Positions 1 through 56,851 of a stretch of 56,851 nt of DNA are shown here, piece after piece. Positions within the stretch are counted from its first letter, which is position 1. Each line of letters begins with the position of its first letter. The DNA comes from Gemmatimonadota bacterium (GTDB lineage: Bacteria > Latescibacterota > UBA2968): assembly GCA_026706845.1 (NCBI GenBank), contig JAPOXY010000063.1, positions 1 through 56,851 on the forward strand, given 5' to 3'. The position numbers and the translations under genes are program-made. Below the pieces are notes generated by a model, which was not told the DNA's origin, made no database searches, and saw nothing but the letters and a program-made list of their open reading frames with translations.

Positions 1-306
1 CAAACGAGAACGTCTGACCGTGACCGAGTCATAAGACGCTTCCGTAGCAACAACCCACAACCGATGGTACTTTGCAATTATGGTGTATTGACTACTGGCT
101 TTGATGCACCTGAAATCAGTGCGGCTATGATTGCCCGTCCTACACGGTCATTAGTCCTTTATAGCCAAATGGTAGGGCGCGCAACACGCGGTCTGAAAGC
201 TGGAGGTAACACCGAAGCAGAAATTGTTACTGTGATTGATCCGGACCTACCGGGCTTTGGCAGTATCGCAGATGCATTTAAAAATTGGGAGGATGTTTGG
301 CAATGA
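1..306 (+). CDS. SF2 helicase, C-terminal end (partial)
   Basis: The frame is open from the first base, so only the last 101 residues of a larger protein are present. They carry the end of a superfamily 2 helicase C domain: the motif V region TTGFDAPEIS and the motif VI arginine-finger segment QMVGRATRG, as in the Res/RadD-like helicases of restriction and defence loci. It would use ATP to move along or open duplex DNA or RNA. Its TGA stop overlaps the ATG of the GHKL ATPase gene by 4 bases (ATGA), so the two are probably translationally coupled. Motifs I to IV and any extra nuclease or specificity domain lie outside the window, so the exact helicase family cannot be decided. Confidence 0.88.
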   Translation, partial: QTRTSDRDRVIRRFRSNNPQPMVLCNYGVLTTGFDAPEISAAMIARPTRSLVLYSQMVGRATRGLKAGGNTEAEIVTVIDPDLPGFGSIADAFKNWEDVWQ

Positions 307-2168
307 GCCTATCTGAAACAACCGCAGTAGCTGAAAGAGTGATGGTCTCTGAAACAACCGCAGTAGCTGAAGCAGTGATTATACCGCCAAATTTAGCAGT
401 GCGAGCTATGCGTGACAGCGGCTATCGGAACACTGCTTCCGCCCTAGCCGAATTGATTGATAATTCGGTTCAGGCAGATGCTAGCGATGTAGAAGTTATT
501 TGCATTGAGGAAAGCAAGTTAATCAAAAAACGTCACAGCAGAAGAATCAAGTCTATTGGTGTCCTTGACAATGGCTCGGGTATGACGCCAGATATTCTTC
601 AGATTGCGTTGCAATTTGGCAATGGAACCCATCTATATGATCGCAAAGGGATCGGACGATTCGGTATGGGATTACCCAACTCGTCTATCTCTCAGTGCCG
701 CCGAGTCGAAGTCTGGACTTGGCAGAATGGTCCGGATAACGCGGTTTATACCTACCTTGATGTGGATGAGATTGAGGAGGGTAGTCTCACCATGGTGCCT
801 GCCCCAAAGGTCCAATCTTTGCCAGCCGAGTGGCGAGATCGATCTGAAATCGTCGATACTACCGGAACACTTGTCCTCTGGAGTCACTTTGATCCACACC
901 GTCTTACTTGGCGAGGTGCAAAGGCAACACTCGACAATACTGAAAAACTCGTTGGTCGAATGTACCGAAAATTCATAGATAGAGGTCAGCTAACAATTCG
1001 GTTACTTGCTCTAGAGAATGAGATGCCGACAATTAACGAATATGTTAAAATTAACGATCCTCTTTATCTGATGAATAACACCTCTACGCCACCGCCATTT
1101 GACAAGGAGCCCATGTTTCAGAAATGGGGTGAAGATGATGAGGTTTTTCACATTGATTATGGTAATAAAAAGCACATTGTTACAGTCCGCATGAGTTGGG
1201 CACGCGAGGAAACGATTCCAGAAATTGGTGACCGTGGTAGCAAGCCTTATGGCAAACATGCAGCCAAGAATTTGGGAGTATCTATTGTTCGAGCTGGTCG
1301 TGAACTAGCCTTGGATAGCAGTTGGACCAACAGTTATAATCCGACTGAGCGTTGGTGGGGTGTGGAAGTAGAGTTCCCTCCGGCATTGGATGAAGTCTTC
1401 GGTGTCACAAACAACAAACAGAGTGCGACCATCTTTGAAGGAATGTCGCAGTTCAATTGGCGGACTGAGGCTGAATCCGGTGAATCCTCCGTTAGCGAGT
1501 TTATAGATCGCATTCAGTCTGAGAGCGATCCTCGAGCACTCCTAATACCCATCGTTGAGCACATTAGGCAACAAATTGGACAGGTACGAACCCGACTAGA
1601 TAAACAAACCGAGGGTAGGCGTACTGCTAAAAAAGAGCGCCATGATACGCCTACGGTCGCAGATGTTGCAACTAACAAGGTCCGCGAGCGGGTCAAACAG
1701 GGGTACGAAACCGGCTATGACAAGGAGGAATTTAAAGAAAAAGATCGAGATGAGTTTGAGAAAAATCTCATCACTGACAAACACTATTCCAAAAATGCTG
1801 CTCAAGAGATCGCAAACGCGGTTCTGTCTCGCAAACGCAAGATAGAGTTCCTAACCAAGGACCTAAGAAGCTACGCCTTTTTTGATGTTGAGCATCATCA
1901 TGGTGGATTGACAGCCATCGTGTTTAATACGAATCATCCATTCTATAGTAAGCTTATGGAAACCCTCCACCCTAATATTGGTGACGAGACAGACGCCAAA
2001 CTGATAGATCGAATAAACCAAGCAGCCGACACTTTAAATTTGCTGTTTGCAGCTTGGGCACGCTACGAGACGGAAGAGACGCGAGACCAGATAAAACTGT
2101 TTGAAATGAGGCAAGAATGGGGAAAGATGGCGCAGGTCTTCCTGACAGAACCAAAAGAGGATGAGTAG
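303..2168 (+). CDS. GHKL ATPase, MORC/MutL/Hsp90-like
   Basis: A 621-residue protein with a complete Bergerat ATP fold at the N-terminus: N box ELIDNSVQAD (about 50-59), Mg/ATP-binding DNGSGM (89-94) and the glycine lid GIGRFGMGLPNSS (116-128). The ELIDNSVQAD and LPNSS forms are typical of the MORC-like (HATPase_c_3) branch. The C-terminal third (about 400-520) is charged and helix-rich, possibly a coiled coil for dimerisation. An upstream ATG at 285 is in frame, but 303 is chosen because GGGAGG at 288-293 lies at usual distance and the start forms an ATGA overlap with the helicase. Between a helicase and a PLD nuclease it is probably the ATP-gated clamp of a defence module. Residues 4-26 contain a 12-residue tandem duplication. 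Confidence 0.88.
   Translation: MSLSETTAVAERVMVSETTAVAEAVIIPPNLAVRAMRDSGYRNTASALAELIDNSVQADASDVEVICIEESKLIKKRHSRRIKSIGVLDNGSGMTPDILQIALQFGNGTHLYDRKGIGRFGMGLPNSSISQCRRVEVWTWQNGPDNAVYTYLDVDEIEEGSLTMVPAPKVQSLPAEWRDRSEIVDTTGTLVLWSHFDPHRLTWRGAKATLDNTEKLVGRMYRKFIDRGQLTIRLLALENEMPTINEYVKINDPLYLMNNTSTPPPFDKEPMFQKWGEDDEVFHIDYGNKKHIVTVRMSWAREETIPEIGDRGSKPYGKHAAKNLGVSIVRAGRELALDSSWTNSYNPTERWWGVEVEFPPALDEVFGVTNNKQSATIFEGMSQFNWRTEAESGESSVSEFIDRIQSESDPRALLIPIVEHIRQQIGQVRTRLDKQTEGRRTAKKERHDTPTVADVATNKVRERVKQGYETGYDKEEFKEKDRDEFEKNLITDKHYSKNAAQEIANAVLSRKRKIEFLTKDLRSYAFFDVEHHHGGLTAIVFNTNHPFYSKLMETLHPNIGDETDAKLIDRINQAADTLNLLFAAWARYETEETRDQIKLFEMRQEWGKMAQVFLTEPKEDE
312..383 (+). repeat. 36-bp tandem duplication in GHKL gene
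   Basis: Two adjacent units, 312-347 and 348-383, share 24 identical bases at their left ends and are similar over the next few. The repeat keeps the reading frame and duplicates SETTAVAE in the protein N-terminus, just before the first conserved residues of the ATPase fold. It could be a recent slippage product, or it could mean that the true start is further in. Confidence 0.85.
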
Positions 2169-2169
2169 A

Positions 2170-3126
2170 ATGGGTGTAGTGTTACCTCTTGGGGCTGACC
2201 TTTTGAATATAATTCGTTCTGCCAAAGACAGTCTTTTTCTTGCAGCCCCTTACATAAAGATTACAACCCTTCAAAAAGTAGTTGATGAAATATCAAGTAA
2301 CTCTATTTCCCTGACATGCGTAACACGTTGGCTGCCGGAAGACATAGCAGCAGGAGCTTGTGACTTAGAAATATTGGATGTAATTGAGGGATTTCCAGGT
2401 GGGAAACTTTTAGTTCATCCCCATCTACATGCGAAGTACTATCGGGGCGATAGTCGTTGCCTAGTAGGCTCAGCTAATCTCACAAGCCGCGGACTTGGAT
2501 GGACAACGCCGGCAAATGTTGAGTTGCTACTCGAACTGCCAGTTGATTTTGATAGCCTCACGCAATGGGAAACAGCACTCCTTGATGCAGCAATTCCAGC
2601 TACACAGGAACTTCAGGAAAATATCAGACACGAGGCTGATCGTCTTCTCTCCAATGGTGCGCTACCTCACCTGCCAGAGATAGATCAAAATAATAACGCC
2701 GCCGCCCCCGCTTCACAATGGGTGCCTCGGTGTCCCACACCTGAGTATCTGTGGGATGTTTATATTGGCCAAGGACTGGATAAGATGGTCACTAGTGCTT
2801 GGGAAGCAGCCCAAAAAGACCTGACCGTCCTCTCAGTACCGGAAGGGCTAACAAAAAATTTATTTGTATCTTACATTACTAGCATCTTCAAACAAATGCC
2901 TATTATAGCGGAGATTGATGGTTTGGCATCCAATGGCCTGTCGGATAGCCAGGCACAGATGTTTTTGGAAGACCGACTCGGTGAGGCAGCACCGTACCCG
3001 ATAGATAGGACTTGGCGCGTTATCAAGACTTGGTTCACTTACTTTTTGCAACAAACCTACCGCCTTGAAGTGGAGCAAGAAGTCCTTGTGAAAGGCCAAA
3101 ATATTTCAGGTTTGGGCAAAAGCTGA
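2170..3126 (+). CDS. PLD-family (HKD) nuclease-like protein
   Basis: A 318-residue protein with one phospholipase D catalytic motif: HLHAKYY (H87, K89) followed by GSANLTSRGLG (100-110), the standard HxK...GSxN arrangement seen in PLD-type nucleases of restriction and defence loci. A single motif implies a homodimeric active site. The C-terminal half has no family I recognise. An ATG at 2161 is in frame and overlaps the GHKL gene, but its only purine-rich Shine-Dalgarno (AGAGG, 2156-2160) abuts it; the ATG at 2170 has 9-base spacing and is preferred. As the last gene of the helicase-GHKL-PLD operon it is the likely effector that cuts nucleic acid. Confidence 0.85.
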   Translation: MGVVLPLGADLLNIIRSAKDSLFLAAPYIKITTLQKVVDEISSNSISLTCVTRWLPEDIAAGACDLEILDVIEGFPGGKLLVHPHLHAKYYRGDSRCLVGSANLTSRGLGWTTPANVELLLELPVDFDSLTQWETALLDAAIPATQELQENIRHEADRLLSNGALPHLPEIDQNNNAAAPASQWVPRCPTPEYLWDVYIGQGLDKMVTSAWEAAQKDLTVLSVPEGLTKNLFVSYITSIFKQMPIIAEIDGLASNGLSDSQAQMFLEDRLGEAAPYPIDRTWRVIKTWFTYFLQQTYRLEVEQEVLVKGQNISGLGKS

Positions 3127-3147
3127 GAAATTTTAGAAAAATAAAAG

Positions 3148-3168
3148 GCTGATGGAATGGTTATCAGC
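3148..3168 (+). terminator. Weak hairpin after PLD gene
   Basis: A 6-bp perfect stem (GCTGAT/ATCAGC) with a 9-base loop lies 22 bases after the PLD stop codon. No uridine run follows directly, so it may be only an RNA 3'-end element; the stronger terminator is at 3320-3354. Confidence 0.3.
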
Positions 3169-3319
3169 GGGTAGGTTTTGAAAAGAAATAATTCAGGTGA
3201 AGAAATAGATTTATGAAGCAGAATGAGACAGAAATGCAGGATGAACTTCGACCAGAGTATAACTTGAGAATTTTGCAGGTAAGAAAAATTGGGGCCAAGC
3301 GAACGCATTTAAAAAATAA

Positions 3320-3358
3320 AAAAGCCCGATGGGATGGACATCCAGCGGGCTTTTGTTT
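3320..3358 (+). terminator. Rho-independent terminator
   Basis: Outer stem AAAAGCCCG (3320-3328) pairs with CGGGCTTTT (3346-3354); an inner stem GGATG/CATCC (3332-3336 with 3339-3343) extends it, and a T-rich tail follows. It would end the helicase-GHKL-PLD transcript and separates it from the gene at 3516. Confidence 0.8.
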
Positions 3359-3387
3359 TACAGAGCATAATTCAACAGAGTCCGAAA

Positions 3388-3477
3388 ATGAGTAACTATA
3401 AAAACTTCAAAGACTACCACATTGAGCAGCTACGCTCGTACTCATCCACAGCATTTGACAGTCCCCCTCTTAACTAG
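3388..3477 (+). other. 29-codon ORF, possible antitoxin remnant
   Basis: A small frame encoding MSNYKNFKDYHIEQLRSYSS plus nine more residues. The FKDYxIEQL opening resembles the first residues of HigA-type addiction-module antidote proteins, but the rest does not continue into the helix-turn-helix, and no toxin gene is adjacent. It may be a degraded antitoxin fragment or chance. No clear Shine-Dalgarno is seen. Confidence 0.2.
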
Positions 3478-3515
3478 ACTGCGTGTCAACAGGTATTAGA
3501 TGAAAGGAATCGCGT

Positions 3516-4913
3516 ATGGAAGTTATTTTCATCTGTATAGCTATTGCAACTGTCACACTCAGCACAGTCTCATACATCCATCGGTCACGCCAGCGGACCT
3601 TTCTCACAAAAACGCTCACGGTTGACGAATCACTGCGGAATCGTGTAGCTAGAGAATTGGGGGTAGATGGCGCAGTTGTGACTGGTGTGAGCGTGTTCGA
3701 TGTGCTCTATAACACTATGAAGCTGGATTCCCAAGCCCTGAGAGGGATGGAGCATCTACACCACGCACAAGACTTCGAGAGCCTTGATGATCTCATGGGC
3801 TTCATGAAAAGCGAGATCATCAGGTCCGAGCCTGGAGAAGCAGCTTGGCGATCAATGATCCACAAATACAAGGGCTACACTGGCGAGGAGGCTGTGGCCG
3901 ATTACTATTCGGCGAGAGGGCATAACGTTGAAACCCCTGAGTCAGGTACCGCAGAGGGAGTGGACCATATAATAGACGGGAAGCCATACAACGTCAAAGT
4001 TACACATGATCCACATTACATCCAGGAGCATCTCGACAAGCATCCGGATATAGACGTGATCGCGAACCAGGAAATGGCTGATGCCTTTCGCGACAACCCG
4101 CGAGTTATAATCAATCCTAATCTCTCTTCTCAAGAAGTATTTCATAGTACTGCCGACACGTTTGAGGGAATAGCCGATCTCGGAGATGGGATCGACAGCA
4201 TCCCCATCATCACATTGGCGATCAACGCAAGTAAGAATGCCTATAAATGGCACAAAGGTGATCTCGATGGAAAGACTGCGGTGGAACATACCGCGCTTGA
4301 CAGTGCTGCTGTCGGTGCCGGAGGCTGGGTCGGAGGTAAGGTCGGTCTTGGGTTAGGCTTGGTGTTGGCTCCCGTGACTGGAGGCACATCAGCTATTATT
4401 ATACCGGCTGTGACTACCATGATAGGCAGCTTGATCGGTGTCTTTACCGGTAAAGGGATCAGCGGGTGGTTCAAGGGACGGCATCTTCGAAGAGCTGTTA
4501 AGGAGCTTCAGGATCTCGCTACCAATTTCCGAGATGAATTTTTGTACCAATACCGGACGATCATAGATGCAATGAACTCATTTTTCGAGTCGCGTTTAAT
4601 AAGTTGTCACAGGCAGGTGGTTGAGGAGGGATTCTTCAAACGAATGGTATTCCCGAGTGCAAAGACCACATTTTATAGAATGGCATCTGGAGAATTGAAG
4701 ACCGAGAATGCAGACTGGAGAGGTTTCTATGCCGACCTCCGAGAGACTGTGCAGAACGTGGAGGAGCCGAGTGAAGGTGGCATGATCCTGTTCGCTAACT
4801 GCCAGCAGCAGGGTGTTGATATGCTATATGAGGTTGAACCACTACCCGATTACTACGCAGCAATAGAGGCGCAACTGGAGATTATTGAAAGAGAAGAAAG
4901 TAAGCTCAGGTAG
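3516..4913 (+). CDS. Membrane-anchored protein, nuclease-like domain
   Basis: I do not recognise this 465-residue protein as a named family. Visible parts: an N-terminal hydrophobic anchor (residues 2-20); a segment at about 105-200 with the order of a PD-(D/E)XK fold (E124 in YTGEEA, D150 in EGVDH, then YNVKV with N159 and K161, close to the QxK variant of Mrr-like enzymes); a glycine-rich hydrophobic stretch at about 265-315 that could insert in membranes; and a charged helical C-terminus. Spelled this way it could be a membrane-tethered nuclease or toxin-like effector. It stands alone between the defence-like operon and the Rpn gene, in the same AT-richer region, which supports an accessory or defence role. 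The nuclease assignment is an inference. Confidence 0.6.
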   Translation: MEVIFICIAIATVTLSTVSYIHRSRQRTFLTKTLTVDESLRNRVARELGVDGAVVTGVSVFDVLYNTMKLDSQALRGMEHLHHAQDFESLDDLMGFMKSEIIRSEPGEAAWRSMIHKYKGYTGEEAVADYYSARGHNVETPESGTAEGVDHIIDGKPYNVKVTHDPHYIQEHLDKHPDIDVIANQEMADAFRDNPRVIINPNLSSQEVFHSTADTFEGIADLGDGIDSIPIITLAINASKNAYKWHKGDLDGKTAVEHTALDSAAVGAGGWVGGKVGLGLGLVLAPVTGGTSAIIIPAVTTMIGSLIGVFTGKGISGWFKGRHLRRAVKELQDLATNFRDEFLYQYRTIIDAMNSFFESRLISCHRQVVEEGFFKRMVFPSAKTTFYRMASGELKTENADWRGFYADLRETVQNVEEPSEGGMILFANCQQQGVDMLYEVEPLPDYYAAIEAQLEIIEREESKLR

Positions 4914-5331
4914 AAATTTAGAGAATTATATATAAAAGTGACCGAAATTTTCCATTAATGAGATGGATAAACAACATTGATTTGTCCACCTTATTCTTTT
5001 GTTTTTATGATTTTCACGATTGAAGGATGGATGGAGTCCAGCGCAAAACGGATCAAGTCCAACCGCTATTTTTTTTAAATGTAAAAATCTTTCATGATAC
5101 CCCATCATTCATGGATCAAAACGTACACTTTTGTATCCCGGCGCGTTCGGTTTGTATGTGCCTCCAGGTGTGATCCTTACAGTCAAGGTAAGGACGCAAT
5201 ACAGCCGATTAAAAGCCTGATGAGGGTTCTTGAATTTCTGTCTATACAATTTATCGCTCAATTCTGTGATGTTGGCCTGATATTTGCTTTGTGTCTGATC
5301 AAATTCACCCATCAGACTCAGGGCATCCCAC
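4914..5331. other. 418-bp gap, nothing recognised
   Basis: AT-rich stretch between the membrane protein and the Rpn-type gene. A loose hairpin around 5040-5067 is followed by eight Ts (5069-5076) and could weakly end the upstream transcript. Short open frames on both strands (for example 5109-5366 minus and 5094-5345 plus) have no recognisable motif and overlap the Rpn start. I see no tRNA, IS end or clear promoter. Confidence 0.4.
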
Positions 5332-6213
5332 ATGGCCGAATATGACACCATCTCTAAAGACCTCATCCAAACCTACCCCAAAGACTTCATCCGCCTCACA
5401 TTCGGACAGGACGATGTAGAAGTCCTGGACATCCTCGACACAGAGCAAAACACCGTTGAAACACGACACATGGACAGCCTTATCCGCGTCCTTATCGCAG
5501 GTGAGGAGGCGTTGATCCATACGGAGTTTCAAACCACTGACGATCCGTCTATGCCGCTGCGCATGGCGGGCTATATGATACGTGCGATAGAGCAGCACAA
5601 CCTGCCGATTTATTCGAGTGTGATCTACTTGCGGCGCGGTGCAGGTCGGCGCGATCCGGGGCACTTTGTTCATAAAATGTCCGGCCATCTTGCTGTGATC
5701 AAATATAGCGTGATTCGGCTGAGTGAAATAGACGGACAGGATATTATAGATGGCGGACCTTCGGGCTTGTTTCCGTTCGTGCCGTTGATGAAACGTCCTG
5801 TTGGGATAGATTCGGAGGCGTGGTTACATCACTGTGTTGACGCGACGAATGCGCTGCGGGTGGATGAATCAATAAAGGTTGACATTTTGGGCAGGTTGAT
5901 GATATTGAGTGGGTTAGCGTATGATCAGACACTGATCAATCGTATTCTATTACAGGAGGGTCTTATGGATGCCATTATGCGCGAATCGTCGTTTGCACAA
6001 TACATTAAGCAACTGGGTATTGAGCAGGGCGAAAGAAAAAGCACGCTCGAAGATATCCTTGAAGTGTTGGAGATTCGATTTGATATGTACGAGACACATC
6101 CCCTATCTGCTCGCATTGCGGCCATTGACGATTTGCAACGTCTCAAGCAGTTGCATCGTGCAGCGATCCAGGTGTCCAGCCTTGAGGCATTTGAGCAGGC
6201 GTTGGATGCGTGA
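5332..6213 (+). CDS. Rpn-family nuclease / transposase-like protein
   Basis: A 293-residue protein of the Rpn (recombination-promoting nuclease, PD-(D/E)XK) type. The N-terminal opening with YDTISKDLIQTYP, the catalytic stretch DSLIRVLI...EALIHTEFQT and the following RMAGYMIRAIEQH are typical of this family. Members are DNA endonucleases linked to RecA-independent recombination and are often present in many copies in environmental genomes. The C-terminal part (about 215-290) is helical with a QGERKSTLEDIL segment like the variable tails of the family. No terminal inverted repeats or target-site duplication were seen around it, so there is no evidence that it is part of an intact insertion sequence. 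A strong terminator follows at 6257. Confidence 0.82.
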   Translation: MAEYDTISKDLIQTYPKDFIRLTFGQDDVEVLDILDTEQNTVETRHMDSLIRVLIAGEEALIHTEFQTTDDPSMPLRMAGYMIRAIEQHNLPIYSSVIYLRRGAGRRDPGHFVHKMSGHLAVIKYSVIRLSEIDGQDIIDGGPSGLFPFVPLMKRPVGIDSEAWLHHCVDATNALRVDESIKVDILGRLMILSGLAYDQTLINRILLQEGLMDAIMRESSFAQYIKQLGIEQGERKSTLEDILEVLEIRFDMYETHPLSARIAAIDDLQRLKQLHRAAIQVSSLEAFEQALDA

Positions 6214-6256
6214 CGCGATTATATGGAATTATGCATATCCCGCAAATTATATGAAT

Positions 6257-6284
6257 AAGCCCGATTCTATCGGGCTTTTGTTTC
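6257..6284 (+). terminator. Rho-independent terminator
   Basis: Perfect 9-bp stem AAGCCCGAT/ATCGGGCTT (6257-6265 with 6269-6277), a 3-base loop, then TTGTTT. It ends the Rpn transcript 44 bases after the stop codon and just before the Shine-Dalgarno of the amidohydrolase gene, so read-through would be needed for any shared transcript. Confidence 0.88.
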
Positions 6285-6299
6285 TTATAGGACTTATTT

Positions 6300-7142
6300 A
6301 TGATTGTCGATACGCACGTTCACATTTGGGAAATTTCGGATAAGTATCCGGTTGGTCCTACTGCGCCGACGTGGAATAGCTATCCGGATGAGCCGGGTAC
6401 TGCTGAGGAACTTTTGGCTGATATGGATGCCGAAGGGGTGGATTGGACTGTGCTTGTGCAAACGAGTTGGTCCACCTGGGATAATGGTTATATCGCGGAC
6501 TCGGTTGTTCGGTATCCGGATCGGTTTGTCGGGCATGGTCTTGTTGATCCCCAGGATCCCGACAATGCCGAGCAGGTGCGCTACTGGGTTCGGGAGCGCG
6601 GTCTGGTTGGGTTTCGTTTGCATCCGATGTACTATCCCGATGAAAAGATTTTGCTTACGGAGCAGAATGGTCCGATGTGGGAAGAGATCGCGGCGCTCGA
6701 CGCTGTTATCCAGTTTCATTTGCGGCCCGAGGATGCGGATCAGGTCGCTGCGATTGCGAGGCGGTGTCCGAATACTGTTCTTATTTTGGACCATATGGGA
6801 TATCCAGAAATAGATCGTCCGCTTGCTAAATATCAGCCTGTTCTGGATCTGGCGCGTTTTGACAATGTGTTTTTTAAACTTTCGGATGTGGCTGGGCGTT
6901 CTCAAGAAGCTCATCCGTACGAAGATGTGCATCCCTATATTGAGGCGGCGCTGGGGGTTTTTACTGCTCAGCGTACAGTCTGGGGGACTGGTTATCCCGG
7001 GTATCACCGGGTCAAGCACAAGTGGCCCACGCTTGCTGATGAACTTCGCCTTATTCGCGAGGGGTTGCCCTTTCTGACGGATGGGGATATAGAACGCATT
7101 CTGGGCGGGACTGCGGCTGAGATATGGGGTCTGTCGGGATAA
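6300..7142 (+). CDS. Amidohydrolase-2 family TIM-barrel hydrolase
   Basis: A 280-residue metal-dependent hydrolase of the amidohydrolase_2 type. The N-terminal strand carries the HxH metal motif in VDTHVHIWE (residues 3-11); GFRLHPM (about 103-109), QFHLRPED and LDHMGYPE follow the usual barrel pattern, and the usual GsDxP near the C-terminus reads GTGYPG. That places a Thr where the catalytic Asp is common, so the metal site or reaction may differ from classical members. Substrates of this group are lactones or decarboxylated acids, often from sugar or aromatic breakdown. It is the first gene of a plus-strand trio with an FAD oxidase and a ceramidase-like hydrolase; the next start is 20 bases downstream. 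Confidence 0.82.
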   Translation: MIVDTHVHIWEISDKYPVGPTAPTWNSYPDEPGTAEELLADMDAEGVDWTVLVQTSWSTWDNGYIADSVVRYPDRFVGHGLVDPQDPDNAEQVRYWVRERGLVGFRLHPMYYPDEKILLTEQNGPMWEEIAALDAVIQFHLRPEDADQVAAIARRCPNTVLILDHMGYPEIDRPLAKYQPVLDLARFDNVFFKLSDVAGRSQEAHPYEDVHPYIEAALGVFTAQRTVWGTGYPGYHRVKHKWPTLADELRLIREGLPFLTDGDIERILGGTAAEIWGLSG

Positions 7143-7162
7143 TATGGAAAGAGATGAAAAAA

Positions 7163-8296
7163 ATGAGTTATGACGCTATTGTTATCGGCGGTGGTGTTGT
7201 CGGGATTTCTGCCGCGTATCATCTGGTGTGCGACGGGGCAAAGACCTTGCTCGTTGATCGGAGGGATGCAGGCCGCGCTACGGATGCAGGTGCGGGTATT
7301 CTTTCGCCTGCTACCAATACCCGCGATCCAGATCCCTGGCTGCGGCTTGCTGCGTTTGCTTCCGTATATTATCCACAATTGGTGGATAATTTGCAGGCGG
7401 AACAGGATGGAGAGACGGGTTTTGCAACTTGTGGGATGATGCTCGTCGCTGTTTCTTATGATGAGATAGAGTCTTTTGCTATTGCGCGACAACATATTTT
7501 TAACCGCCGGGATCAACGCGGTGAACCGGCTGAGGAAGATTTGTACGAGATTTCTTCGGATGAAGCGCGCAGACGCTTTCCCACTCTGGGAGATGTGCGC
7601 GGTGCGATTTTCTACCGCGATGCCGCCCGCGTGGATGGTCGGCTTCTGGCGGCTGCCCTGCACCGGGCTGCGGAAGCGAAGGGGCTTGTGGTTAAGCACG
7701 CGGGAGTTGAACAGCTTTTGATCCAGGATGATGCGGTTACGGGTGTTATTACAGATGGAGAAACTGTCTCTGCTGGTAAGGTTGTTATCGCGGGTGGGGC
7801 GTGGTCACAGGCATTTGGGGATCAGCTTGGCGTTCATATTCCGGTTGAACCGCAGCGCGGTCAGATTATTCATCTGGGTCTGGGCGATACGGATACGTCG
7901 TCATGGCCCATTATCAGTGCTGTGCGCGGTCACTATATGGTTCCCTGGCCGGATGGCCGCGTGGTTGTAGGTGCTACGCGGGAGACGGGATCCGGTTTTG
8001 AGGCGCGCACGACTGCCGCGGGGGTGCTCGAGGTTCTGGCAGAAGCCCTGCGGGTGGCGCCGGGTCTGGCGCAGGCAGAGGTTCGGGAGATTCGGGTTGG
8101 GCTGCGTCCGTACACGGAGGATCATTTGCCGGTGCTGGGGAGCGTTCCAAATATTCGAAATATTTATCTCGCTACCGGGCACGGTCCCACGGGCTTGCAA
8201 CTCGGTCCTTATAGCGGGAAACTCATCGCGGATCTGGTTCTGGGGAAAGATCTCGAGACAGAGATTGATGCGTATCAAATTACGCGATTTTTATAG
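7163..8296 (+). CDS. FAD-dependent oxidoreductase, DAO family
   Basis: A 377-residue protein of the D-amino-acid/glycine/sarcosine oxidase superfamily. It opens with a strand and the dinucleotide-binding IVIGGGVVGISAAYHL, and ends with the typical FAD-contacting GLRPYTEDHLPVLG and ATGHGPTGLQLGPYSG. It probably oxidises a secondary or primary amine, amino acid or hydroxy acid with FAD. Starts at 7124 and 7154 are also in frame. The ATG at 7163 is chosen because GGAAAGAG (7147-7154) is at a workable distance and because family members begin right before the first beta strand. The substrate cannot be told from the sequence; its neighbours suggest a small catabolic operon. Confidence 0.87.
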   Translation: MSYDAIVIGGGVVGISAAYHLVCDGAKTLLVDRRDAGRATDAGAGILSPATNTRDPDPWLRLAAFASVYYPQLVDNLQAEQDGETGFATCGMMLVAVSYDEIESFAIARQHIFNRRDQRGEPAEEDLYEISSDEARRRFPTLGDVRGAIFYRDAARVDGRLLAAALHRAAEAKGLVVKHAGVEQLLIQDDAVTGVITDGETVSAGKVVIAGGAWSQAFGDQLGVHIPVEPQRGQIIHLGLGDTDTSSWPIISAVRGHYMVPWPDGRVVVGATRETGSGFEARTTAAGVLEVLAEALRVAPGLAQAEVREIRVGLRPYTEDHLPVLGSVPNIRNIYLATGHGPTGLQLGPYSGKLIADLVLGKDLETEIDAYQITRFL

Positions 8297-8308
8297 GGAA
8301 TATATGTC

Positions 8309-9625
8309 ATGTCATCATCCAATCATACCTATCAAGTCGGCGTTAGCACGGTCGATATTACCCCACCCGTGGGGATTTATCTGGCCGGGTTTGCGGCGAG
8401 GCAAGAGCCTTCTACCGAAGTTTATCACCCTTTGAAGGCTACGGCGGTCGCGATAGACGACGGCGAGACACCGCTGCTTATTGTCGGTGCCGAGATTCTG
8501 GGTTTTTACGAGCGCACCGACGAGGTGAGAAGCAGGATTAACGCGGCTACGGGTATTGATCCGGCGCATATTATTCTCAATGGTTCGCATACGCATTGCG
8601 GTCCCTGTATCCGGGAGATGGACAGGGAGCGGCACGGGGAACTGGACGACGATTATCTCGAAGATCTTTTTGAAAATGTCGCGCGCTGTGCAAAAATGGC
8701 CTGGGAAGATCGGTCTCCTGCGCGTCTCGGTTTTGGTACGGGGAGTTGTGATATCGCGAGGTCCCGTCGCAAGCCAGATGGAAAGGGTGGTGTGGCGTGG
8801 GTGCCCTCTCTGGAAGCGCCTCACGACCACGATGTTCCGGTTATTGCGGTGGAGTCTCCCGAAGGCGAGTTGCGATGTGTTATTTTTTCTTATGCCTGTC
8901 ATCCCACCAGCCGCAGCGGGACGCTTATTGGGGGGGATTACGTGTGTTTTGCTTACGACCATATCGAAGCGGTGTATCCCGATGTCGAGACTTGTTTTTT
9001 GCAGGGCTGTGCCGGAGATCAGAAGACGAAGCCAGTCGATCCGATGTCAAATGTTTTTGTTCAGCGGGAGGTCGATGAGATCCGCGATATTGGCGTCGAA
9101 TTGGGTGAGTCCGTTACCCGGGTGCTCGCTTCTCAAGACCTGCGGCACATCAGCGGTCCGATTTCTATTGCGCAGACCATTCTCAGTATAGAGACCGAAC
9201 CCATCGATATGGATTTGGTCAAGTCCGGCCTGGACGCCGGTTCGGACTATGTGCGGGCATGGGCGCGACATTTGTTCGATAGCGTTAAAAACAATATTCC
9301 GGTTGCGACCAGCTTTCCGTTTGAGATCCAGACTGTGCGTTTTGGCGATGCGCTGGCTATCGTCGGGCTTGCCGCGGAGATGAATGTGGAGCACGGGTTG
9401 CGTTTGAAAAGAGAACTGGCGCCTTATTTTGACAATCTTCTGGTGGCGGCTTATACGAATGATATTGTCGGTTATATTCCCGTTAAAAGGCAGATTCCAG
9501 AAGGGGGCTACGAGGTCTGGTTCAATCAGCAACACTGGAAACGCACGGGTCCCTTCGTTGAAGATACAGAAGACCGCATTCACGACGCGGTACACGAGAT
9601 GCTCGATATTTTAAAACAGGGATAA
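8309..9625 (+). CDS. Neutral/alkaline ceramidase-like hydrolase
   Basis: A 438-residue protein matching the N-terminal catalytic region of the neutral/alkaline non-lysosomal ceramidase family: opening YQVGVSTVDITPPVGIYLAG, the zinc/catalytic stretch LNGSHTHCGP, SYACHPTS, and FLQGCAGDQ. True ceramidases hydrolyse the amide of N-acylsphingosine. Bacterial relatives without the C-terminal immunoglobulin-like domain, as here, are widespread and of unknown substrate. No signal peptide is visible, so it probably acts in the cytoplasm. Its last 15 bases overlap, tail to tail, the 3' end of the EndoQ-UvrD gene on the other strand. Confidence 0.85.
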   Translation: MSSSNHTYQVGVSTVDITPPVGIYLAGFAARQEPSTEVYHPLKATAVAIDDGETPLLIVGAEILGFYERTDEVRSRINAATGIDPAHIILNGSHTHCGPCIREMDRERHGELDDDYLEDLFENVARCAKMAWEDRSPARLGFGTGSCDIARSRRKPDGKGGVAWVPSLEAPHDHDVPVIAVESPEGELRCVIFSYACHPTSRSGTLIGGDYVCFAYDHIEAVYPDVETCFLQGCAGDQKTKPVDPMSNVFVQREVDEIRDIGVELGESVTRVLASQDLRHISGPISIAQTILSIETEPIDMDLVKSGLDAGSDYVRAWARHLFDSVKNNIPVATSFPFEIQTVRFGDALAIVGLAAEMNVEHGLRLKRELAPYFDNLLVAAYTNDIVGYIPVKRQIPEGGYEVWFNQQHWKRTGPFVEDTEDRIHDAVHEMLDILKQG

Positions 9626-12600
9626 TTGTTCGGCGGGTTTGCGTCTTTCGGTTCGCAAATCGACAAATTCGATGACGTCTTCGGGGATATCGGCTACAAA
9701 GCGCGATATTTCGGGTGTGATGCGTTCGCCAAATCGCCTGCGGCTTCGGGCGCGGGTCAAAATTACTTCGTCTTGTCCGCGGGTTATGCCGACGAAAAAC
9801 AGGCGTTTCTCTTCTTCGATATCCGCATCGGCGTGCGGGATTAATCCTTCCTCAACCCCACAGATAAATACCACGGGGAATTCCAGACCCTTGGACGCAT
9901 GCAAGGTCATGAGTGTGACGGCTTCGGGCCGCGCAATTTTTCCACGACGTACAAAGTCGCCATCCTGTCCCAGGGTGATGATTTCCAATAACTCTGCGAT
10001 GGTATCCACGCCTTGAGCCAATAGGCTCAATCTTTCGAGGTCGATATCTTCTGATGTCGCAAATTCTTCTGCCCATTTTGCTATGAGTTCAGAAGGCGAT
10101 AGGTGGGATGTTTCATTGCGGAAGCGATCTACAGCTCCCAGCGCGGCGTCTAATTTTTCCTGTACAGCGTCTGATAGTGCGGTGTTTTGAATTTGCTGGC
10201 GTATTGATGCGCGGACTTCTCTGCCAGGGTCAAATGCGGGGATGGAGAGGAGGTCGATTATATCTCTGGTGGTTGGGGCGCTGGAAATGTCGTCCCTCAG
10301 GACGCACTTAAAAAACGATAGGGCGTGCTGTACTGAAGCCGCATCCAGATAATTTTTTTGTCCGACGACGCGATAGGGGATCCCGGCCTGTAAGAAGCAT
10401 GTTTCCAGGGCGTCTGTCTGACGTCCGGTGCGGAATAATACGGCGAAGTCGTCCAGGCTGCGTTTGCCTTCTTCGTTGGCTTGCAATAAGTCTGCGCCGC
10501 CGACCATTCGGGAGATTTCTTCGACGATGGCGATGCCTTCGCCGGTTTCGCCGGGTGTGGATAAGGCTCTCAGATTTGGGCCATTTTCTCGTATGGGGAT
10601 GTACGATCGTCCGCGAAGCAGGCTGGATGCTGCGGAGATGATCTGAGGGGTGGAGCGATATGATTGTTGTAAGATCACTTCGTTCGCGTGGGGATAGTCC
10701 GCTTTTAATTGTGCGAAATACCCCGCGCTCGCGCCCCGAAAACCATAGATGGCTTGATCGGGGTCGCCGATGACAAAGAGGCCCGATCCATCTCCGGCTA
10801 ATTTTTGAATCAGTGCGTATTGTACGGCGTTGACGTCCTGAAATTCATCGACGAGTACGTGGGTAAAACGCGCCTGGACTGTTTGCAAAATGTCGTCGCA
10901 GAGTACATTGTGGAGGATGAGCAAGATGTCGTCAAAGTCCATGAGGCCATAAGCGGTCAGGCGGTGTTGATAATTGGTGTAAATGGTTTGAAGTTCAGTG
11001 TCGGTGATGTCGGATATTTCCTGTCCTGTAGCTTTGTATTGCGAGATTTGGGAGAGCGCGTCATCGACCGATATTTCGGTGTTGATGTCGGCGATTGCTT
11101 CTTGTAAGACGGCGCGGGCTTCTCCGCGGTCGGCTATTGCGCCCATTCGCTCGGGGGCGTATTCTCGCAGGAGGTCCAGTGATAGGCGGTGGAATGTGCC
11201 CACGCGCATGGGGACGAGTTCTTCGCCTCCGGAGGATAGGGATACGATCCGTTCCCACATTTCAGTTGCGGCGCGGTTGGTAAATGTTACGGCCATTATA
11301 GAAGCGGGTGATACGCCGCGGTTCTGGATCAGGTCGATTACGCGATGGGTGAGTACCCGCGTTTTTCCTGTGCCAGGTCCCGCGGTTACGATGACGGGTC
11401 CTTTGTCCATGGTTACGGCTGCTTGCTGGTGTGGGTCGAGGAGGGGGAAGTGAGAAGTGTGAAGTGAGACGGGAGACTCTTTGACGATCGCGGTTTCTGT
11501 GCTCTTGTCCAGGCTTGCGTTCACTTCTTCCTCTTTCAAAGGCTCTGCGGCTGGTATGTGAAATAGCGATTCCTGTCCGCTTAAAAGTGCGCGGTCTTCG
11601 TCGGAGAAGACTTGAATTTTTCCGTACACGCCGTCGTATCCCGGGGCGATGTGTACTTTTCCTTCGCGCATGCGTCGAATGCCTTCGGCGATGAGGGGAT
11701 CTCCCGTTTTGGCGATTTCTTCGATGGGCAGTTCGCGCAAGATTTTCAATTCTGCCCCGTGTGTTGATAGCATTTGTTCGTACACGGTTTGTACGCGTTT
11801 GCTGGTGGGACCTACCTGGAGGACTGAGCCGATGATTTCCGGCAGTGGGATCAGATTTTCAAAGGGCATCGCGATGTCGGGGCGGTCGCCGTCTGCGCGG
11901 TCTGCGAGTTTTTCAACGCGGTGGAGTACGCCAACGGTCAATTTGCGGCCACATACCGGACAGATTTCGTTTGCGTCGAGGGTTTGTACGGGTTTCCAGC
12001 ATATGTCGCATTTTCGATGTCCGTCAAAGTGGTATTTGCCTTCTTCGGGGTAAAATTCCAGTGTGCCTGTGAAGCGCGTTGGGTCTCGGTCTTTCAATGC
12101 GTCATACATTCCGCGGAAGGATAGATCGGTATTAAAGCAGGTGGCTTCGCGGGCGAGCTTTTGCGGGGAATGCGCGTCTGAATTGGAGACGATTGCGTAG
12201 TTGTCCAGCATGGATAGGCGCCAGTTCATCGGTGGGTCAGAAGACAGGCCGGTTTCTACGGCGAAGATGTAGGGGAGCATGTCTTCAAAACATTCTTCGA
12301 GGGTGTCGAACCCGGAACTCGCGCCCAGGACCGCGAAGTGAGGGGTCCAGATGTGGGCGGGTATAAAGAGGACGTCGTCACACGCTTCCAGACATATTTC
12401 TACCAGGTCTCGACTGTCCAGACCCAGGATGGGGCGTCCGTCTGATTTCAGGTTGCCTATTGCACCGAGCCGCGCATTTAAACGCGCTACAGCGTCAAAA
12501 CTCGGCATTGTGACGACGTGATGTATTTTTCTGGTTTTGTCGTTTTTTTTGTAGATGAGGCTGATTTCGACTGAGAGTACAAACCGCATTTGTCCGCGAC

Positions 12601-12844
12601 AGGCTGGCGGCAATTCGGCGTCTATACCTCGCCTGAGGTCTGGGCGCAATTGATATAGCCCTTCTTCGGCGGGTTCGAGTTGGTCGCGCAGTTCTTCAAA
12701 CCATACCGGATGGGTGAAATCTCCGGTGCCCACTACTGTCAGACCTTTGATGAGGCTCCACCGATACAGGTTTTCGGGGTTCAGGGTTTTGCTGGTTGCG
12801 CGGGCAAAGCGCGAGTGCAGGTGTATGTCGGCGATGTATTGCAT
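9611..12844 (-). CDS. EndoQ-like PHP nuclease fused to UvrD helicase
   Basis: A 1077-residue two-enzyme protein. Residues 1-420 look like endonuclease Q: a PHP metal site (DIHLHSRFA, H8 and H10; IPAHIWTPHF; NSDAHSPQ) and a zinc ribbon (C279, C282, C295, C298). EndoQ nicks DNA 5' to deaminated bases and abasic sites. After a linker, residues 465 onward form a complete SF1A UvrD/Rep/PcrA helicase: Walker A AGPGTGKT (488-495), LVDEFQDVN, GDPDQAIYGFRGA, LMTLHASKGLEFP and FVGITRGQDEV. The fusion would couple damage incision to strand unwinding. The gene starts right after the 12872-12905 terminator, so its promoter must lie close to or inside that gap. Confidence 0.9.
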   Translation of the reverse strand: MQYIADIHLHSRFARATSKTLNPENLYRWSLIKGLTVVGTGDFTHPVWFEELRDQLEPAEEGLYQLRPDLRRGIDAELPPACRGQMRFVLSVEISLIYKKNDKTRKIHHVVTMPSFDAVARLNARLGAIGNLKSDGRPILGLDSRDLVEICLEACDDVLFIPAHIWTPHFAVLGASSGFDTLEECFEDMLPYIFAVETGLSSDPPMNWRLSMLDNYAIVSNSDAHSPQKLAREATCFNTDLSFRGMYDALKDRDPTRFTGTLEFYPEEGKYHFDGHRKCDICWKPVQTLDANEICPVCGRKLTVGVLHRVEKLADRADGDRPDIAMPFENLIPLPEIIGSVLQVGPTSKRVQTVYEQMLSTHGAELKILRELPIEEIAKTGDPLIAEGIRRMREGKVHIAPGYDGVYGKIQVFSDEDRALLSGQESLFHIPAAEPLKEEEVNASLDKSTETAIVKESPVSLHTSHFPLLDPHQQAAVTMDKGPVIVTAGPGTGKTRVLTHRVIDLIQNRGVSPASIMAVTFTNRAATEMWERIVSLSSGGEELVPMRVGTFHRLSLDLLREYAPERMGAIADRGEARAVLQEAIADINTEISVDDALSQISQYKATGQEISDITDTELQTIYTNYQHRLTAYGLMDFDDILLILHNVLCDDILQTVQARFTHVLVDEFQDVNAVQYALIQKLAGDGSGLFVIGDPDQAIYGFRGASAGYFAQLKADYPHANEVILQQSYRSTPQIISAASSLLRGRSYIPIRENGPNLRALSTPGETGEGIAIVEEISRMVGGADLLQANEEGKRSLDDFAVLFRTGRQTDALETCFLQAGIPYRVVGQKNYLDAASVQHALSFFKCVLRDDISSAPTTRDIIDLLSIPAFDPGREVRASIRQQIQNTALSDAVQEKLDAALGAVDRFRNETSHLSPSELIAKWAEEFATSEDIDLERLSLLAQGVDTIAELLEIITLGQDGDFVRRGKIARPEAVTLMTLHASKGLEFPVVFICGVEEGLIPHADADIEEEKRLFFVGITRGQDEVILTRARSRRRFGERITPEISRFVADIPEDVIEFVDLRTERRKPAEQLSLF

Positions 12845-12871
12845 GATAAGCTCAAGAAACGTCCTGCAAGG

Positions 12872-12905
12872 AAAAACGTCAATGGGTTTTTCTATTGACG
12901 TTTTT
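12872..12905 (-). terminator. Terminator, bidirectional-looking
   Basis: Perfect 12-bp stem AAAAACGTCAAT/ATTGACGTTTTT (12872-12883 with 12894-12905) around a 10-base loop. It lies 17 bases beyond the stop codon of the sigma54-type regulator read on the minus strand, where the stem itself supplies five Us. The plus-strand tail of six Ts would also work, but no plus gene ends here. Confidence 0.8.
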
Positions 12906-12922
12906 TAGTATATCGCGAGGCA

Positions 12923-13897
12923 CTATTTTTTCTTGTAATATGCCGATCTTAGCCCGTGTTCAGACATGCGCAATTGGAAATACTGTCGGCCAATCCCGCA
13001 TTGCCGCGCTGCTTCCGATACATTGCCCTGTGTTTTCTTCAATGCTCTGTCGAGATACTCTCGCATGAACTGGCTATTCGCCAGTTGTCTGGCTTCCTTA
13101 AATGGCAGGTCAAATACATCGACTTCGGGTTTGGACCCTCGAATGCGAGAGCGCAGATCGGATACGCGGATAATTTTACCTTCGCCCATGACCATCAATC
13201 GGGCGACTTCGTGTTGCAGTTCTCGAACATTGCCGGGCCAGGCATAATGCGACATCCTTTGAATTACTTCGGAGGAAAATACGCGATTGTATTCCTTCAT
13301 TTCCTGGCAGAAATGCGCGATCAATAGTGGTAAGTCGCTCAGTCGCTTCCGCAAGGCCGGCAATTGTATGGGTACGACATTTAAACGGTAATAGAGGTCT
13401 TCTCGAAATGACTTTTTTCGTACCATTTTTCGCAAGTTGCAGTGTGTCGCGGTGATCAGGCGCACGTTGGATCGGCGCATGGATGCTTCGCCTACGCGGC
13501 GAAATTCCTGTTCCTGTACCAGGCGGAGCAATTGCAACTGAAGGTTGGACGGCAATTCGCCTATTTCATCGAGGAATAGCGTACCTCCTCGGGCAGATTC
13601 AACCAGTCCAAGACGCGTTTCACTGGCGCCCGTAAAAGCACCGCGAACATATCCAAATAGCTCGCTGCGCGCCATTTCAGAAGTGAGCAGGCCGCAGTCA
13701 ACGGTTACAAATGGTCCCCTGTTGCGGTGGCTAATGCCGTGGATATATCGGGCGAGCAATTCTTTGCCCGTGCCAGTTTCTCCACTGATGTTGACGGGTA
13801 ATTCGCTATTCGCCACGCGGCATGCGCGCTTTTGTACGTCTAAGAGTGTGGGGTGTTGTCCAATGAGGGGCCATTTATCGAGACCGGATTTTTGCAT
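12923..13897 (-). CDS. Sigma54-dependent activator without sensor domain
   Basis: A 324-residue enhancer-binding protein. AAA+ domain: Walker A GETGTGKE (39-46), the sigma54-contacting loop GAFTGA (86-91), Walker B GGTLFLDEIGE (104-114), and WPGNVRELQHEV. The C-terminus holds a Fis-type helix-turn-helix (GNVSEAARQCGIGRQYFQLR). No receiver, PAS or GAF domain precedes it, so activity must be set by expression or a partner, as in PspF. The start at 13897 is chosen over the in-frame 13945 because GGGAGGAA (13905-13912) is ideally placed. A perfect TTGACA on the minus strand (13940-13945) may be its -35 box, though no good -10 is seen. Its targets are unknown. Confidence 0.9.
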   Translation of the reverse strand: MQKSGLDKWPLIGQHPTLLDVQKRACRVANSELPVNISGETGTGKELLARYIHGISHRNRGPFVTVDCGLLTSEMARSELFGYVRGAFTGASETRLGLVESARGGTLFLDEIGELPSNLQLQLLRLVQEQEFRRVGEASMRRSNVRLITATHCNLRKMVRKKSFREDLYYRLNVVPIQLPALRKRLSDLPLLIAHFCQEMKEYNRVFSSEVIQRMSHYAWPGNVRELQHEVARLMVMGEGKIIRVSDLRSRIRGSKPEVDVFDLPFKEARQLANSQFMREYLDRALKKTQGNVSEAARQCGIGRQYFQLRMSEHGLRSAYYKKK

Positions 13898-13955
13898 TGC
13901 TATATTCCTCCCATCACCAAAAATCTGTCGAGAATCCCATGTCAAAAAGCAAAAT

Positions 13956-14001
13956 AAACGGCATCTAACAGGAGGGTGTCATCCCCATTTGGATGCCGTT
14001 T
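13956..14001 (-). terminator. Terminator after ABC permease
   Basis: Perfect 10-bp stem AAACGGCATC/GATGCCGTTT (13956-13965 with 13992-14001) with a 26-base loop. On the minus strand it is followed by ATTTTGCTTTTT. It closes the gntR-ABC operon and precedes the sigma54-type regulator gene. Confidence 0.65.
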
Positions 14002-14101
14002 GTTGTGCCGATTAAGCAAGTGCTATTCGATGTATATTTAGAACAAAAAACGTTTACATATCTAAAAATAACAAGTGTTTAGACAAAGAATAAACCAGAC
14101 A

Positions 14102-15568
14102 CTAAACCAGATCCTGTGTGGCATAATACCGTTTGAGCCGAGCCAACAGGAACCATTGCAAAAGAATAAAACAGACAAAAAGGATCGGCGCTTCATAGGT
14201 CAACATCAAATCGGGATACCAGACGCGCATCAGACTGGTGAAACCAGTGAAGACAAGAGACAAAATCAGGACCAGGATCAGACAAGCCATCCCCCATACC
14301 TGTTGCCGCATTCTTTGAAATTCATACAGGTCATATTTGACTTGCAACCACTGCAATATCGGTAAAAGCACGACCCACCACCCAAAGACACAGAGTATTC
14401 TCAGAGAAATATTCCCTTCAGACACAAACCCGATCTTTGCCCCCGCCAGGATGCCCAGAACCCCCAATACCAGAATAGATACTGCAAAAAAAGAAATATT
14501 TTGCACCAGCAAACTGCTATACCGAATCCACATCCGCTGGGTGCGAGAAAGCGGATAGACATACCCTCTTTTCAGTGAAGTAGGAGGAGTAAAAAGATAC
14601 ATAGAAATGCCGAAACATACTGCAGTGAATATATCCCCAGTGATCTTGGAGTCCAACGGGTTAAAATAAAAAATCATGTGATAAATCACTTTTGATAGTG
14701 TCTCAAAATCGTACGGAGACCGATCCCACAACCCGAACATATGCGTGATCATGCCAAGAAGAAAGAATACCATTGCCACTACTGCAGAAAATGCAGAAAG
14801 AGGCCATCCCCATCTACTCTGACCATAATTTTCGTACTGACCGGCACGCAGCCAATTGAAGATGCCTGTGCCGATGTGATCGAGATGCCATACCCCGGTA
14901 CTCGCCTTTCGCCTGTTCAATCTATTTTTTTCCCAAAACTCCCGGGTTGGAGGAAAAAGGGTTAAGCGCAGTGGAAAAACGAAAGAAAATGGCTTACTTC
15001 GAAAAGTTGTCTGGTTAAAGGCGAAATAATAAGCTCCAATTGCGATGGCGAATGCGATGAGAGCCAACCCCAATTTTTGTTGCTCTCCAAATGCGAGTAC
15101 CTCTTGCCACAAATAGGCTGATGCCAGTCCCAGAAATACGATGAGGCTCCGGCATACGGAAGCCAATCCGGGGTTCTGGATACCAAAACTCCAACCCCCT
15201 GAAAAGGCAAATCCAATACAATAGAGGCTCAGATTCAGCAGCAAAATCGTTGACCAGGATGCATTGAGGGGAGCATAAGTCAGCACAATAGTACACGCGA
15301 CAACGGAAAATAGTCCGACAATAATCGACCACATCATCAGGCGCTTGCGAAAATGCGGCAGGGTCCATGTGAGCATCCGATGCTGGTTCTCTCCTACAAT
15401 ACTGCCGATAATCCCACCGTAAAGTTCAATAAAGAAAAATAAAAAGAAAAAAGAGAACCGATGTGCGTGGGAAGACACCGAGTTTTGGAAGAGAAACCAG
15501 CTTACACAAAGTGCGATGATAATGTAAACAGGGCTTCGCCAAAATGTGAAAAACGGAAGAATACCCAT
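14102..15568 (-). CDS. ABC transporter permease, multi-span
   Basis: A 488-residue integral membrane protein with roughly ten to twelve hydrophobic spans spread over its length. It has no soluble domain or family motif that I can name. It is recognised by context: its ATG overlaps the TAA of the ABC ATPase gene by one base (TAATG), with GGAGGA upstream, and a YtrA-type repressor heads the operon. In such GntR-ABC operons the permease and ATPase form an exporter for an antibiotic, peptide or lipid-like stress molecule. The internal stretch at about 330-360, rich in basic residues between spans, is probably cytoplasmic. Confidence 0.78.
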   Translation of the reverse strand: MGILPFFTFWRSPVYIIIALCVSWFLFQNSVSSHAHRFSFFFLFFFIELYGGIIGSIVGENQHRMLTWTLPHFRKRLMMWSIIVGLFSVVACTIVLTYAPLNASWSTILLLNLSLYCIGFAFSGGWSFGIQNPGLASVCRSLIVFLGLASAYLWQEVLAFGEQQKLGLALIAFAIAIGAYYFAFNQTTFRSKPFSFVFPLRLTLFPPTREFWEKNRLNRRKASTGVWHLDHIGTGIFNWLRAGQYENYGQSRWGWPLSAFSAVVAMVFFLLGMITHMFGLWDRSPYDFETLSKVIYHMIFYFNPLDSKITGDIFTAVCFGISMYLFTPPTSLKRGYVYPLSRTQRMWIRYSSLLVQNISFFAVSILVLGVLGILAGAKIGFVSEGNISLRILCVFGWWVVLLPILQWLQVKYDLYEFQRMRQQVWGMACLILVLILSLVFTGFTSLMRVWYPDLMLTYEAPILFVCFILLQWFLLARLKRYYATQDLV

Positions 15569-16461
15569 TACGAATCCTCCCGTATCAGGATGGGAAATAG
15601 CTGGTCGAGGTTCAGGGACTGACTGGTGATATCAGCCTGATAGGTCTGCTTGAATTGGTGTGCATTGCCCAGTGCCTGATTGACGATCAATTGTGCCTGT
15701 ACTCCGTTCACTGTTTGCGATAGGATATAAGGTTCAGAAAATTGCTGGGGCAGATTGTTTCCCGTGACTGTCCACTTTGCATAAGTCTGGTGCAGATCGT
15801 CCAGGGACTTGTCGGCTTTGACCACACCTTCGTCGAGGCATACGACCCAATCTACTATTTTTTCGATGTCCCGCAAGATATGTGAGGAGATCACGATTGT
15901 GTTTTCGTCTTCAGCCAGGAGTCTCATTAGAAATTTCAATAGTGTCTCGCGGGCAATGGGGTCCAGGCCACTGACCGGCTCATCTAAGATCAATAGCTCG
16001 GGATGATGACATACTGCCAGAATGATTCCCAATTTTTGCATGTTCCCCGAAGACAGGTTGCCCACGCGTGCAGATGTTTCCAGTTCGAGTTCGCGCAACA
16101 GATGCGCTTCCAGGTCGCGGTCCCATATCTCGTAAAATGAGGACACGTAGTGCAGGTGCTGTTCGACGGTCATCCATTCGAAAAATCGATTTTCCTGATG
16201 TACCACGCCTATGCGCGAGAGTTCATTTGCACCCAGCTGATCGCACGCGCGTCCCAGTGTTTTACACATGCCCTCTGTGGGCAAATACAGGCCGATCATG
16301 TGCTGGATTAAGGTGGTTTTGCCCCCGCCATTGCGTCCGATCAATCCAATTACGCGATGCGCCCCAAGAGAGAGCGTTACGGAGTTGAGCGCTATGGTGT
16401 CGCCGAATTTTTTGGTCAGTGATGTGGCTTCAAATACAGATGTCTGATCAGGTGTTATCAT
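15568..16461 (-). CDS. ABC transporter ATP-binding protein
   Basis: A 297-residue ATPase of the ABC-2 exporter type: Walker A GRNGGGKTT, Q-loop VHQENRFFEW, a slightly unusual signature LSSGNMQKLG, Walker B LLILDEPVSGLDP and the H-loop ISSHIL. The C-terminal 70 residues are a variable regulatory tail. The start at 16461 is preferred over the in-frame 16479 because GGAG is 7 bases away; it overlaps the gntR stop region by 14 bases, so translation is coupled. It powers the permease encoded next to it. Confidence 0.92.
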   Translation of the reverse strand: MITPDQTSVFEATSLTKKFGDTIALNSVTLSLGAHRVIGLIGRNGGGKTTLIQHMIGLYLPTEGMCKTLGRACDQLGANELSRIGVVHQENRFFEWMTVEQHLHYVSSFYEIWDRDLEAHLLRELELETSARVGNLSSGNMQKLGIILAVCHHPELLILDEPVSGLDPIARETLLKFLMRLLAEDENTIVISSHILRDIEKIVDWVVCLDEGVVKADKSLDDLHQTYAKWTVTGNNLPQQFSEPYILSQTVNGVQAQLIVNQALGNAHQFKQTYQADITSQSLNLDQLFPILIREDS

Positions 16462-16843
16462 TTTCTTTCTCCAGAGCATCTAAGATGGATATGAAGAGAT
16501 CCACGACTTCCGCCCGATCTACCCCTAATTGTCGAACCATTGTTGCCAATTGCGTGAGTTGTGGTTTGAGTTGTTCCAGTTTTTCGGCGTGTACGATTTG
16601 ATCTTGTAGTGGTTTTATAGTTAGAGGCCGTCCGCGTCGCCGCTCGACCAATCCCTCTGCTTCCAACAGGCTGTACGCTTTGCTCACTGTCATTGGATTG
16701 AGTCCCAGTTGTCCCGATAATGCGCGGGTTGAGGGCAGTTCGTCACCCGGCGCGAGGAGCCCGCTGACTATGTAGAATTTCACCTGGTCGATAACCTGGC
16801 GAAAAACGGGGATGCCATTGTGATGGTCAATCGAGATCAACAT
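16448..16843 (-). CDS. GntR-family repressor, YtrA type
   Basis: A 131-residue regulator: winged helix-turn-helix at about 10-75 (PVFRQVIDQVKFYIVSG, LSGQLGLNPMTVSKAYSLLE, EAEGLVERRRGRP) and a short helical tail with no ligand-binding FCD or UTRA domain, which defines the YtrA subgroup. YtrA proteins repress their own operon of ABC exporter genes, and this gene does head such an operon. An inverted repeat that overlaps its -10 box (16869-16888) fits autorepression. Confidence 0.92.
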   Translation of the reverse strand: MLISIDHHNGIPVFRQVIDQVKFYIVSGLLAPGDELPSTRALSGQLGLNPMTVSKAYSLLEAEGLVERRRGRPLTIKPLQDQIVHAEKLEQLKPQLTQLATMVRQLGVDRAEVVDLFISILDALEKENDNT

Positions 16844-16868
16844 AAGGCATTCTCTTATAGTGAATTAC

Positions 16869-16906
16869 TGTATTACTAATATAATACACTTGTATTAGGG
16901 ATGCAA
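16869..16906 (-). promoter_or_regulatory. Sigma70 promoter with GntR operator
   Basis: Minus-strand -35 TTGCAT (16901-16906), 17-base spacer and -10 TATATT (16878-16883), 35 bases before the gntR start codon. Over the -10 lies a perfect inverted repeat TGTATTA-N6-TAATACA (16869-16875 and 16882-16888), and a third TGTATTA half-site sits at 16891-16897. This is the expected layout for a repressor that blocks polymerase at its own promoter. Confidence 0.78.
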
Positions 16907-16915
16907 GTTTTTTCT

Positions 16916-16941
16916 AAAAACTGTCTTCGATTGCAGGACAG
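16916..16941 (-). terminator. Short terminator after lutB-lutA fusion
   Basis: A 5-bp stem CTGTC/GACAG (16921-16925 with 16937-16941) followed on the minus strand by five Us, eight bases past the stop of the 16950 gene. The stem is short and may be inefficient. Confidence 0.4.
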
Positions 16942-16949
16942 GATGTGTT

Positions 16950-19076
16950 CTACTCCAGGAGACGAAGCAGGTTTAAGGGATGCCAGACTTCGAGTTCGGT
17001 TCCTTCAGACAGATGGATGGCGCATACGCTGCTTTCTGTTACGATGGCTTCTATACTGGCTTCGCGAAAGCCTTCGAAGAGAGGCTCTCCAACAGCCTGT
17101 GCGAGTTCGTAACCGAGGGGTCCGGCTTTCAAGCCAAATGTTCCCGCCATGCCACAGCAGGTGCCCGTTTCGATGAGGGCGACGTCTGCACCGCGCTGGC
17201 GCAAGAATGCCATTGCGTGTTCACCTGCTCCCAGGGGGCGCTGGTGACAGGGGATGTGGAATCCAAATGCGCGTCCGCGCAGGACATTTTGCTCTTCATC
17301 TGAAATATTGCTTTCGAGCAGGGATAGGAATTCGAAAAACTCATACGTGTGTTCGGCGACAGATACGGCATCGTCTGCTTTTTCGAGCAATTTGGGATAT
17401 GAGATTTTCAGGCAATATGTTGCCGTGGGTTCTGTTGCAACGACCTCATAGCCCTGTTGTATATAGGGGAGGAGGAGATCCACGTTTTCGCGCGCAATTT
17501 TTTTCGCATTTTTCAGGTCGCCGTACCCGATATAGGGATATCCACTGCTTTTCTGAGGGGGGATGATGACTTCGCAACCGAGTGCTTCCAGGCGTTCAAT
17601 TGCCGCCATTCCCAGGTCGGGGTCGTTGTAATTGGCAAACAGATCTGTGAAAAAGGCTACTTTGCGAACGGGGTTCGATACGGGAGATGGTCCGCGTTTT
17701 GCGAAGCGTTTTACGAGTGTCTTTCGGCTGAATTTGGGTAGCTGACGGCGTCGATCAATGCCCATCACTTTTTCCATTGCCCATCGCACCAGTCCATTGT
17801 CCATCATCCAGTTGGATATGGGTGCTGTCAAACTGCTCATTTTTGCAGCTTTTTCAGCGGCCATCAGCATTTTGTTGACGCGCGGATGCGGATTGGCTTC
17901 GCTGTCGCGGTCTTTTACCCCGGCTATCATCATTGGGATGTCGATTTCTGCGGGGCATATTTCTTTGCACAAGCCACACGAAATACACAGCGGCGCGAAG
18001 TCGCCGGCCTTATCTACGCCGTGAACTTCGGCTGTCCAGGGTATGCCAATCGGTCCGGGGTATATGTATCCAAATGTATGTCCGCCGACTACGCCGTATG
18101 TCGGGCAGATATTCATGCAGGCGCCGCAGCGGATGCAGTTGAGCGCGTCTGAAAACAGGGGGTCTTCTTGCATCCTGGTACGACCGTTGTCCAGGATGAT
18201 GATATGCGATTCTCGCGGTGCGCGTCCCTCGCCTTCGCCCAGAGGCGATCTGCCACTCATCCACGTTACATAGGTTGTCGTGTGTTGGCCGACAGCGCTG
18301 ACCGGATGCGCCAGCATCATTTGCAATGCGTCTTCTACCGTTTCCACGACTTTTTCGCGTCCCATAATGCAGATGTGTACATCGGGTATGCTCGATACCA
18401 GACGGGCATTGCCTTCGTTAGTTTCGATCAGGATTGTGCCCGATTCGGCTACGCCTACATTTGCGCCTGTCATGCCGATGTCGGCGTTGAGAAAAATCGG
18501 CCGCAGGTATTTGCGCACGATTCTCATGATTGCATCTACATCATTAGGTACGTCCTCACCTGTTTCTTTTTTAAATATTTCGGCGACTTCAACGGCGGTT
18601 TTATGGACTGCGGGGAATACCAGATGGAATGGTTTTTCGTGGACTTTTTGGATAATAAGCTCGCCGAGGTCGGTTTCTATGACTTCCAGGCCCGCGTCTT
18701 CCAGCGGGTGATTGACTTCGATTTCTTCGCTGGTTAGTGATTTTGATTTTGCCACGGTCTCGGCATTTTTTTCTGCTGATAGTTTTAAGATGTAGTCAAT
18801 CGCAGCAGCACCGTCTTTCGCGAGGAAGACTTTTGCCCCGCGCGATTCGACTTTCTCGGCAAATTGATCGACCAGGTCGTCCAATTTGTGCAGGCACCGC
18901 ACTTTGATGTCGCGGACTTCTTTGCGAAATGCCTCTCCTTGCGGCAGAATGTCAATTGCCGTGCGCCGTGCATCTCGCGCCCGTTTGACTGCGTTGTAGA
19001 GTTGTGTGCGTTTTGGTTTTTCTCGCAGTGCTGTTTCTATTTTTTCGTACAGGTTTTCGTATCTTTGACTTGCCAT
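16950..19076 (-). CDS. LutB-LutA fusion, lactate oxidation protein
   Basis: A 708-residue protein joining two subunits of the LutABC-type L-lactate oxidase. Residues 1-300 are a LUD domain (MTGANVGVAESGTILIETN at about 202-220). A double [4Fe-4S] ferredoxin region follows, with cysteines 314, 317, 320, 324 and 364, 367, 370, 374. The rest (from about 450) is a heterodisulfide-reductase-like cysteine-rich domain with HIPCHQRPLG and TGTCCGMAG, equivalent to LutA. LutC is not next to it. It would oxidise lactate or a similar hydroxy acid and pass electrons through its clusters; the real acceptor and substrate are unknown. AAGGA before the ATG supports the start. It lies 33 bases after pheA. Confidence 0.87.
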   Translation of the reverse strand: MASQRYENLYEKIETALREKPKRTQLYNAVKRARDARRTAIDILPQGEAFRKEVRDIKVRCLHKLDDLVDQFAEKVESRGAKVFLAKDGAAAIDYILKLSAEKNAETVAKSKSLTSEEIEVNHPLEDAGLEVIETDLGELIIQKVHEKPFHLVFPAVHKTAVEVAEIFKKETGEDVPNDVDAIMRIVRKYLRPIFLNADIGMTGANVGVAESGTILIETNEGNARLVSSIPDVHICIMGREKVVETVEDALQMMLAHPVSAVGQHTTTYVTWMSGRSPLGEGEGRAPRESHIIILDNGRTRMQEDPLFSDALNCIRCGACMNICPTYGVVGGHTFGYIYPGPIGIPWTAEVHGVDKAGDFAPLCISCGLCKEICPAEIDIPMMIAGVKDRDSEANPHPRVNKMLMAAEKAAKMSSLTAPISNWMMDNGLVRWAMEKVMGIDRRRQLPKFSRKTLVKRFAKRGPSPVSNPVRKVAFFTDLFANYNDPDLGMAAIERLEALGCEVIIPPQKSSGYPYIGYGDLKNAKKIARENVDLLLPYIQQGYEVVATEPTATYCLKISYPKLLEKADDAVSVAEHTYEFFEFLSLLESNISDEEQNVLRGRAFGFHIPCHQRPLGAGEHAMAFLRQRGADVALIETGTCCGMAGTFGLKAGPLGYELAQAVGEPLFEGFREASIEAIVTESSVCAIHLSEGTELEVWHPLNLLRLLE

Positions 19077-19109
19077 GTAAGATCCTTAAGAGAAGGTGAG
19101 AGGGGGCTT

Positions 19110-20000
19110 TTACGTTTTGCGTTTTTCGTCTTTCCAAACTTTGCCTTCGACCATGTCCCCCTGTCGATAAGAACCGAGGATTTTTACAAAGGTGGCGATT
19201 TCGCGCAGGTGTTCAATGGCGCGGGTACAGGGTTCTTGACGGATATGGCCCTCAAAGTCGAGCGAGAAGGCGTATTCCCAGGGTTTGCCGGCGAGGGGGC
19301 GAGATTCGATTTTGAGCAGGTTGAGGTCGCGCAAGGCAAATACGCTCAAGCTCTTAAACAATGCGCCGGGCACGTTTTTCATGGCGAATACGATCGATGT
19401 TTTTGCGGGCATTTCGATGTCTGGATTTTCAGGTATTAGAGACTCGGATGTGACGACTAAAAATCGCGTGTAGTTTTGATGGTCGTCTTCAATGCCCGCC
19501 TGCAAGATTTCCAGATCGCAATCCCAGGCCGCCTGGGCACTCGCTATTGCAGCCGCATCGCGTGCGCCCGATGTTTTCAAAGCTTTTACGGCTCCTGCGG
19601 TATCGGAGGTCATAACTGTTTCGGCCTGCGATAGGGATGCAGTGAATTGTGTACACTGAGCCAGGGCAGGTGCTTGCGAATAGATATAGCGGATGTCTTT
19701 TAATTTCACGCCTGGATTTACAATTAAGTTGTGTACAATGCGCAATTTTAGTTCGCCGACGATCTGTAAATGATGGGCTGACAGGTGGTCGTAATTTTCG
19801 TGAATGCTACCTATCAATGAGTTTTCAATGGGTACCATGCCGTGCGTGCATTCTTCGTGTTCGACTGCGGCAAACAGGGCTGAGAAATTGCGTTGTGGTA
19901 CGACTTCGACATCTTTGCCAAAGTACGAGCGCGCGGCCATTTCGCTAAATGCACCGCGTTCACCTTGAAATGCGACTATTATTTTTTTCTTTTTACCCAT
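19110..20000 (-). CDS. pheA: Prephenate dehydratase
   Basis: A 296-residue enzyme converting prephenate to phenylpyruvate in phenylalanine synthesis. It has the periplasmic-binding-protein-like catalytic fold (FQGERGAFSE at the N-terminus, VPIENSLIGSIHENYD, the catalytic TRF in NYTRFLVV) and a C-terminal ACT domain with the phenylalanine-sensing ESRP (in KIESRPLAGKPWEY), so it is probably feedback-inhibited. No chorismate mutase domain is fused to it. Its ATG lies inside the last codons of the HDAC-like gene (8-base overlap) with AGGA upstream, which implies coupled translation. Confidence 0.95.
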   Translation of the reverse strand: MGKKKKIIVAFQGERGAFSEMAARSYFGKDVEVVPQRNFSALFAAVEHEECTHGMVPIENSLIGSIHENYDHLSAHHLQIVGELKLRIVHNLIVNPGVKLKDIRYIYSQAPALAQCTQFTASLSQAETVMTSDTAGAVKALKTSGARDAAAIASAQAAWDCDLEILQAGIEDDHQNYTRFLVVTSESLIPENPDIEMPAKTSIVFAMKNVPGALFKSLSVFALRDLNLLKIESRPLAGKPWEYAFSLDFEGHIRQEPCTRAIEHLREIATFVKILGSYRQGDMVEGKVWKDEKRKT

Positions 20001-20937
20001 TCATTAGTTCCTTTATGTGGGATTCTACGCTGCGCGAGAGGCCGCCCAAATCATATCCGCCTTCCAGGACAGAGATTAACCTTCCTTCTGCGTGGTCTCG
20101 TGCGACAGCTATTACGCGCTTTGTCATTTCGGCAAAACCGGATTCCGTCACTTGAGTGGCCGATAAGGGATCGGACCGATGCGCGTCAAATCCAGCGGAG
20201 ATAATGACAAATTGCGGTTTAAATGCGTGCATGGCGGGCAAGAATACGTCGTCGAATATACGCAAGTACATCGCGTCATCGCTGCCTGCGGGCACGGGTG
20301 CATTTAGTGTGAATCCCTCTCCTTCGCCAATACCGGTTTCGTCATCCCGCCCCGTGCCGGGATAATGGGGGTATTGGTGGATGCTAAAGAAGAATACCGA
20401 GGGATCGGTTTCCAATATGTGCTGTGTGCCATTGCCGTGATGCACGTCCCAATCTACAATTGCCACGCGTTCAAGGGAATATGTTTCTTGTATATATCGC
20501 GCGGCTATGACCGCGTTGCTAAATAGACAGAATCCCATTGCGTGATTGCGTTCGGCATGGTGTCCGGGGGGACGCACGGCACAAAAAGCCGTGTGTACGC
20601 GCGCGGCTATGACCGCGTCAATGGCTTCAAATGTTGCGCCAACAGCGAGTCGGGCTATGTCAAAAGATAGTGGACAGATTCTGGTGTCAAAATCGTCCAT
20701 GTACGTGATGCCTTGTGTACATCGAGATTTTACGTTTGCAATATGTTCGGGGGTGTGCGCTTTTTCCAACCAGGATGTATCGACCTGTCGGGGTTCGAGT
20801 GTTATGAGGTCTTTTGTCAGGCCCGTTGCATCGAGATGGGCATGCAGTGTTTGCAGTCGCTCGGGACGCTCGGGATGCGCGCCTCCCGTGTCGTGTTTTT
20901 GAAAATCGGGATGTTGAACCAGTCCTACTTTGTTCAT
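19993..20937 (-). CDS. Histone-deacetylase-family hydrolase (AcuC-like)
   Basis: A 314-residue arginase/deacetylase-fold enzyme with intact zinc site: RPPGHHAERNHAMGFC (catalytic HH pair), DWDVHHGNGTQ (metal ligands Asp and His) and ISAGFDAHRSDPL. Bacterial members remove acetyl groups from lysines, such as acetyl-CoA synthetase in the AcuC case, or from acetylpolyamines. The short HPERPERL opening is typical of class II and AcuC types. It overlaps pheA by 8 bases; there is no obvious metabolic link between them, so the pairing may only be operon packing. Confidence 0.92.
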   Translation of the reverse strand: MNKVGLVQHPDFQKHDTGGAHPERPERLQTLHAHLDATGLTKDLITLEPRQVDTSWLEKAHTPEHIANVKSRCTQGITYMDDFDTRICPLSFDIARLAVGATFEAIDAVIAARVHTAFCAVRPPGHHAERNHAMGFCLFSNAVIAARYIQETYSLERVAIVDWDVHHGNGTQHILETDPSVFFFSIHQYPHYPGTGRDDETGIGEGEGFTLNAPVPAGSDDAMYLRIFDDVFLPAMHAFKPQFVIISAGFDAHRSDPLSATQVTESGFAEMTKRVIAVARDHAEGRLISVLEGGYDLGGLSRSVESHIKELMNG

Positions 20938-20964
20938 AAGTTGTTTCCCCTCAATGCGATGGCA

Positions 20965-21714
20965 TCACAGGTTCGCGGATCGTTTCGCGCCAATTGTCAT
21001 CAGCCAGTTCGCTACTTGGGTGTGTTTTCTGTCCACGGCTTGATCCAGAGGCGTTTCCCCGACGGGATTTTTGCGGTTGATATCCGGTTTTTTCCCCAGC
21101 AACCATCTGGCGGTTTCGAGGTGCCCATTGCGGCATGCCATTCCGAAGGCACTGTCGATACAGTCTCGTTCAGATCGGGGTTCTGACCATCCGGGCAGGA
21201 CGCCCGCCGTATCGGTTATATTGCCTTCTTTATCGAAAAATTTTTCAACGAGATCGAGTCGCCCCACGCCAGCAGCGATCATCAGGTTGCAGGTTGCCCC
21301 GCGCTGGATCAGTTTTGCCGCTGCGTTTTGCATGCCGAATATCACGGCTTCCCAGAGTGGTGTGCCGTTTGCAATGACCCCGCCATCGATGTCGATTTCC
21401 GCACCGTTGTCGAGAAGTATTTCAATCATTTCCGCATCGTCGCTGCTGGCTGCCCAATGCAAGGGTGTTTCGCCAGGGTCAGTTTTTCCCTCGAACTTTG
21501 CCCGCGCATTGACATCCGCGCCTGAGCGTATCAATATTTTTGCGGACTCGCGGCTTCTGGGTCTGTGTGCGGGATAATCGCAGAGTGTGTGCAAAAGTGT
21601 GCGGGGATTGTCCGCTGTGGTTTTATTGGCCAGTTGCGGATCTTCTGCTATCAGTCTTTTCAGGGTATGTATATCGCCGGATTCGACGGCGGCACGCGCC
21701 TTTTCAATGCTCAT
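20965..21714 (-). CDS. Ankyrin-repeat protein
   Basis: A 249-residue protein made of about five or six ankyrin repeats, the clearest being TPLHWAASSDDAEMIEILLDNG, GTPLWEAVIFGMQNAAAKL, FGMACRNGHLETARWLL and ETPLDQAVDRKHTQVANWL spaced over the chain. There is no signal peptide, membrane span or catalytic domain, so it is probably a soluble protein-binding scaffold. It lies 15 bases after mnmA on the same strand. Its partner is unknown. Confidence 0.88.
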   Translation of the reverse strand: MSIEKARAAVESGDIHTLKRLIAEDPQLANKTTADNPRTLLHTLCDYPAHRPRSRESAKILIRSGADVNARAKFEGKTDPGETPLHWAASSDDAEMIEILLDNGAEIDIDGGVIANGTPLWEAVIFGMQNAAAKLIQRGATCNLMIAAGVGRLDLVEKFFDKEGNITDTAGVLPGWSEPRSERDCIDSAFGMACRNGHLETARWLLGKKPDINRKNPVGETPLDQAVDRKHTQVANWLMTIGAKRSANL

Positions 21715-21729
21715 TATGCTCTCTCTTTT

Positions 21730-22782
21730 TTAGTGGTCAATTACCGCGCTACCAAGGCAGAGGTCGCCGTCGTAAAATACGGCGAATTGTCCGGGCGCTA
21801 TGCCGGAGTCTTTTTCTGCTATGGTTACGGATAAGCGGTTGTCGTCTGTTGCTTCGATTTCACAGTTGAGTAATTCTGGACCGTGGCGCAGTTTTAATTG
21901 CAGGGCGGTTTTGTCAGGTGGTTCTGCAATCCAGTTGGGATTTGTGGCGACAAATTGGTTCCGCGATGTGTTCTTGTGCTTCGTGGCGTGGGATACATAG
22001 ATGATGTTGCGCTCGATATCTTTTTGGACGACGTACCAGGGTCCCCCGCCCAATCCCAGGCCATACCGCTGTCCTATTGTGTAATAATAGTAGCCCCGAT
22101 GGGGTCCCAGGATTCGTCCGGTTTCTCTGTCGATAATATCGCCTTTTTTTTCGCCCAGGTGAAATGCGATAAAGTCTGGATATCTGATTTTGCCTAAGAA
22201 GCATATTCCCTGGCTGTCTTTTCGCGCTTGATTTGGCAGGTCAAAATCTCGGGCGAGTTGGCGTACTTCGCTTTTCATCAGGTTTCCGATGGGAAATAAT
22301 GCCCGCGCGACCTGTGATTGATACATGCCGGATAAGAAGTAGGTCTGGTCTTTAATGGGGTCGGGTGCGCGTTTTAGATGATAAGTTCCGTTGCTCTGTG
22401 CGATTTGGGCGTAGTGTCCGGTTGCCACTTTTTCATAGCTGCTGTCTATGTGGTCAAAGAATGCGCCGAATTTGATCCGCTGGTTGCAAAATATATCTGG
22501 GCTGGGTGTGCGTCCAGCGCGCAGTTCTTCGAGTGCATAAGATACGACGCGTTCGAGGTATTCAGATTGTAGGGAGATTATCTCCAGTGGTACATTGAGT
22601 TGATCGCATACGGCCCGGACAAATTTCAGGTCGGTTTCCCAGGGACACTCCCCTAAGAAAGCGAGTTCGTCTTCGAGCCATACTTTTAAGTAAAATGCCG
22701 TCAGGTCGTGGCTTTCATTTTTCAATATGTTCAAAGCCACGGAACTATCGACACCACCGGAAATGAGAGCGGCGATTTTCAT
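21730..22782 (-). CDS. mnmA: tRNA-specific 2-thiouridylase
   Basis: A 350-residue enzyme that adds sulfur to U34 of tRNA Glu, Gln and Lys. It shows the PP-loop SGGVDSS (8-14) for adenylation, TGHYAQI, DQTYFLSGM and the two catalytic cysteines, C99 in DIFCNQRIKFG and C194 in GICFLGK. The spelling is slightly off the usual MnmA pattern (DIFCNQRIKF in place of CNxxIKF), yet all key residues are present. The start at 22782 is chosen over the longer frame to 22851 because family members begin right before the first beta strand. The sulfur donor protein is not encoded nearby. Confidence 0.92.
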   Translation of the reverse strand: MKIAALISGGVDSSVALNILKNESHDLTAFYLKVWLEDELAFLGECPWETDLKFVRAVCDQLNVPLEIISLQSEYLERVVSYALEELRAGRTPSPDIFCNQRIKFGAFFDHIDSSYEKVATGHYAQIAQSNGTYHLKRAPDPIKDQTYFLSGMYQSQVARALFPIGNLMKSEVRQLARDFDLPNQARKDSQGICFLGKIRYPDFIAFHLGEKKGDIIDRETGRILGPHRGYYYYTIGQRYGLGLGGGPWYVVQKDIERNIIYVSHATKHKNTSRNQFVATNPNWIAEPPDKTALQLKLRHGPELLNCEIEATDDNRLSVTIAEKDSGIAPGQFAVFYDGDLCLGSAVIDH

Positions 22783-22802
22783 TTTTTTGTCTTTTCTCTC
22801 GA

Positions 22803-23630
22803 TTACACTAATGCAGGTCCGGGAATGCGATTCCATTCGAGTTCTTCGCATTCGCCTTCGTAAATGGGCATTAGTGGCGCGATTTTGCGGGTGGCTTCTT
22901 CAGACCAGTGATCTGGTATTGGGTGCCGGTTCGCCAGGCGGGCGCGCATGCCGTCGGGTAGTTCGTTGTATATCGGGTGGTACCACAGTGTGATGACTGT
23001 CCGCCGCTGATCCGTTTTGTTGGCGTGTGCGCTGTGCAATAGCCGCGAATCGCCGATGACCAGGTCGCCAGCACGCACGGGAACATCGCGCTCGTCGGGA
23101 TACGACTGATAGGCCGGATGGTCTGGATCGGATACGCGCCTCAAATCATCGGTATGTGCTTCGGGGGTTATGTCGTGCAGGAGATGTCGTTTTAAGTGCG
23201 AGCCTTCGATTAATCTCAAACACCCATTTTTACGCGAGGTATCTACGAGATAGTACATCAAAAATACCTGTTGCGGCAGGGGCTCGTAGCTGATGGGATC
23301 ATTCCATCCCCACCAGTCCTGATGCCAGAACAGGGGTGGGCTATGCGGGGGTTTGCTGATTATATAGCCTGATGAAAAGGTGGGGTGATCAAAGCCCATT
23401 TCTCGCAAAGCATTTAGTGCTTTTGACCATGTGACCAGTTCGGCAAAAAAGTCGTCATTGTAAATGCTGATCAAACTGCCCGTCGATTTTTGTTCCTCAA
23501 AATACTCGGCGTCTTGCGCGTCTAACAGGCGATTGGACACTGCGTTTGTGCGCGCAACCATTTCGGGGGTGAGTACATTTTCAAATACACAGAATCCCTC
23601 TTGAATTAACTGTTCGCGTTTGGAAGACAT
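22803..23630 (-). CDS. Phytanoyl-CoA dioxygenase (PhyH) family protein
   Basis: A 275-residue non-haem Fe(II)/2-oxoglutarate-dependent oxygenase. The metal triad is visible: WHQDWWGW gives H103 and D105, and RLLHSAHANKTDQRR gives the distal His followed by the 2-oxoglutarate-binding Arg. The family hydroxylates small molecules, lipids or natural products. It is one of three PhyH genes in 10 kb, each different in sequence, so they probably act on different substrates rather than being recent copies. It is 19 bases from the next PhyH gene. Confidence 0.9.
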   Translation of the reverse strand: MSSKREQLIQEGFCVFENVLTPEMVARTNAVSNRLLDAQDAEYFEEQKSTGSLISIYNDDFFAELVTWSKALNALREMGFDHPTFSSGYIISKPPHSPPLFWHQDWWGWNDPISYEPLPQQVFLMYYLVDTSRKNGCLRLIEGSHLKRHLLHDITPEAHTDDLRRVSDPDHPAYQSYPDERDVPVRAGDLVIGDSRLLHSAHANKTDQRRTVITLWYHPIYNELPDGMRARLANRHPIPDHWSEEATRKIAPLMPIYEGECEELEWNRIPGPALV

Positions 23631-23649
23631 TGTATTCCTTAACGTTCGG

Positions 23650-25011
23650 TCAGGCTACGCGTTGTAGCATTTCGTTCACTTGATAGCGCAATCGCGAGTG
23701 TTCATGGTTTTGCATTGTTTTTAACAATGGCAGTACCTGTGCATCGTCAACGCTGTCCATGTGTTCCAGAGCTGTTAGCGCGTTGAAGCCGACAAAAGGC
23801 TCGGCGTCTTTTAGTGCTGTGAGCAGGTCATTGCGGGCGGTTTCGGCGGCTTTGCTCCAGATGGTCAATGCGCGCGTGGCATTGTGGCGCACCCAGTCGT
23901 CCCGGTCTGAAAGTGCGTTGCGAATAGCGGGTAGCGCGTCGAGGGCTGGTAAGCCAATGTCGCCCAGGGTATCCGCAGCCGTTGCGCGCACCCAGTCATC
24001 CGAGTGTGTCAATGCCTGGACGAGTGGATCTACAGCGTACCTACCTGCTGCTGATAGTGCTGCGGGTACTTGCTCTCGAAGTGCTTCATCTGGTCCCAGC
24101 AATACGTCCATTAATGCTGGTACAGCGTGTTTGCCCAATCTCCCCAGTGCGTATGTCGCATTTAGCACGACACCTGGATCATCGCTGTTCAGGTTGTGCA
24201 TCATGTCATCCACGGAGACGGGTGCGTCATCTCCCCAAGTAGGCGGGGTTTCACCGCGCATCCAGCGCCACATAAATTCCCATACGAGGGGATGGCGCAA
24301 TAAAACATCGGATGGATGGTCGGGTTTTATTCGGTGGGCAAGGGTGTCGAAATCGGGATCGAAATCCGATGCGGCATGCCAATTCGGTGCTGTTGGCTCT
24401 TCTGTGCGTTTGAACAAAAATTTCATCATGTACCGATCACGGTTGCTTGTGTTGCTGGATACGCGATGGAACAAATCAAAATGTACGAGCAATACATCGC
24501 CGGGATCGACAACTGCAAATGGGAATTCGTAATCGAACTCATTTTGCGGTTTTGCACTGTAATACTGTGTTCCGGGTATCACGCCAGTGGGTCCCATTTC
24601 AATCGGCGTCTGGTGCGGATAACAAATTGCCATTACAGTTCGGGGGCGATGGTGACGCCGCCACGGTCGGCTCCAGCCGGCGAAGCGACGCGTTGAACCG
24701 TCCTGGTGAAAATTTCGGCCTTCTGTACCTGCGGTATTGCGATGGCAATGCCTGTGGCAGTGCATCACATAAGAATTGCCGAGGAGGCTCGATAGTGCGC
24801 CGATCATTGCTTCGTCGTCAAAAATTTCGCGCAAGCCCGGTGCGGCGTGCAATATGTCATTGCCCGGGTTTCCCTCTGCCATGGCTTTTTTTGCATCTGT
24901 CAGAATTTGTGCGTGGATATGCGGCGCGACATTTGTTTTGACCACACAGTATCCCCGCGCAATAAAATGCAATATCGCCTCGTCGTTTAATAGATGTGAT
25001 TGTTCGGCCAC
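23650..25011 (-). CDS. PhyH-family dioxygenase fused to HEAT repeats
   Basis: A 453-residue fusion. Residues 1-200 are a PhyH-type oxygenase domain with the metal ligands H102 and D104 (FHQDGSTRRF) and H182 (FDLFHRVSSN), plus an Arg a few residues later. Residues from about 275 to the end are HEAT_2-type alpha-helical repeats (LGRLGKHAVPALMDVLLG, ATAADTLGDIGLPALDALP, VRHNATRALTIW), as found in phycobilisome lyases and protein-binding scaffolds. The repeats may bind a protein substrate or partner. It is transcribed away from the enolase-superfamily gene at 25110. Confidence 0.88.
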   Translation of the reverse strand: MAEQSHLLNDEAILHFIARGYCVVKTNVAPHIHAQILTDAKKAMAEGNPGNDILHAAPGLREIFDDEAMIGALSSLLGNSYVMHCHRHCHRNTAGTEGRNFHQDGSTRRFAGWSRPWRRHHRPRTVMAICYPHQTPIEMGPTGVIPGTQYYSAKPQNEFDYEFPFAVVDPGDVLLVHFDLFHRVSSNTSNRDRYMMKFLFKRTEEPTAPNWHAASDFDPDFDTLAHRIKPDHPSDVLLRHPLVWEFMWRWMRGETPPTWGDDAPVSVDDMMHNLNSDDPGVVLNATYALGRLGKHAVPALMDVLLGPDEALREQVPAALSAAGRYAVDPLVQALTHSDDWVRATAADTLGDIGLPALDALPAIRNALSDRDDWVRHNATRALTIWSKAAETARNDLLTALKDAEPFVGFNALTALEHMDSVDDAQVLPLLKTMQNHEHSRLRYQVNEMLQRVA

Positions 25012-25062
25012 AGCTTGCCTCCTGTTAAAATTTTTGTTAGAAATTAGCAGGTTTCCGTCCTA

Positions 25063-25091
25063 TTTTCATGTCTGTACGTATTTTTTACAAT
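25063..25091 (+). promoter_or_regulatory. Candidate sigma70 promoter, enolase-family gene
   Basis: TTTTCA (25063-25068), 17 bases, TACAAT (25086-25091) on the plus strand. The -35 matches consensus at four of six positions. The predicted RNA would begin near 25098, just before AGGAG, giving an unusually short leader for the 25110 start. Confidence 0.35.
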
Positions 25092-25109
25092 ACACCCCAG
25101 GAGCCGCAA

Positions 25110-26315
25110 ATGAAAATCACTTCTATTACCTGCGATATTCTCTCTACCGCTCGTCAGCAGGGTGCGACGCGATATGAAGATACCGCAGGATTAAAATTTC
25201 CGCAAGTCGCGTCCCAATCTACACAGACCTTTCCCGGCAGAGCCGATATGCGCCACCTGTGTGTCTATCCTTCGGGGCGTTCGACAGCGGTTATTCGCGT
25301 GCGTACGGATAAAGGTATTGAGGGCATTGGCGAAGCCCACGCTCCGGCTGCGCCCCGCGTTGTCAAAACGATTGTGGAAGATTTGTTGTGTCCGGTGCTT
25401 ATCGGGGAGGATCCGCGCTCGATCGACGTTTTGTGGGAGCGCATGTTTTCGACGATGCGCCTGCGCTCCCATACGCAGGGGTTTACACTGGAGGCGATTG
25501 CGGGGATCGATATCGCGCTTTGGGATATACGCGGGAAGTACTACAATGAACCGATCTGGCGGTTGCTCGGTGGTGCTTATCGCTTGCAAATTCCCGTGTA
25601 TTCATCGGGTACGCCGGGCCAGACTATTGAGTCTCGTTGCGAGGGGATTGAAAGGGTTCTGGATGATGGGTTTTCTGTTGTGAAGACATCCTGTGGACGA
25701 GGGACGATAGACGAGCAAATGCACGTCGTTCGAGAGATGTCCCGCGCTGTGGGAGACCGCGGCAAGCTTCTCGTTGATGCACACGGCGGATTCGATATTA
25801 AGGATGCTCTTCGTTTTGTCCGATTTCTCGAGGATCTCGGCAATGTGGAATGGTTTGAAGATGCTCTGTTGCCCGAAGATCATCAGGGTTATCGGCAGCT
25901 AACCCAATCGACTTCTGTTCGAATCGCTGTTGGGGAGACAGACTGCAACCGCTATGTTGTGCGAGATCGTTTGCTGAATAAAGAGTGCGATCTCATTCTT
26001 CCCGATGTCTGCCGGGCTGGTGGTATTTCTGAGACGCTGCGTATCGCACAATTAGCCGATGTGTTTGGCGTGTCCTGGGCGTCCCATGTGAGTACGAGTA
26101 CTCCTGTTCATCTCATGGCGGGTCTGCATGTCGGCGCGGCGACTCCCAATTGCTTTATTTCTGAATGCCCCAGCGGTTTTGCGCGCGGTCCTTTTGGTAA
26201 TGGGCTTCTTACAGAGCCTTTGTTGCTTGAAAATGGGCATGTTACTCTGAGTGACAAACCCGGCCTCGGTATTACGCTTAACGAAGATGCTGTTGCGCAA
26301 TTGATTTTATCATAA
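25110..26315 (+). CDS. Enolase-superfamily enzyme, MR/MLE type
   Basis: A 401-residue acid-sugar dehydratase-like enzyme. The three metal ligands are D223 (LLVDAHGGFD), E250 (EWFEDALLP) and E276 (VGETDCNR), and the MR-subgroup His-Asp dyad appears as H326 (WASHVST) and D299 (LPDVCRAGG). In the usual KxK on strand two the second lysine is replaced: the segment reads VVKTS, K192 and S194. The reaction probably begins with proton abstraction alpha to a carboxylate, but by the His side only. The start at 25110 is favoured over the in-frame 25068 because CAGGAG lies 7 bases upstream. Neighbouring fucosidase, sulfatases and oxidoreductase suggest sugar-acid catabolism. Confidence 0.88.
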   Translation: MKITSITCDILSTARQQGATRYEDTAGLKFPQVASQSTQTFPGRADMRHLCVYPSGRSTAVIRVRTDKGIEGIGEAHAPAAPRVVKTIVEDLLCPVLIGEDPRSIDVLWERMFSTMRLRSHTQGFTLEAIAGIDIALWDIRGKYYNEPIWRLLGGAYRLQIPVYSSGTPGQTIESRCEGIERVLDDGFSVVKTSCGRGTIDEQMHVVREMSRAVGDRGKLLVDAHGGFDIKDALRFVRFLEDLGNVEWFEDALLPEDHQGYRQLTQSTSVRIAVGETDCNRYVVRDRLLNKECDLILPDVCRAGGISETLRIAQLADVFGVSWASHVSTSTPVHLMAGLHVGAATPNCFISECPSGFARGPFGNGLLTEPLLLENGHVTLSDKPGLGITLNEDAVAQLILS

Positions 26316-26318
26316 ATA

Positions 26319-26349
26319 AAAACTACCGCGCAATAAGCACGGCAGTTTT
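26319..26349. terminator. Convergent bidirectional terminator
   Basis: An imperfect stem, AAAACT-CCG-GC against GC-CGG-AGTTTT with two mismatches, between the converging enolase-family and purT genes. A/T runs flank both sides, so it can serve both transcripts. Confidence 0.6.
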
Positions 26350-26371
26350 ACAATACACCATAAGAGATTTT

Positions 26372-27553
26372 TCAAAGTGCGATACTGACTGCCCTTGCTC
26401 CCGCTTTTGCCTTTTTGCGCGCTTCTTGCAGTGTCGCGCCTCTTGCAAGGACGACTCCCATTCGCCGTTCTCCCTGTACTTCGGGTTTGCCAAATAAGCG
26501 GATTTCTGTATCGGGTTCAGTGAGTGCTACGCCCAGGTTGCCGAATTGTACTTGTTGCGAGTGTCCTTCTACCAGGATTACATGCGAAGCAGAGGGACCG
26601 TGGTGTTTGATGTTTGGCACTGGTAATCCCAAAATTGCCCGCGCATGCAGGGCAAATTCAGACAGGTCTTGCGATATCATGGTTACCATGCCCGTGTCGT
26701 GTGGGCGGGGTGATACTTCGCTGAAGTAGATGTCATCGCCTTTTACAAATAGCTCTACGCCAAATATGCCGCGGCCGCCCAGTGCGTCGGTGATTGCTTT
26801 GCCAATCCGTTGTGCGCCTTCAAGTGCGGCCTCGCTCATAGGCTGTGGCTGCCACGATTCGTGATAGTCGCCATCTACCTGCCGATGTCCTATTGGCGCG
26901 CAAAAACTCGTGTCTCCTTCATAGCGCAGGGTCAATAGCGTAATTTCATAATCAAAATCTACAAAGCCTTCCACGATGACCGCATCTGCGCCTCCGCGCG
27001 CTCCTTCCTGTGCATAGGTCCACGATTTTTCGGCGTCGGCCATGTTTTTTACGGTGCTTTGTCCTTTGCCCGATGAACTCATGGTTGGTTTTATGACACA
27101 TGGTACACCGATTTCACGAACTGCTGCGCGGTATTCTTCTATATTCGACGCGAATCGGTAGGGTGATGTTTTTAGTCCCAGTTCTTCGGCGGCTAACCGA
27201 CGGATGCCCTCGCGATTCATTGTGAGTCGAGCCGCTCTGGCTGTTGGGATTACTGTGAATCCTTCTTTTTCCAATTTGACGAGTGTATCTGTGGCTATTG
27301 CTTCAATTTCGGGCACGATTAAGTCGGGCTGTTCTTTTTCTATGACTTCGCGCAGGGCAGTCCCATCCAGCATGGTAATGACATGCGACCGATGCGCTAC
27401 TTGCATCGCGGGCGCATTGGCGTAGCGATCTACGGCGATTACTTCAACGCCATAGCGCTGGAGTTCAATTACAACTTCTTTTCCCAATTCGCCAGAGCCA
27501 CACATGAGTACTCTGGTTGCGGTTGGTGAAAGCGGTGTTCCAATAGTCGGCAT
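26372..27553 (-). CDS. purT: Formate-dependent GAR transformylase
   Basis: A 393-residue ATP-grasp enzyme of purine synthesis that joins formate to glycinamide ribonucleotide using ATP. It shows the N-terminal nucleotide-fold [19 protein letters not shown], the ATP-grasp loop [15 protein letters not shown], and [30 protein letters not shown] in which the metal-binding Glu residues lie. Length and order match PurT over the whole chain. It is a housekeeping gene placed inside the catabolic block; the oxidoreductase gene ends 9 bases before its start. It might serve as a sink for formate. Confidence 0.95.
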
Positions 27554-27562
27554 AGATTCCTT

Positions 27563-28600
27563 TCATCCACTTAACACGACAATCTCGCGGTCGCTTCCTG
27601 ACAGGGGAAGGTCAACATAGGCTGCGTTTTTGTTATGAGAAGCGTGGAAGGCGACAATGGCTTCGAGTGTGTGAACGGCTTCTTCGGGGTTATAAGAGAA
27701 TGGGACGCGATCATCCAGATAGGCAATGATTTCCGATACGGCGCGATCCATCCCAGAAACACTATCCTTATGGGGTGGCCACTGTTCTGTTTCTCCGGTC
27801 CAGTATTCAAGTGTGATGCCTTTTGCCTCGATAATTGCCCGTCCCTTATGTCCGTTAATTTCCGTGCGCGGCGGTGCTGCGGAATAATCGGGTGCGCTTA
27901 CTGTCACCATCAGTCCATCGTTCATACGCATGACACCCCAACCCCCGGGATCGCGAAATTCATCGCCGCGACAATCTGGCTTTCCAGCCAGATCAAGCGT
28001 TGCAGAGACTGATTGGACGCGATGCCCGGTGAGCATCAAGAGGGCGTCAATTGCATGGGTGCCCACATTGCCCAATCGTCCCGTCGGCCATTGGAGAGAA
28101 GCGGAAATAAGCGTGCCCAGTTTTCCTTCGGCAATTAGCGCGCTGAGCCGGCGGTAATTGGGATCAAATCTTCGCTGATGGTTGAAGACCAATAATCCGT
28201 GTTTTTGTGCTTCGAGCATGTGTTGGGCATCTATTACTGTGGTTGCCGCGGGTTTTTCGCAGTAGATGACGGGTATGCCGTGTTCGGCACAGGCTATGGC
28301 AATTTCCGCATGGGTAGGGGTGTAGGTCGCTATGCTGACGATATCGAGTGTTTCGTTGGCGATCATCTCACGCCAATTCTCATATGTTATAGCACCTGTG
28401 CGCGCTTCATAGCGCTCGCGTCGCCCCTGGTCGCGGCTTGATCCGGCCACGAGATCGATGCGCGGATGGTTTTGATACGCAAAAGTATGCGTGCCGTCCA
28501 TACTGTCCACGCGCTGACCCAATACATCTCCTGAGACTTGATCTGATCCACCGATCATTCCCAGGCCGATTACCGCGGCTCGGTATGTTTTAGAAGACAT
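27563..28600 (-). CDS. Gfo/Idh/MocA family oxidoreductase
   Basis: A 345-residue NAD(P)-dependent sugar or cyclitol dehydrogenase. The Rossmann motif is GLGMIGG near residue 11, the family signature IYCEKPAAT gives the catalytic Lys (CEKP), and the C-terminal half forms the usual beta-sheet substrate domain (GTHAIDALLMLTGH holds the active-site His). The start at 28600 has AGGAGT upstream; the longer frame to 28624 has no support. It begins 2 bases after the alpha/beta hydrolase stop, so the two are cotranscribed. It could oxidise a sugar released by the fucosidase and sulfatases. Confidence 0.88.
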   Translation of the reverse strand: MSSKTYRAAVIGLGMIGGSDQVSGDVLGQRVDSMDGTHTFAYQNHPRIDLVAGSSRDQGRRERYEARTGAITYENWREMIANETLDIVSIATYTPTHAEIAIACAEHGIPVIYCEKPAATTVIDAQHMLEAQKHGLLVFNHQRRFDPNYRRLSALIAEGKLGTLISASLQWPTGRLGNVGTHAIDALLMLTGHRVQSVSATLDLAGKPDCRGDEFRDPGGWGVMRMNDGLMVTVSAPDYSAAPPRTEINGHKGRAIIEAKGITLEYWTGETEQWPPHKDSVSGMDRAVSEIIAYLDDRVPFSYNPEEAVHTLEAIVAFHASHNKNAAYVDLPLSGSDREIVVLSG

Positions 28601-28602
28601 TA

Positions 28603-29325
28603 TTACTCCTGTTTTGCAATCCAATTGATAACGGCCTGTATCATGGCGGGTGTTGCATCATCGCTGAATACGTGATCTGCACCGGGTAGTACTACCAGTT
28701 CTTTTGGTTCGTTGGCTTGCTCGAATATTGTCTGAGAGTCTTCAATGGGCACTACATCGTCTTCTGTGCCGTGTACGAGCAACCACGGGATCGAGATTTG
28801 AGACGCGCGATCTACCACTGTGTCAATCGCTGTCAAGTCGTCCATATATGCGCTGGACAGCGGGCAATCCGGGTCATCCCACATGTTGCCTGCATCGGGG
28901 GTGACATCTCCAAATTCGCGCTGTGCAAATCCCTTTGTATCTACCATGCCCGCCAGCGAGATGAGATGTTGAATGCGCGTATCTGTGCTCGCCCGCAATA
29001 CACCTACGGCACCTCCCATGCTGTGTCCAGCATAACAGATTGTATATCCGTTTAAGGCATCCAGGACTGAGCCCAGATCTTCTACTTCTTTTGTTATGGT
29101 CGCGTCTTCAAACCGCCCTGCTGAGTTTCCATTACCTGCGAAAGAGAAACGCAGGACGTTGAATCCCTCGGCTTCCAGTGCATGCGCCAGTGCGACCAGA
29201 AATGGCCTGTCCTTGTTGCCGGTTACGCCATGGCCCAGGACGATGATGTGTTTGCTTTCGGGATTTCCACTGTGAAAAGTATAGTCGAGTTTTTCGCCGT
29301 TTTTATTTCGGATGTCGCCAAACAT
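28603..29325 (-). CDS. Alpha/beta hydrolase
   Basis: A 240-residue serine hydrolase of the alpha/beta fold: oxyanion region LGHGVTGN, nucleophile elbow GHSMGGAVG, acid in LVHGTEDDVVP and the catalytic His in PGADHVFSDD. No signal peptide. Similar proteins act as carboxylesterases or deacetylases, which would fit removal of ester groups from a polysaccharide fragment before glycosidase action. The substrate is unknown. Confidence 0.87.
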   Translation of the reverse strand: MFGDIRNKNGEKLDYTFHSGNPESKHIIVLGHGVTGNKDRPFLVALAHALEAEGFNVLRFSFAGNGNSAGRFEDATITKEVEDLGSVLDALNGYTICYAGHSMGGAVGVLRASTDTRIQHLISLAGMVDTKGFAQREFGDVTPDAGNMWDDPDCPLSSAYMDDLTAIDTVVDRASQISIPWLLVHGTEDDVVPIEDSQTIFEQANEPKELVVLPGADHVFSDDATPAMIQAVINWIAKQE

Positions 29326-29343
29326 GATTCTCTCCTGCTATCT

Positions 29344-30582
29344 TTACTCAGGTGTTTCGTCAAATTCGAGTTTTACTACTATTACGGTGTTGATCAGTTC
29401 ATTTACTGGCAAGTTTTGCAGCCTCAAATAGGGTTTGTGTTCTATGTGATTGGTCGGTACCAGATCCACTGTGAAATCTACAGGTTCACCTATGTTTAGC
29501 AAGGTCGCACTTTTTGGCGCGATTGCAATTGGGTCGAGTTTTACGCCGCTTGTTCGCGGGTCGTTTACCAGGTGTACGTAAATCACATTGTCCCGGCGCG
29601 TCAATAGTATATCGCGATTGCGCGTCAGGTGCGACGCGGGTTCTACGTCTTTGACCGCTTCTTCTACTGCGCGATACCATTTTCCTATGCGTTTCAAGAT
29701 GCGTTTGGATGCGTCCGGAATTGTGCCGTCGGGTTTGGGACCTATGTTGAGCAAGTAGTTTGCGTCGCGCGCGAGATACCGATCGATGCTCCGTATCAAA
29801 TGGCGGTCTGTATAATAATCCTCATCTATCCGATAACCCCAGCTTTCGATTCCGACGGACTGACACGCTTCGGTCAGTCGATCAAATGACTGTTGGGTAT
29901 CTATGCCTTGCACATGATCGCGCTCGGGAGTTCCAAAATCACCGGGGTCAAATCCCCGATTGTTGATTACTGCCGCGGGTTGTAGCGACCGAATCATCGC
30001 GTTGATGGATGGATCGAAGTGTTCATCTACATTCATATCCCACCAGAATGCGTGGAGTTTTCCGTAATGGGTACACAATTCCCATACTTGCGCCTTCAGA
30101 AAGTCCAGGTATTTCATCAAGTCGGGATTATCTCCCGGCTTGGGTTGGGGCAATTCGTGATGGCGTCCCTGATTGGGATAATTGGGGTGGTGCCAGTCGG
30201 CAATTGAATAATAAAAGCCCAGGGGGAAGTTGCGTTTGTGACACGCATCGGCGAGCATTGCCATCAGGTCTTTTCCGTACGGCGTATTCATTGTGTTGAA
30301 TGCCGTGTGTGCTGTGTCCCACAAGCAGAATCCGTCGTGGTGTTTGGTTGTCGCGATGATGTATTGCATCCCGGCTTCTTCTGCGAGATCTAACCACGCG
30401 TTGGGATTGAAGTTTGTGGGATTCCACTGCTCGGCTAATTTCACGTATTCATTTGCGGGCATGCGTCCGCGCCACTGGTGCTGTTCGTGCCATCCAGGGA
30501 TTGCGTAAATTCCCCAGTGGACGAACATACCAAATCGCTTTTCCAAAAACCAATCGCGTTCATCGCCAAATCGAGTTGCCAT
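29344..30582 (-). CDS. GH29 alpha-L-fucosidase
   Basis: A 412-residue glycosidase of family 29. It shows the early FGMFVHWGIYAIPGW, TTKHHDGFCLWDT, the nucleophile Asp in HAFWWDMNVD, and LLNIGPKPDGTIP, all hallmarks of the family. It removes alpha-linked L-fucose with retention. No signal peptide is visible, which is unusual for GH29 enzymes acting on external polymers and suggests work on imported oligosaccharides. The C-terminal 80 residues form a small beta domain. It lies 9 bases after the sulfatase gene, together consistent with fucoidan-like substrate use. Confidence 0.92.
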   Translation of the reverse strand: MATRFGDERDWFLEKRFGMFVHWGIYAIPGWHEQHQWRGRMPANEYVKLAEQWNPTNFNPNAWLDLAEEAGMQYIIATTKHHDGFCLWDTAHTAFNTMNTPYGKDLMAMLADACHKRNFPLGFYYSIADWHHPNYPNQGRHHELPQPKPGDNPDLMKYLDFLKAQVWELCTHYGKLHAFWWDMNVDEHFDPSINAMIRSLQPAAVINNRGFDPGDFGTPERDHVQGIDTQQSFDRLTEACQSVGIESWGYRIDEDYYTDRHLIRSIDRYLARDANYLLNIGPKPDGTIPDASKRILKRIGKWYRAVEEAVKDVEPASHLTRNRDILLTRRDNVIYVHLVNDPRTSGVKLDPIAIAPKSATLLNIGEPVDFTVDLVPTNHIEHKPYLRLQNLPVNELINTVIVVKLEFDETPE

Positions 30583-30591
30583 TCAATACCT

Positions 30592-32016
30592 CTAATTTCT
30601 ATTCCCTCTTGAGGGCCAGTCTCCGGTGACTTTTTCAAATGGCGCGACGGGTTCAAATGCCTCGTCGTAATCCCCACCGTTATGGCTGGCTTCGCACGAG
30701 CGGAGCCATTGGCGCAGGGTCTCGCGGGTTTGCCCCATCCGCTCGCGTTGCTCATTCGCCAAATTGGTCGTTTCTGCGCGATCTTCAATCATGTCAAAAC
30801 ACAAATCTTCGCTGCCATCGTTCGATAGATTGGTCAGGCATTTATACTGGTTGTCGATCATCGCGATGGTCGGGGCGTCAAACATTGCGTTTTTAGGACT
30901 GTTGAACCGATACGGAATGGGAGTGGGGCGTTCTGTCATGTTTCCTTCAATTGTCGGTATCAGGCTGATGCCGTCAATGGGGCGATTATCGGGCATTTCA
31001 TATCCCATGACCTCGGCGATTGTGGGGAAGTAATCCAGTGTGCTGCACGGCATTTCCACTGTGCGCCCGGGTTCTGCATGGCCCGGCCAGTGCAATAGCG
31101 CAGGTACGCCCACGCCGCCGTCAAATAGAGATCGTTTTCGCCCGCGCAAGCCGGCTGTTGATCCCCGGTTGCGGCCATCTCGCCCCGTGCGTCCTTCTGG
31201 CCCGTTGTCCGAGCAGAACCAGATCATGGTGTTGTCGGCTACACCCCATGCTTCCAATGCGTGATACAACCGCCCCACCTGATCGTCTATCGCGGTTATA
31301 CAGCCGTAATAGTGTTGTTCATCCTCACTGTACTCAGCATACATTGCGCGATATTCCGGTCCGGCAACGACCGGGCTATGGGGCGCGTGAAACCAGATTG
31401 TCGTAAGGAATTGCTCGCCATTTTCAACAGCTTGTTCGATAAATGGAATTGCGCGATCCATCAATACCCGGGAATCGCATCCTTCCAGATTTTCCGTTGC
31501 CAGTTTTCCATTTTCGTAATATGGCGAGGCCCAGGGGCGGTCCAGGCGTTTTCCGGTTCTCTGGTTAATATCTACTGCTGGATCCCAGGTGGGAACCGCG
31601 TACTCTGTGGCAAATGTCGCATCGTAATCCCGCTCCCAGGGCGGGGCGTAGTTGCGCGCTGGATTGCGATTGGGCTTGCCCGAATAATTCGGGTCCAGGG
31701 TTCCCAGATGCCATTTGCCAAAGTGTCCGGTCGCATAGCCGAAGGATTTTAACATTCGCGCCAGCGTTATTTCCTGTGTGGGTAAGTGCCCGCGATTGGC
31801 GTGTGTTACGCCGTATCGAAAATAATGCCGTCCGGTTAAGCACGTCCCTCGCGTTGGGGAACACACTGGTCCTCCCGCATAAAATCGCGTAAATCGGATT
31901 CCATTGCTCGCCAGGCGGTCTAAATTCGGGGTTTTGATTATCTCATTTCCGTTAAATCCCACATCGCCATATCCCAGGTCGTCACACATCATTAAAATTA
32001 TGTTGGGGCTGCTCAT
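30592..32016 (-). CDS. Sulfatase (formylglycine-dependent)
   Basis: A 474-residue type I sulfatase. It has the N-terminal metal site CDDLGYGDVGFNG, the modification site CSPTR (C52) that becomes formylglycine, GKWHLGTLD and, later, WFCSDNGPEGRTG. No signal peptide is present, so it is probably cytoplasmic. It removes sulfate from a sugar, and its position 3 bases from a PhyH gene and beside the fucosidase points to a sulfated fucose polymer. No formylglycine-generating enzyme or anaerobic maturase is in the window. Confidence 0.92.
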   Translation of the reverse strand: MSSPNIILMMCDDLGYGDVGFNGNEIIKTPNLDRLASNGIRFTRFYAGGPVCSPTRGTCLTGRHYFRYGVTHANRGHLPTQEITLARMLKSFGYATGHFGKWHLGTLDPNYSGKPNRNPARNYAPPWERDYDATFATEYAVPTWDPAVDINQRTGKRLDRPWASPYYENGKLATENLEGCDSRVLMDRAIPFIEQAVENGEQFLTTIWFHAPHSPVVAGPEYRAMYAEYSEDEQHYYGCITAIDDQVGRLYHALEAWGVADNTMIWFCSDNGPEGRTGRDGRNRGSTAGLRGRKRSLFDGGVGVPALLHWPGHAEPGRTVEMPCSTLDYFPTIAEVMGYEMPDNRPIDGISLIPTIEGNMTERPTPIPYRFNSPKNAMFDAPTIAMIDNQYKCLTNLSNDGSEDLCFDMIEDRAETTNLANEQRERMGQTRETLRQWLRSCEASHNGGDYDEAFEPVAPFEKVTGDWPSRGNRN

Positions 32017-32019
32017 TTT

Positions 32020-32775
32020 TTAATCTCCATAAAATTCCGCTACAGGTGGAAAATGATCATCTGGCGGCAATGTATCGGGTACCAGTCTCAAGGGATCTGT
32101 GACGACATGTTTTTTGCCGGTGTATTTCGCCGCCGCATCGACGAAAATTATCACGTATCCCACCCGCCAATCATCGGTTTGATTCGGTCCCGCGGTGTGA
32201 AATGTCATTCCGTGATGAAATGTGCAATCCCCTGCTTGAAGAGGATGCGTTACCCTGGTGCGCCACGCGATTTCCGGTGCGAATTCCCGCCATCCTTCCT
32301 GATTATTTGTCGCCATGTCCGGTACGTCTTTCATTTCGTGCGATCCCTGTACAAATGACATGCATCCCATTTCTACGGGTGTGTCCTGTAGCGCGACCCA
32401 CGCCGATAGGGCATTGGAATTGCGATCATAGGGCCATTTCACCAGGTCTTGATGGAATGCCGTTGGTACTTCGAGTTCTGGCATTTTTGCCAGAATGTGA
32501 TCGTGCCAGATCCGCAATCGCACGCCCGCAATTTTTTCTGCGACTGCGGCGACATTCGGGTGTTGTGTCAAGTTTCGCAATACTTCGTCATCTCGCCATA
32601 CATTTACTTTTTGGTTAAATGGACGGTTTGGATCTTTTGGCATTGCTTCGAGAATATCCAGGGATGCCTGACGAAATTTTGCAACTTCATCCGGTGAGAT
32701 GATCTGCTGGATTTTTATGACGCCATCGCGCCGGTATGTTGCCAGCATTTCATCTGTGATATCTGTCGGTGTCAT
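32020..32775 (-). CDS. Phytanoyl-CoA dioxygenase (PhyH) family protein
   Basis: A 251-residue Fe(II)/2-oxoglutarate oxygenase with H108 and D110 (AFHQDLVKWPYD) and a distal His in FHHGMTFHTAGPN; an Arg follows in DWRVGYV. It lies between two sulfatase genes with 3- and 17-base gaps, so it is clearly part of the same operon. It may oxidise a sulfated or alkylated substrate handled by that operon, in the manner of alkylsulfatase-type oxygenases; this is inference. Confidence 0.9.
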   Translation of the reverse strand: MTPTDITDEMLATYRRDGVIKIQQIISPDEVAKFRQASLDILEAMPKDPNRPFNQKVNVWRDDEVLRNLTQHPNVAAVAEKIAGVRLRIWHDHILAKMPELEVPTAFHQDLVKWPYDRNSNALSAWVALQDTPVEMGCMSFVQGSHEMKDVPDMATNNQEGWREFAPEIAWRTRVTHPLQAGDCTFHHGMTFHTAGPNQTDDWRVGYVIIFVDAAAKYTGKKHVVTDPLRLVPDTLPPDDHFPPVAEFYGD

Positions 32776-32792
32776 GGTTTTTTCCTTTTTAC

Positions 32793-34361
32793 TTATCCAC
32801 GCTTTGCGAGGATATTGTCCCAGGGTTCAATCCCGCACCGCTCTGCCCAGGTGTCGTAAATTGCCGCGAGTTCGGCTACGACATCGGGATTTTCATTTGC
32901 CAGATCGTCGAGTTCCGATCTGTCGGCTTCAATATCGTATAGTTCCCAATCGCCCGGGTAACGCTTTACCAGTTTCCAATTGTCTTTGCGAACTGCGCCA
33001 TTGCCTTCGTGTTCCCATATCAAATATTCTTTGCCGTTGTCCCGGTTGTCAAAAATTGGGGTCAACGAGGTGCCTTCGAGTGGCAAAATTTCGTGTCCAT
33101 TATAAGTTTCGGGATACGCTGCGTCTGCTATATCGAGGCAGGTTGCCATGACGTCTGTAAGCTGACCGGGTTGTTCGCGCAATGCGCCGTGATCCGTTAT
33201 GCAATCGGGCCAGTGTGCGATAAAGGGCGTTGCAATGCCGCCTTCGTGAACCCAGTGCTTGTACAGGCGAAATGGCGTGTTGGATACATTGGCCCAAGGT
33301 ACTCCGTAGCTCTGGTACGTAGTTTCGTCACCCGGCATGATGTTTGGATCGTTGCCGCGTTGGACTGGCTGTCCATTGCGCGTGGTGGCCGGTGCAATCG
33401 CGCTGCGTCGCATGCCGCCTCCCAGTTCTTCGGCGCATCCTCCATTGTCGGCTAAAAATACGATCAGGGTGTTGTCCAGTTGCCCGGTCTCTTCGAGGGA
33501 TTGGACGATGCGCCCAATGCCCTGATCCATGCGATCGACCTGCGCGGCATAAACTTCCATGCGCCGTTGCTGCCACGCCTTGTGGTCGGCTTCTTCCCAG
33601 GGTACTTGAGAGGGGTCGCGGTCGCTCAGTCCCCATTCGGGTTTTAAGATGTCCATTTCGCGCATGCGCGCCAGACGCTCTTCGCGCAGTTGATCCCATC
33701 CCGCGGCAAAACGGCCTTTGTATTTTGCAATATCTTCATCGTGCGCGTGCAGGGGCCAATGGGGCGCAGTATATGCGGTATATAAAAAGAATGGCTGATC
33801 CCTGTTTGTCTGCGCGTGTTCGCGGATATAATCCGCCGCCTGATCGCTGATAGCATCGGTTAAAAAGAAATCCTCTGGAAATTCATCCACTGTAATTTGC
33901 TCGTTGTCTCGCGTGAGTGTTTGCGGCTTCCAATAATTGGCGGCACCAGTAATGATGCCAAAAAAGCGATCAAATCCGCGCTGGCAGGGCCAACTGTGTT
34001 TGGGACCGTCTGCATCTGTATGCCGCGTAATATGCCATTTGCCGCTCATATAGGTCGCATATCCCACGGTTTTGAGTACTTCGGCAATGGTTACGCTTTT
34101 AAAGTTCAGATCGCCCCGATACCCTTCGTATTCCCGGTCATCCATCATGTGTCCCACACTGGCTTGATGGGGATGCAATCCCGTGAGCAACGACGCCCGC
34201 GTGGGGCAGCACCGCGCTGTGTTGTAAAATTGGGTGAATCGCAACCCATTGGCAGCAAGTTGATCTAAATTTGGCGTGTGGATTTCACCGCCGTAACATC
34301 CAATATCAGAATAGCCCATATCGTCGTTCATAATCAGCAAAATATTTGGTTGCTCTGCCAT
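32793..34361 (-). CDS. Arylsulfatase-type sulfatase
   Basis: A 522-residue sulfatase with metal-binding MNDDMGYSDIGCYGG near the start, formylglycine site CCPTR (C51 the modified residue, C-x-P-x-R), YMSGKWHITRH and FLADNGGCAEELGG. The last 60 residues (NWKLVKRYPGDWELYDIEAD) are the usual C-terminal subdomain. It lacks a signal peptide. It is the first gene of the sulfatase-fucosidase operon on the minus strand and is not a close copy of the sulfatase at 30592. The exact sulfate ester is unknown. Confidence 0.93.
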   Translation of the reverse strand: MAEQPNILLIMNDDMGYSDIGCYGGEIHTPNLDQLAANGLRFTQFYNTARCCPTRASLLTGLHPHQASVGHMMDDREYEGYRGDLNFKSVTIAEVLKTVGYATYMSGKWHITRHTDADGPKHSWPCQRGFDRFFGIITGAANYWKPQTLTRDNEQITVDEFPEDFFLTDAISDQAADYIREHAQTNRDQPFFLYTAYTAPHWPLHAHDEDIAKYKGRFAAGWDQLREERLARMREMDILKPEWGLSDRDPSQVPWEEADHKAWQQRRMEVYAAQVDRMDQGIGRIVQSLEETGQLDNTLIVFLADNGGCAEELGGGMRRSAIAPATTRNGQPVQRGNDPNIMPGDETTYQSYGVPWANVSNTPFRLYKHWVHEGGIATPFIAHWPDCITDHGALREQPGQLTDVMATCLDIADAAYPETYNGHEILPLEGTSLTPIFDNRDNGKEYLIWEHEGNGAVRKDNWKLVKRYPGDWELYDIEADRSELDDLANENPDVVAELAAIYDTWAERCGIEPWDNILAKRG

Positions 34362-34451
34362 TCGGGATCTCCTTGTGTGAAGGGATTAAAAACTGTCAGG
34401 AGGTTCAAAATACAAAATACAAACTCTTTTCACAATGCCCGCGTGCAGGGG

Positions 34452-34484
34452 TAAAATAAAAGCCGATTCAGTAGTGAACCGGCT
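34452..34484 (-). terminator. Terminator of UbiA-type gene
   Basis: Stem of AGCCG/CGGCT (34461-34465 with 34480-34484) extended by TTCA/TGAA after one mismatch, with a 4-base loop. On the minus strand TTTTATTTT follows. It lies 6 bases past the stop of the gene at 34491. Confidence 0.8.
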
Positions 34485-34490
34485 GAGAGG

Positions 34491-35357
34491 TCAGACGTAG
34501 AGTATTACGCCCAGAGTTAGTAACCACAGTGCGCAGGCGATCAGGAGAGGGATATCGCCTAATACGGTGGAGGTGGGGTTGCCGCCCCCGTCTTTTTTGT
34601 AGATGAGATAGAGGTAGCGCAACATACCGTAGATCACAAAGGGTACGGTGAGGTTGAGGTATTTGGTGCCGAGTTTTTCAATGACTTCGGGCGACATGGT
34701 GTAAAGCGCGTAGGATACCAGTGCACCGGCTGTGACGATGGCGATCATCTGGTCGAGAAATTGTGGGGAATATTCTGCGAGGATGCGGCGGTGGGTGCTG
34801 GCATCTCCTTCGAGCAGGGCGAGTTCATGCCGGCGCTTGGCAAAGCCGAGAAATAGTGCCAGCAGCATGGTGCAGAGGATGAACCAGGAGGAAATGGCGA
34901 CCTGAATCGCCACTGCACCTCCGATGGCGCGCAGAAGAAATCCCGCGGCAATGATCATTACATCGAGGATGACGATGTGTTTGAGGTACAGAGTATAGGC
35001 GATGTTCAGTACTGCATAAATGAGGAGGACGATCCCAAAATGGGGATGCACGTAAAATCCCCCGATCAGGGCGATCAGGGCGAGGAGGACAGCGGCGATG
35101 GCGGCGACAGAGACGCGGAGGGCACCCGAGGCTATTGGGCGATGGCGTTTCAGGGGATGCTGGCGGTCGTTTTCTCTGTCTCGGATGTCGTTGAAGAGAT
35201 ACGCTGCGCCAGAGATGAGGCAAAAACAGAGAAAGGCCAGACTGCCTTGCAGGAGGTCGCTGGGTTCAAAAATGCGTTTGGTAAAAACGAGCGCGGCCAG
35301 CACAAAGACATTTTTGACCCATTCGCGCGGGCGCATCGCGTGGATGAGTTGGAGCAT
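34491..35357 (-). CDS. UbiA-family phosphoribosyltransferase, DPPR-synthase-like
   Basis: A 288-residue polytopic enzyme with about eight spans and the two Asp-rich motifs of the family, NDIRDREND (about 57-65) and the C-terminal equivalent. The opening MRPREWVKNVFVLAAL and HPLKRHRPIASG match decaprenyl-phosphate phosphoribosyltransferase (DPPR synthase, Rv3806c type), which moves phosphoribose to polyprenyl phosphate for arabinose donor synthesis. The usual partners DprE1/DprE2 are not adjacent. It is separated from the giant outer-membrane gene by a terminator. Another prenyltransferase activity is possible. Confidence 0.85.
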   Translation of the reverse strand: MLQLIHAMRPREWVKNVFVLAALVFTKRIFEPSDLLQGSLAFLCFCLISGAAYLFNDIRDRENDRQHPLKRHRPIASGALRVSVAAIAAVLLALIALIGGFYVHPHFGIVLLIYAVLNIAYTLYLKHIVILDVMIIAAGFLLRAIGGAVAIQVAISSWFILCTMLLALFLGFAKRRHELALLEGDASTHRRILAEYSPQFLDQMIAIVTAGALVSYALYTMSPEVIEKLGTKYLNLTVPFVIYGMLRYLYLIYKKDGGGNPTSTVLGDIPLLIACALWLLTLGVILYV

Positions 35358-35372
35358 AAGCGTTAGAACAGC

Positions 35373-35406
35373 GAAAAGTGCCCCGCCGATTTATAGGCGG
35401 AGCACT
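35373..35406 (-). terminator. Terminator after giant OMP gene
   Basis: Stem AGTGC-CCGCC/GGCGG-GCACT with one mismatch (35377-35387 with 35396-35406), 8-base loop, and four Us on the minus strand. It lies 18 bases past the stop of the 35425 gene and separates it from the UbiA-type gene. Confidence 0.78.
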
Positions 35407-35424
35407 GGATTGCGAGAGATGGCT

Positions 35425-38400
35425 TTACAATGATAAACCAAAATAGAAGCGCATCCCACTTACCTCTTCGATGATCTCAGGATTGTTGCGGGCTGGGACT
35501 TCGAGTTTGGTGGGACGGGCGACGATGAAATAGCCAAACAGGGGCAGGCGGTAATGTGAAAACATCTGGAATCGGATTTCGGCGCCGTAGTCAAATAGGA
35601 AAGAGTTTTTGAATTTGTCCCATCGCCCACTGTGTACTTCTTCGTTTACATCAAAAATATCGCCGATACTGGCGGCGTTGGATGTGCCGCCAAATTCAAA
35701 GAAGAGCGAGGCGTAAATTTTGTCGAAGAAGAGGGGCGGCAGTTCCGCGCCGATGTGCTTGAAGATGGGCAGGGTCAGCGTGGTGCGACCAAAGAGGGCT
35801 TTGCCGCCTGCGATTGTGAAATATGGATAGCCGCGCAAGGTGCCCAGCCCACCGAGATAATAGCGCAGGGGGTAATAGAATACGCCTTCGAATGTGCCGC
35901 CCTCTTGTTGTACTTCTTTGACATAGCTGTCTTTGTAGGCTCCAAAGACCTGGAGTGCGAGTGTAGAGCGGCCGAAGAGCGGGATAAATTCGTTGAAGGA
36001 GGCGATGTATTCGTTGAAACCCACGTTGACTTTATCGCCTCGGAAAAATGCGGGCGACAGGTCTTCACCGATTGGGTCCGGGACAAAGTCCTCATTCACA
36101 TCGGGCGTGCGGGCCAGTGAATCTATTACGGTTGCATTGATGCGCCGATAGCGGAAGGATATTGCGCGACCGCCCGATGGGTTGATGTAGAGGTCGGTGG
36201 CGGGTTTGAGGGTGATGTAACTCCAACCGCCCATCCATTCGTGACTTTTGAAGAAGTCGAGTTCTTTGTAGAGAAAATCGTCGAGAAGGGTTTCCTGCGA
36301 TGCATAGCCCGGACCGGGGATCTGATCGGTGATGTCTTCAATAGCACCGGTCCCCAAATCGGTCTGGAAGACGCGAGAGCTGTCGTGGAGGACCTGAACG
36401 GCGTGCAAGTTTTCAGAATACTTGCGGTAGCCATAGGCCAGGCTAAAATAGTGTCCGCGGCCTGCTCCCATTTGGGCACCTACCGTAAAATCTGAGAAAA
36501 CATCCTTAAAATCGTCTTCTTCTGTGACCGTGAGGTCTAAGTGCTGCGTGACATTGGGGATTAGAACCTGTTGTCCTTCGTCGTTTTGGGTGATCAATGT
36601 GCCGCTGAGTGTATCGCGCACGGTTTGGACTATACCCAAATCCACGATGCTGTTGATGGTTTGCCTGCTGCCGCCAAAAAAGATGCGGGGGACATAGGTG
36701 CTTTGTTCAGATAGAATGGGCGTGAGACTGTTCTGGTAGTAGAAGGCGAATTCCGAGTTGAAGTCTTGTTGTCGTTTGAAGTTTTTGCCGATCAGGGCGG
36801 TGGTTACAAAGACGTCGCTGCCGAGCAGATCGCCCCAGGCCCATTGAACACCTGCGCTGATTTGATCCAGGCCGAATCGGTTGCCGATAAATGTGGGTCC
36901 CAGTAATGCGATGGGTGTGATTCCATAAGAGACGAGGCGCGTGGAATACCGCCCAATGTCGTGAAGTTCGGTGATGGATTTGCCGGTGTAAATTTCGGCA
37001 TAGTCTCGCGCAATACCCTCGGGAGGATCAATGGCAACAGCCTCGGATAGGGGTATGCGATAGAGGTTGTAGTTCGCCGCGTGATATCCCGCGTAGATCA
37101 CGTCTTTGGCATCGGGAGAAATAGTGGGCAAAAACGCGCCGCCCACAACATTGGTCAGTTGCTTTTGTTCTCCGGTGGCCATGTCGTGGGTGTAGAGGTT
37201 GAAGATGCCCGTGCGGTCCGAACTGAAGACGAATCCGCTGCCATCGGGCAGCCAGACGGGGTCGCGTTCGTCGGCTGTGGAGTGTACGATGGCTTTGAAG
37301 TTGGCATTGTTGGCATAGGCGAGGCTGTCGGGAAATGCCTTGAGGCTGTCGGCCTTTGCCTGCTGGAGGCTGTCGAGTTGTGTGTCAACTTCTTCTTTTT
37401 TCAGTGAACGTCTGCCTTTTTTCTTTTCCCAGGTTGTGGCATCCACGTCGATGATGGCAATGTCGCGGTCTTCGCCCGTGCGGAATATGCTGAAGAGCAG
37501 GTGTTTGCCGTCAGGCGACCATTTTGGGCCAAAATACTGCGTGGCGTCGTTGTTGTTTGTGAGATACCGCACATCGGTGCCGTCGGTATTTACAAGGCCG
37601 ATGTTCGCCGTGCCATCTCTCATGGTTACAAAGGCGATTTGTTTGCCATCGGGGGAGAGGGTGGGGTCTTTGCCGCGCAGACCCACGGTGACGCGGGTTT
37701 CTTTTTTCGTTTTAGTATCATAGGTGAAGATGTCCCAACGCGCGCCTACGGCTTTGATGTACATCAGGCTGTCGCCGCTGGCTGTCCAGACAAAGCGATT
37801 ATCGACGCGATCGGCTATTTTTGTGACTTTTTTGGTGGTGAGGTCCATCACTTTGAGTTCGGTGATGAAATAGTCGCTGTCGTCGTTGGAGATAAAGCCC
37901 AGCTTGTCGCCCTGGGGGGAATAGACCGGGTGATAGTCCAAATTGCCCCTATCGACCATCATTTCGCCTTCGCGTTCACCAGCTTCCTGGATGTCGCTTT
38001 GAACCGCGCTGTATTGTTCTTCAATATGCGCTTTCCAGTCGCGGTAGAGTTGTTTGGCCGATACACCAGTGGCTTTTTTGAGCGAGGAGTTGAAGTTGAT
38101 AATGGGTCTGTGTTCAAAAATTTGCCTGACAACGGGGGGTCCAAAGCGTTCGCCAATGTAGTTGAGCATGGCGAATCCCTGATTATAGACCATTTCGCCG
38201 TGGTAATTGCCCTTGCCGCCGAGTTGTCCCATGCTGGGGAGGGAGAGCAGATCATTTTCGAGAGCGGCCATGCGCAGGAGCATATCGCGGTGTGTGTCCC
38301 AGTGGTCGTCGCCGTATTGGGTGGCTTCGTATTGCGCGATGCCTTCGGCAAAACCCGAGTTGACGGCGAGATGATACAGGCCAAGTGTAAAGCTGAAATC

Positions 38401-39000
38401 GGGATTTTCATTGGCGCGAGAGGCGTTGACTATGCCAATTTGGAATGGCAAGCCCTTATAGGCGGCTTTCAGTGTTACGATATGGGCGAGTTCGTGGACA
38501 AAAACATTGCGTACCCAGTCGCTGGTGCCGCGGATTTCCCAGTCGATGGGGTTGGTCCAGAAGTGGATATAATTGGCGCTGTACACGGCAAAGGCATTGC
38601 CCAGATAATCCGCTTGATCGTCAACGACGACATGGATGGGTGCGATGCGATCGACAAAGGTGGGATAATGGCGCATGAGATTCGAGAGGACCTCATCGCA
38701 GAAGTCGGCAATTTGGCGTGCGGTTTTTTCGGCTGTGGAGAAGTAGATGTTGAAATATCTGGTGCGAATCATTTTGGCACTGGCCGCACGCAGTCCCAAA
38801 AGCGCTGGGAAGAAGCCGTCGGCAGTTTCGGACGTCCAATACGTGTAGCTTTTTTGATCGGGAGACGGACGGTTCAACGGGGTGTTGGCGAGGTCAACAC
38901 CAATGGCTTTGGCGGGACCTAAAGAGGGGGGCTGTGCCAGGGCGGTGTGGGATATGAGGCCGGTGAGACACAGCAACGTTAATATTTTGAAGACCTTCAC
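35425..39000 (-). CDS. Peptidase MA + TolB propeller + Omp85-like barrel
   Basis: A 1191-residue outer-membrane protein. A signal peptide (residues 1-22, cleavage near ALAQ) is followed by a gluzincin peptidase domain with HELAH (169-173) and a later Glu in GFAEGIAQYE. Next is a TolB/PD40 beta-propeller (HPVYSPQGDKLGF, DPTLSPDGKQIAF, GPKWSPDGKHLLF, PTISPDAKDVIYAG). From about residue 730 comes a beta-rich C-terminus ending FYFGLSL, with LRGYPYF near 1070, like the conserved L6 turn of Omp85 barrels. Start codon is GTG, with AAGGAG (39007-39012). It may anchor a periplasmic or surface protease to the outer membrane and possibly secrete or assemble a partner. The role is unknown. Confidence 0.86.
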   Translation of the reverse strand: MKVFKILTLLCLTGLISHTALAQPPSLGPAKAIGVDLANTPLNRPSPDQKSYTYWTSETADGFFPALLGLRAASAKMIRTRYFNIYFSTAEKTARQIADFCDEVLSNLMRHYPTFVDRIAPIHVVVDDQADYLGNAFAVYSANYIHFWTNPIDWEIRGTSDWVRNVFVHELAHIVTLKAAYKGLPFQIGIVNASRANENPDFSFTLGLYHLAVNSGFAEGIAQYEATQYGDDHWDTHRDMLLRMAALENDLLSLPSMGQLGGKGNYHGEMVYNQGFAMLNYIGERFGPPVVRQIFEHRPIINFNSSLKKATGVSAKQLYRDWKAHIEEQYSAVQSDIQEAGEREGEMMVDRGNLDYHPVYSPQGDKLGFISNDDSDYFITELKVMDLTTKKVTKIADRVDNRFVWTASGDSLMYIKAVGARWDIFTYDTKTKKETRVTVGLRGKDPTLSPDGKQIAFVTMRDGTANIGLVNTDGTDVRYLTNNNDATQYFGPKWSPDGKHLLFSIFRTGEDRDIAIIDVDATTWEKKKGRRSLKKEEVDTQLDSLQQAKADSLKAFPDSLAYANNANFKAIVHSTADERDPVWLPDGSGFVFSSDRTGIFNLYTHDMATGEQKQLTNVVGGAFLPTISPDAKDVIYAGYHAANYNLYRIPLSEAVAIDPPEGIARDYAEIYTGKSITELHDIGRYSTRLVSYGITPIALLGPTFIGNRFGLDQISAGVQWAWGDLLGSDVFVTTALIGKNFKRQQDFNSEFAFYYQNSLTPILSEQSTYVPRIFFGGSRQTINSIVDLGIVQTVRDTLSGTLITQNDEGQQVLIPNVTQHLDLTVTEEDDFKDVFSDFTVGAQMGAGRGHYFSLAYGYRKYSENLHAVQVLHDSSRVFQTDLGTGAIEDITDQIPGPGYASQETLLDDFLYKELDFFKSHEWMGGWSYITLKPATDLYINPSGGRAISFRYRRINATVIDSLARTPDVNEDFVPDPIGEDLSPAFFRGDKVNVGFNEYIASFNEFIPLFGRSTLALQVFGAYKDSYVKEVQQEGGTFEGVFYYPLRYYLGGLGTLRGYPYFTIAGGKALFGRTTLTLPIFKHIGAELPPLFFDKIYASLFFEFGGTSNAASIGDIFDVNEEVHSGRWDKFKNSFLFDYGAEIRFQMFSHYRLPLFGYFIVARPTKLEVPARNNPEIIEEVSGMRFYFGLSL

Positions 39001-39042
39001 TTATGACTCCTTGAGATGGTGGATGGATTGGGCTCCTGCTTA

Positions 39043-39993
39043 TTAATTGTGCCGCAAGATACAGGCCACGCTGTGGCCGGGTTCGATGTCTAAGAGTTCG
39101 GGTTTGCGGTGGGCGCAGTCCGGGGTTGCTTCGGGACAGCGCGGATGAAATGCACAGCCCGAAGGGATGTTGACCGGGCTGGGCACATCGCCTGTTAGAA
39201 TGGTGCGCGATCCCCTGACGCGCGGATCGGGTATGGGGATTGATGAGAGCAATGCGCGCGTATAGGGATGCTGCGGATTGTCGTAGAGTTCCTGGCTTTC
39301 TGCCAGTTCTACAATTTTGCCCAGGTACATGACTGCTACGCGATTGGAGATGTGTTTGACCACGCTTAAGTCGTGCGCGATGAATAGATAGGCGAGGCCA
39401 AACTGTGTCTGTAAATCCTGGAGCAAGTTTACAATTTGTGCCTGAATCGATACGTCGAGTGCAGACACGGGTTCGTCCGCGACAATGAATTGCGGTTTTA
39501 CGGCCAATGCGCGGGCAATGCCAATGCGCTGTCGCTGTCCACCGGAAAATTCGTGCGGATATCGGCGCGCGACGTCGGGAGATAAGCCCACGGTGTTGAG
39601 CAGGTCTGCGACTCGATCTCTTGTTTTGTCGCCGTGGATTTTCAGAGGTTCCGAGAGGATGCCGCCGATGGTGAGGCGGGGGTTTAGCGATCCGTAGGGG
39701 TCCTGAAAGATGATTTGCATGTGTCGGCGCAGTGTTCGAAGTTGCTTTTTTTTCAGGGAGAGGATGTCGTTATTTTTGAATCGCACGGTGCCTGATGTCG
39801 CGTCAATAAGGCGCAATATGGCGCGTCCTGTTGTGGTTTTTCCGCATCCGGATTCGCCGACCAGGCCGAGGGTTTCGCCGGGAGATATATCGAAGCTCAC
39901 GTCATCTACTGCTTTGACATGCCCGGTGTTGCGCCCCCAGAGTCCCTGAGAAATGGGGTAGTGTTTTTTTAGATTTTGAACTTGAAGTAGCAC
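39043..39993 (-). CDS. Peptide ABC importer ATPase, OppF-like
   Basis: A 316-residue ATPase of the oligopeptide/dipeptide importer type: Walker [10 protein letters not shown], signature [10 protein letters not shown], Walker [15 protein letters not shown] and the C-terminal oligopeptide domain with [17 protein letters not shown], where cysteines bind a [4Fe-4S] cluster in some homologues. The frame extends to a GTG at 40020, inside oppD. The GTG at 39993 is preferred because homologues begin at this point ([12 protein letters not shown]) and GGCGAG is close by. It pairs with the OppD-like protein upstream; membrane and binding components are not here. Confidence 0.9.
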
Positions 39994-40004
39994 AATTTCT
40001 CGCC

Positions 40005-40967
40005 TTATGCCATCCAACACGCGGTCTGGTGATCGCCGTCAATTATTTGCAGTTGCGGTGTGGTTTCCCTGCAAATTGCATCGACCTTTTCACATCGATC
40101 TGCAAATCGACATCCCGATGGAAATCGCGTGGCTTCGGGTACTGTGCCCGGAATGGTTCTGAGGCGCTTGTTCGCGATATCCAGACGGGGCACTGATGCG
40201 AGTAACCCCTGCGTGTAGGGATGCCTGGGATTGTGAAAGATCGCGTCTGATGGTCCGGTTTCTACAATTTTTCCTGCGTACATGACCGCGACCTGATCGG
40301 CGGCTTCGGCAATAATACCCAAATCGTGTGTGATGAGCAGGACTGCCATGCCGAGTTGTTGTTGCAAGTCGCGCAACAGGTCCAGGATTTGCGCTTGTAT
40401 GGTGACATCGAGTGCCGTTGTGGGTTCGTCGGCTATCAGCACTTTGGGATTGCACGAGAGGGCCATGGCGATCATCACGCGCTGGCGTTGCCCGCCCGAT
40501 AATTGGTGCGGGTATTCGTTTGCGCGTTGTTCGGGATCGGGCAGGCCCACAAGGTGGAACATTTCAACTGTTTTTTTTCGCGCTTCTGTTTTTTCTAATC
40601 CCTGATGCCGCCTTACGGCTTCGTCAATCTGGAACCCACAGGTGTAAACCGGGTTGAGGCTGGTCATGGGTTCCTGAAAGATCATGGCAATGTCATTGCC
40701 GCGTATGTCGCGCATTTCGGTATCTGAAAGGGATACCAGGTCCCGGTCTTGAAAAAAAATATGCCCACCTTCAATGCGGCCAGGATGAGGTACCAATCGC
40801 ATGATTGACAGCGAAGTGACACTTTTTCCGCACCCCGATTCACCAACAAGGCCATACGTTTCGCCCCTGTTGAGTGTGAATGATACGCCATCTACCGCCC
40901 TCGCTGTTTCGCTGTCTGTGTGAAAATGCGTTTGGAGGTTGTCAACTGTCAGCACGGAATTGGGCAT
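40005..40967 (-). CDS. Peptide ABC importer ATPase, OppD-like
   Basis: A 320-residue ATPase with Walker [10 protein letters not shown]-loop [11 protein letters not shown], signature [12 protein letters not shown], Walker [14 protein letters not shown] and the C-terminal [19 protein letters not shown] cysteine region. Together with OppF it drives uptake of di- or oligopeptides, nickel or other substrates bound by a lipoprotein. Its stop is 11 bases from the preferred oppF start. No permease or solute-binding protein lies in the window. Confidence 0.92.
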
Positions 40968-41053
40968 GTAATGTTTCTTTGGACTTCTATACGGGTTTGA
41001 ACGTTCCCGTTTTTTTAGGGAGATGCGCGAATGGACACGCGTTTCTCCACGAA

Positions 41054-41785
41054 TTAAAAATAAGGCAATGGGAGCACGAGCCAGTCTTCGAGCAAGAATC
41101 CGACGCGCCCAATCAGCAGTGAGAGACGCGCCATGATGGTGTAGCCAAATGATGCGCCAAACGAGATCATGAGGAACCAGATGCCAATTTTGGACGCCAC
41201 GCCCACGGGACCAGTGTGTTCGACAGAATAAAAGAAATACACGAGTACTGTAACGACGCCGACCAGAATAATGAGCAGATTTAATCCTTCCCAGGTAGCT
41301 GATATGGGTTGCATGGTCGGTTCCATTTGGGCCAGCAAATTGGCCGCAATAGTACGTGGGATGGTCAGTCCCGCTCCCAGACCGACCACAAATGCGAATG
41401 CGATACGACTGAGCCAGCTAAATTTCGCCGAGGAGAGTTGGGTGAGCATGAAGAGGCCGAGCAATGTGGGCACGATGAGCCACAAATCGCTCATGCTCTC
41501 ACTGTCGAGTTCAGAGAAAGGCTCCACGACATCGGCCCAAAGCACGGTGTACCAAATTTGGGTGAGAGAGTATGCGGCTGCGACCCCCACATAGAGATTT
41601 TCGGCGAATTTGAAGAGGGGGTTGTCTTTGTAGAGAAAGCTATAGAGCGACAAGGTGATGCCAGCTGCAATAAACGTGCCAAAGCCGGTCCAGTTTGCGG
41701 AGAGTTTGTCCCAGCCAAAGAGGTAGATATTGATGGCGGCAAATATGAATAAGAAGGCAATAAAAATGACCTGATCGCGGCTCAC
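41054..41785 (-). CDS. Integral membrane protein of GlmL cluster
   Basis: I do not recognise this 243-residue protein. It has about seven predicted spans, the clearest at residues 5-23, 33-50, 62-80, 100-115, 125-150, 170-190 and 205-230. It starts with GTG; the start overlaps the stop of the upstream gene by 4 bases (GTGA), with GGAGGT before it. It is the last gene of the set that begins with the GlmL-like ATPase, and it probably belongs to the same membrane complex as its three neighbours. No conserved charged or cysteine motif is evident. Confidence 0.8.
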
Positions 41786-42612
41786 TGGGCACCTCCTCTC
41801 TGTCGTCCATAAAGGAAGTACATCACATTGCCCAGGAGGATGAAGGCGATGATGATGAGATGTACAACGGATTGGGCACCCATACCCGCGGTGGCTTTGC
41901 CCGATGTCTCAATCAGGGTCTCGTATTCGGCGGCACCGGCTAATCCGCCCATCATGCCGTTCATTTGACCCGATTGTAAGTAGGGATATTGATCGGGTGC
42001 CATAACAGCAGTACAGCCAATGCCAAATTTGAATTTGTAGCGTTCTTGCCCGTAGGGTATCCAGACACCATCCGGCGTGTTGCCCGATGCCAGGCAGATC
42101 ACATAGTCGAAGTCCGCCAATCCCTTTATGTTTTTGGTGACAGGTAATTCGGTCGTATCGCTACCTTGCAGATCTTTTTGGAATGCATTATGAAAGTCGT
42201 TGCCCATGTTGATGACCAGTGAACCGAAGCCCGTTTTATAACCCAGATACGTATAATCCTCACCGTATTGTGCACCAAATTCTTTTGATGTGGTATCAAA
42301 TGCTTCTTGTGCAAGGCCAACAGCATCTACCCAGTGTGACATCCCAACTACTTTGACATTGCGCTTGAAACAGTGGCGCAAAACTGCAATGGCCATGGGC
42401 TGTACTTCGGGCATGGATCCGGGTCCGTAGTCAAAGGAGATGAGAATGGTGCCGTTTTTTTCTGCCACTTCTTCGATCGTGTCGTAAATCGCTTTGACAT
42501 CTTCCGTGATGTGGATAGGCAGGCGTATGGCAGCCAACGAGGGAATGATGATACCGAGCGCGACAAAGACAAAGATGATACGGCGGTCGATATTGAGCAA
42601 AAATTCTTTCAT
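41782..42612 (-). CDS. Membrane protein with Rossmann-like domain
   Basis: An unrecognised 276-residue protein. A hydrophobic span lies near the N-terminus (about 12-28) and another at the C-terminus (about 247-268). Between them is a soluble part with alternating strands and helices (ILISFDYGPGSMPEVQPMA, VKVVGMSHWVDAVGLAQE, DYVICLASGNTPDGVW), suggestive of a Rossmann-like or periplasmic sensor fold. The ATG overlaps the previous stop by one base (TAATG), behind GGAGGT. Its gene order in the GlmL cluster implies a subunit of the same assembly. Confidence 0.78.
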   Translation of the reverse strand: MKEFLLNIDRRIIFVFVALGIIIPSLAAIRLPIHITEDVKAIYDTIEEVAEKNGTILISFDYGPGSMPEVQPMAIAVLRHCFKRNVKVVGMSHWVDAVGLAQEAFDTTSKEFGAQYGEDYTYLGYKTGFGSLVINMGNDFHNAFQKDLQGSDTTELPVTKNIKGLADFDYVICLASGNTPDGVWIPYGQERYKFKFGIGCTAVMAPDQYPYLQSGQMNGMMGGLAGAAEYETLIETSGKATAGMGAQSVVHLIIIAFILLGNVMYFLYGRQRGGAQ

Positions 42613-43268
42613 TATTCACCTCCGCCGAGATAAGAGCGTTCGATGCCAAAAATGATGCGTAATGCCGTGGCGACAGCACCAAGGCTGACGCCGAGCAAAA
42701 TGCCGCGCTTGGCCGCCAGATTGGGCACATCCATCATCCATTGGGCAATTTGGGGAAGCTCCTGATAAATTGATGCGCCAATGGGTACACGGCCGATCAT
42801 CACGATAATAGCCGATACGAGCAGGATTGCCGCTTCTGGCGTGCGTGCGCGAAAGGTTCGATAGGCAGCAGATGCGATGAAAAACGCGAGAATAGAGAAC
42901 ATGGTGGCATCAGCTGGTACCTGTACATACTTAAACATCCAGTCAAAAGGACCCGAATCAAGTACCTGGGAGGTGAAAGGACCTTGTCCATTGTTGTAGA
43001 TTGCGAAGATGGACATGAGCACAAAGCCCACGAATACAAGGAAACTATATCCCCATCCGGCTTGTTGCCGCTGAACGCGACTCCAGTGCAAGCGCATCAG
43101 GCTGTAGATGCCCAACACCAGAGCGAAGGCCGCGATAATTCGATTCCAGGTTGTCAAGTCCTGCTCGAGATTTTGGGCGCCGCTGTATGGAATGTAGTAA
43201 ACGAGAATACCAATCATACCCAGAACAAAGGCGATGATCAGCGGAAATGTACGTCGTAAAAAAAGCAT
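42612..43268 (-). CDS. Integral membrane protein of GlmL cluster
   Basis: An unrecognised 218-residue protein with about six spans (RRTFPLIIAFVLGMIGILV near the start, then segments at about 44-60, 75-90, 117-133, 145-160 and 190-205). Start at 43268 lies 14 bases after the DUF6754-like gene. No enzymatic motif is visible. It is packed between two other membrane proteins with overlaps of one base or short gaps, so it is expected to be made at the same time and place. Confidence 0.78.
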   Translation of the reverse strand: MLFLRRTFPLIIAFVLGMIGILVYYIPYSGAQNLEQDLTTWNRIIAAFALVLGIYSLMRLHWSRVQRQQAGWGYSFLVFVGFVLMSIFAIYNNGQGPFTSQVLDSGPFDWMFKYVQVPADATMFSILAFFIASAAYRTFRARTPEAAILLVSAIIVMIGRVPIGASIYQELPQIAQWMMDVPNLAAKRGILLGVSLGAVATALRIIFGIERSYLGGGE

Positions 43269-43282
43269 AAAAGAATCCCCTG

Positions 43283-44491
43283 TTAATATGCCGTGAAAAT
43301 ATGCGTGAGTGTTTGATTTCCAAGGGTTGCCAGGAGCGTGCCCAAAATCATGGCGATTAAGAGCACGACTTTGCCGATGTCCTGTCCTTTGAGACTGCCC
43401 AGCAGTTTGGGTTCGCGAGAGAGGTACGCGCTTGCTGCATAGAGTTCTTCACCCATGAGCGTATAGTCGCAGGTAGTAATAAAAAAGGGTAGTTGGGTGT
43501 AGGAGTCAGTGCCCGCGATCTGAATAGCATTGATGGAAGCACCTGTTTCTGCCAGCAAGAGCGATTCGGCGTAGAAGGATCCCATCATGATGTTGGTGGC
43601 TGGTCTATCGCGCACCATCATACCGTCGAGGGCTGCGGCATAGCTGAATTGTTCTGTCGCTGCCAAAAAGACCATGTCGTCGGAATATGCGTCGGGACGG
43701 CCCGCATTGAGATAGGATTCTTTAACGACTTCCTGACTTACGGCCATGACAACTGAGTAGCGATTGGCAACGCGCAATTCGGTATTAAATTCGGCTGTAC
43801 GGTGGGCTACACGAGAGAGAACATTGATTGCCGCAATGGTGGAAACACTGTCCATGTCATGCAATCCATGCACAAAGAGCACGGGTTTGCCCATTTCAGT
43901 GGCGCGACCAAGGGCTTCGTCGAGGGCTTCGAGACCGGCGATGCGGCGGATGAAGAGTTCGCGTTTTTGGGCGAGGAGAATGCCGCCTAAAATGATGAGA
44001 GAGAAGATTGTGCCGATGACGAAGTTGTTATCTTTGGTCCAGTTGAAAAAATTTTCATAGGCTTCTGCGCTTGCGATTGCAGAGGGAAATGATTCGCCAG
44101 AGGGAAGATGAGCCGTGACCTGTACGTAATAGGTTTTGCCATTTTCAATGGCGATTCTTTTAGGTGGGTCGGTTGGAGCAACATATGCGGTGATTTTGGC
44201 AAAGATTTTTTTGTATGTCTCTTCGCCATGTCCAAAGGTGGCAGGATCGGTGGATTGCAGATTCGCTGCATCGAACTTAGCGGCATGAAAAGGCCCATTT
44301 TCAGATTCGCCGATTGAAATTGTGTATCTGATTTGTTCGGCTCTCTCATAGGATTCTGGGTAGTCCCAGGTGACGGTGATGCTGCCTCCTGAGTCGTTGG
44401 GGGTGTCTTCGGCTTTGACACCGGTGGGTTGTTGTGCATACAACTGTGCCGCGCAGAGCACGAGTGTGATGCAACACAAAAAATATCTCAT
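43283..44491 (-). CDS. FN3 and DUF6754-like membrane protein
   Basis: A 402-residue protein. An N-terminal signal peptide (about 1-20, cleavage near LYAQ) leads to a fibronectin type III domain (about 22-145, with SGGSITVTWDYPESY and NGKTYYVQVTAH). A membrane span follows near 160-178, then a cytoplasmic-looking domain of about 190 residues with RNAELRVANRYSV-like and SDDMVFLAATEQFSYAA segments that I recall from the DUF6754 family. A last span is at the C-terminus. The frame can be extended to 44659, but the ATG at 44491 has GGGAG at 7 bases and yields a proper signal peptide. It is the likely extracellular-facing core of the GlmL cluster complex. The DUF name is from memory and unverified. 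Confidence 0.75.
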   Translation of the reverse strand: MRYFLCCITLVLCAAQLYAQQPTGVKAEDTPNDSGGSITVTWDYPESYERAEQIRYTISIGESENGPFHAAKFDAANLQSTDPATFGHGEETYKKIFAKITAYVAPTDPPKRIAIENGKTYYVQVTAHLPSGESFPSAIASAEAYENFFNWTKDNNFVIGTIFSLIILGGILLAQKRELFIRRIAGLEALDEALGRATEMGKPVLFVHGLHDMDSVSTIAAINVLSRVAHRTAEFNTELRVANRYSVVMAVSQEVVKESYLNAGRPDAYSDDMVFLAATEQFSYAAALDGMMVRDRPATNIMMGSFYAESLLLAETGASINAIQIAGTDSYTQLPFFITTCDYTLMGEELYAASAYLSREPKLLGSLKGQDIGKVVLLIAMILGTLLATLGNQTLTHIFTAY

Positions 44492-44513
44492 ACGCAATCT
44501 CCCGATGGGTCGT

Positions 44514-45632
44514 TTACTCTTGGATGAGTTCGACGTTGGCGCGCGGGACAGTGGCGCCTTCGCCATTGTCAAATTCGACTTCGAGTACGCGCACATGGGT
44601 TTCGGATTCGACTGTTTGCAATTCGGGGGGCAGTGCCGTGACTTTGCCCACCTGACCAAAATAGGGCGCGCGAATCACGCGCAAGAGTGCGCCTTCAATG
44701 AGGCCTGGATGATCGGATTCTTCGGTTTGTTCGTGGATGCTGGATTCTGGAATGATGATTTCGGGACGCAGAACACCTGCGCGAATCTGGGTGGCACCTG
44801 AGATAGAGGCTTCTTTGCCGTTGTTTTCGCTCAGTATGTCAAAGGTTTTGTGCGCCATTGCGATGGGGCCAAAGCCTTCGGTGACGATGACGGTGAGGCC
44901 AATATTCTCGGTGCCGGTGATGGCTACGCCGAGGTCGTAACCGAGCAGGTCTCGCAAATCGGCGTCGCGGATGCCGCCTCCAATGATGCCAACGGCGCCG
45001 CTTTCTCGCGCTTTGTCAATTACGTCGAGGGTGAGCAGGTTGCCGCCTACGACGATTTTTCCCGCGCACGAGTCGTCGATTTGGTCGGGGGTTAATATTT
45101 GATCTGGCTCTTCGGAGATGACGTGCAGAGGCCCCCAGGTTTCACCGCCTACGCCAAAGATGCCCTGCACAAATGCACCTGTGGTTTCGACAATGACGCC
45201 TTCTTCGGGCAGGATTTCGATCACGTTGCCATCTATGTATGCCTGTACCTGAACGGGGCGCGGGGGCGCGCGAAAGATGACCTGTCCGGTAATTTTGGAG
45301 ATGCTTTCGAGGGTGCCACTAATGGGTGCTTTAACGGTGGTTTTGAACCATTTGATGAAGGGACGGGTTTCGGCAATGGGTTCGTCGGCTTCGACGGGGT
45401 CGCCTTCGCGTTTGAGCATGTAATTGGGCAGTTCTTCCGGCGTGCAACTCAAGATGTTGACCAGGTTGAGGGTGGTGACGTTGCCGGGCAGGTGCGTACG
45501 TGCGACGACTTGATCGCGCGTTACGCTATCGCCTTGTGATACGACGACCTCACCTTTGAGGGGGAGTTGGCGCTGGCGTTGAAGAAGGGTCTGCGGGGTG
45601 ACGCGAAGGCCGGGTGTGTATGCATGTGCCAT
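44514..45632 (-). CDS. Barrel-sandwich/KOW-like cytoplasmic protein
   Basis: An unrecognised 372-residue soluble protein. Residues 25-150 contain repeated turns of the biotinyl/lipoyl barrel-sandwich type (EGDPVEADEPIAETRPF, VKAPISGTLESISKITGQVI, IDGNVIEILPEEGVIV), reminiscent of RnfC and similar membrane-complex adaptors, although no biotinylated lysine is evident. The middle (190-260) has glycine-rich GIIGGGIRDADLRDLLGYD. The C-terminus (310-372) resembles an SH3/KOW fold (GALLRVIRAPYFGQVGKV, ATVPRANVELIQE). It lies between the ATPase gene and the membrane genes and may link them. A possible promoter sits before it. Confidence 0.72.
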   Translation of the reverse strand: MAHAYTPGLRVTPQTLLQRQRQLPLKGEVVVSQGDSVTRDQVVARTHLPGNVTTLNLVNILSCTPEELPNYMLKREGDPVEADEPIAETRPFIKWFKTTVKAPISGTLESISKITGQVIFRAPPRPVQVQAYIDGNVIEILPEEGVIVETTGAFVQGIFGVGGETWGPLHVISEEPDQILTPDQIDDSCAGKIVVGGNLLTLDVIDKARESGAVGIIGGGIRDADLRDLLGYDLGVAITGTENIGLTVIVTEGFGPIAMAHKTFDILSENNGKEASISGATQIRAGVLRPEIIIPESSIHEQTEESDHPGLIEGALLRVIRAPYFGQVGKVTALPPELQTVESETHVRVLEVEFDNGEGATVPRANVELIQE

Positions 45633-45662
45633 AGAGTAATACCTGAGTTAATTGGATAACGG

Positions 45663-45690
45663 AATATACAATGCGTGGGTTACTTTACAA
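45663..45690 (-). promoter_or_regulatory. Candidate internal promoter
   Basis: Minus-strand TTGTAA (45685-45690), 16 bases, TATATT (45663-45668), in the 86-base gap between the GlmL-like gene and the barrel-sandwich gene. It would give the five downstream membrane-cluster genes their own transcription, separate from the fatty-acid genes. Confidence 0.4.
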
Positions 45691-45718
45691 GAAAATAAAT
45701 TAAATCATGGCCTTGCTT

Positions 45719-47506
45719 TTACCGGGGATAGAGGTCGAGGATTTTGCTCCACTGGCTTATTTGATCGGCGCGTTCGGATTGATTTTCGGCAAATACAATG
45801 GGGCGACCGCGTCCGTCGAGGATCAGCCCGGCGGTGCCCCCTTTGACTGTGGTGTTCAGTTCTCTACCCGGCCCTGCACCTGCGTCTGTGTTGCGCTCGG
45901 GTTGCAAGGTGAGGTGTGCTTCTCGATCGGCTTCGAGGGGGAAGTGTAGAAGGTCGCCAATATTCAGGGTGCCGGATTGGGTTCCGTCGGGAAGGCCGAT
46001 TTCGTATTGCGTACAGGGTGTGCCGATTTTGCCCTGGGCGATGGGCGCGATACACGTGCCGAGGTAAATGAGGCAGTCGCGTTCAAAAACCTGAGTGGCG
46101 GCGATTTCGTTGACCGATGAAAGTACGCCGAGGTGTGGCATCATAAAGATGCTGTCAACGGCGAGGCGCGTGATGCCGTCGGGCTGGAAGGCGTCGATGA
46201 GCATGGCGGCTGTTTGCATTCGACGCGGGGCGTGAGATAGAACGCCGCCGCTTCCTACGAGGAGGTCGAGGTCGCGCATTTTGATGAGGCTTTCGCCGCC
46301 TGCGGATTGGTCAAATACATCGGACAGAGTGCGCTCTGCCTGTACGCCTTTGAGACCCACGGCCAGTGCGCGGTGCTGAACAAAGGCCAGGCGCAGGGCT
46401 TCGCGGGCAATGGCCTGTTCGACCTGAAGTTCTTCGAGCATTTGCGGAATTGTGGTGGGGCGGATCATTTTGTTTTTGATGCGGTCTCGCAGGTCGGCTT
46501 CGTCGATTTTGAAAGGTACCCAGCGCATGACGTCGTTGAGGCCCGCTTCTGCGAGTACGTTGGATACGCTGTAGGACATGCCGAGATTGGCAGATACCGT
46601 GCGGTTGAAGATATCGTCAAAGACGCTGAATACGTCGGTGGTGGCGCCGCCTATGTCAACGCCCACGACATTGATATTTTGTTGTTTGGAGACGGTTTGC
46701 ATCATGAGGCCAACTGCGCCAGGTGTGGGCATGATGGGCGCGCCTGTCCAGGAGATGAGTTTTCGATAGCCGGGGGCTTGCGCCATGACGTGTTCGAGAA
46801 AGAGGTCGTGGATCACGTGGCGAGCCGGTCCGAGATTTTCTTCTTCGAGCGTGGGACGGATGTTTTCCGTGGTGGTGAGGGCTGTTTTGTCGCCCAGGGT
46901 GCGTTCGATTTCCGGCGCGGCATCTTTGTTTCCCGCGTAAATGACGGGCAGTTGATATCCCGATCCAAATCGCGGTTTGGGGTCGGCTGCGGAGATAAAT
47001 TCGGCCAGTTCGACGACGTGCGAAACGGTGCCGCCATCTGTGCCGCCCGAAAGGAGTACCATATCGGGGCGCAACTGGCGAATGCGTTCGATTTTTTCGT
47101 GGGGCTGCCGCCCGTCGTTGGACGCGAGAATGTCCATGACAATTGCGCCTGCGCCGAGGGCGCAACGCTGCGCGCTTTCGCCTGTCATGGCCTGAATGAC
47201 GCCGCCGACCATCATTTGCAGACCGCCGCCTGCGCTGCTGGTAGAAATGTAGATGTCAACCCCGAGATTGTCCTGCGCGGGTGTGATGATGGTTTCGCCG
47301 TCGAGAATTTGCCTGCCAGAGAGTTCTTCGACTTCTTGAATGGCGTTGAGTACGCCGCGCGTGACGTCTTCATAGGGGGCTTCAACTGTGGTAGGTGCTT
47401 CGCCTCGATAGGTTTGGCGATAGACATCGCCCTTTTTTTCTATGAGGATGGCTTTGGTCGTGGTGCTGCCGCAATCGGTAGCGATGATGACGTCGAGTTT
47501 ATCCAT
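45719..47506 (-). CDS. GlmL/MutL-type ASKHA ATPase
   Basis: A 595-residue protein of the glutamate mutase accessory (GlmL, MutL) family. It has two actin-like phosphate loops, TDCGSTTTK (10-18) and GVDIGGATTDVFS (282-294), and an adenosine motif GSGGVLSHAPRR near 455, plus LLSGGTDGG (151-159). Known GlmL proteins reactivate the B12-dependent glutamate mutase GlmES, but no mutase subunit is encoded nearby. The long frame reaches 47623; 47506 is chosen because homologues begin at the first strand (MDKLDVIIATDCGS). Its start lies 8 bases inside the preceding small gene. It may provide ATP-driven conformational work to the adjacent membrane complex. Confidence 0.88.
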   Translation of the reverse strand: MDKLDVIIATDCGSTTTKAILIEKKGDVYRQTYRGEAPTTVEAPYEDVTRGVLNAIQEVEELSGRQILDGETIITPAQDNLGVDIYISTSSAGGGLQMMVGGVIQAMTGESAQRCALGAGAIVMDILASNDGRQPHEKIERIRQLRPDMVLLSGGTDGGTVSHVVELAEFISAADPKPRFGSGYQLPVIYAGNKDAAPEIERTLGDKTALTTTENIRPTLEEENLGPARHVIHDLFLEHVMAQAPGYRKLISWTGAPIMPTPGAVGLMMQTVSKQQNINVVGVDIGGATTDVFSVFDDIFNRTVSANLGMSYSVSNVLAEAGLNDVMRWVPFKIDEADLRDRIKNKMIRPTTIPQMLEELQVEQAIAREALRLAFVQHRALAVGLKGVQAERTLSDVFDQSAGGESLIKMRDLDLLVGSGGVLSHAPRRMQTAAMLIDAFQPDGITRLAVDSIFMMPHLGVLSSVNEIAATQVFERDCLIYLGTCIAPIAQGKIGTPCTQYEIGLPDGTQSGTLNIGDLLHFPLEADREAHLTLQPERNTDAGAGPGRELNTTVKGGTAGLILDGRGRPIVFAENQSERADQISQWSKILDLYPR

Positions 47507-47852
47507 GGTTTTTGTTTTCCAGGGTTTCAATATGGCGAATGAGGCAGGGAATGCTTTCTCGCTTTTCCAGAAAGCGCGTGAAGCGGTCAAACTCGGCTGT
47601 TGAAGAAAAGATGATGGATACAAAGGGCGACAAAAAAGTCAAAAGTTGGCTGCCAATATAGTTAAAGGGTCGTCCGGTTTCAAGTAACATAATAGCAGGT
47701 GCTGTGAGTCTGCGCTTCACGATGAAGGCGGCGGCTTTTTCGGCGAGGATTTCGTCTTCTTTGGTGATGGCACTTTCGGGGGGGGAGACGGCAAAGGCAT
47801 GGGCGCAGTAATTCTTAAGCCGGGTCAATATTGATGTGTTTTTGGACGACAT
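47499..47852 (-). CDS. Small conserved-looking protein before GlmL
   Basis: A 117-residue protein. I recall small proteins with a similar pattern (EKAAAFIVKRRLTAPAIMLL, then a hydrophobic GSQLLTFLSPFVSIIF and RFTRFLEKRESIPCLIRHIE) but cannot name the family. It has one strongly hydrophobic segment at about residues 68-85, flanked by charged helices, so it may be membrane-associated. The ATG at 47852 lies within the upstream gene (38-base overlap), and its end overlaps the GlmL-like start by 8 bases: a sign of tight translational coupling with both. Confidence 0.65.
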   Translation of the reverse strand: MSSKNTSILTRLKNYCAHAFAVSPPESAITKEDEILAEKAAAFIVKRRLTAPAIMLLETGRPFNYIGSQLLTFLSPFVSIIFSSTAEFDRFTRFLEKRESIPCLIRHIETLENKNHG

Positions 47853-48237
47853 GGTAGATCTCTGAGGGATTTTTCGAACGCAGGAATTGACCGCGAAATG
47901 TGTCGAGGCGATGCGGTTTGGCAAAAGGACTTAAGAAGACGCCGTCGGGATGATGTGCGGCGCGGCGAAAATTTGTCCATAAATATTGCCTGTGCGTACC
48001 GATATGTGAAATGGTAAAACCGCGATCATTGAGAACATAGTGCGTTGGAAAAAAATAACGGGTCATCGCCGCGGTGAGCAATACGAGTGAAAGAAAGGCG
48101 AAGGTGATGCTCTGAAAGCTCACGCCGACAATAAACGCGACGCCCAGGATGATGAGTACGAGTAAAACAGATTTTGCCAAAGGCTCTTCGCGCAGGGGAT
48201 GTGAGGTCCAGGTTTTTGAAGCGTCAATACTTGTCAT
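47815..48237 (-). CDS. Two-span membrane protein, PH-like tail
   Basis: A 140-residue protein. After a short polar N-terminus it has two membrane spans (SVLLVLIILGVAFIVGVSF at about 27-45 and SITFAFLSLVLLTAAMTRYF at 47-66). A soluble tail (HYVLNDRGFTISHIGTHRQY, FRRAAHHPDGVFLSP) follows, like the bacterial PH (bPH) domain seen in membrane-bound YdbS-type proteins. The open frame continues upstream to 48678 but is there only a shadow of lipM. An ATG at 48246 is the alternative start; neither has a strong Shine-Dalgarno, and both overlap the lipM end, so reinitiation is likely. Confidence 0.6.
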   Translation of the reverse strand: MTSIDASKTWTSHPLREEPLAKSVLLVLIILGVAFIVGVSFQSITFAFLSLVLLTAAMTRYFFPTHYVLNDRGFTISHIGTHRQYLWTNFRRAAHHPDGVFLSPFAKPHRLDTFRGQFLRSKNPSEIYHVVQKHINIDPA

Positions 48238-49063
48238 TCCATTCATAGGTTGCGTATTTTTCGGCGATGAGGCGCTGGGTTTCGGCGATTTCGGTTTCGC
48301 TGAGTGTGGTTTCAACAAGCTGGATGTTAAAGGTATTTTGAATGCCTTGCCGGATGGCTGTGGCCGCTGTGTCGAAATTGATGGGGTATGCGAGGGCTTC
48401 AGAGAGCGAGGTGGTGTGGCGGTCGAGTTCGCCTGCAAAACGCTTTTGCAGGCCTGGTTTGTCGCCGGGCAGAAGGTCGGCGATTTGTTTGTGTTCTGCG
48501 CCGAGCAGGAGCGATCCGTGCTGCAAGAGCATTGTGCCGATGCGCTGCTGCGCACTGCCGATAAGTTTGCGCCCCTTAAATTTGACTTCGTATTGCGCCG
48601 TGCTGGTAAAACAGGGCGCGGTGAGTTCTTTACCGCGCGGTGAGGGCTGTGTTTGGCGACGGGATTCAAAGGTTGCATCGACGCCGAGAGCGCGAATACC
48701 CGCCAGGAGACCCTCGCTGATTTTGCGATAGGCTTCGTTGATATTGCCCCCCATTACGGGATTGTCGGCAGGGCAGACAACGCTGTAGGTCAGTTCGTTC
48801 CAGTGCAAGACAGCGCGACCACCGGTGGGACGACGGACAATGTCGATACCGCGCTCGCGCACTTTTTGGACATCGACTTCGCGGCTGATACGCTGGGCAT
48901 ACCCAAAGGAGACCGCGGGTGGTTGCCACCCATAAACGCGAAAGGCGGGCTGAGCACCTGTTGCTATTGATCGCACGAGGGCTTCATCTACTGCCATATT
49001 AAAAAAGGCGTTTCCATGTTGGGTATTCAGGAAACGCCATGTGGGGGGATTAGATTGTGTCAC
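48224..49063 (-). CDS. lipM: Octanoyltransferase / lipoate ligase family (LipM-like)
   Basis: A 279-residue protein of the lipoate-protein ligase A/octanoyltransferase fold. It shows AFFNMAVDEAL near the N-terminus, RRPTGGRAVLH, TYSVV, and, later, the reactive cysteine region APCFTSTAQYEVKFKGRKL followed by IGSAQQR. The Cys in APCFTS matches the nucleophile of LipM/LipL amidotransferases, so transfer of octanoyl from acyl carrier protein to GcvH or other lipoyl domains is more likely than ATP-driven lipoate ligation. Its location right after the acyl carrier protein and fatty-acid genes suits that source. It begins 2 bases after rnc. Confidence 0.83.
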   Translation of the reverse strand: MTQSNPPTWRFLNTQHGNAFFNMAVDEALVRSIATGAQPAFRVYGWQPPAVSFGYAQRISREVDVQKVRERGIDIVRRPTGGRAVLHWNELTYSVVCPADNPVMGGNINEAYRKISEGLLAGIRALGVDATFESRRQTQPSPRGKELTAPCFTSTAQYEVKFKGRKLIGSAQQRIGTMLLQHGSLLLGAEHKQIADLLPGDKPGLQKRFAGELDRHTTSLSEALAYPINFDTAATAIRQGIQNTFNIQLVETTLSETEIAETQRLIAEKYATYEWNDKY

Positions 49064-49065
49064 GG

Positions 49066-49842
49066 TTAGTGCAGGCCCAGATGTCTGAGCGCGTCTTTTG
49101 CGGCCATCTGTTGGGCTTCTTTTTTGCTACGCCCCTGTCCTTCGCCCAATCGATCGCCCTGAAGGGTTACTTCGATGAAGAAAATTTTTCGGTGATCTGG
49201 ACCTTCTTCGGATATGGGCTGATATCGCGGATGGCCCTGTCCCGTACTTTGCGTGTGTTCGAGAAGCAGGCTTTTGAAGTTGAGATAGTTGCCGTCGGCG
49301 AGGATTTCTTCAACATTGGTTAGAATTGTGCGTTCGACAAATGAGCGAGCAGCCTCAAGCCCGCCATCGAGGTAAATCGCACCTAAGAGCGCTTCAAAAG
49401 CATCTCCGATAATTGAGGTGCGTTGGCGCCCGCCAGATGAGATTTCTTCTTTGCTCAAATAGAGATATTCTCCGAGTTGGATTTTGCGGCCTTTTTCGGC
49501 CAGAACGACCTTGCTGACGAGCAGAGACTTGATCTGTGTGAGTTCGCCTTCTCTTTTCTTTTTGAACTGATTGTAGAGATGTTCTGTCACAATGAGATCG
49601 AGCACTGCGTCGCCCAAAAATTCCAGGCGTTCGTTGGAAGCAATGCTGCCTTCTTGGGTGACGTAAACATGGGACCGGTGTTTAAGGGCTTGTTCGAGTA
49701 AAGCGGTATTGGAAAAGGTGTAACCGAGTTTGCGTTGGAGTTCTTCCTGGGAACGCACCCTGCCGCTTGCGGACCAGCGTCTGATCGTTTGTAAGACGGT
49801 TCCGAGTCGGATAAAACCGCCTCCTTTCAATTCGCGTAGCAT
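49066..49842 (-). CDS. rnc: Ribonuclease III
   Basis: A 258-residue double-strand RNA endonuclease. The catalytic signature NERLEFLGDAVLDLIV and second acidic cluster DAFEALLGAIYLDGG form the RNase III domain; the last 75 residues (SLLLEHTQSTGQGHP, GRSKKEAQQMAAKDALRHL) are the dsRNA-binding domain. It processes rRNA and structured mRNA. The N-terminus has about 30 extra residues before the catalytic domain. Its place after fabF matches the usual bacterial fab-rnc order. Confidence 0.95.
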   Translation of the reverse strand: MLRELKGGGFIRLGTVLQTIRRWSASGRVRSQEELQRKLGYTFSNTALLEQALKHRSHVYVTQEGSIASNERLEFLGDAVLDLIVTEHLYNQFKKKREGELTQIKSLLVSKVVLAEKGRKIQLGEYLYLSKEEISSGGRQRTSIIGDAFEALLGAIYLDGGLEAARSFVERTILTNVEEILADGNYLNFKSLLLEHTQSTGQGHPRYQPISEEGPDHRKIFFIEVTLQGDRLGEGQGRSKKEAQQMAAKDALRHLGLH

Positions 49843-49853
49843 GTATGGTCTCG

Positions 49854-51104
49854 TTAGTTGCGAAACTTACGCAGGATGAGTACTGCGTTGTGACCACCAA
49901 AGCCAAAAGAGTTACTGATGGCGATTTCAACGGGTATTTCTCGCGCTTCATTGGGTACGTAATCGAGGTCGCATTCTGGATCGGGTGTTTCATAGTTGAT
50001 CGTGGGCGGTACTACATTGTGGTGAACTGATAGGGTTGCTGCGATGGTTTCAATCGCACCCGAAGCTCCCAAAAGATGTCCGGTCATGGATTTTGTCGAA
50101 CTGACGGCGAGCTTTTTGGCCCGGTCGCCAAATACGGATTTGATGGCGGCTGTTTCTGCCGGATCGCCCACAGGTGTTGATGTGCCGTGTGCGTTGATAT
50201 AAGACACGTCTTCGGGATTGATCTGCGCCTGTCGCATGGCGCGGCACATGGCGCGGGCACCCCCCTCGCCGCCAGGTGCCATACCGGTAATGTGATAGGC
50301 ATCGCCAGTGTAGCCAGTTCCTACAACTTCGGCATAGATAGTGGCACCCCGTTGTGTTGCGCGTTTGAGTTCTTCCAGAACAAGCCCGCCAGCGCCTTCG
50401 CCAATTACAAATCCATCTCGGTCTGCGTCAAAGGGACGACTGGCTTGCGTTGGGGCATCGTTGCGGGTTGAAAGCGTTCGCGCTGCGGCAAATCCACCGA
50501 CTGACATTGGGGTAATGGCAGCTTCTGCCCCCCCTGTGATCATGACATCGGCTTCGTCGTCCCAAATTTCGCGGGCTGCGTTGCCAATGGCATGGGCTGC
50601 CGAGGCGCAAGCTGTGACGGTGGTATAATTGGGGCCTTTGGCACCGAGGTGGATGGATACCTGACCTGCGGACATGTCGGGGATCATCATGGGTACAAAA
50701 AGCGGACTGATGCGTCTTGGACCATCTTTGCGATAGGCTTCGTGCTGATTCTCAAAAGTCTGGATGCCGCCAATGCCCGAGCCAAATACAACCCCGATGC
50801 GTTCGGGCTGTTCATTACTGATATCGAGACCTGCATTTTCTACAGCCTGTACAGATGATGCAATGGCATACTGTGTAAAGAGATCCATGCGCCGCTGGCT
50901 TCGACTGTCAATGCCAAAGTGCGCTGGATCAAAGTTTTTGATTTCGGCGGCAAACTGCACGCGGAAATCAGTGGCGTCAAATTTTGTTATGGGGCCAACA
51001 CCTGTTTGTCCATTGCACAATGCTTCCCAATAGCTTTCCGTGGTATTGCCATTGGGGGCGAGTGTACCCAGGCCGGTGATGACCACTCTGCGTTGTCTGT
51101 TCAC
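49854..51104 (-). CDS. fabF: 3-oxoacyl-ACP synthase II
   Basis: A 416-residue condensing enzyme that elongates acyl-ACP with malonyl-ACP. The catalytic triad is visible: Cys in TVTACASAAHAIG, His in NAHGTSTPVGD and His in SMTGHLLGASGA; GFGGHNAVL closes the chain. The start codon is GTG, with GGAGGT 6 bases upstream, and the Shine-Dalgarno is directly against the base of a 12-bp hairpin (51116-51146). It follows acpP in the type II fatty-acid cluster. Confidence 0.95.
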   Translation of the reverse strand: MNRQRRVVITGLGTLAPNGNTTESYWEALCNGQTGVGPITKFDATDFRVQFAAEIKNFDPAHFGIDSRSQRRMDLFTQYAIASSVQAVENAGLDISNEQPERIGVVFGSGIGGIQTFENQHEAYRKDGPRRISPLFVPMMIPDMSAGQVSIHLGAKGPNYTTVTACASAAHAIGNAAREIWDDEADVMITGGAEAAITPMSVGGFAAARTLSTRNDAPTQASRPFDADRDGFVIGEGAGGLVLEELKRATQRGATIYAEVVGTGYTGDAYHITGMAPGGEGGARAMCRAMRQAQINPEDVSYINAHGTSTPVGDPAETAAIKSVFGDRAKKLAVSSTKSMTGHLLGASGAIETIAATLSVHHNVVPPTINYETPDPECDLDYVPNEAREIPVEIAISNSFGFGGHNAVLILRKFRN

Positions 51105-51115
51105 TAAATGACCTC

Positions 51116-51146
51116 CTGGAGGCTGGAGATTGGTTCCAGCCTCCAG
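51116..51146 (-). promoter_or_regulatory. 12-bp hairpin between acpP and fabF
   Basis: Perfect stem CTGGAGGCTGGA/TCCAGCCTCCAG (51116-51127 with 51135-51146), 7-base loop. No U run follows; instead the fabF Shine-Dalgarno starts next to its foot. It is better read as an RNA processing or stability element, perhaps an RNase III target, than as a terminator. It could raise acpP mRNA level over fabF. Confidence 0.6.
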
Positions 51147-51154
51147 TTTCCGAG

Positions 51155-51394
51155 TTAATCCAGACGCTCGTCTAAGTATGCGATGGCGTCGCCAACTGTT
51201 TCGAGCTTCTCGGCGTCTTCATCGGATATTTCCATGTCAAATTCTTCTTCGAAAGCCATGACCAGTTCGACTGTGTCGAGCGAGTCTGCGCCCAGATCGT
51301 CAATAAAATGGGCGTCGGCATTGACGCTATCGGCATCGACGCCGAGTTGATCAACGATCAGGTCGGTAACTTTTTGTTTAATATCATCGGTCAT
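51155..51394 (-). CDS. acpP: Acyl carrier protein
   Basis: A 79-residue acidic helical protein with the phosphopantetheine site [10 protein letters not shown] (Ser in DSL). It carries growing acyl chains in fatty-acid synthesis and can supply octanoyl groups to the LipM-like enzyme encoded downstream. Length and charge pattern are as in other bacteria. It lies between fabG and fabF in the usual order. Confidence 0.97.
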
Positions 51395-51428
51395 GTAAAG
51401 CCCTCCGTGATTAGTGTGTAGTGATTAT

Positions 51429-52175
51429 TTACATCACCATTCCGCCATCGACAACGAGCACCTGTCCGGTAATATAGGCCGCGTCGTCAGAGGCGAGAAA
51501 GGCTGCGGCAGCAGCGACATCTTCGGGGCTGCCGAGTTTGCCCAGTGGAATCTGTTCGATCAACTGTTCTTGTATTTTGGCGTTGAGTTTGGCGGTCATG
51601 TCCGTTGGAATAAAACCGGGCGCAATGGCGTTGGCCGTAATATTGCGGCTGGCCAATTCTCTGGCTACGGATTTGGTCAGGCCAATAAGACCCGATTTGG
51701 ATGCGGCATAATTGATCTGCCCGGCATTGCCCAGAAGTCCCACGACCGATGAGACATTGATGATGCGACCAGTTCGCGCTTTCATCATGGGACGGGTGAC
51801 GGCTTTGATACAATGGTACGCACCTTTGAGATTGACGTCAAGAACTGCATCCCACTCGTCTTCTTTCATACGCATCAACAAATTGTCGCGGGCGATACCC
51901 GCATTGTTGACGAGTACATCGATTTTGCCCCAGGTGTCGAGGACGGTCTCGACAAGGGCTTCAACAGATTCGGCATTGGAGACATCGGTCTGTTGTACAA
52001 GGGCTTCACGGCCTTGTGCGCGGATTTTTTCGGCTACAGCTTCAGCAGCTTCTGTACTTTGGCTGGCACATACGGCAATGTTGGCTCCTTCGCGCGCGAA
52101 GCGCAGGGCAATGGCCTCGCCAATGCCGCGAGATCCGCCCGTTACAAGGGCTGTTTTACCTGTGAGTCGGTTCAT
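51429..52175 (-). CDS. fabG: 3-oxoacyl-ACP reductase
   Basis: A 248-residue short-chain dehydrogenase: NADPH motif TGGSRGIGEAIA near residue 12, NNAGI, catalytic Ser in INVSSVVG and YAASKSG (Tyr and Lys). It reduces 3-oxoacyl-ACP with NADPH in the elongation cycle. It begins 28 bases after fabD ends and is followed by acpP. Confidence 0.96.
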   Translation of the reverse strand: MNRLTGKTALVTGGSRGIGEAIALRFAREGANIAVCASQSTEAAEAVAEKIRAQGREALVQQTDVSNAESVEALVETVLDTWGKIDVLVNNAGIARDNLLMRMKEDEWDAVLDVNLKGAYHCIKAVTRPMMKARTGRIINVSSVVGLLGNAGQINYAASKSGLIGLTKSVARELASRNITANAIAPGFIPTDMTAKLNAKIQEQLIEQIPLGKLGSPEDVAAAAAFLASDDAAYITGQVLVVDGGMVM

Positions 52176-52203
52176 GAGTATAGTTACCTGTCAGTTGAAT
52201 ACT

Positions 52204-53121
52204 CTAAAGTTGTTCAATAGCTTCCAATGTGCCGGCTTCGTGAACTGGAATATTTCGGTTAATTCGGCGCATGAGACCCTTGAGCACATTGCCTGGCCCC
52301 ACTTCGAGAGCCTCGGTCATGCCTTCTGCAATGAGTTGTTGCATGGATTCGGTCCAGCGAACCGGCGAAATAACTTGCTCGATCAACAGGTCTTTGAGCA
52401 GAGCCGGGTCGCGTGTGGGTTCAGCCGTGACATTGGGGATCACGGGGATTTGCGCCTGGGCAAATGGCACATCGTCGAGTATGTCGGTCAGTGCTGTTAT
52501 GGCTGGCTGCATCAGGGCCGAGTGAAATGCGCCGCCTACGGGCAATAGCACGGCCCGCCTGGCTCCCAATGCCTTGGCTTTTTCGAGTGCTTCGTCAACG
52601 GCGTTTTCCTCGCCAGATAGGACCACTTGCCCGGGGCAATTAAAATTGGCTGTTGTGACATGGCCCGAAGAACTGAGATCATCGCAAAGCTGAATCATTA
52701 CGTCGTCGTCGAGACCGAGTACTGCAGCCATGGCACCTGGTCGAATTTTTCCTGCGACTTGCATGGCATGTCCGCGAACGCTGACGACCCGAAAGCCGTC
52801 TGCGATGCGCATGACACCTGCCGCAACGAGAGCGGCGAGTTCTCCGACACTGTGTCCAGCCACGAGGTCGGGGTGTATCCCCCGGCTTTTGAGCACTTCA
52901 AGGGCGGCAATGCTGTGGGCAAAAATTGCCGGTTGTGTGACTGCGGTTTGTTTGAGTGACTCGGCAGGACCGTTGAAGCAGAATGATTTGATTTCTATGT
53001 CGAGCACGTCGTCGGCAAGATCAAAAATTTTGTGTGCTTCTGGTGCGGTCCTGTACAGGTCGTGTCCCATACCAACAGATTGGGAGCCTTGCCCTGGAAA
53101 TAGGAAAGCTTTTTTTGTCAT
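52204..53121 (-). CDS. fabD: Malonyl-CoA:ACP transacylase
   Basis: A 305-residue acyltransferase. It has GQGSQSVGMG near the N-terminus, the nucleophilic Ser in GHSVGELAAL and the catalytic His in GGAFHSALM. It loads malonate on acyl carrier protein. The fabH stop codon is directly next to its start (TTAAATG-like junction at 53121/53122), which indicates coupled translation. Confidence 0.96.
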   Translation of the reverse strand: MTKKAFLFPGQGSQSVGMGHDLYRTAPEAHKIFDLADDVLDIEIKSFCFNGPAESLKQTAVTQPAIFAHSIAALEVLKSRGIHPDLVAGHSVGELAALVAAGVMRIADGFRVVSVRGHAMQVAGKIRPGAMAAVLGLDDDVMIQLCDDLSSSGHVTTANFNCPGQVVLSGEENAVDEALEKAKALGARRAVLLPVGGAFHSALMQPAITALTDILDDVPFAQAQIPVIPNVTAEPTRDPALLKDLLIEQVISPVRWTESMQQLIAEGMTEALEVGPGNVLKGLMRRINRNIPVHEAGTLEAIEQL

Positions 53122-54114
53122 TTAATAAGCCCAGGTTAGCAGGGTGCTGCCCCAGGTATATCCCGCACCGGCACTGGCGAGCAGCACATTGTCACCGCGG
53201 CTGAGGCGGCCCTGTTTGACCGCTTCAGATAGGCCAATGGGAATGGTGGCAGCCGAGGTGTTGGCATAGCGGTCGATATTGACCACAACGCGATCTTGGG
53301 GTATATCCGTGCGTTTGACGCATGCGTCGATAATGCGCTTGTTGGCCTGATGCGGTACAAAAAGCGCGATGTCTTTGCCGACAAGGCCGTTGCGTTCGAG
53401 AATTTGAGCGGAAACTTCGGCCATTTTGGGAACTGCAAATTTAAAAACTTCGCGACCATCTTGATAAATATAGTGCATTTTCTTATCGACGGTTTCACGA
53501 GAGGCCGGAAGCAGACTGCCGCCAGCGGGTTGGCGCAAATATTTTACGCCGCTGCCATCAGAATAGAGGATAAAGTCTTTAAGTCCCAAACCGGGTTCGC
53601 CGGGTTCGAGTAAAACCGCGCCCGCGCCATCGCCGAAGAGCACACAGGTCTCGCGATCGGTATAGTCTGTGATGCTGCTCATTGTGTCGGCTCCAATGAC
53701 GACTACGCGTTTGTGTGCGCCTGTTTCAACAAATTGCGCTCCCACCATTAGAGCATATAGAAAACCACTGCAAGCTGCCGATAGGTCGAAAGCCCAGGCA
53801 TTTGTGGCGCCAATTTGGTCCTGTACCAGACAGGCTGATGACGGAAATACCATGTCGGGCGTGATGGTCGCGACGATGATCAGGTCGATATCTCTGGCAT
53901 CGAGTCCTTTGTTGTGCAGAATGGATTCCAGAGATTTTAGAGCCATGAAAGATGTGCCCAATCCCTCGTCGAGGATGCGGCGTTCTCTGATGCCTGTGCG
54001 GGATGTGATCCACTCGTCGGATGTATCGACCATTTTTTCGAGGTCGGCATTGGTCAGCTTTTGTTCTGGTACGTAGTGCCCCACCCCGCTGATGGTGGCT
54101 GTAAGGGGATACAT
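53122..54114 (-). CDS. fabH: 3-oxoacyl-ACP synthase III
   Basis: A 330-residue initiating condensing enzyme. The triad is Cys in LSAACSGFLYALMVG, His in FVPHQANKRI and Asn in RYANTSAATIP. It joins acetyl-CoA (or a branched starter) to malonyl-ACP. The start at 54114 (ATG) is chosen over a TTG at 54135, which the open frame allows. plsX, which usually sits between rpmF and fabH, is absent here. Confidence 0.95.
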   Translation of the reverse strand: MYPLTATISGVGHYVPEQKLTNADLEKMVDTSDEWITSRTGIRERRILDEGLGTSFMALKSLESILHNKGLDARDIDLIIVATITPDMVFPSSACLVQDQIGATNAWAFDLSAACSGFLYALMVGAQFVETGAHKRVVVIGADTMSSITDYTDRETCVLFGDGAGAVLLEPGEPGLGLKDFILYSDGSGVKYLRQPAGGSLLPASRETVDKKMHYIYQDGREVFKFAVPKMAEVSAQILERNGLVGKDIALFVPHQANKRIIDACVKRTDIPQDRVVVNIDRYANTSAATIPIGLSEAVKQGRLSRGDNVLLASAGAGYTWGSTLLTWAY

Positions 54115-54158
54115 AATAATTACTCTGCTCCTCAAAGTCTGCGCGACATTAGACCAAA

Positions 54159-54341
54159 CTAAAAGCCGTCGGTTTCAATAACTTCGCGCCCATTGTAATA
54201 ACCGCAATTTCCACAGACCCGATGGGGTATTTTTTGCTGCCCGCAGTTGGGGCATTCGTTAAAGGTGGGTTGACGCAGTTTCCAATTGGCACGGCGTTTA
54301 CCGGTGCGAGAATTTGAACTTTTTCGTTTGGGATTAGCCAT
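54159..54341 (-). CDS. rpmF: 50S ribosomal protein L32
   Basis: A 60-residue basic ribosomal protein: opening MANPKRKSSNSRTGKRRANW and a zinc ribbon CPNCG...CGNCGYY (two CxxC pairs). The frame extends to 54410, but AAGGA before the ATG at 54341 and the universal MAxPK start decide it. The yceD-rpmF order is standard. Confidence 0.96.
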   Translation of the reverse strand: MANPKRKSSNSRTGKRRANWKLRQPTFNECPNCGQQKIPHRVCGNCGYYNGREVIETDGF

Positions 54342-54370
54342 GGGATATTCCTTTTTAATTGATGCTCTGT

Positions 54371-54886
54371 TTACTGTTCGCTTTCTTTGAGTGCGCGGAG
54401 TGCATCCCAACGTGGATCGTGGCTCTTTTCACGCTCGTATTCCAGCAATTCGTGGGGATCTTGTTCATAGCGTTCACAAGGGCCAGAAGGAGATGCAGCG
54501 CATGTTGGAATCATGGGTAGTTCGAGCAAAATGTAATCTTTTACGTCATTACCCAGGTCTATTTCGCCGGGTTCTTCATTGAGCCAAATCAGCGTTTCAT
54601 CATCGTCATCGTCCATCTGGTCGGGACGACCTTTTTGAAAGACGAATGTGTATGAGATGGCGATGGGGAATTCGATGGGTTCCAGGCACCGCGCGCATTC
54701 GGGGCGCACCAGACAGGTGGTTTGCCCTTTGGCCGAGAGCGAGTCGCCGTATTTGTACACGACGAGACGGGTGTTTATGGCACCTGTAAATTGGGTGTCT
54801 TCTTCGGTAATGTGCAGGTCGGCTGGCGTTTCTTCAAACGCAAATTCGGTTTCGCCTTCCTGTATATCTCTCAGGTCGATTTTCAT
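54371..54886 (-). CDS. yceD: DUF177 / YceD-family protein
   Basis: A 171-residue protein of the YceD (DUF177) family, which occurs upstream of rpmF in most bacteria and is linked to 23S rRNA or ribosome assembly. The conserved CxxCL pattern is seen as CARCLEPIEF, and the C-terminal PTCAASPSGPCERYEQDP matches the CxxxCxGLCxxCG region in reduced form. The 5' end is 17 bases after ndk. Its biochemical role is not known well in any organism. Confidence 0.9.
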   Translation of the reverse strand: MKIDLRDIQEGETEFAFEETPADLHITEEDTQFTGAINTRLVVYKYGDSLSAKGQTTCLVRPECARCLEPIEFPIAISYTFVFQKGRPDQMDDDDDETLIWLNEEPGEIDLGNDVKDYILLELPMIPTCAASPSGPCERYEQDPHELLEYEREKSHDPRWDALRALKESEQ

Positions 54887-54903
54887 AGGGTAGCTGACTG
54901 CGT

Positions 54904-55302
54904 TTAGCCAAAGAAGAAAGCCACTTCTTTGGCCGCGTTTTCCAGTGAGTCCGAGGCGTGTACGGCATTGTTTTGAATATCGGTTGCAAAGTCTTTGCGA
55001 ATGGTGCCTTCCGCGGCTTCTTCGGGATTGGTGCTGCCAATGACTTCGCGCAAAAATGCAACGGCATTGTCTCGATTGAGTGCCATGGGCACACAGGGGC
55101 CAGAGGTCATAAAATCGAGCAGGTCGTTGTAAAAAGGCCGTTGGCGATGTACTGCATAAAACTCGGCGGCCTGTTGGCGCGTGAGGCGAACCATTTTTAG
55201 GTTTACAATCCGAAAGTTTTTTTCTTCGAGACGGCGGATGATTTCACCGATTACATTTTGTGCAACAGCGTCGGGTTTGACGATGAGCAAGGTGCGTTCC
55301 AT
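54904..55302 (-). CDS. ndk: Nucleoside diphosphate kinase
   Basis: A 132-residue enzyme that balances NTP pools by a phospho-His relay. The active His is in NNAVHASDS, the N-terminus reads TLLIVKPDAV and the Kpn loop region is RPFYNDLLDFMTSGP. The last residues are slightly shorter than in E. coli. It is the first gene of the long minus-strand train and has a good promoter 51 bases before its start. Confidence 0.96.
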   Translation of the reverse strand: MERTLLIVKPDAVAQNVIGEIIRRLEEKNFRIVNLKMVRLTRQQAAEFYAVHRQRPFYNDLLDFMTSGPCVPMALNRDNAVAFLREVIGSTNPEEAAEGTIRKDFATDIQNNAVHASDSLENAAKEVAFFFG

Positions 55303-55352
55303 GCATAAAATTCCATGTGAGAAATACGGCTTAGATCGGCTTGAAGATGGAC

Positions 55353-55381
55353 AAGATAGGAGTTGATCATTTTTTTGTCAA
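55353..55381 (-). promoter_or_regulatory. Sigma70 promoter of ndk-fab train
   Basis: Minus-strand -35 TTGACA (55376-55381, full consensus), 17-base spacer and -10 TATCTT (55353-55358), about 51 bases before the ndk start. It is the likely main promoter of the ndk-yceD-rpmF-fab genes. Confidence 0.72.
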
Positions 55382-55429
55382 CCCCATTTTTGATAAGGAT
55401 TTGCGCTTGTGAACTGCGCGAGAAAGAGG

Positions 55430-55458
55430 TTGACACAAGTCCAATGGTCGCCTTTAAT
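55430..55458 (+). promoter_or_regulatory. Sigma70 promoter of acyl-CoA reductase
   Basis: Plus-strand -35 TTGACA (55430-55435, full consensus), 17-base spacer and -10 TTTAAT (55453-55458), about 60 bases before the start at 55520. It is divergent from the ndk promoter; the two -35 boxes are 48 bases apart. Confidence 0.72.
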
Positions 55459-55519
55459 TGGGAAGGCGGTTTTTAGCGCTGTTGCGTTTTAATTTTTTTG
55501 GAATGCCGGAGTCTTTGTT

Positions 55520-56851
55520 ATGAGTGTCGTTATCCCATTTTTGAACCACAAGGTTCTTTTTATTACGGGTGCAACGGGTTTTTTGGGCAAGGGATTGGTG
55601 GAAAAAATCCTTTCCCAGGTGCCAGATGTTGGGCGCATTTATCTTATGGTGCGCCCCCAAAGGCGGGGAGGGGGCAAGCCCATTAGTGCCGAAGACCGGC
55701 TGCAAAAGGAGATTTTGCAATCCAGTGCCTTTGCGCGATTGCGCGCAGAACTCGGGGATCGTTTTGATGCTGTGATGCGCGAAAAAGTCATTGCAGTGCC
55801 GAGCGATTTAACACAAGACCACCTCGGCATGGACGCCGAGATATATGCGCGGTTAACCCGTGAAGTCGATATTGTGATTAACAGCGCAGCCAATGTGGTT
55901 TTTGACGAGCCACTGGATACGGCGCTGATGCAAAATACGCTTGGGGCCAGGCGCGTGGTCGAATTTGCCAGGGCGTGTCGAGATGCTGTGCTCGTGCATG
56001 TTTCAACGGCTTATGTCAATGGGCGGCAAAAGAGGATCATTTCTGAAGACGCGCCCGTGCCCGATCAAACTGTGGCACAACAGATGGGAAATGGTCGCGC
56101 GCCCGATTATAGTCTGGATTCGGAAATTGAAGATATTCTGGCGTATAGCCGCGAGGTAGAGGTGGCGTCGCGGAGTCCCGAGCGATTTTCGGAATTTACG
56201 CGGTTGCTTGACCGACAGGACCGGGGCAAGCGCGTTACAGCGCATCGGCGGGAGCATCAGTTGGAGGCTTTGCGCCAGCGCTGGGTGCGGGAACGGATGG
56301 TGACACGCGGTATAAAGCGTGGGCGAGAGTTGGGCTGGCACGACAGTTATTCTTTTACCAAAGCCATGGGCGAGCAGATGATTGCCAGGGCCCGGGGCGA
56401 TTTGCCAACGGTGATCGTGCGCCCTTCTATTATTGAGAGCAGTTTGTCCGATCCAGAGCCGGGATGGCTGGAGGGGCTAAAAGTGGCCGATCCGCTTATT
56501 GCACACTACGGCAAGGGGCGTTTGACGGATTTTCCCGCACGCCCCGAAGCGATTTTAGACATTATTCCCGTGGATATTATTATCAATGTGATTATCGGTG
56601 TTTTGCCTTTCATACGTGAAAATACCGATTTGAAGGTTTATCATGTGACGACAAGTGCAAAGAATCCGGTGAAGATGGGTGAGGTTGCCCGGTATGTGTA
56701 CGAGTATTTTGTGAATAATCCAATGCGAGATCGCAATGGCAAACCCATTGCGGTGACGCCGTGGACCTATCCAACGCTGTCACAATTTCGCCGCAAGATG
56801 CGCTATAAGTATTTATTGCCTCTCAAAATTTTGCAAGGGGCACTGAACAGG
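55520..56851 (+). CDS. Fatty acyl-CoA reductase-like SDR (partial)
   Basis: The first 444 residues of a protein cut by the right window edge. It has the extended-SDR nucleotide motif TGATGFLGKGLVEKIL near residue 15, VHVSTAYVNG, and the catalytic YSFTKAMGEQ (Tyr and Lys), followed by IVRPSIIESS: the pattern of NAD-binding male-sterility/FAR_N proteins, which reduce fatty acyl-CoA or acyl-ACP to aldehyde or alcohol. A charged insert of about 130 residues lies between the Ser and Tyr motifs. GGAG sits 8 bases before the ATG. Divergence from the fatty-acid gene train suggests a link to fatty-alcohol or ether-lipid formation; the missing C-terminus could hold an acyltransferase. Confidence 0.82.
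   Translation, partial: MSVVIPFLNHKVLFITGATGFLGKGLVEKILSQVPDVGRIYLMVRPQRRGGGKPISAEDRLQKEILQSSAFARLRAELGDRFDAVMREKVIAVPSDLTQDHLGMDAEIYARLTREVDIVINSAANVVFDEPLDTALMQNTLGARRVVEFARACRDAVLVHVSTAYVNGRQKRIISEDAPVPDQTVAQQMGNGRAPDYSLDSEIEDILAYSREVEVASRSPERFSEFTRLLDRQDRGKRVTAHRREHQLEALRQRWVRERMVTRGIKRGRELGWHDSYSFTKAMGEQMIARARGDLPTVIVRPSIIESSLSDPEPGWLEGLKVADPLIAHYGKGRLTDFPARPEAILDIIPVDIIINVIIGVLPFIRENTDLKVYHVTTSAKNPVKMGEVARYVYEYFVNNPMRDRNGKPIAVTPWTYPTLSQFRRKMRYKYLLPLKILQGALNR

Follow-up and report, generated by a model that had tools for sequence, protein, structure and literature searches.

A conserved bacterial gene cluster that may encode a membrane complex served by its own MutL-family ATPase

Eight genes, A to H, in a 56,851-nucleotide stretch of DNA (the window) form a locus of two modules, i.e., a membrane module, EFGH, and a service module, ABCD. 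On balance, we favor the reading that, within the service module, C and D use ATP to assemble, activate or re-activate a membrane complex made of E, F, G, and H. The chances are about even that the locus represents an undescribed class of membrane complex, present in multiple phyla with as many as three paralogous types in one genome and equipped with its own MutL-family ATPase and barrel-sandwich adaptor, in which case a GlmL-type ATPase would for the first time be seen to act on a client in the membrane and not on a soluble B12 mutase. Five of the eight families (B, D, F, G, and H) are without a convincing Pfam family, and the set is kept in many little-studied groups, so that a considerable part of bacterial membrane biology seems to be uncharacterized.

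Layout of the Locus

Eight ORFs, tightly spaced or overlapping, were confirmed on the minus strand between positions 41054 and 48237, as the sequence-only reading had it. They are listed here together with the gene directly upstream of A, which is a neighbor in this lineage and is left out of the component list.

Lipoate/octanoate protein ligase-like gene, 48224–49063, minus strand: match to PF21948 (2.6e-35)
A, 47815–48237, minus strand: 140 residues; two predicted TM helices and a C-terminal domain
B, 47499–47852, minus strand: 117 residues; without predicted TM helix; no assigned family
C, 45719–47506, minus strand: 595 residues; ATPase of the GlmL/MutL family with an additional region at the C-terminus
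D, 44514–45632, minus strand: 372 residues; no TM helix; N-terminal part barrel-sandwich-like, middle region without a recognized fold, C-terminal part KOW-like
E, 43283–44491, minus strand: signal peptide, FN3 domain (outside), TM helix, DUF6754 domain (inside), TM helix
F, 42612–43268, minus strand: 218 residues; six predicted TM helices; no known family
G, 41782–42612, minus strand: 276 residues; TM helix, Rossmann-like α/β domain (predicted outside), TM helix
H, 41054–41785, minus strand: 243 residues; at least five TM helices; no known family

Gene A overlaps the lipoate ligase-like gene by 14 nt and B by 38 nt, and the overlaps B/C, F/G, and G/H measure 8, 1, and 4 nt, respectively. Gaps of 86 and 14 nt separate C from D and E from F. 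The codon at 44494 is CGT; judged from the letters, E likely starts at the ATG at 44491, which leaves 22 nt between D and E. Membrane proteins account for five of the eight genes. The composition proposed earlier, with an ATPase, a barrel-sandwich/KOW-like protein, an FN3-DUF6754 protein and further membrane proteins, holds, except that A, with its two predicted TM helices, has to be counted with E, F, G, and H.

All eight genes are under purifying selection, with dN/dS values of 0.07–0.43 in comparison with four relatives from the same genus. C and D evolve slowest, having mean column identities of 67 and 63%, respectively, vs. 37–48% for E–H. Promoter-like sites were found at chance level (10 vs. 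9.0 expected). Terminator-like sites numbered 23, where 12.5 were expected in shuffles (sd 3.6); since 16 of the 23 lie on the plus strand, no transcript ends were inferred from them.

The Membrane Module

E matches PF20539 (DUF6754) with an E-value of 4.8e-114 and 380.2 bits, against a cut-off of 27. Its topology was derived from hydropathy and charges. The FN3 domain was recognized by a profile match to titin (5.4e-17), and Pfam fn3 was found in 5 of 26 members. The predicted structure of E has a mean pLDDT of 72, with residues 308–355 scoring below 50. The term DUF6754 was absent from the open-access literature searched, in which no function is described, and the domain had no match among plasmids.

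The window's F, G, and H, like its B, have no Pfam match at an E-value of 0.01, and in the alignments of these four families any one Pfam family matches at most 6 of 27 members. TMD0_ABC matches were seen in only three of 27 members of F, and for H any Pfam family is limited to at most one of 28 members. Five residues of H (D54, E62, R127, H190, and R220) are invariant in all 28 members. The AlphaFold model of G has a mean pLDDT of 93.5. Foldseek gave no match for this model with an E-value up to 0.001; the best VIA-align match was the ε subunit of CODH (3cf4_G; Z 10.3, rmsd 3.0, 145 residues, 10% identity), with many Rossmann proteins only slightly below it (Z 8–9). The large α/β domain of G is probably extracytoplasmic. 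Homology between E and G was considered and rejected (hhalign probability 1.6), despite their shared TM-α/β-TM layout, as was homology between F and H (probability 0.7). In some lineages, ExbB/ExbD-like and TonB-receptor-like genes are found near EFGH or D.

Conservation and Co-occurrence

In 79 loci, deposited under about fifteen phylum labels, E is followed by F, G, and H for 80 of the 82 testable E genes. Of 103 testable cases for E, 101 have F directly after it, and C comes after B in 47 of the 50 cases that could be tested. The expectation that gene order would be conserved across phyla in the absence of glmE was borne out, and neighbors varying freely between genomes, which would have spoken against the cluster, were looked for and not encountered. 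Two or more E genes are present in 25 of the 79 loci. In such tandem arrays, the E copies fall into paralogue classes, grouping mostly by position beside a single ABCD set, in a comparison restricted to E domains of 180 residues or more from loci other than L039–L042. Such grouping would be expected if a single server had several clients. The locus, previously called GlmL-centered, is better described as centered on EFGH, a module that can occur as tandem repeats, with C-D as a service module in single copy.

The two modules also co-occur at the level of genomes. Among 50 genomes with EFGH, 49 contain a MutL-family gene and 49 a match for D, although the D match of G068 is weak and looks diverged (1.7e-13). 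C and D are joined in one open frame in 10 of the 50, inside the cluster in two Neomarinimicrobiota loci (L131 and L126) and as second copies in eight more genomes. C-D is most likely an ATPase-plus-adaptor unit that assembles, activates, or energizes EFGH. In a sample of 294 Planctomycetota genomes, DUF6754 was found in 76, MutL over the cut-off in 80 and both in 70, with 6 and 10 genomes containing one without the other; D was present in 71, 68 of which have DUF6754. Of the 69 Planctomycetota genomes compared for this, 59 have C upstream of D at a distance of at most 3 kb, a count confined to full-length, first-copy MutL and undiverged D rows. Some of the DUF6754-bearing genomes are on contigs of several megabases, which may come from cultures. 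DUF6754 was found in 54 of 64 Latescibacterota genomes; 51 of the 64 had both DUF6754 and MutL, 3 and 3 only one of them, and 7 neither. Fisher tests of these co-occurrences ignore phylogeny.

Exceptions are found as well. The C-D and EFGH genes occupy separate chromosomal locations in several groups, and WOR-3 (L137 and L138) additionally has C at a distance from D. On a 3.7-Mb contig (G088), two EFGH sets and D are present without a MutL match, and G081 has C but no match for D. DUF6754 without MutL was seen in G025 (90% complete), MutL without DUF6754 in G002, G044, and G048, and B-C-D without a DUF6754 match in G266. Furthermore, diverged C-D copies exist away from EFGH, which indicates that C-D-type units can have other clients. 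That A–H are chance neighbors without a functional link deserves hardly any credence: in some groups the ABC and D–H blocks are indeed split by other genes or located in different parts of the genome, but the order kept under so many phylum labels, the tandem repetition of the unit and the C-D fusions argue against it.

The ATPase C and Its Relation to GlmL

C matches PF13941 (MutL) over residues 9–480 with an E-value of 2.3e-126 and 422.7 bits, and its dN/dS values are 0.08–0.10 (the same four relatives). The stretches DCGSTTTK and DIGGATTD, which we take to be the phosphate motifs of the ASKHA superfamily, are invariant in 19 of 19 members except for I285 (conserved in at least 90%). C also matches Hydantoinase_A (4.8e-6) and, below the cut-off, BcrAD_BadFG (4.6e-4). 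The gene was initially read as GlmL, but judging from its sequence C is not GlmL itself, because it obtains 220.1 bits with the NCBIfam GlmL model (NF040745), under the equivalog cut-off of 475, is ~130 residues longer than this 459-residue model, and is located in a clade separate and distant from GlmL in a tree of MutL matches of at least 380 residues outside loci L039–L042 (and hence without the GlmL of G057). In plasmids, C matched 10 records with 27–31% identity, and the annotated ones are of the GlmL type. Searching solved structures by sequence retrieved no relative with C alone or with its profile, and only chance-level relatives for D and G.

GlmL/MutL has been described as a chaperone re-activating glutamate mutase (PMC4682846). 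It is very improbable that C acts as a normal GlmL, re-activating a B12-dependent mutase whose gene lies elsewhere, the neighbors of C being incidental. Its place in PF13941 and the presence of an MM_CoA_mutase family gene in 40 of 51 genomes would fit such a role. However, the window's genome has no match to glmE (PF06368), as had been claimed for the cluster, nor to two other B12 mutase families (PF01642 and PF09043), and glmE over the cut-off was found in 0 of the 50 EFGH genomes. Co-inheritance of glmE with C was looked for and is not the case. In G057, where glmE is present, it is adjoined by a second MutL gene. In the annotated GlmL-type loci L157 and L158, glmS and glmE lie beside the gene.

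Proteins D, A, and B

Among 21 members of D, matches were obtained to RnfC_N (15), Biotin_lipoyl (16), KOW (4), and NQRA_N (4), all weak, with E-values up to 1; the window's own D scored 20.9 bits with RnfC_N, where the cut-off is 25.6. A conserved lysine, which a biotin or lipoyl carrier would need for its modification, was not found (none is kept in 90% or more of the 21 members), and the 51-kDa, SLBB, and Fe-S parts are absent from the 16 families matched by these members (E ≤ 1).

A is absent from many loci and has dN/dS values of 0.23–0.43. Its C-terminal domain weakly matched the bacterial PH family bPH_6 in three of eight members (best E-value 1.3e-4), the window's own A being without a match. 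The values for B are 0.07–0.13, and each Pfam match of B is limited to one of 17 members.

Neighboring Genes

Of 21 Latescibacterota stretches, 12, among them six from the window's genus, have a lipoate ligase-like gene no more than 2 kb away on the side of A/B. In 120 stretches, gcvT-gcvH-gcvPA-gcvPB-like genes lie upstream of A in nine, a gcvPB-like gene lies beside the block in five more, and plsX-fabH-like genes are nearby in five; the gcv, plsX, and fabH names represent a reading of the sequences, whilst LplA refers to the PF21948 match. The window itself runs on into genes for a ketoacyl synthase, a reductase, an acyltransferase, and an ACP synthase III. Searches for anti-phage defense systems yielded 0 PADLOC families for all eight proteins at an E-value of 0.01, and PHROGs gave two weak matches.

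The gcv, lipoate ligase-like, and plsX-fabH-like neighbors, together with the genes into which the window runs on, could mean that the client of C-D is a soluble enzyme in one-carbon, lipoyl, or fatty-acid metabolism, with EFGH linked indirectly, e.g., as a system for the envelope or for lipids that shares the regulon. This appears distinctly unlikely, as the neighbors are limited to certain lineages, while C and D track DUF6754 in whole-genome counts, and as D lacks a conserved lysine for lipoylation.

Proposed Mechanism

In the reading that we favor, EFGH would be an integral membrane complex exposing domains at both faces, with the FN3 domain of E and the α/β domain of G outside and the DUF6754 domain of E inside. 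C, an ASKHA-type ATPase of the MutL family, would work as a unit with D and the small protein B, D being the adaptor, in which a barrel-sandwich-like part that carries no acyl group is combined with a KOW-like part; A may hold this unit near the membrane. We infer a physical complex in which C-D binds the cytoplasmic side of EFGH, probably at the DUF6754 domain of E, and in which C, being active as an ATPase, acts on EFGH as its client. The ATP would be used to assemble EFGH, to make it active or to re-activate it after turnover, and one C-D unit could serve up to three paralogous EFGH sets. Both the co-occurrence and the C-D fusions are in keeping with the initial suggestion of an ATPase powering or assembling a membrane machine; action of the ATPase on EFGH is put forward here as a model.

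Alternatively, C could be a continuous motor rather than a chaperone, its ATP cycles acting via D to drive EFGH in transport or in a membrane reaction that demands energy. The evidence from gene order and co-occurrence applies equally to this option. Moreover, related ASKHA proteins of the BadF/BcrAD and hydantoinase A types, to both of which C shows matches, couple ATP to hard reactions, and the invariant D54, E62, and H190 of H would suit such a function. Nevertheless, we consider a motor unlikely: ASKHA proteins are not known to act as transport motors, for F and H there is no consistent match to a transporter family, and the presence of several EFGH sets per C-D unit is more in line with a server than with a stoichiometric motor.

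Comparison With Known Systems

E belongs to DUF6754 over the whole length of the model. G may have its fold in common with the CODH ε subunit and other Rossmann-like domains, but is tethered to the membrane with its domain predicted to be extracytoplasmic. The likeness of D to RnfC/NqrA and to biotinyl/lipoyl domains consists of weak barrel-sandwich matches, whereas the other parts of RnfC/NqrA and a conserved lysine for acylation or biotinylation are missing. With Or-4, a GlmL-related ornithine degradation protein (NF040744), C shares the MutL-family ATPase domain (199 bits, cut-off 600), but 46 of the 51 genomes scanned, including the window's, have no match to lysine/ornithine aminomutase (PF09043). 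Compared with GlmL/MutL, C covers the whole PF13941 model and retains both presumed phosphate-binding stretches, whilst differing in length, score, and clade and in coming from a genome without a glmE match. Its proposed action would resemble the role reported for GlmL on glutamate mutase, but with a client in the membrane; if true, GlmL-type ATPases, which have until now been linked to soluble B12 enzymes, would extend to a membrane complex.

The eight genes and their products

An eight-gene cluster on the minus strand was proposed in the sequence-only reading, and it is confirmed by the gene positions and the family matches:

41054-48237, minus strand: eight genes, A to H in order of transcription

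Gene C encodes an ATPase of the MutL/GlmL family (PF13941 match, 2.3e-126), and E contains DUF6754 (PF20539 match, 4.8e-114); for D, only weak barrel-sandwich matches were obtained. Since no lysine is conserved in D at ≥90%, its identification as a usual lipoate or biotin carrier was rejected. The start codon of E is likely located at 44491 rather than 44494. When compared with four relatives of the same genus, all eight genes showed dN/dS values of 0.07-0.43.

A hydropathy scan revealed two transmembrane helices each in A and G, five in H and six in F, and a layout of signal peptide, FN3 domain, transmembrane segment, DUF6754 and transmembrane segment in E. The charges of the loops would place the domain of G outside and the DUF6754 domain of E inside. 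The FN3 domain of E has a profile match to titin (5.4e-17), and Pfam fn3 was found in 5 of 26 members. The structure model of E was of poor quality. That of G was confident (mean pLDDT 93.5); Foldseek returned no match for it at E up to 0.001, and VIA-align gave the CODH epsilon subunit as the top match (Z 10.3, rmsd 3.0, 145 residues). The Z scores of general Rossmann proteins were 8 to 9. The modeled fold of this domain can safely be called Rossmann-like, an assignment closer than that not being secure.

Conservation of the membrane module EFGH

When genome contigs were searched using an alignment of DUF6754, at least 582 relatives were obtained, of which the best 80, representing 79 loci, were kept. 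By their titles as deposited, these 79 loci carry about fifteen phylum-level labels, including WOR-3/Stahlbacteria, Cloacimonadota, Zixiibacteriota, Fermentibacteria, Planctomycetota, Eisenbacteria, Neomarinimicrobiota, Riflebacteria, Muiribacteriota and Methylomirabilis. Gene order was read with profiles trained on these loci and the Latescibacterota stretches. Of the 82 E genes for which 3.2 kb or more of downstream sequence was available, 80 have F, G and H following on the same strand; the two exceptions are in L078 and L090. In two Planctomycetota genomes (L168, L169), the open frame containing E extends to as much as 1108 aa, or long insertions are present in F and G. Within the Latescibacterota, tblastn on 20 stretches showed the blocks ABC and DEFGH, which are 4-7 kb apart in five of them, with peptide-transporter-like genes in between in two of these five. 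A tandem duplication of G, giving the order EFGGH, is found at L049:970-2606 (genome G018).

Two or more E genes are present in 25 of the 79 loci. In a FastTree of 132 E domains, the members of tandem arrays separate mostly by position, with first, second and last copies in different groups, although copy numbering is blurred by arrays ending at contig edges and many inner supports are low; L080, L110, L129 and L136 fit these groups poorly. The E of the window belongs to the last-copy group (support 0.98). The ABCD genes are single wherever they were seen beside tandem E arrays. This fits a single ABCD that would act as a service unit for several paralogous membrane complexes.

Co-inheritance of C, D and EFGH

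Among the genomes of 50 out of the 79 loci, all containing EFGH, 49 have a MutL-family gene and 49 a match to D, which is weak in G068. One genome (G081) has C but no D, and another (G088) has D but no MutL. In the latter (L105), D and two sets of EFGH are found on a 3.7 Mb contig, and the missing MutL may be either an exception or a gap. None of the 50 genomes has glmE over the cut-off; four weak matches fell below it, three of them inside an MM_CoA_mutase gene.

DUF6754 is present in 54 and MutL over the cut-off in 57 of 64 Latescibacterota genomes. With three fragments of 27-29 bits in one family scored absent, 51 of the 64 have both, 3 only DUF6754, 3 only MutL and 7 neither. A glmE gene occurs in one of them, G057, adjoining a second MutL. 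In 294 Planctomycetota genomes, with shared ancestry not corrected for in the co-occurrence tests, DUF6754 was found in 76, MutL over the cut-off in 80 and both in 70, leaving 6 with DUF6754 only and 10 with MutL only, some of the latter having shorter, other MutL types. D was found in 71 of the 294, 68 of which have DUF6754, and in 59 of 69 genomes compared, D has C upstream at a distance of 3 kb or less.

The sequence-only reading had described a GlmL-centered membrane complex without a mutase. That proposal is supported in part: conservation and the lack of a mutase stand, but the center of the system is EFGH rather than GlmL. C and D probably form an ATP-driven service unit of EFGH.

Fusions and second copies of C and D

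In two Neomarinimicrobiota loci, C and D share one open frame followed by EFGH: 1014 aa in L131 (G109), and 874 aa, ending at the contig edge, in L126 (G105). Diverged second C-D copies in one frame were detected in eight more of the 50 genomes (G070, G071, G073, G076, G078, G079, G098, G108), four of which were read as L149, L150, L151 and L156. L162 is a further one-frame case, and L161 has diverged C and D side by side. A tree built from 74 MutL proteins has the in-cluster fusions nested within the C clade, away from the second copies, so the C-D fusion arose more than once. The second copies possibly represent a further system with a different client. The stretches read around L149, L150, L151, L156, L162 and L161 (compare G070, G071, G073, G079) contained no EFGH genes.

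Genomic neighbors

Names of neighboring genes were assigned by reading the sequences, except for LplA, a family match. Glycine-cleavage-like genes precede A in 9 of 120 stretches scanned, and another 5 have a gcvPB-like gene adjacent to the block. Loci, from several lineages, with such genes (gcvT, gcvH, gcvPA, gcvPB, or gcvPB alone) beside A-B-C are L070, L072, L075, L076, L084-L086, L140 and L146, and also L129, L136-L138 and L143. Genes resembling plsX-fabH are nearby in 5 of the 120, and of 21 Latescibacterota stretches, 12 have a lipoate-ligase-like gene no more than 2 kb away. In the window, the lplA-like gene and the cluster are immediately preceded by fatty-acid synthesis genes:

49854-54135: ketoacyl synthase, short-chain reductase, acyltransferase and ACP synthase III genes

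These glycine-cleavage, lipoate and fatty-acid neighbors may reflect either a process in common or an ancient gene order. In WOR-3 and Fermentibacteria, ExbB-like genes were seen close to EFGH; in loci of the Zixibacteria type, ExbB/ExbD-like genes lie close to C-D (L059-L063, L070, L072, L075, L076, L086; L093, L104, L141, L148). Elsewhere in the window there are three closely spaced genes, which from their families resemble a locus for breakdown of a sulfated fucose-rich polysaccharide:

29347-34361: two sulfatase-family genes and an alpha-L-fucosidase-family gene

Comparison with GlmL

The genome of the window has only one MutL, and searches in it for the glmE, MM-CoA mutase and lysine/ornithine aminomutase families gave no match. 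C scores 220 bits against the NCBIfam GlmL model, for which the cut-off is 475. In the 74-protein MutL tree, of which the deep order is unsure because the branches are long, cluster-type C and the fused Neomarinimicrobiota proteins form one group (99/97). A long branch separates the cluster type and the other C-D forms from L159 and L160, labeled ornithine-type from their neighbors, and from the Peptoclostridium and Rhizobium GlmL proteins (L157, L158), whose genes adjoin glmS and glmE. With this score and position in the tree, the identification of C as GlmL was rejected.
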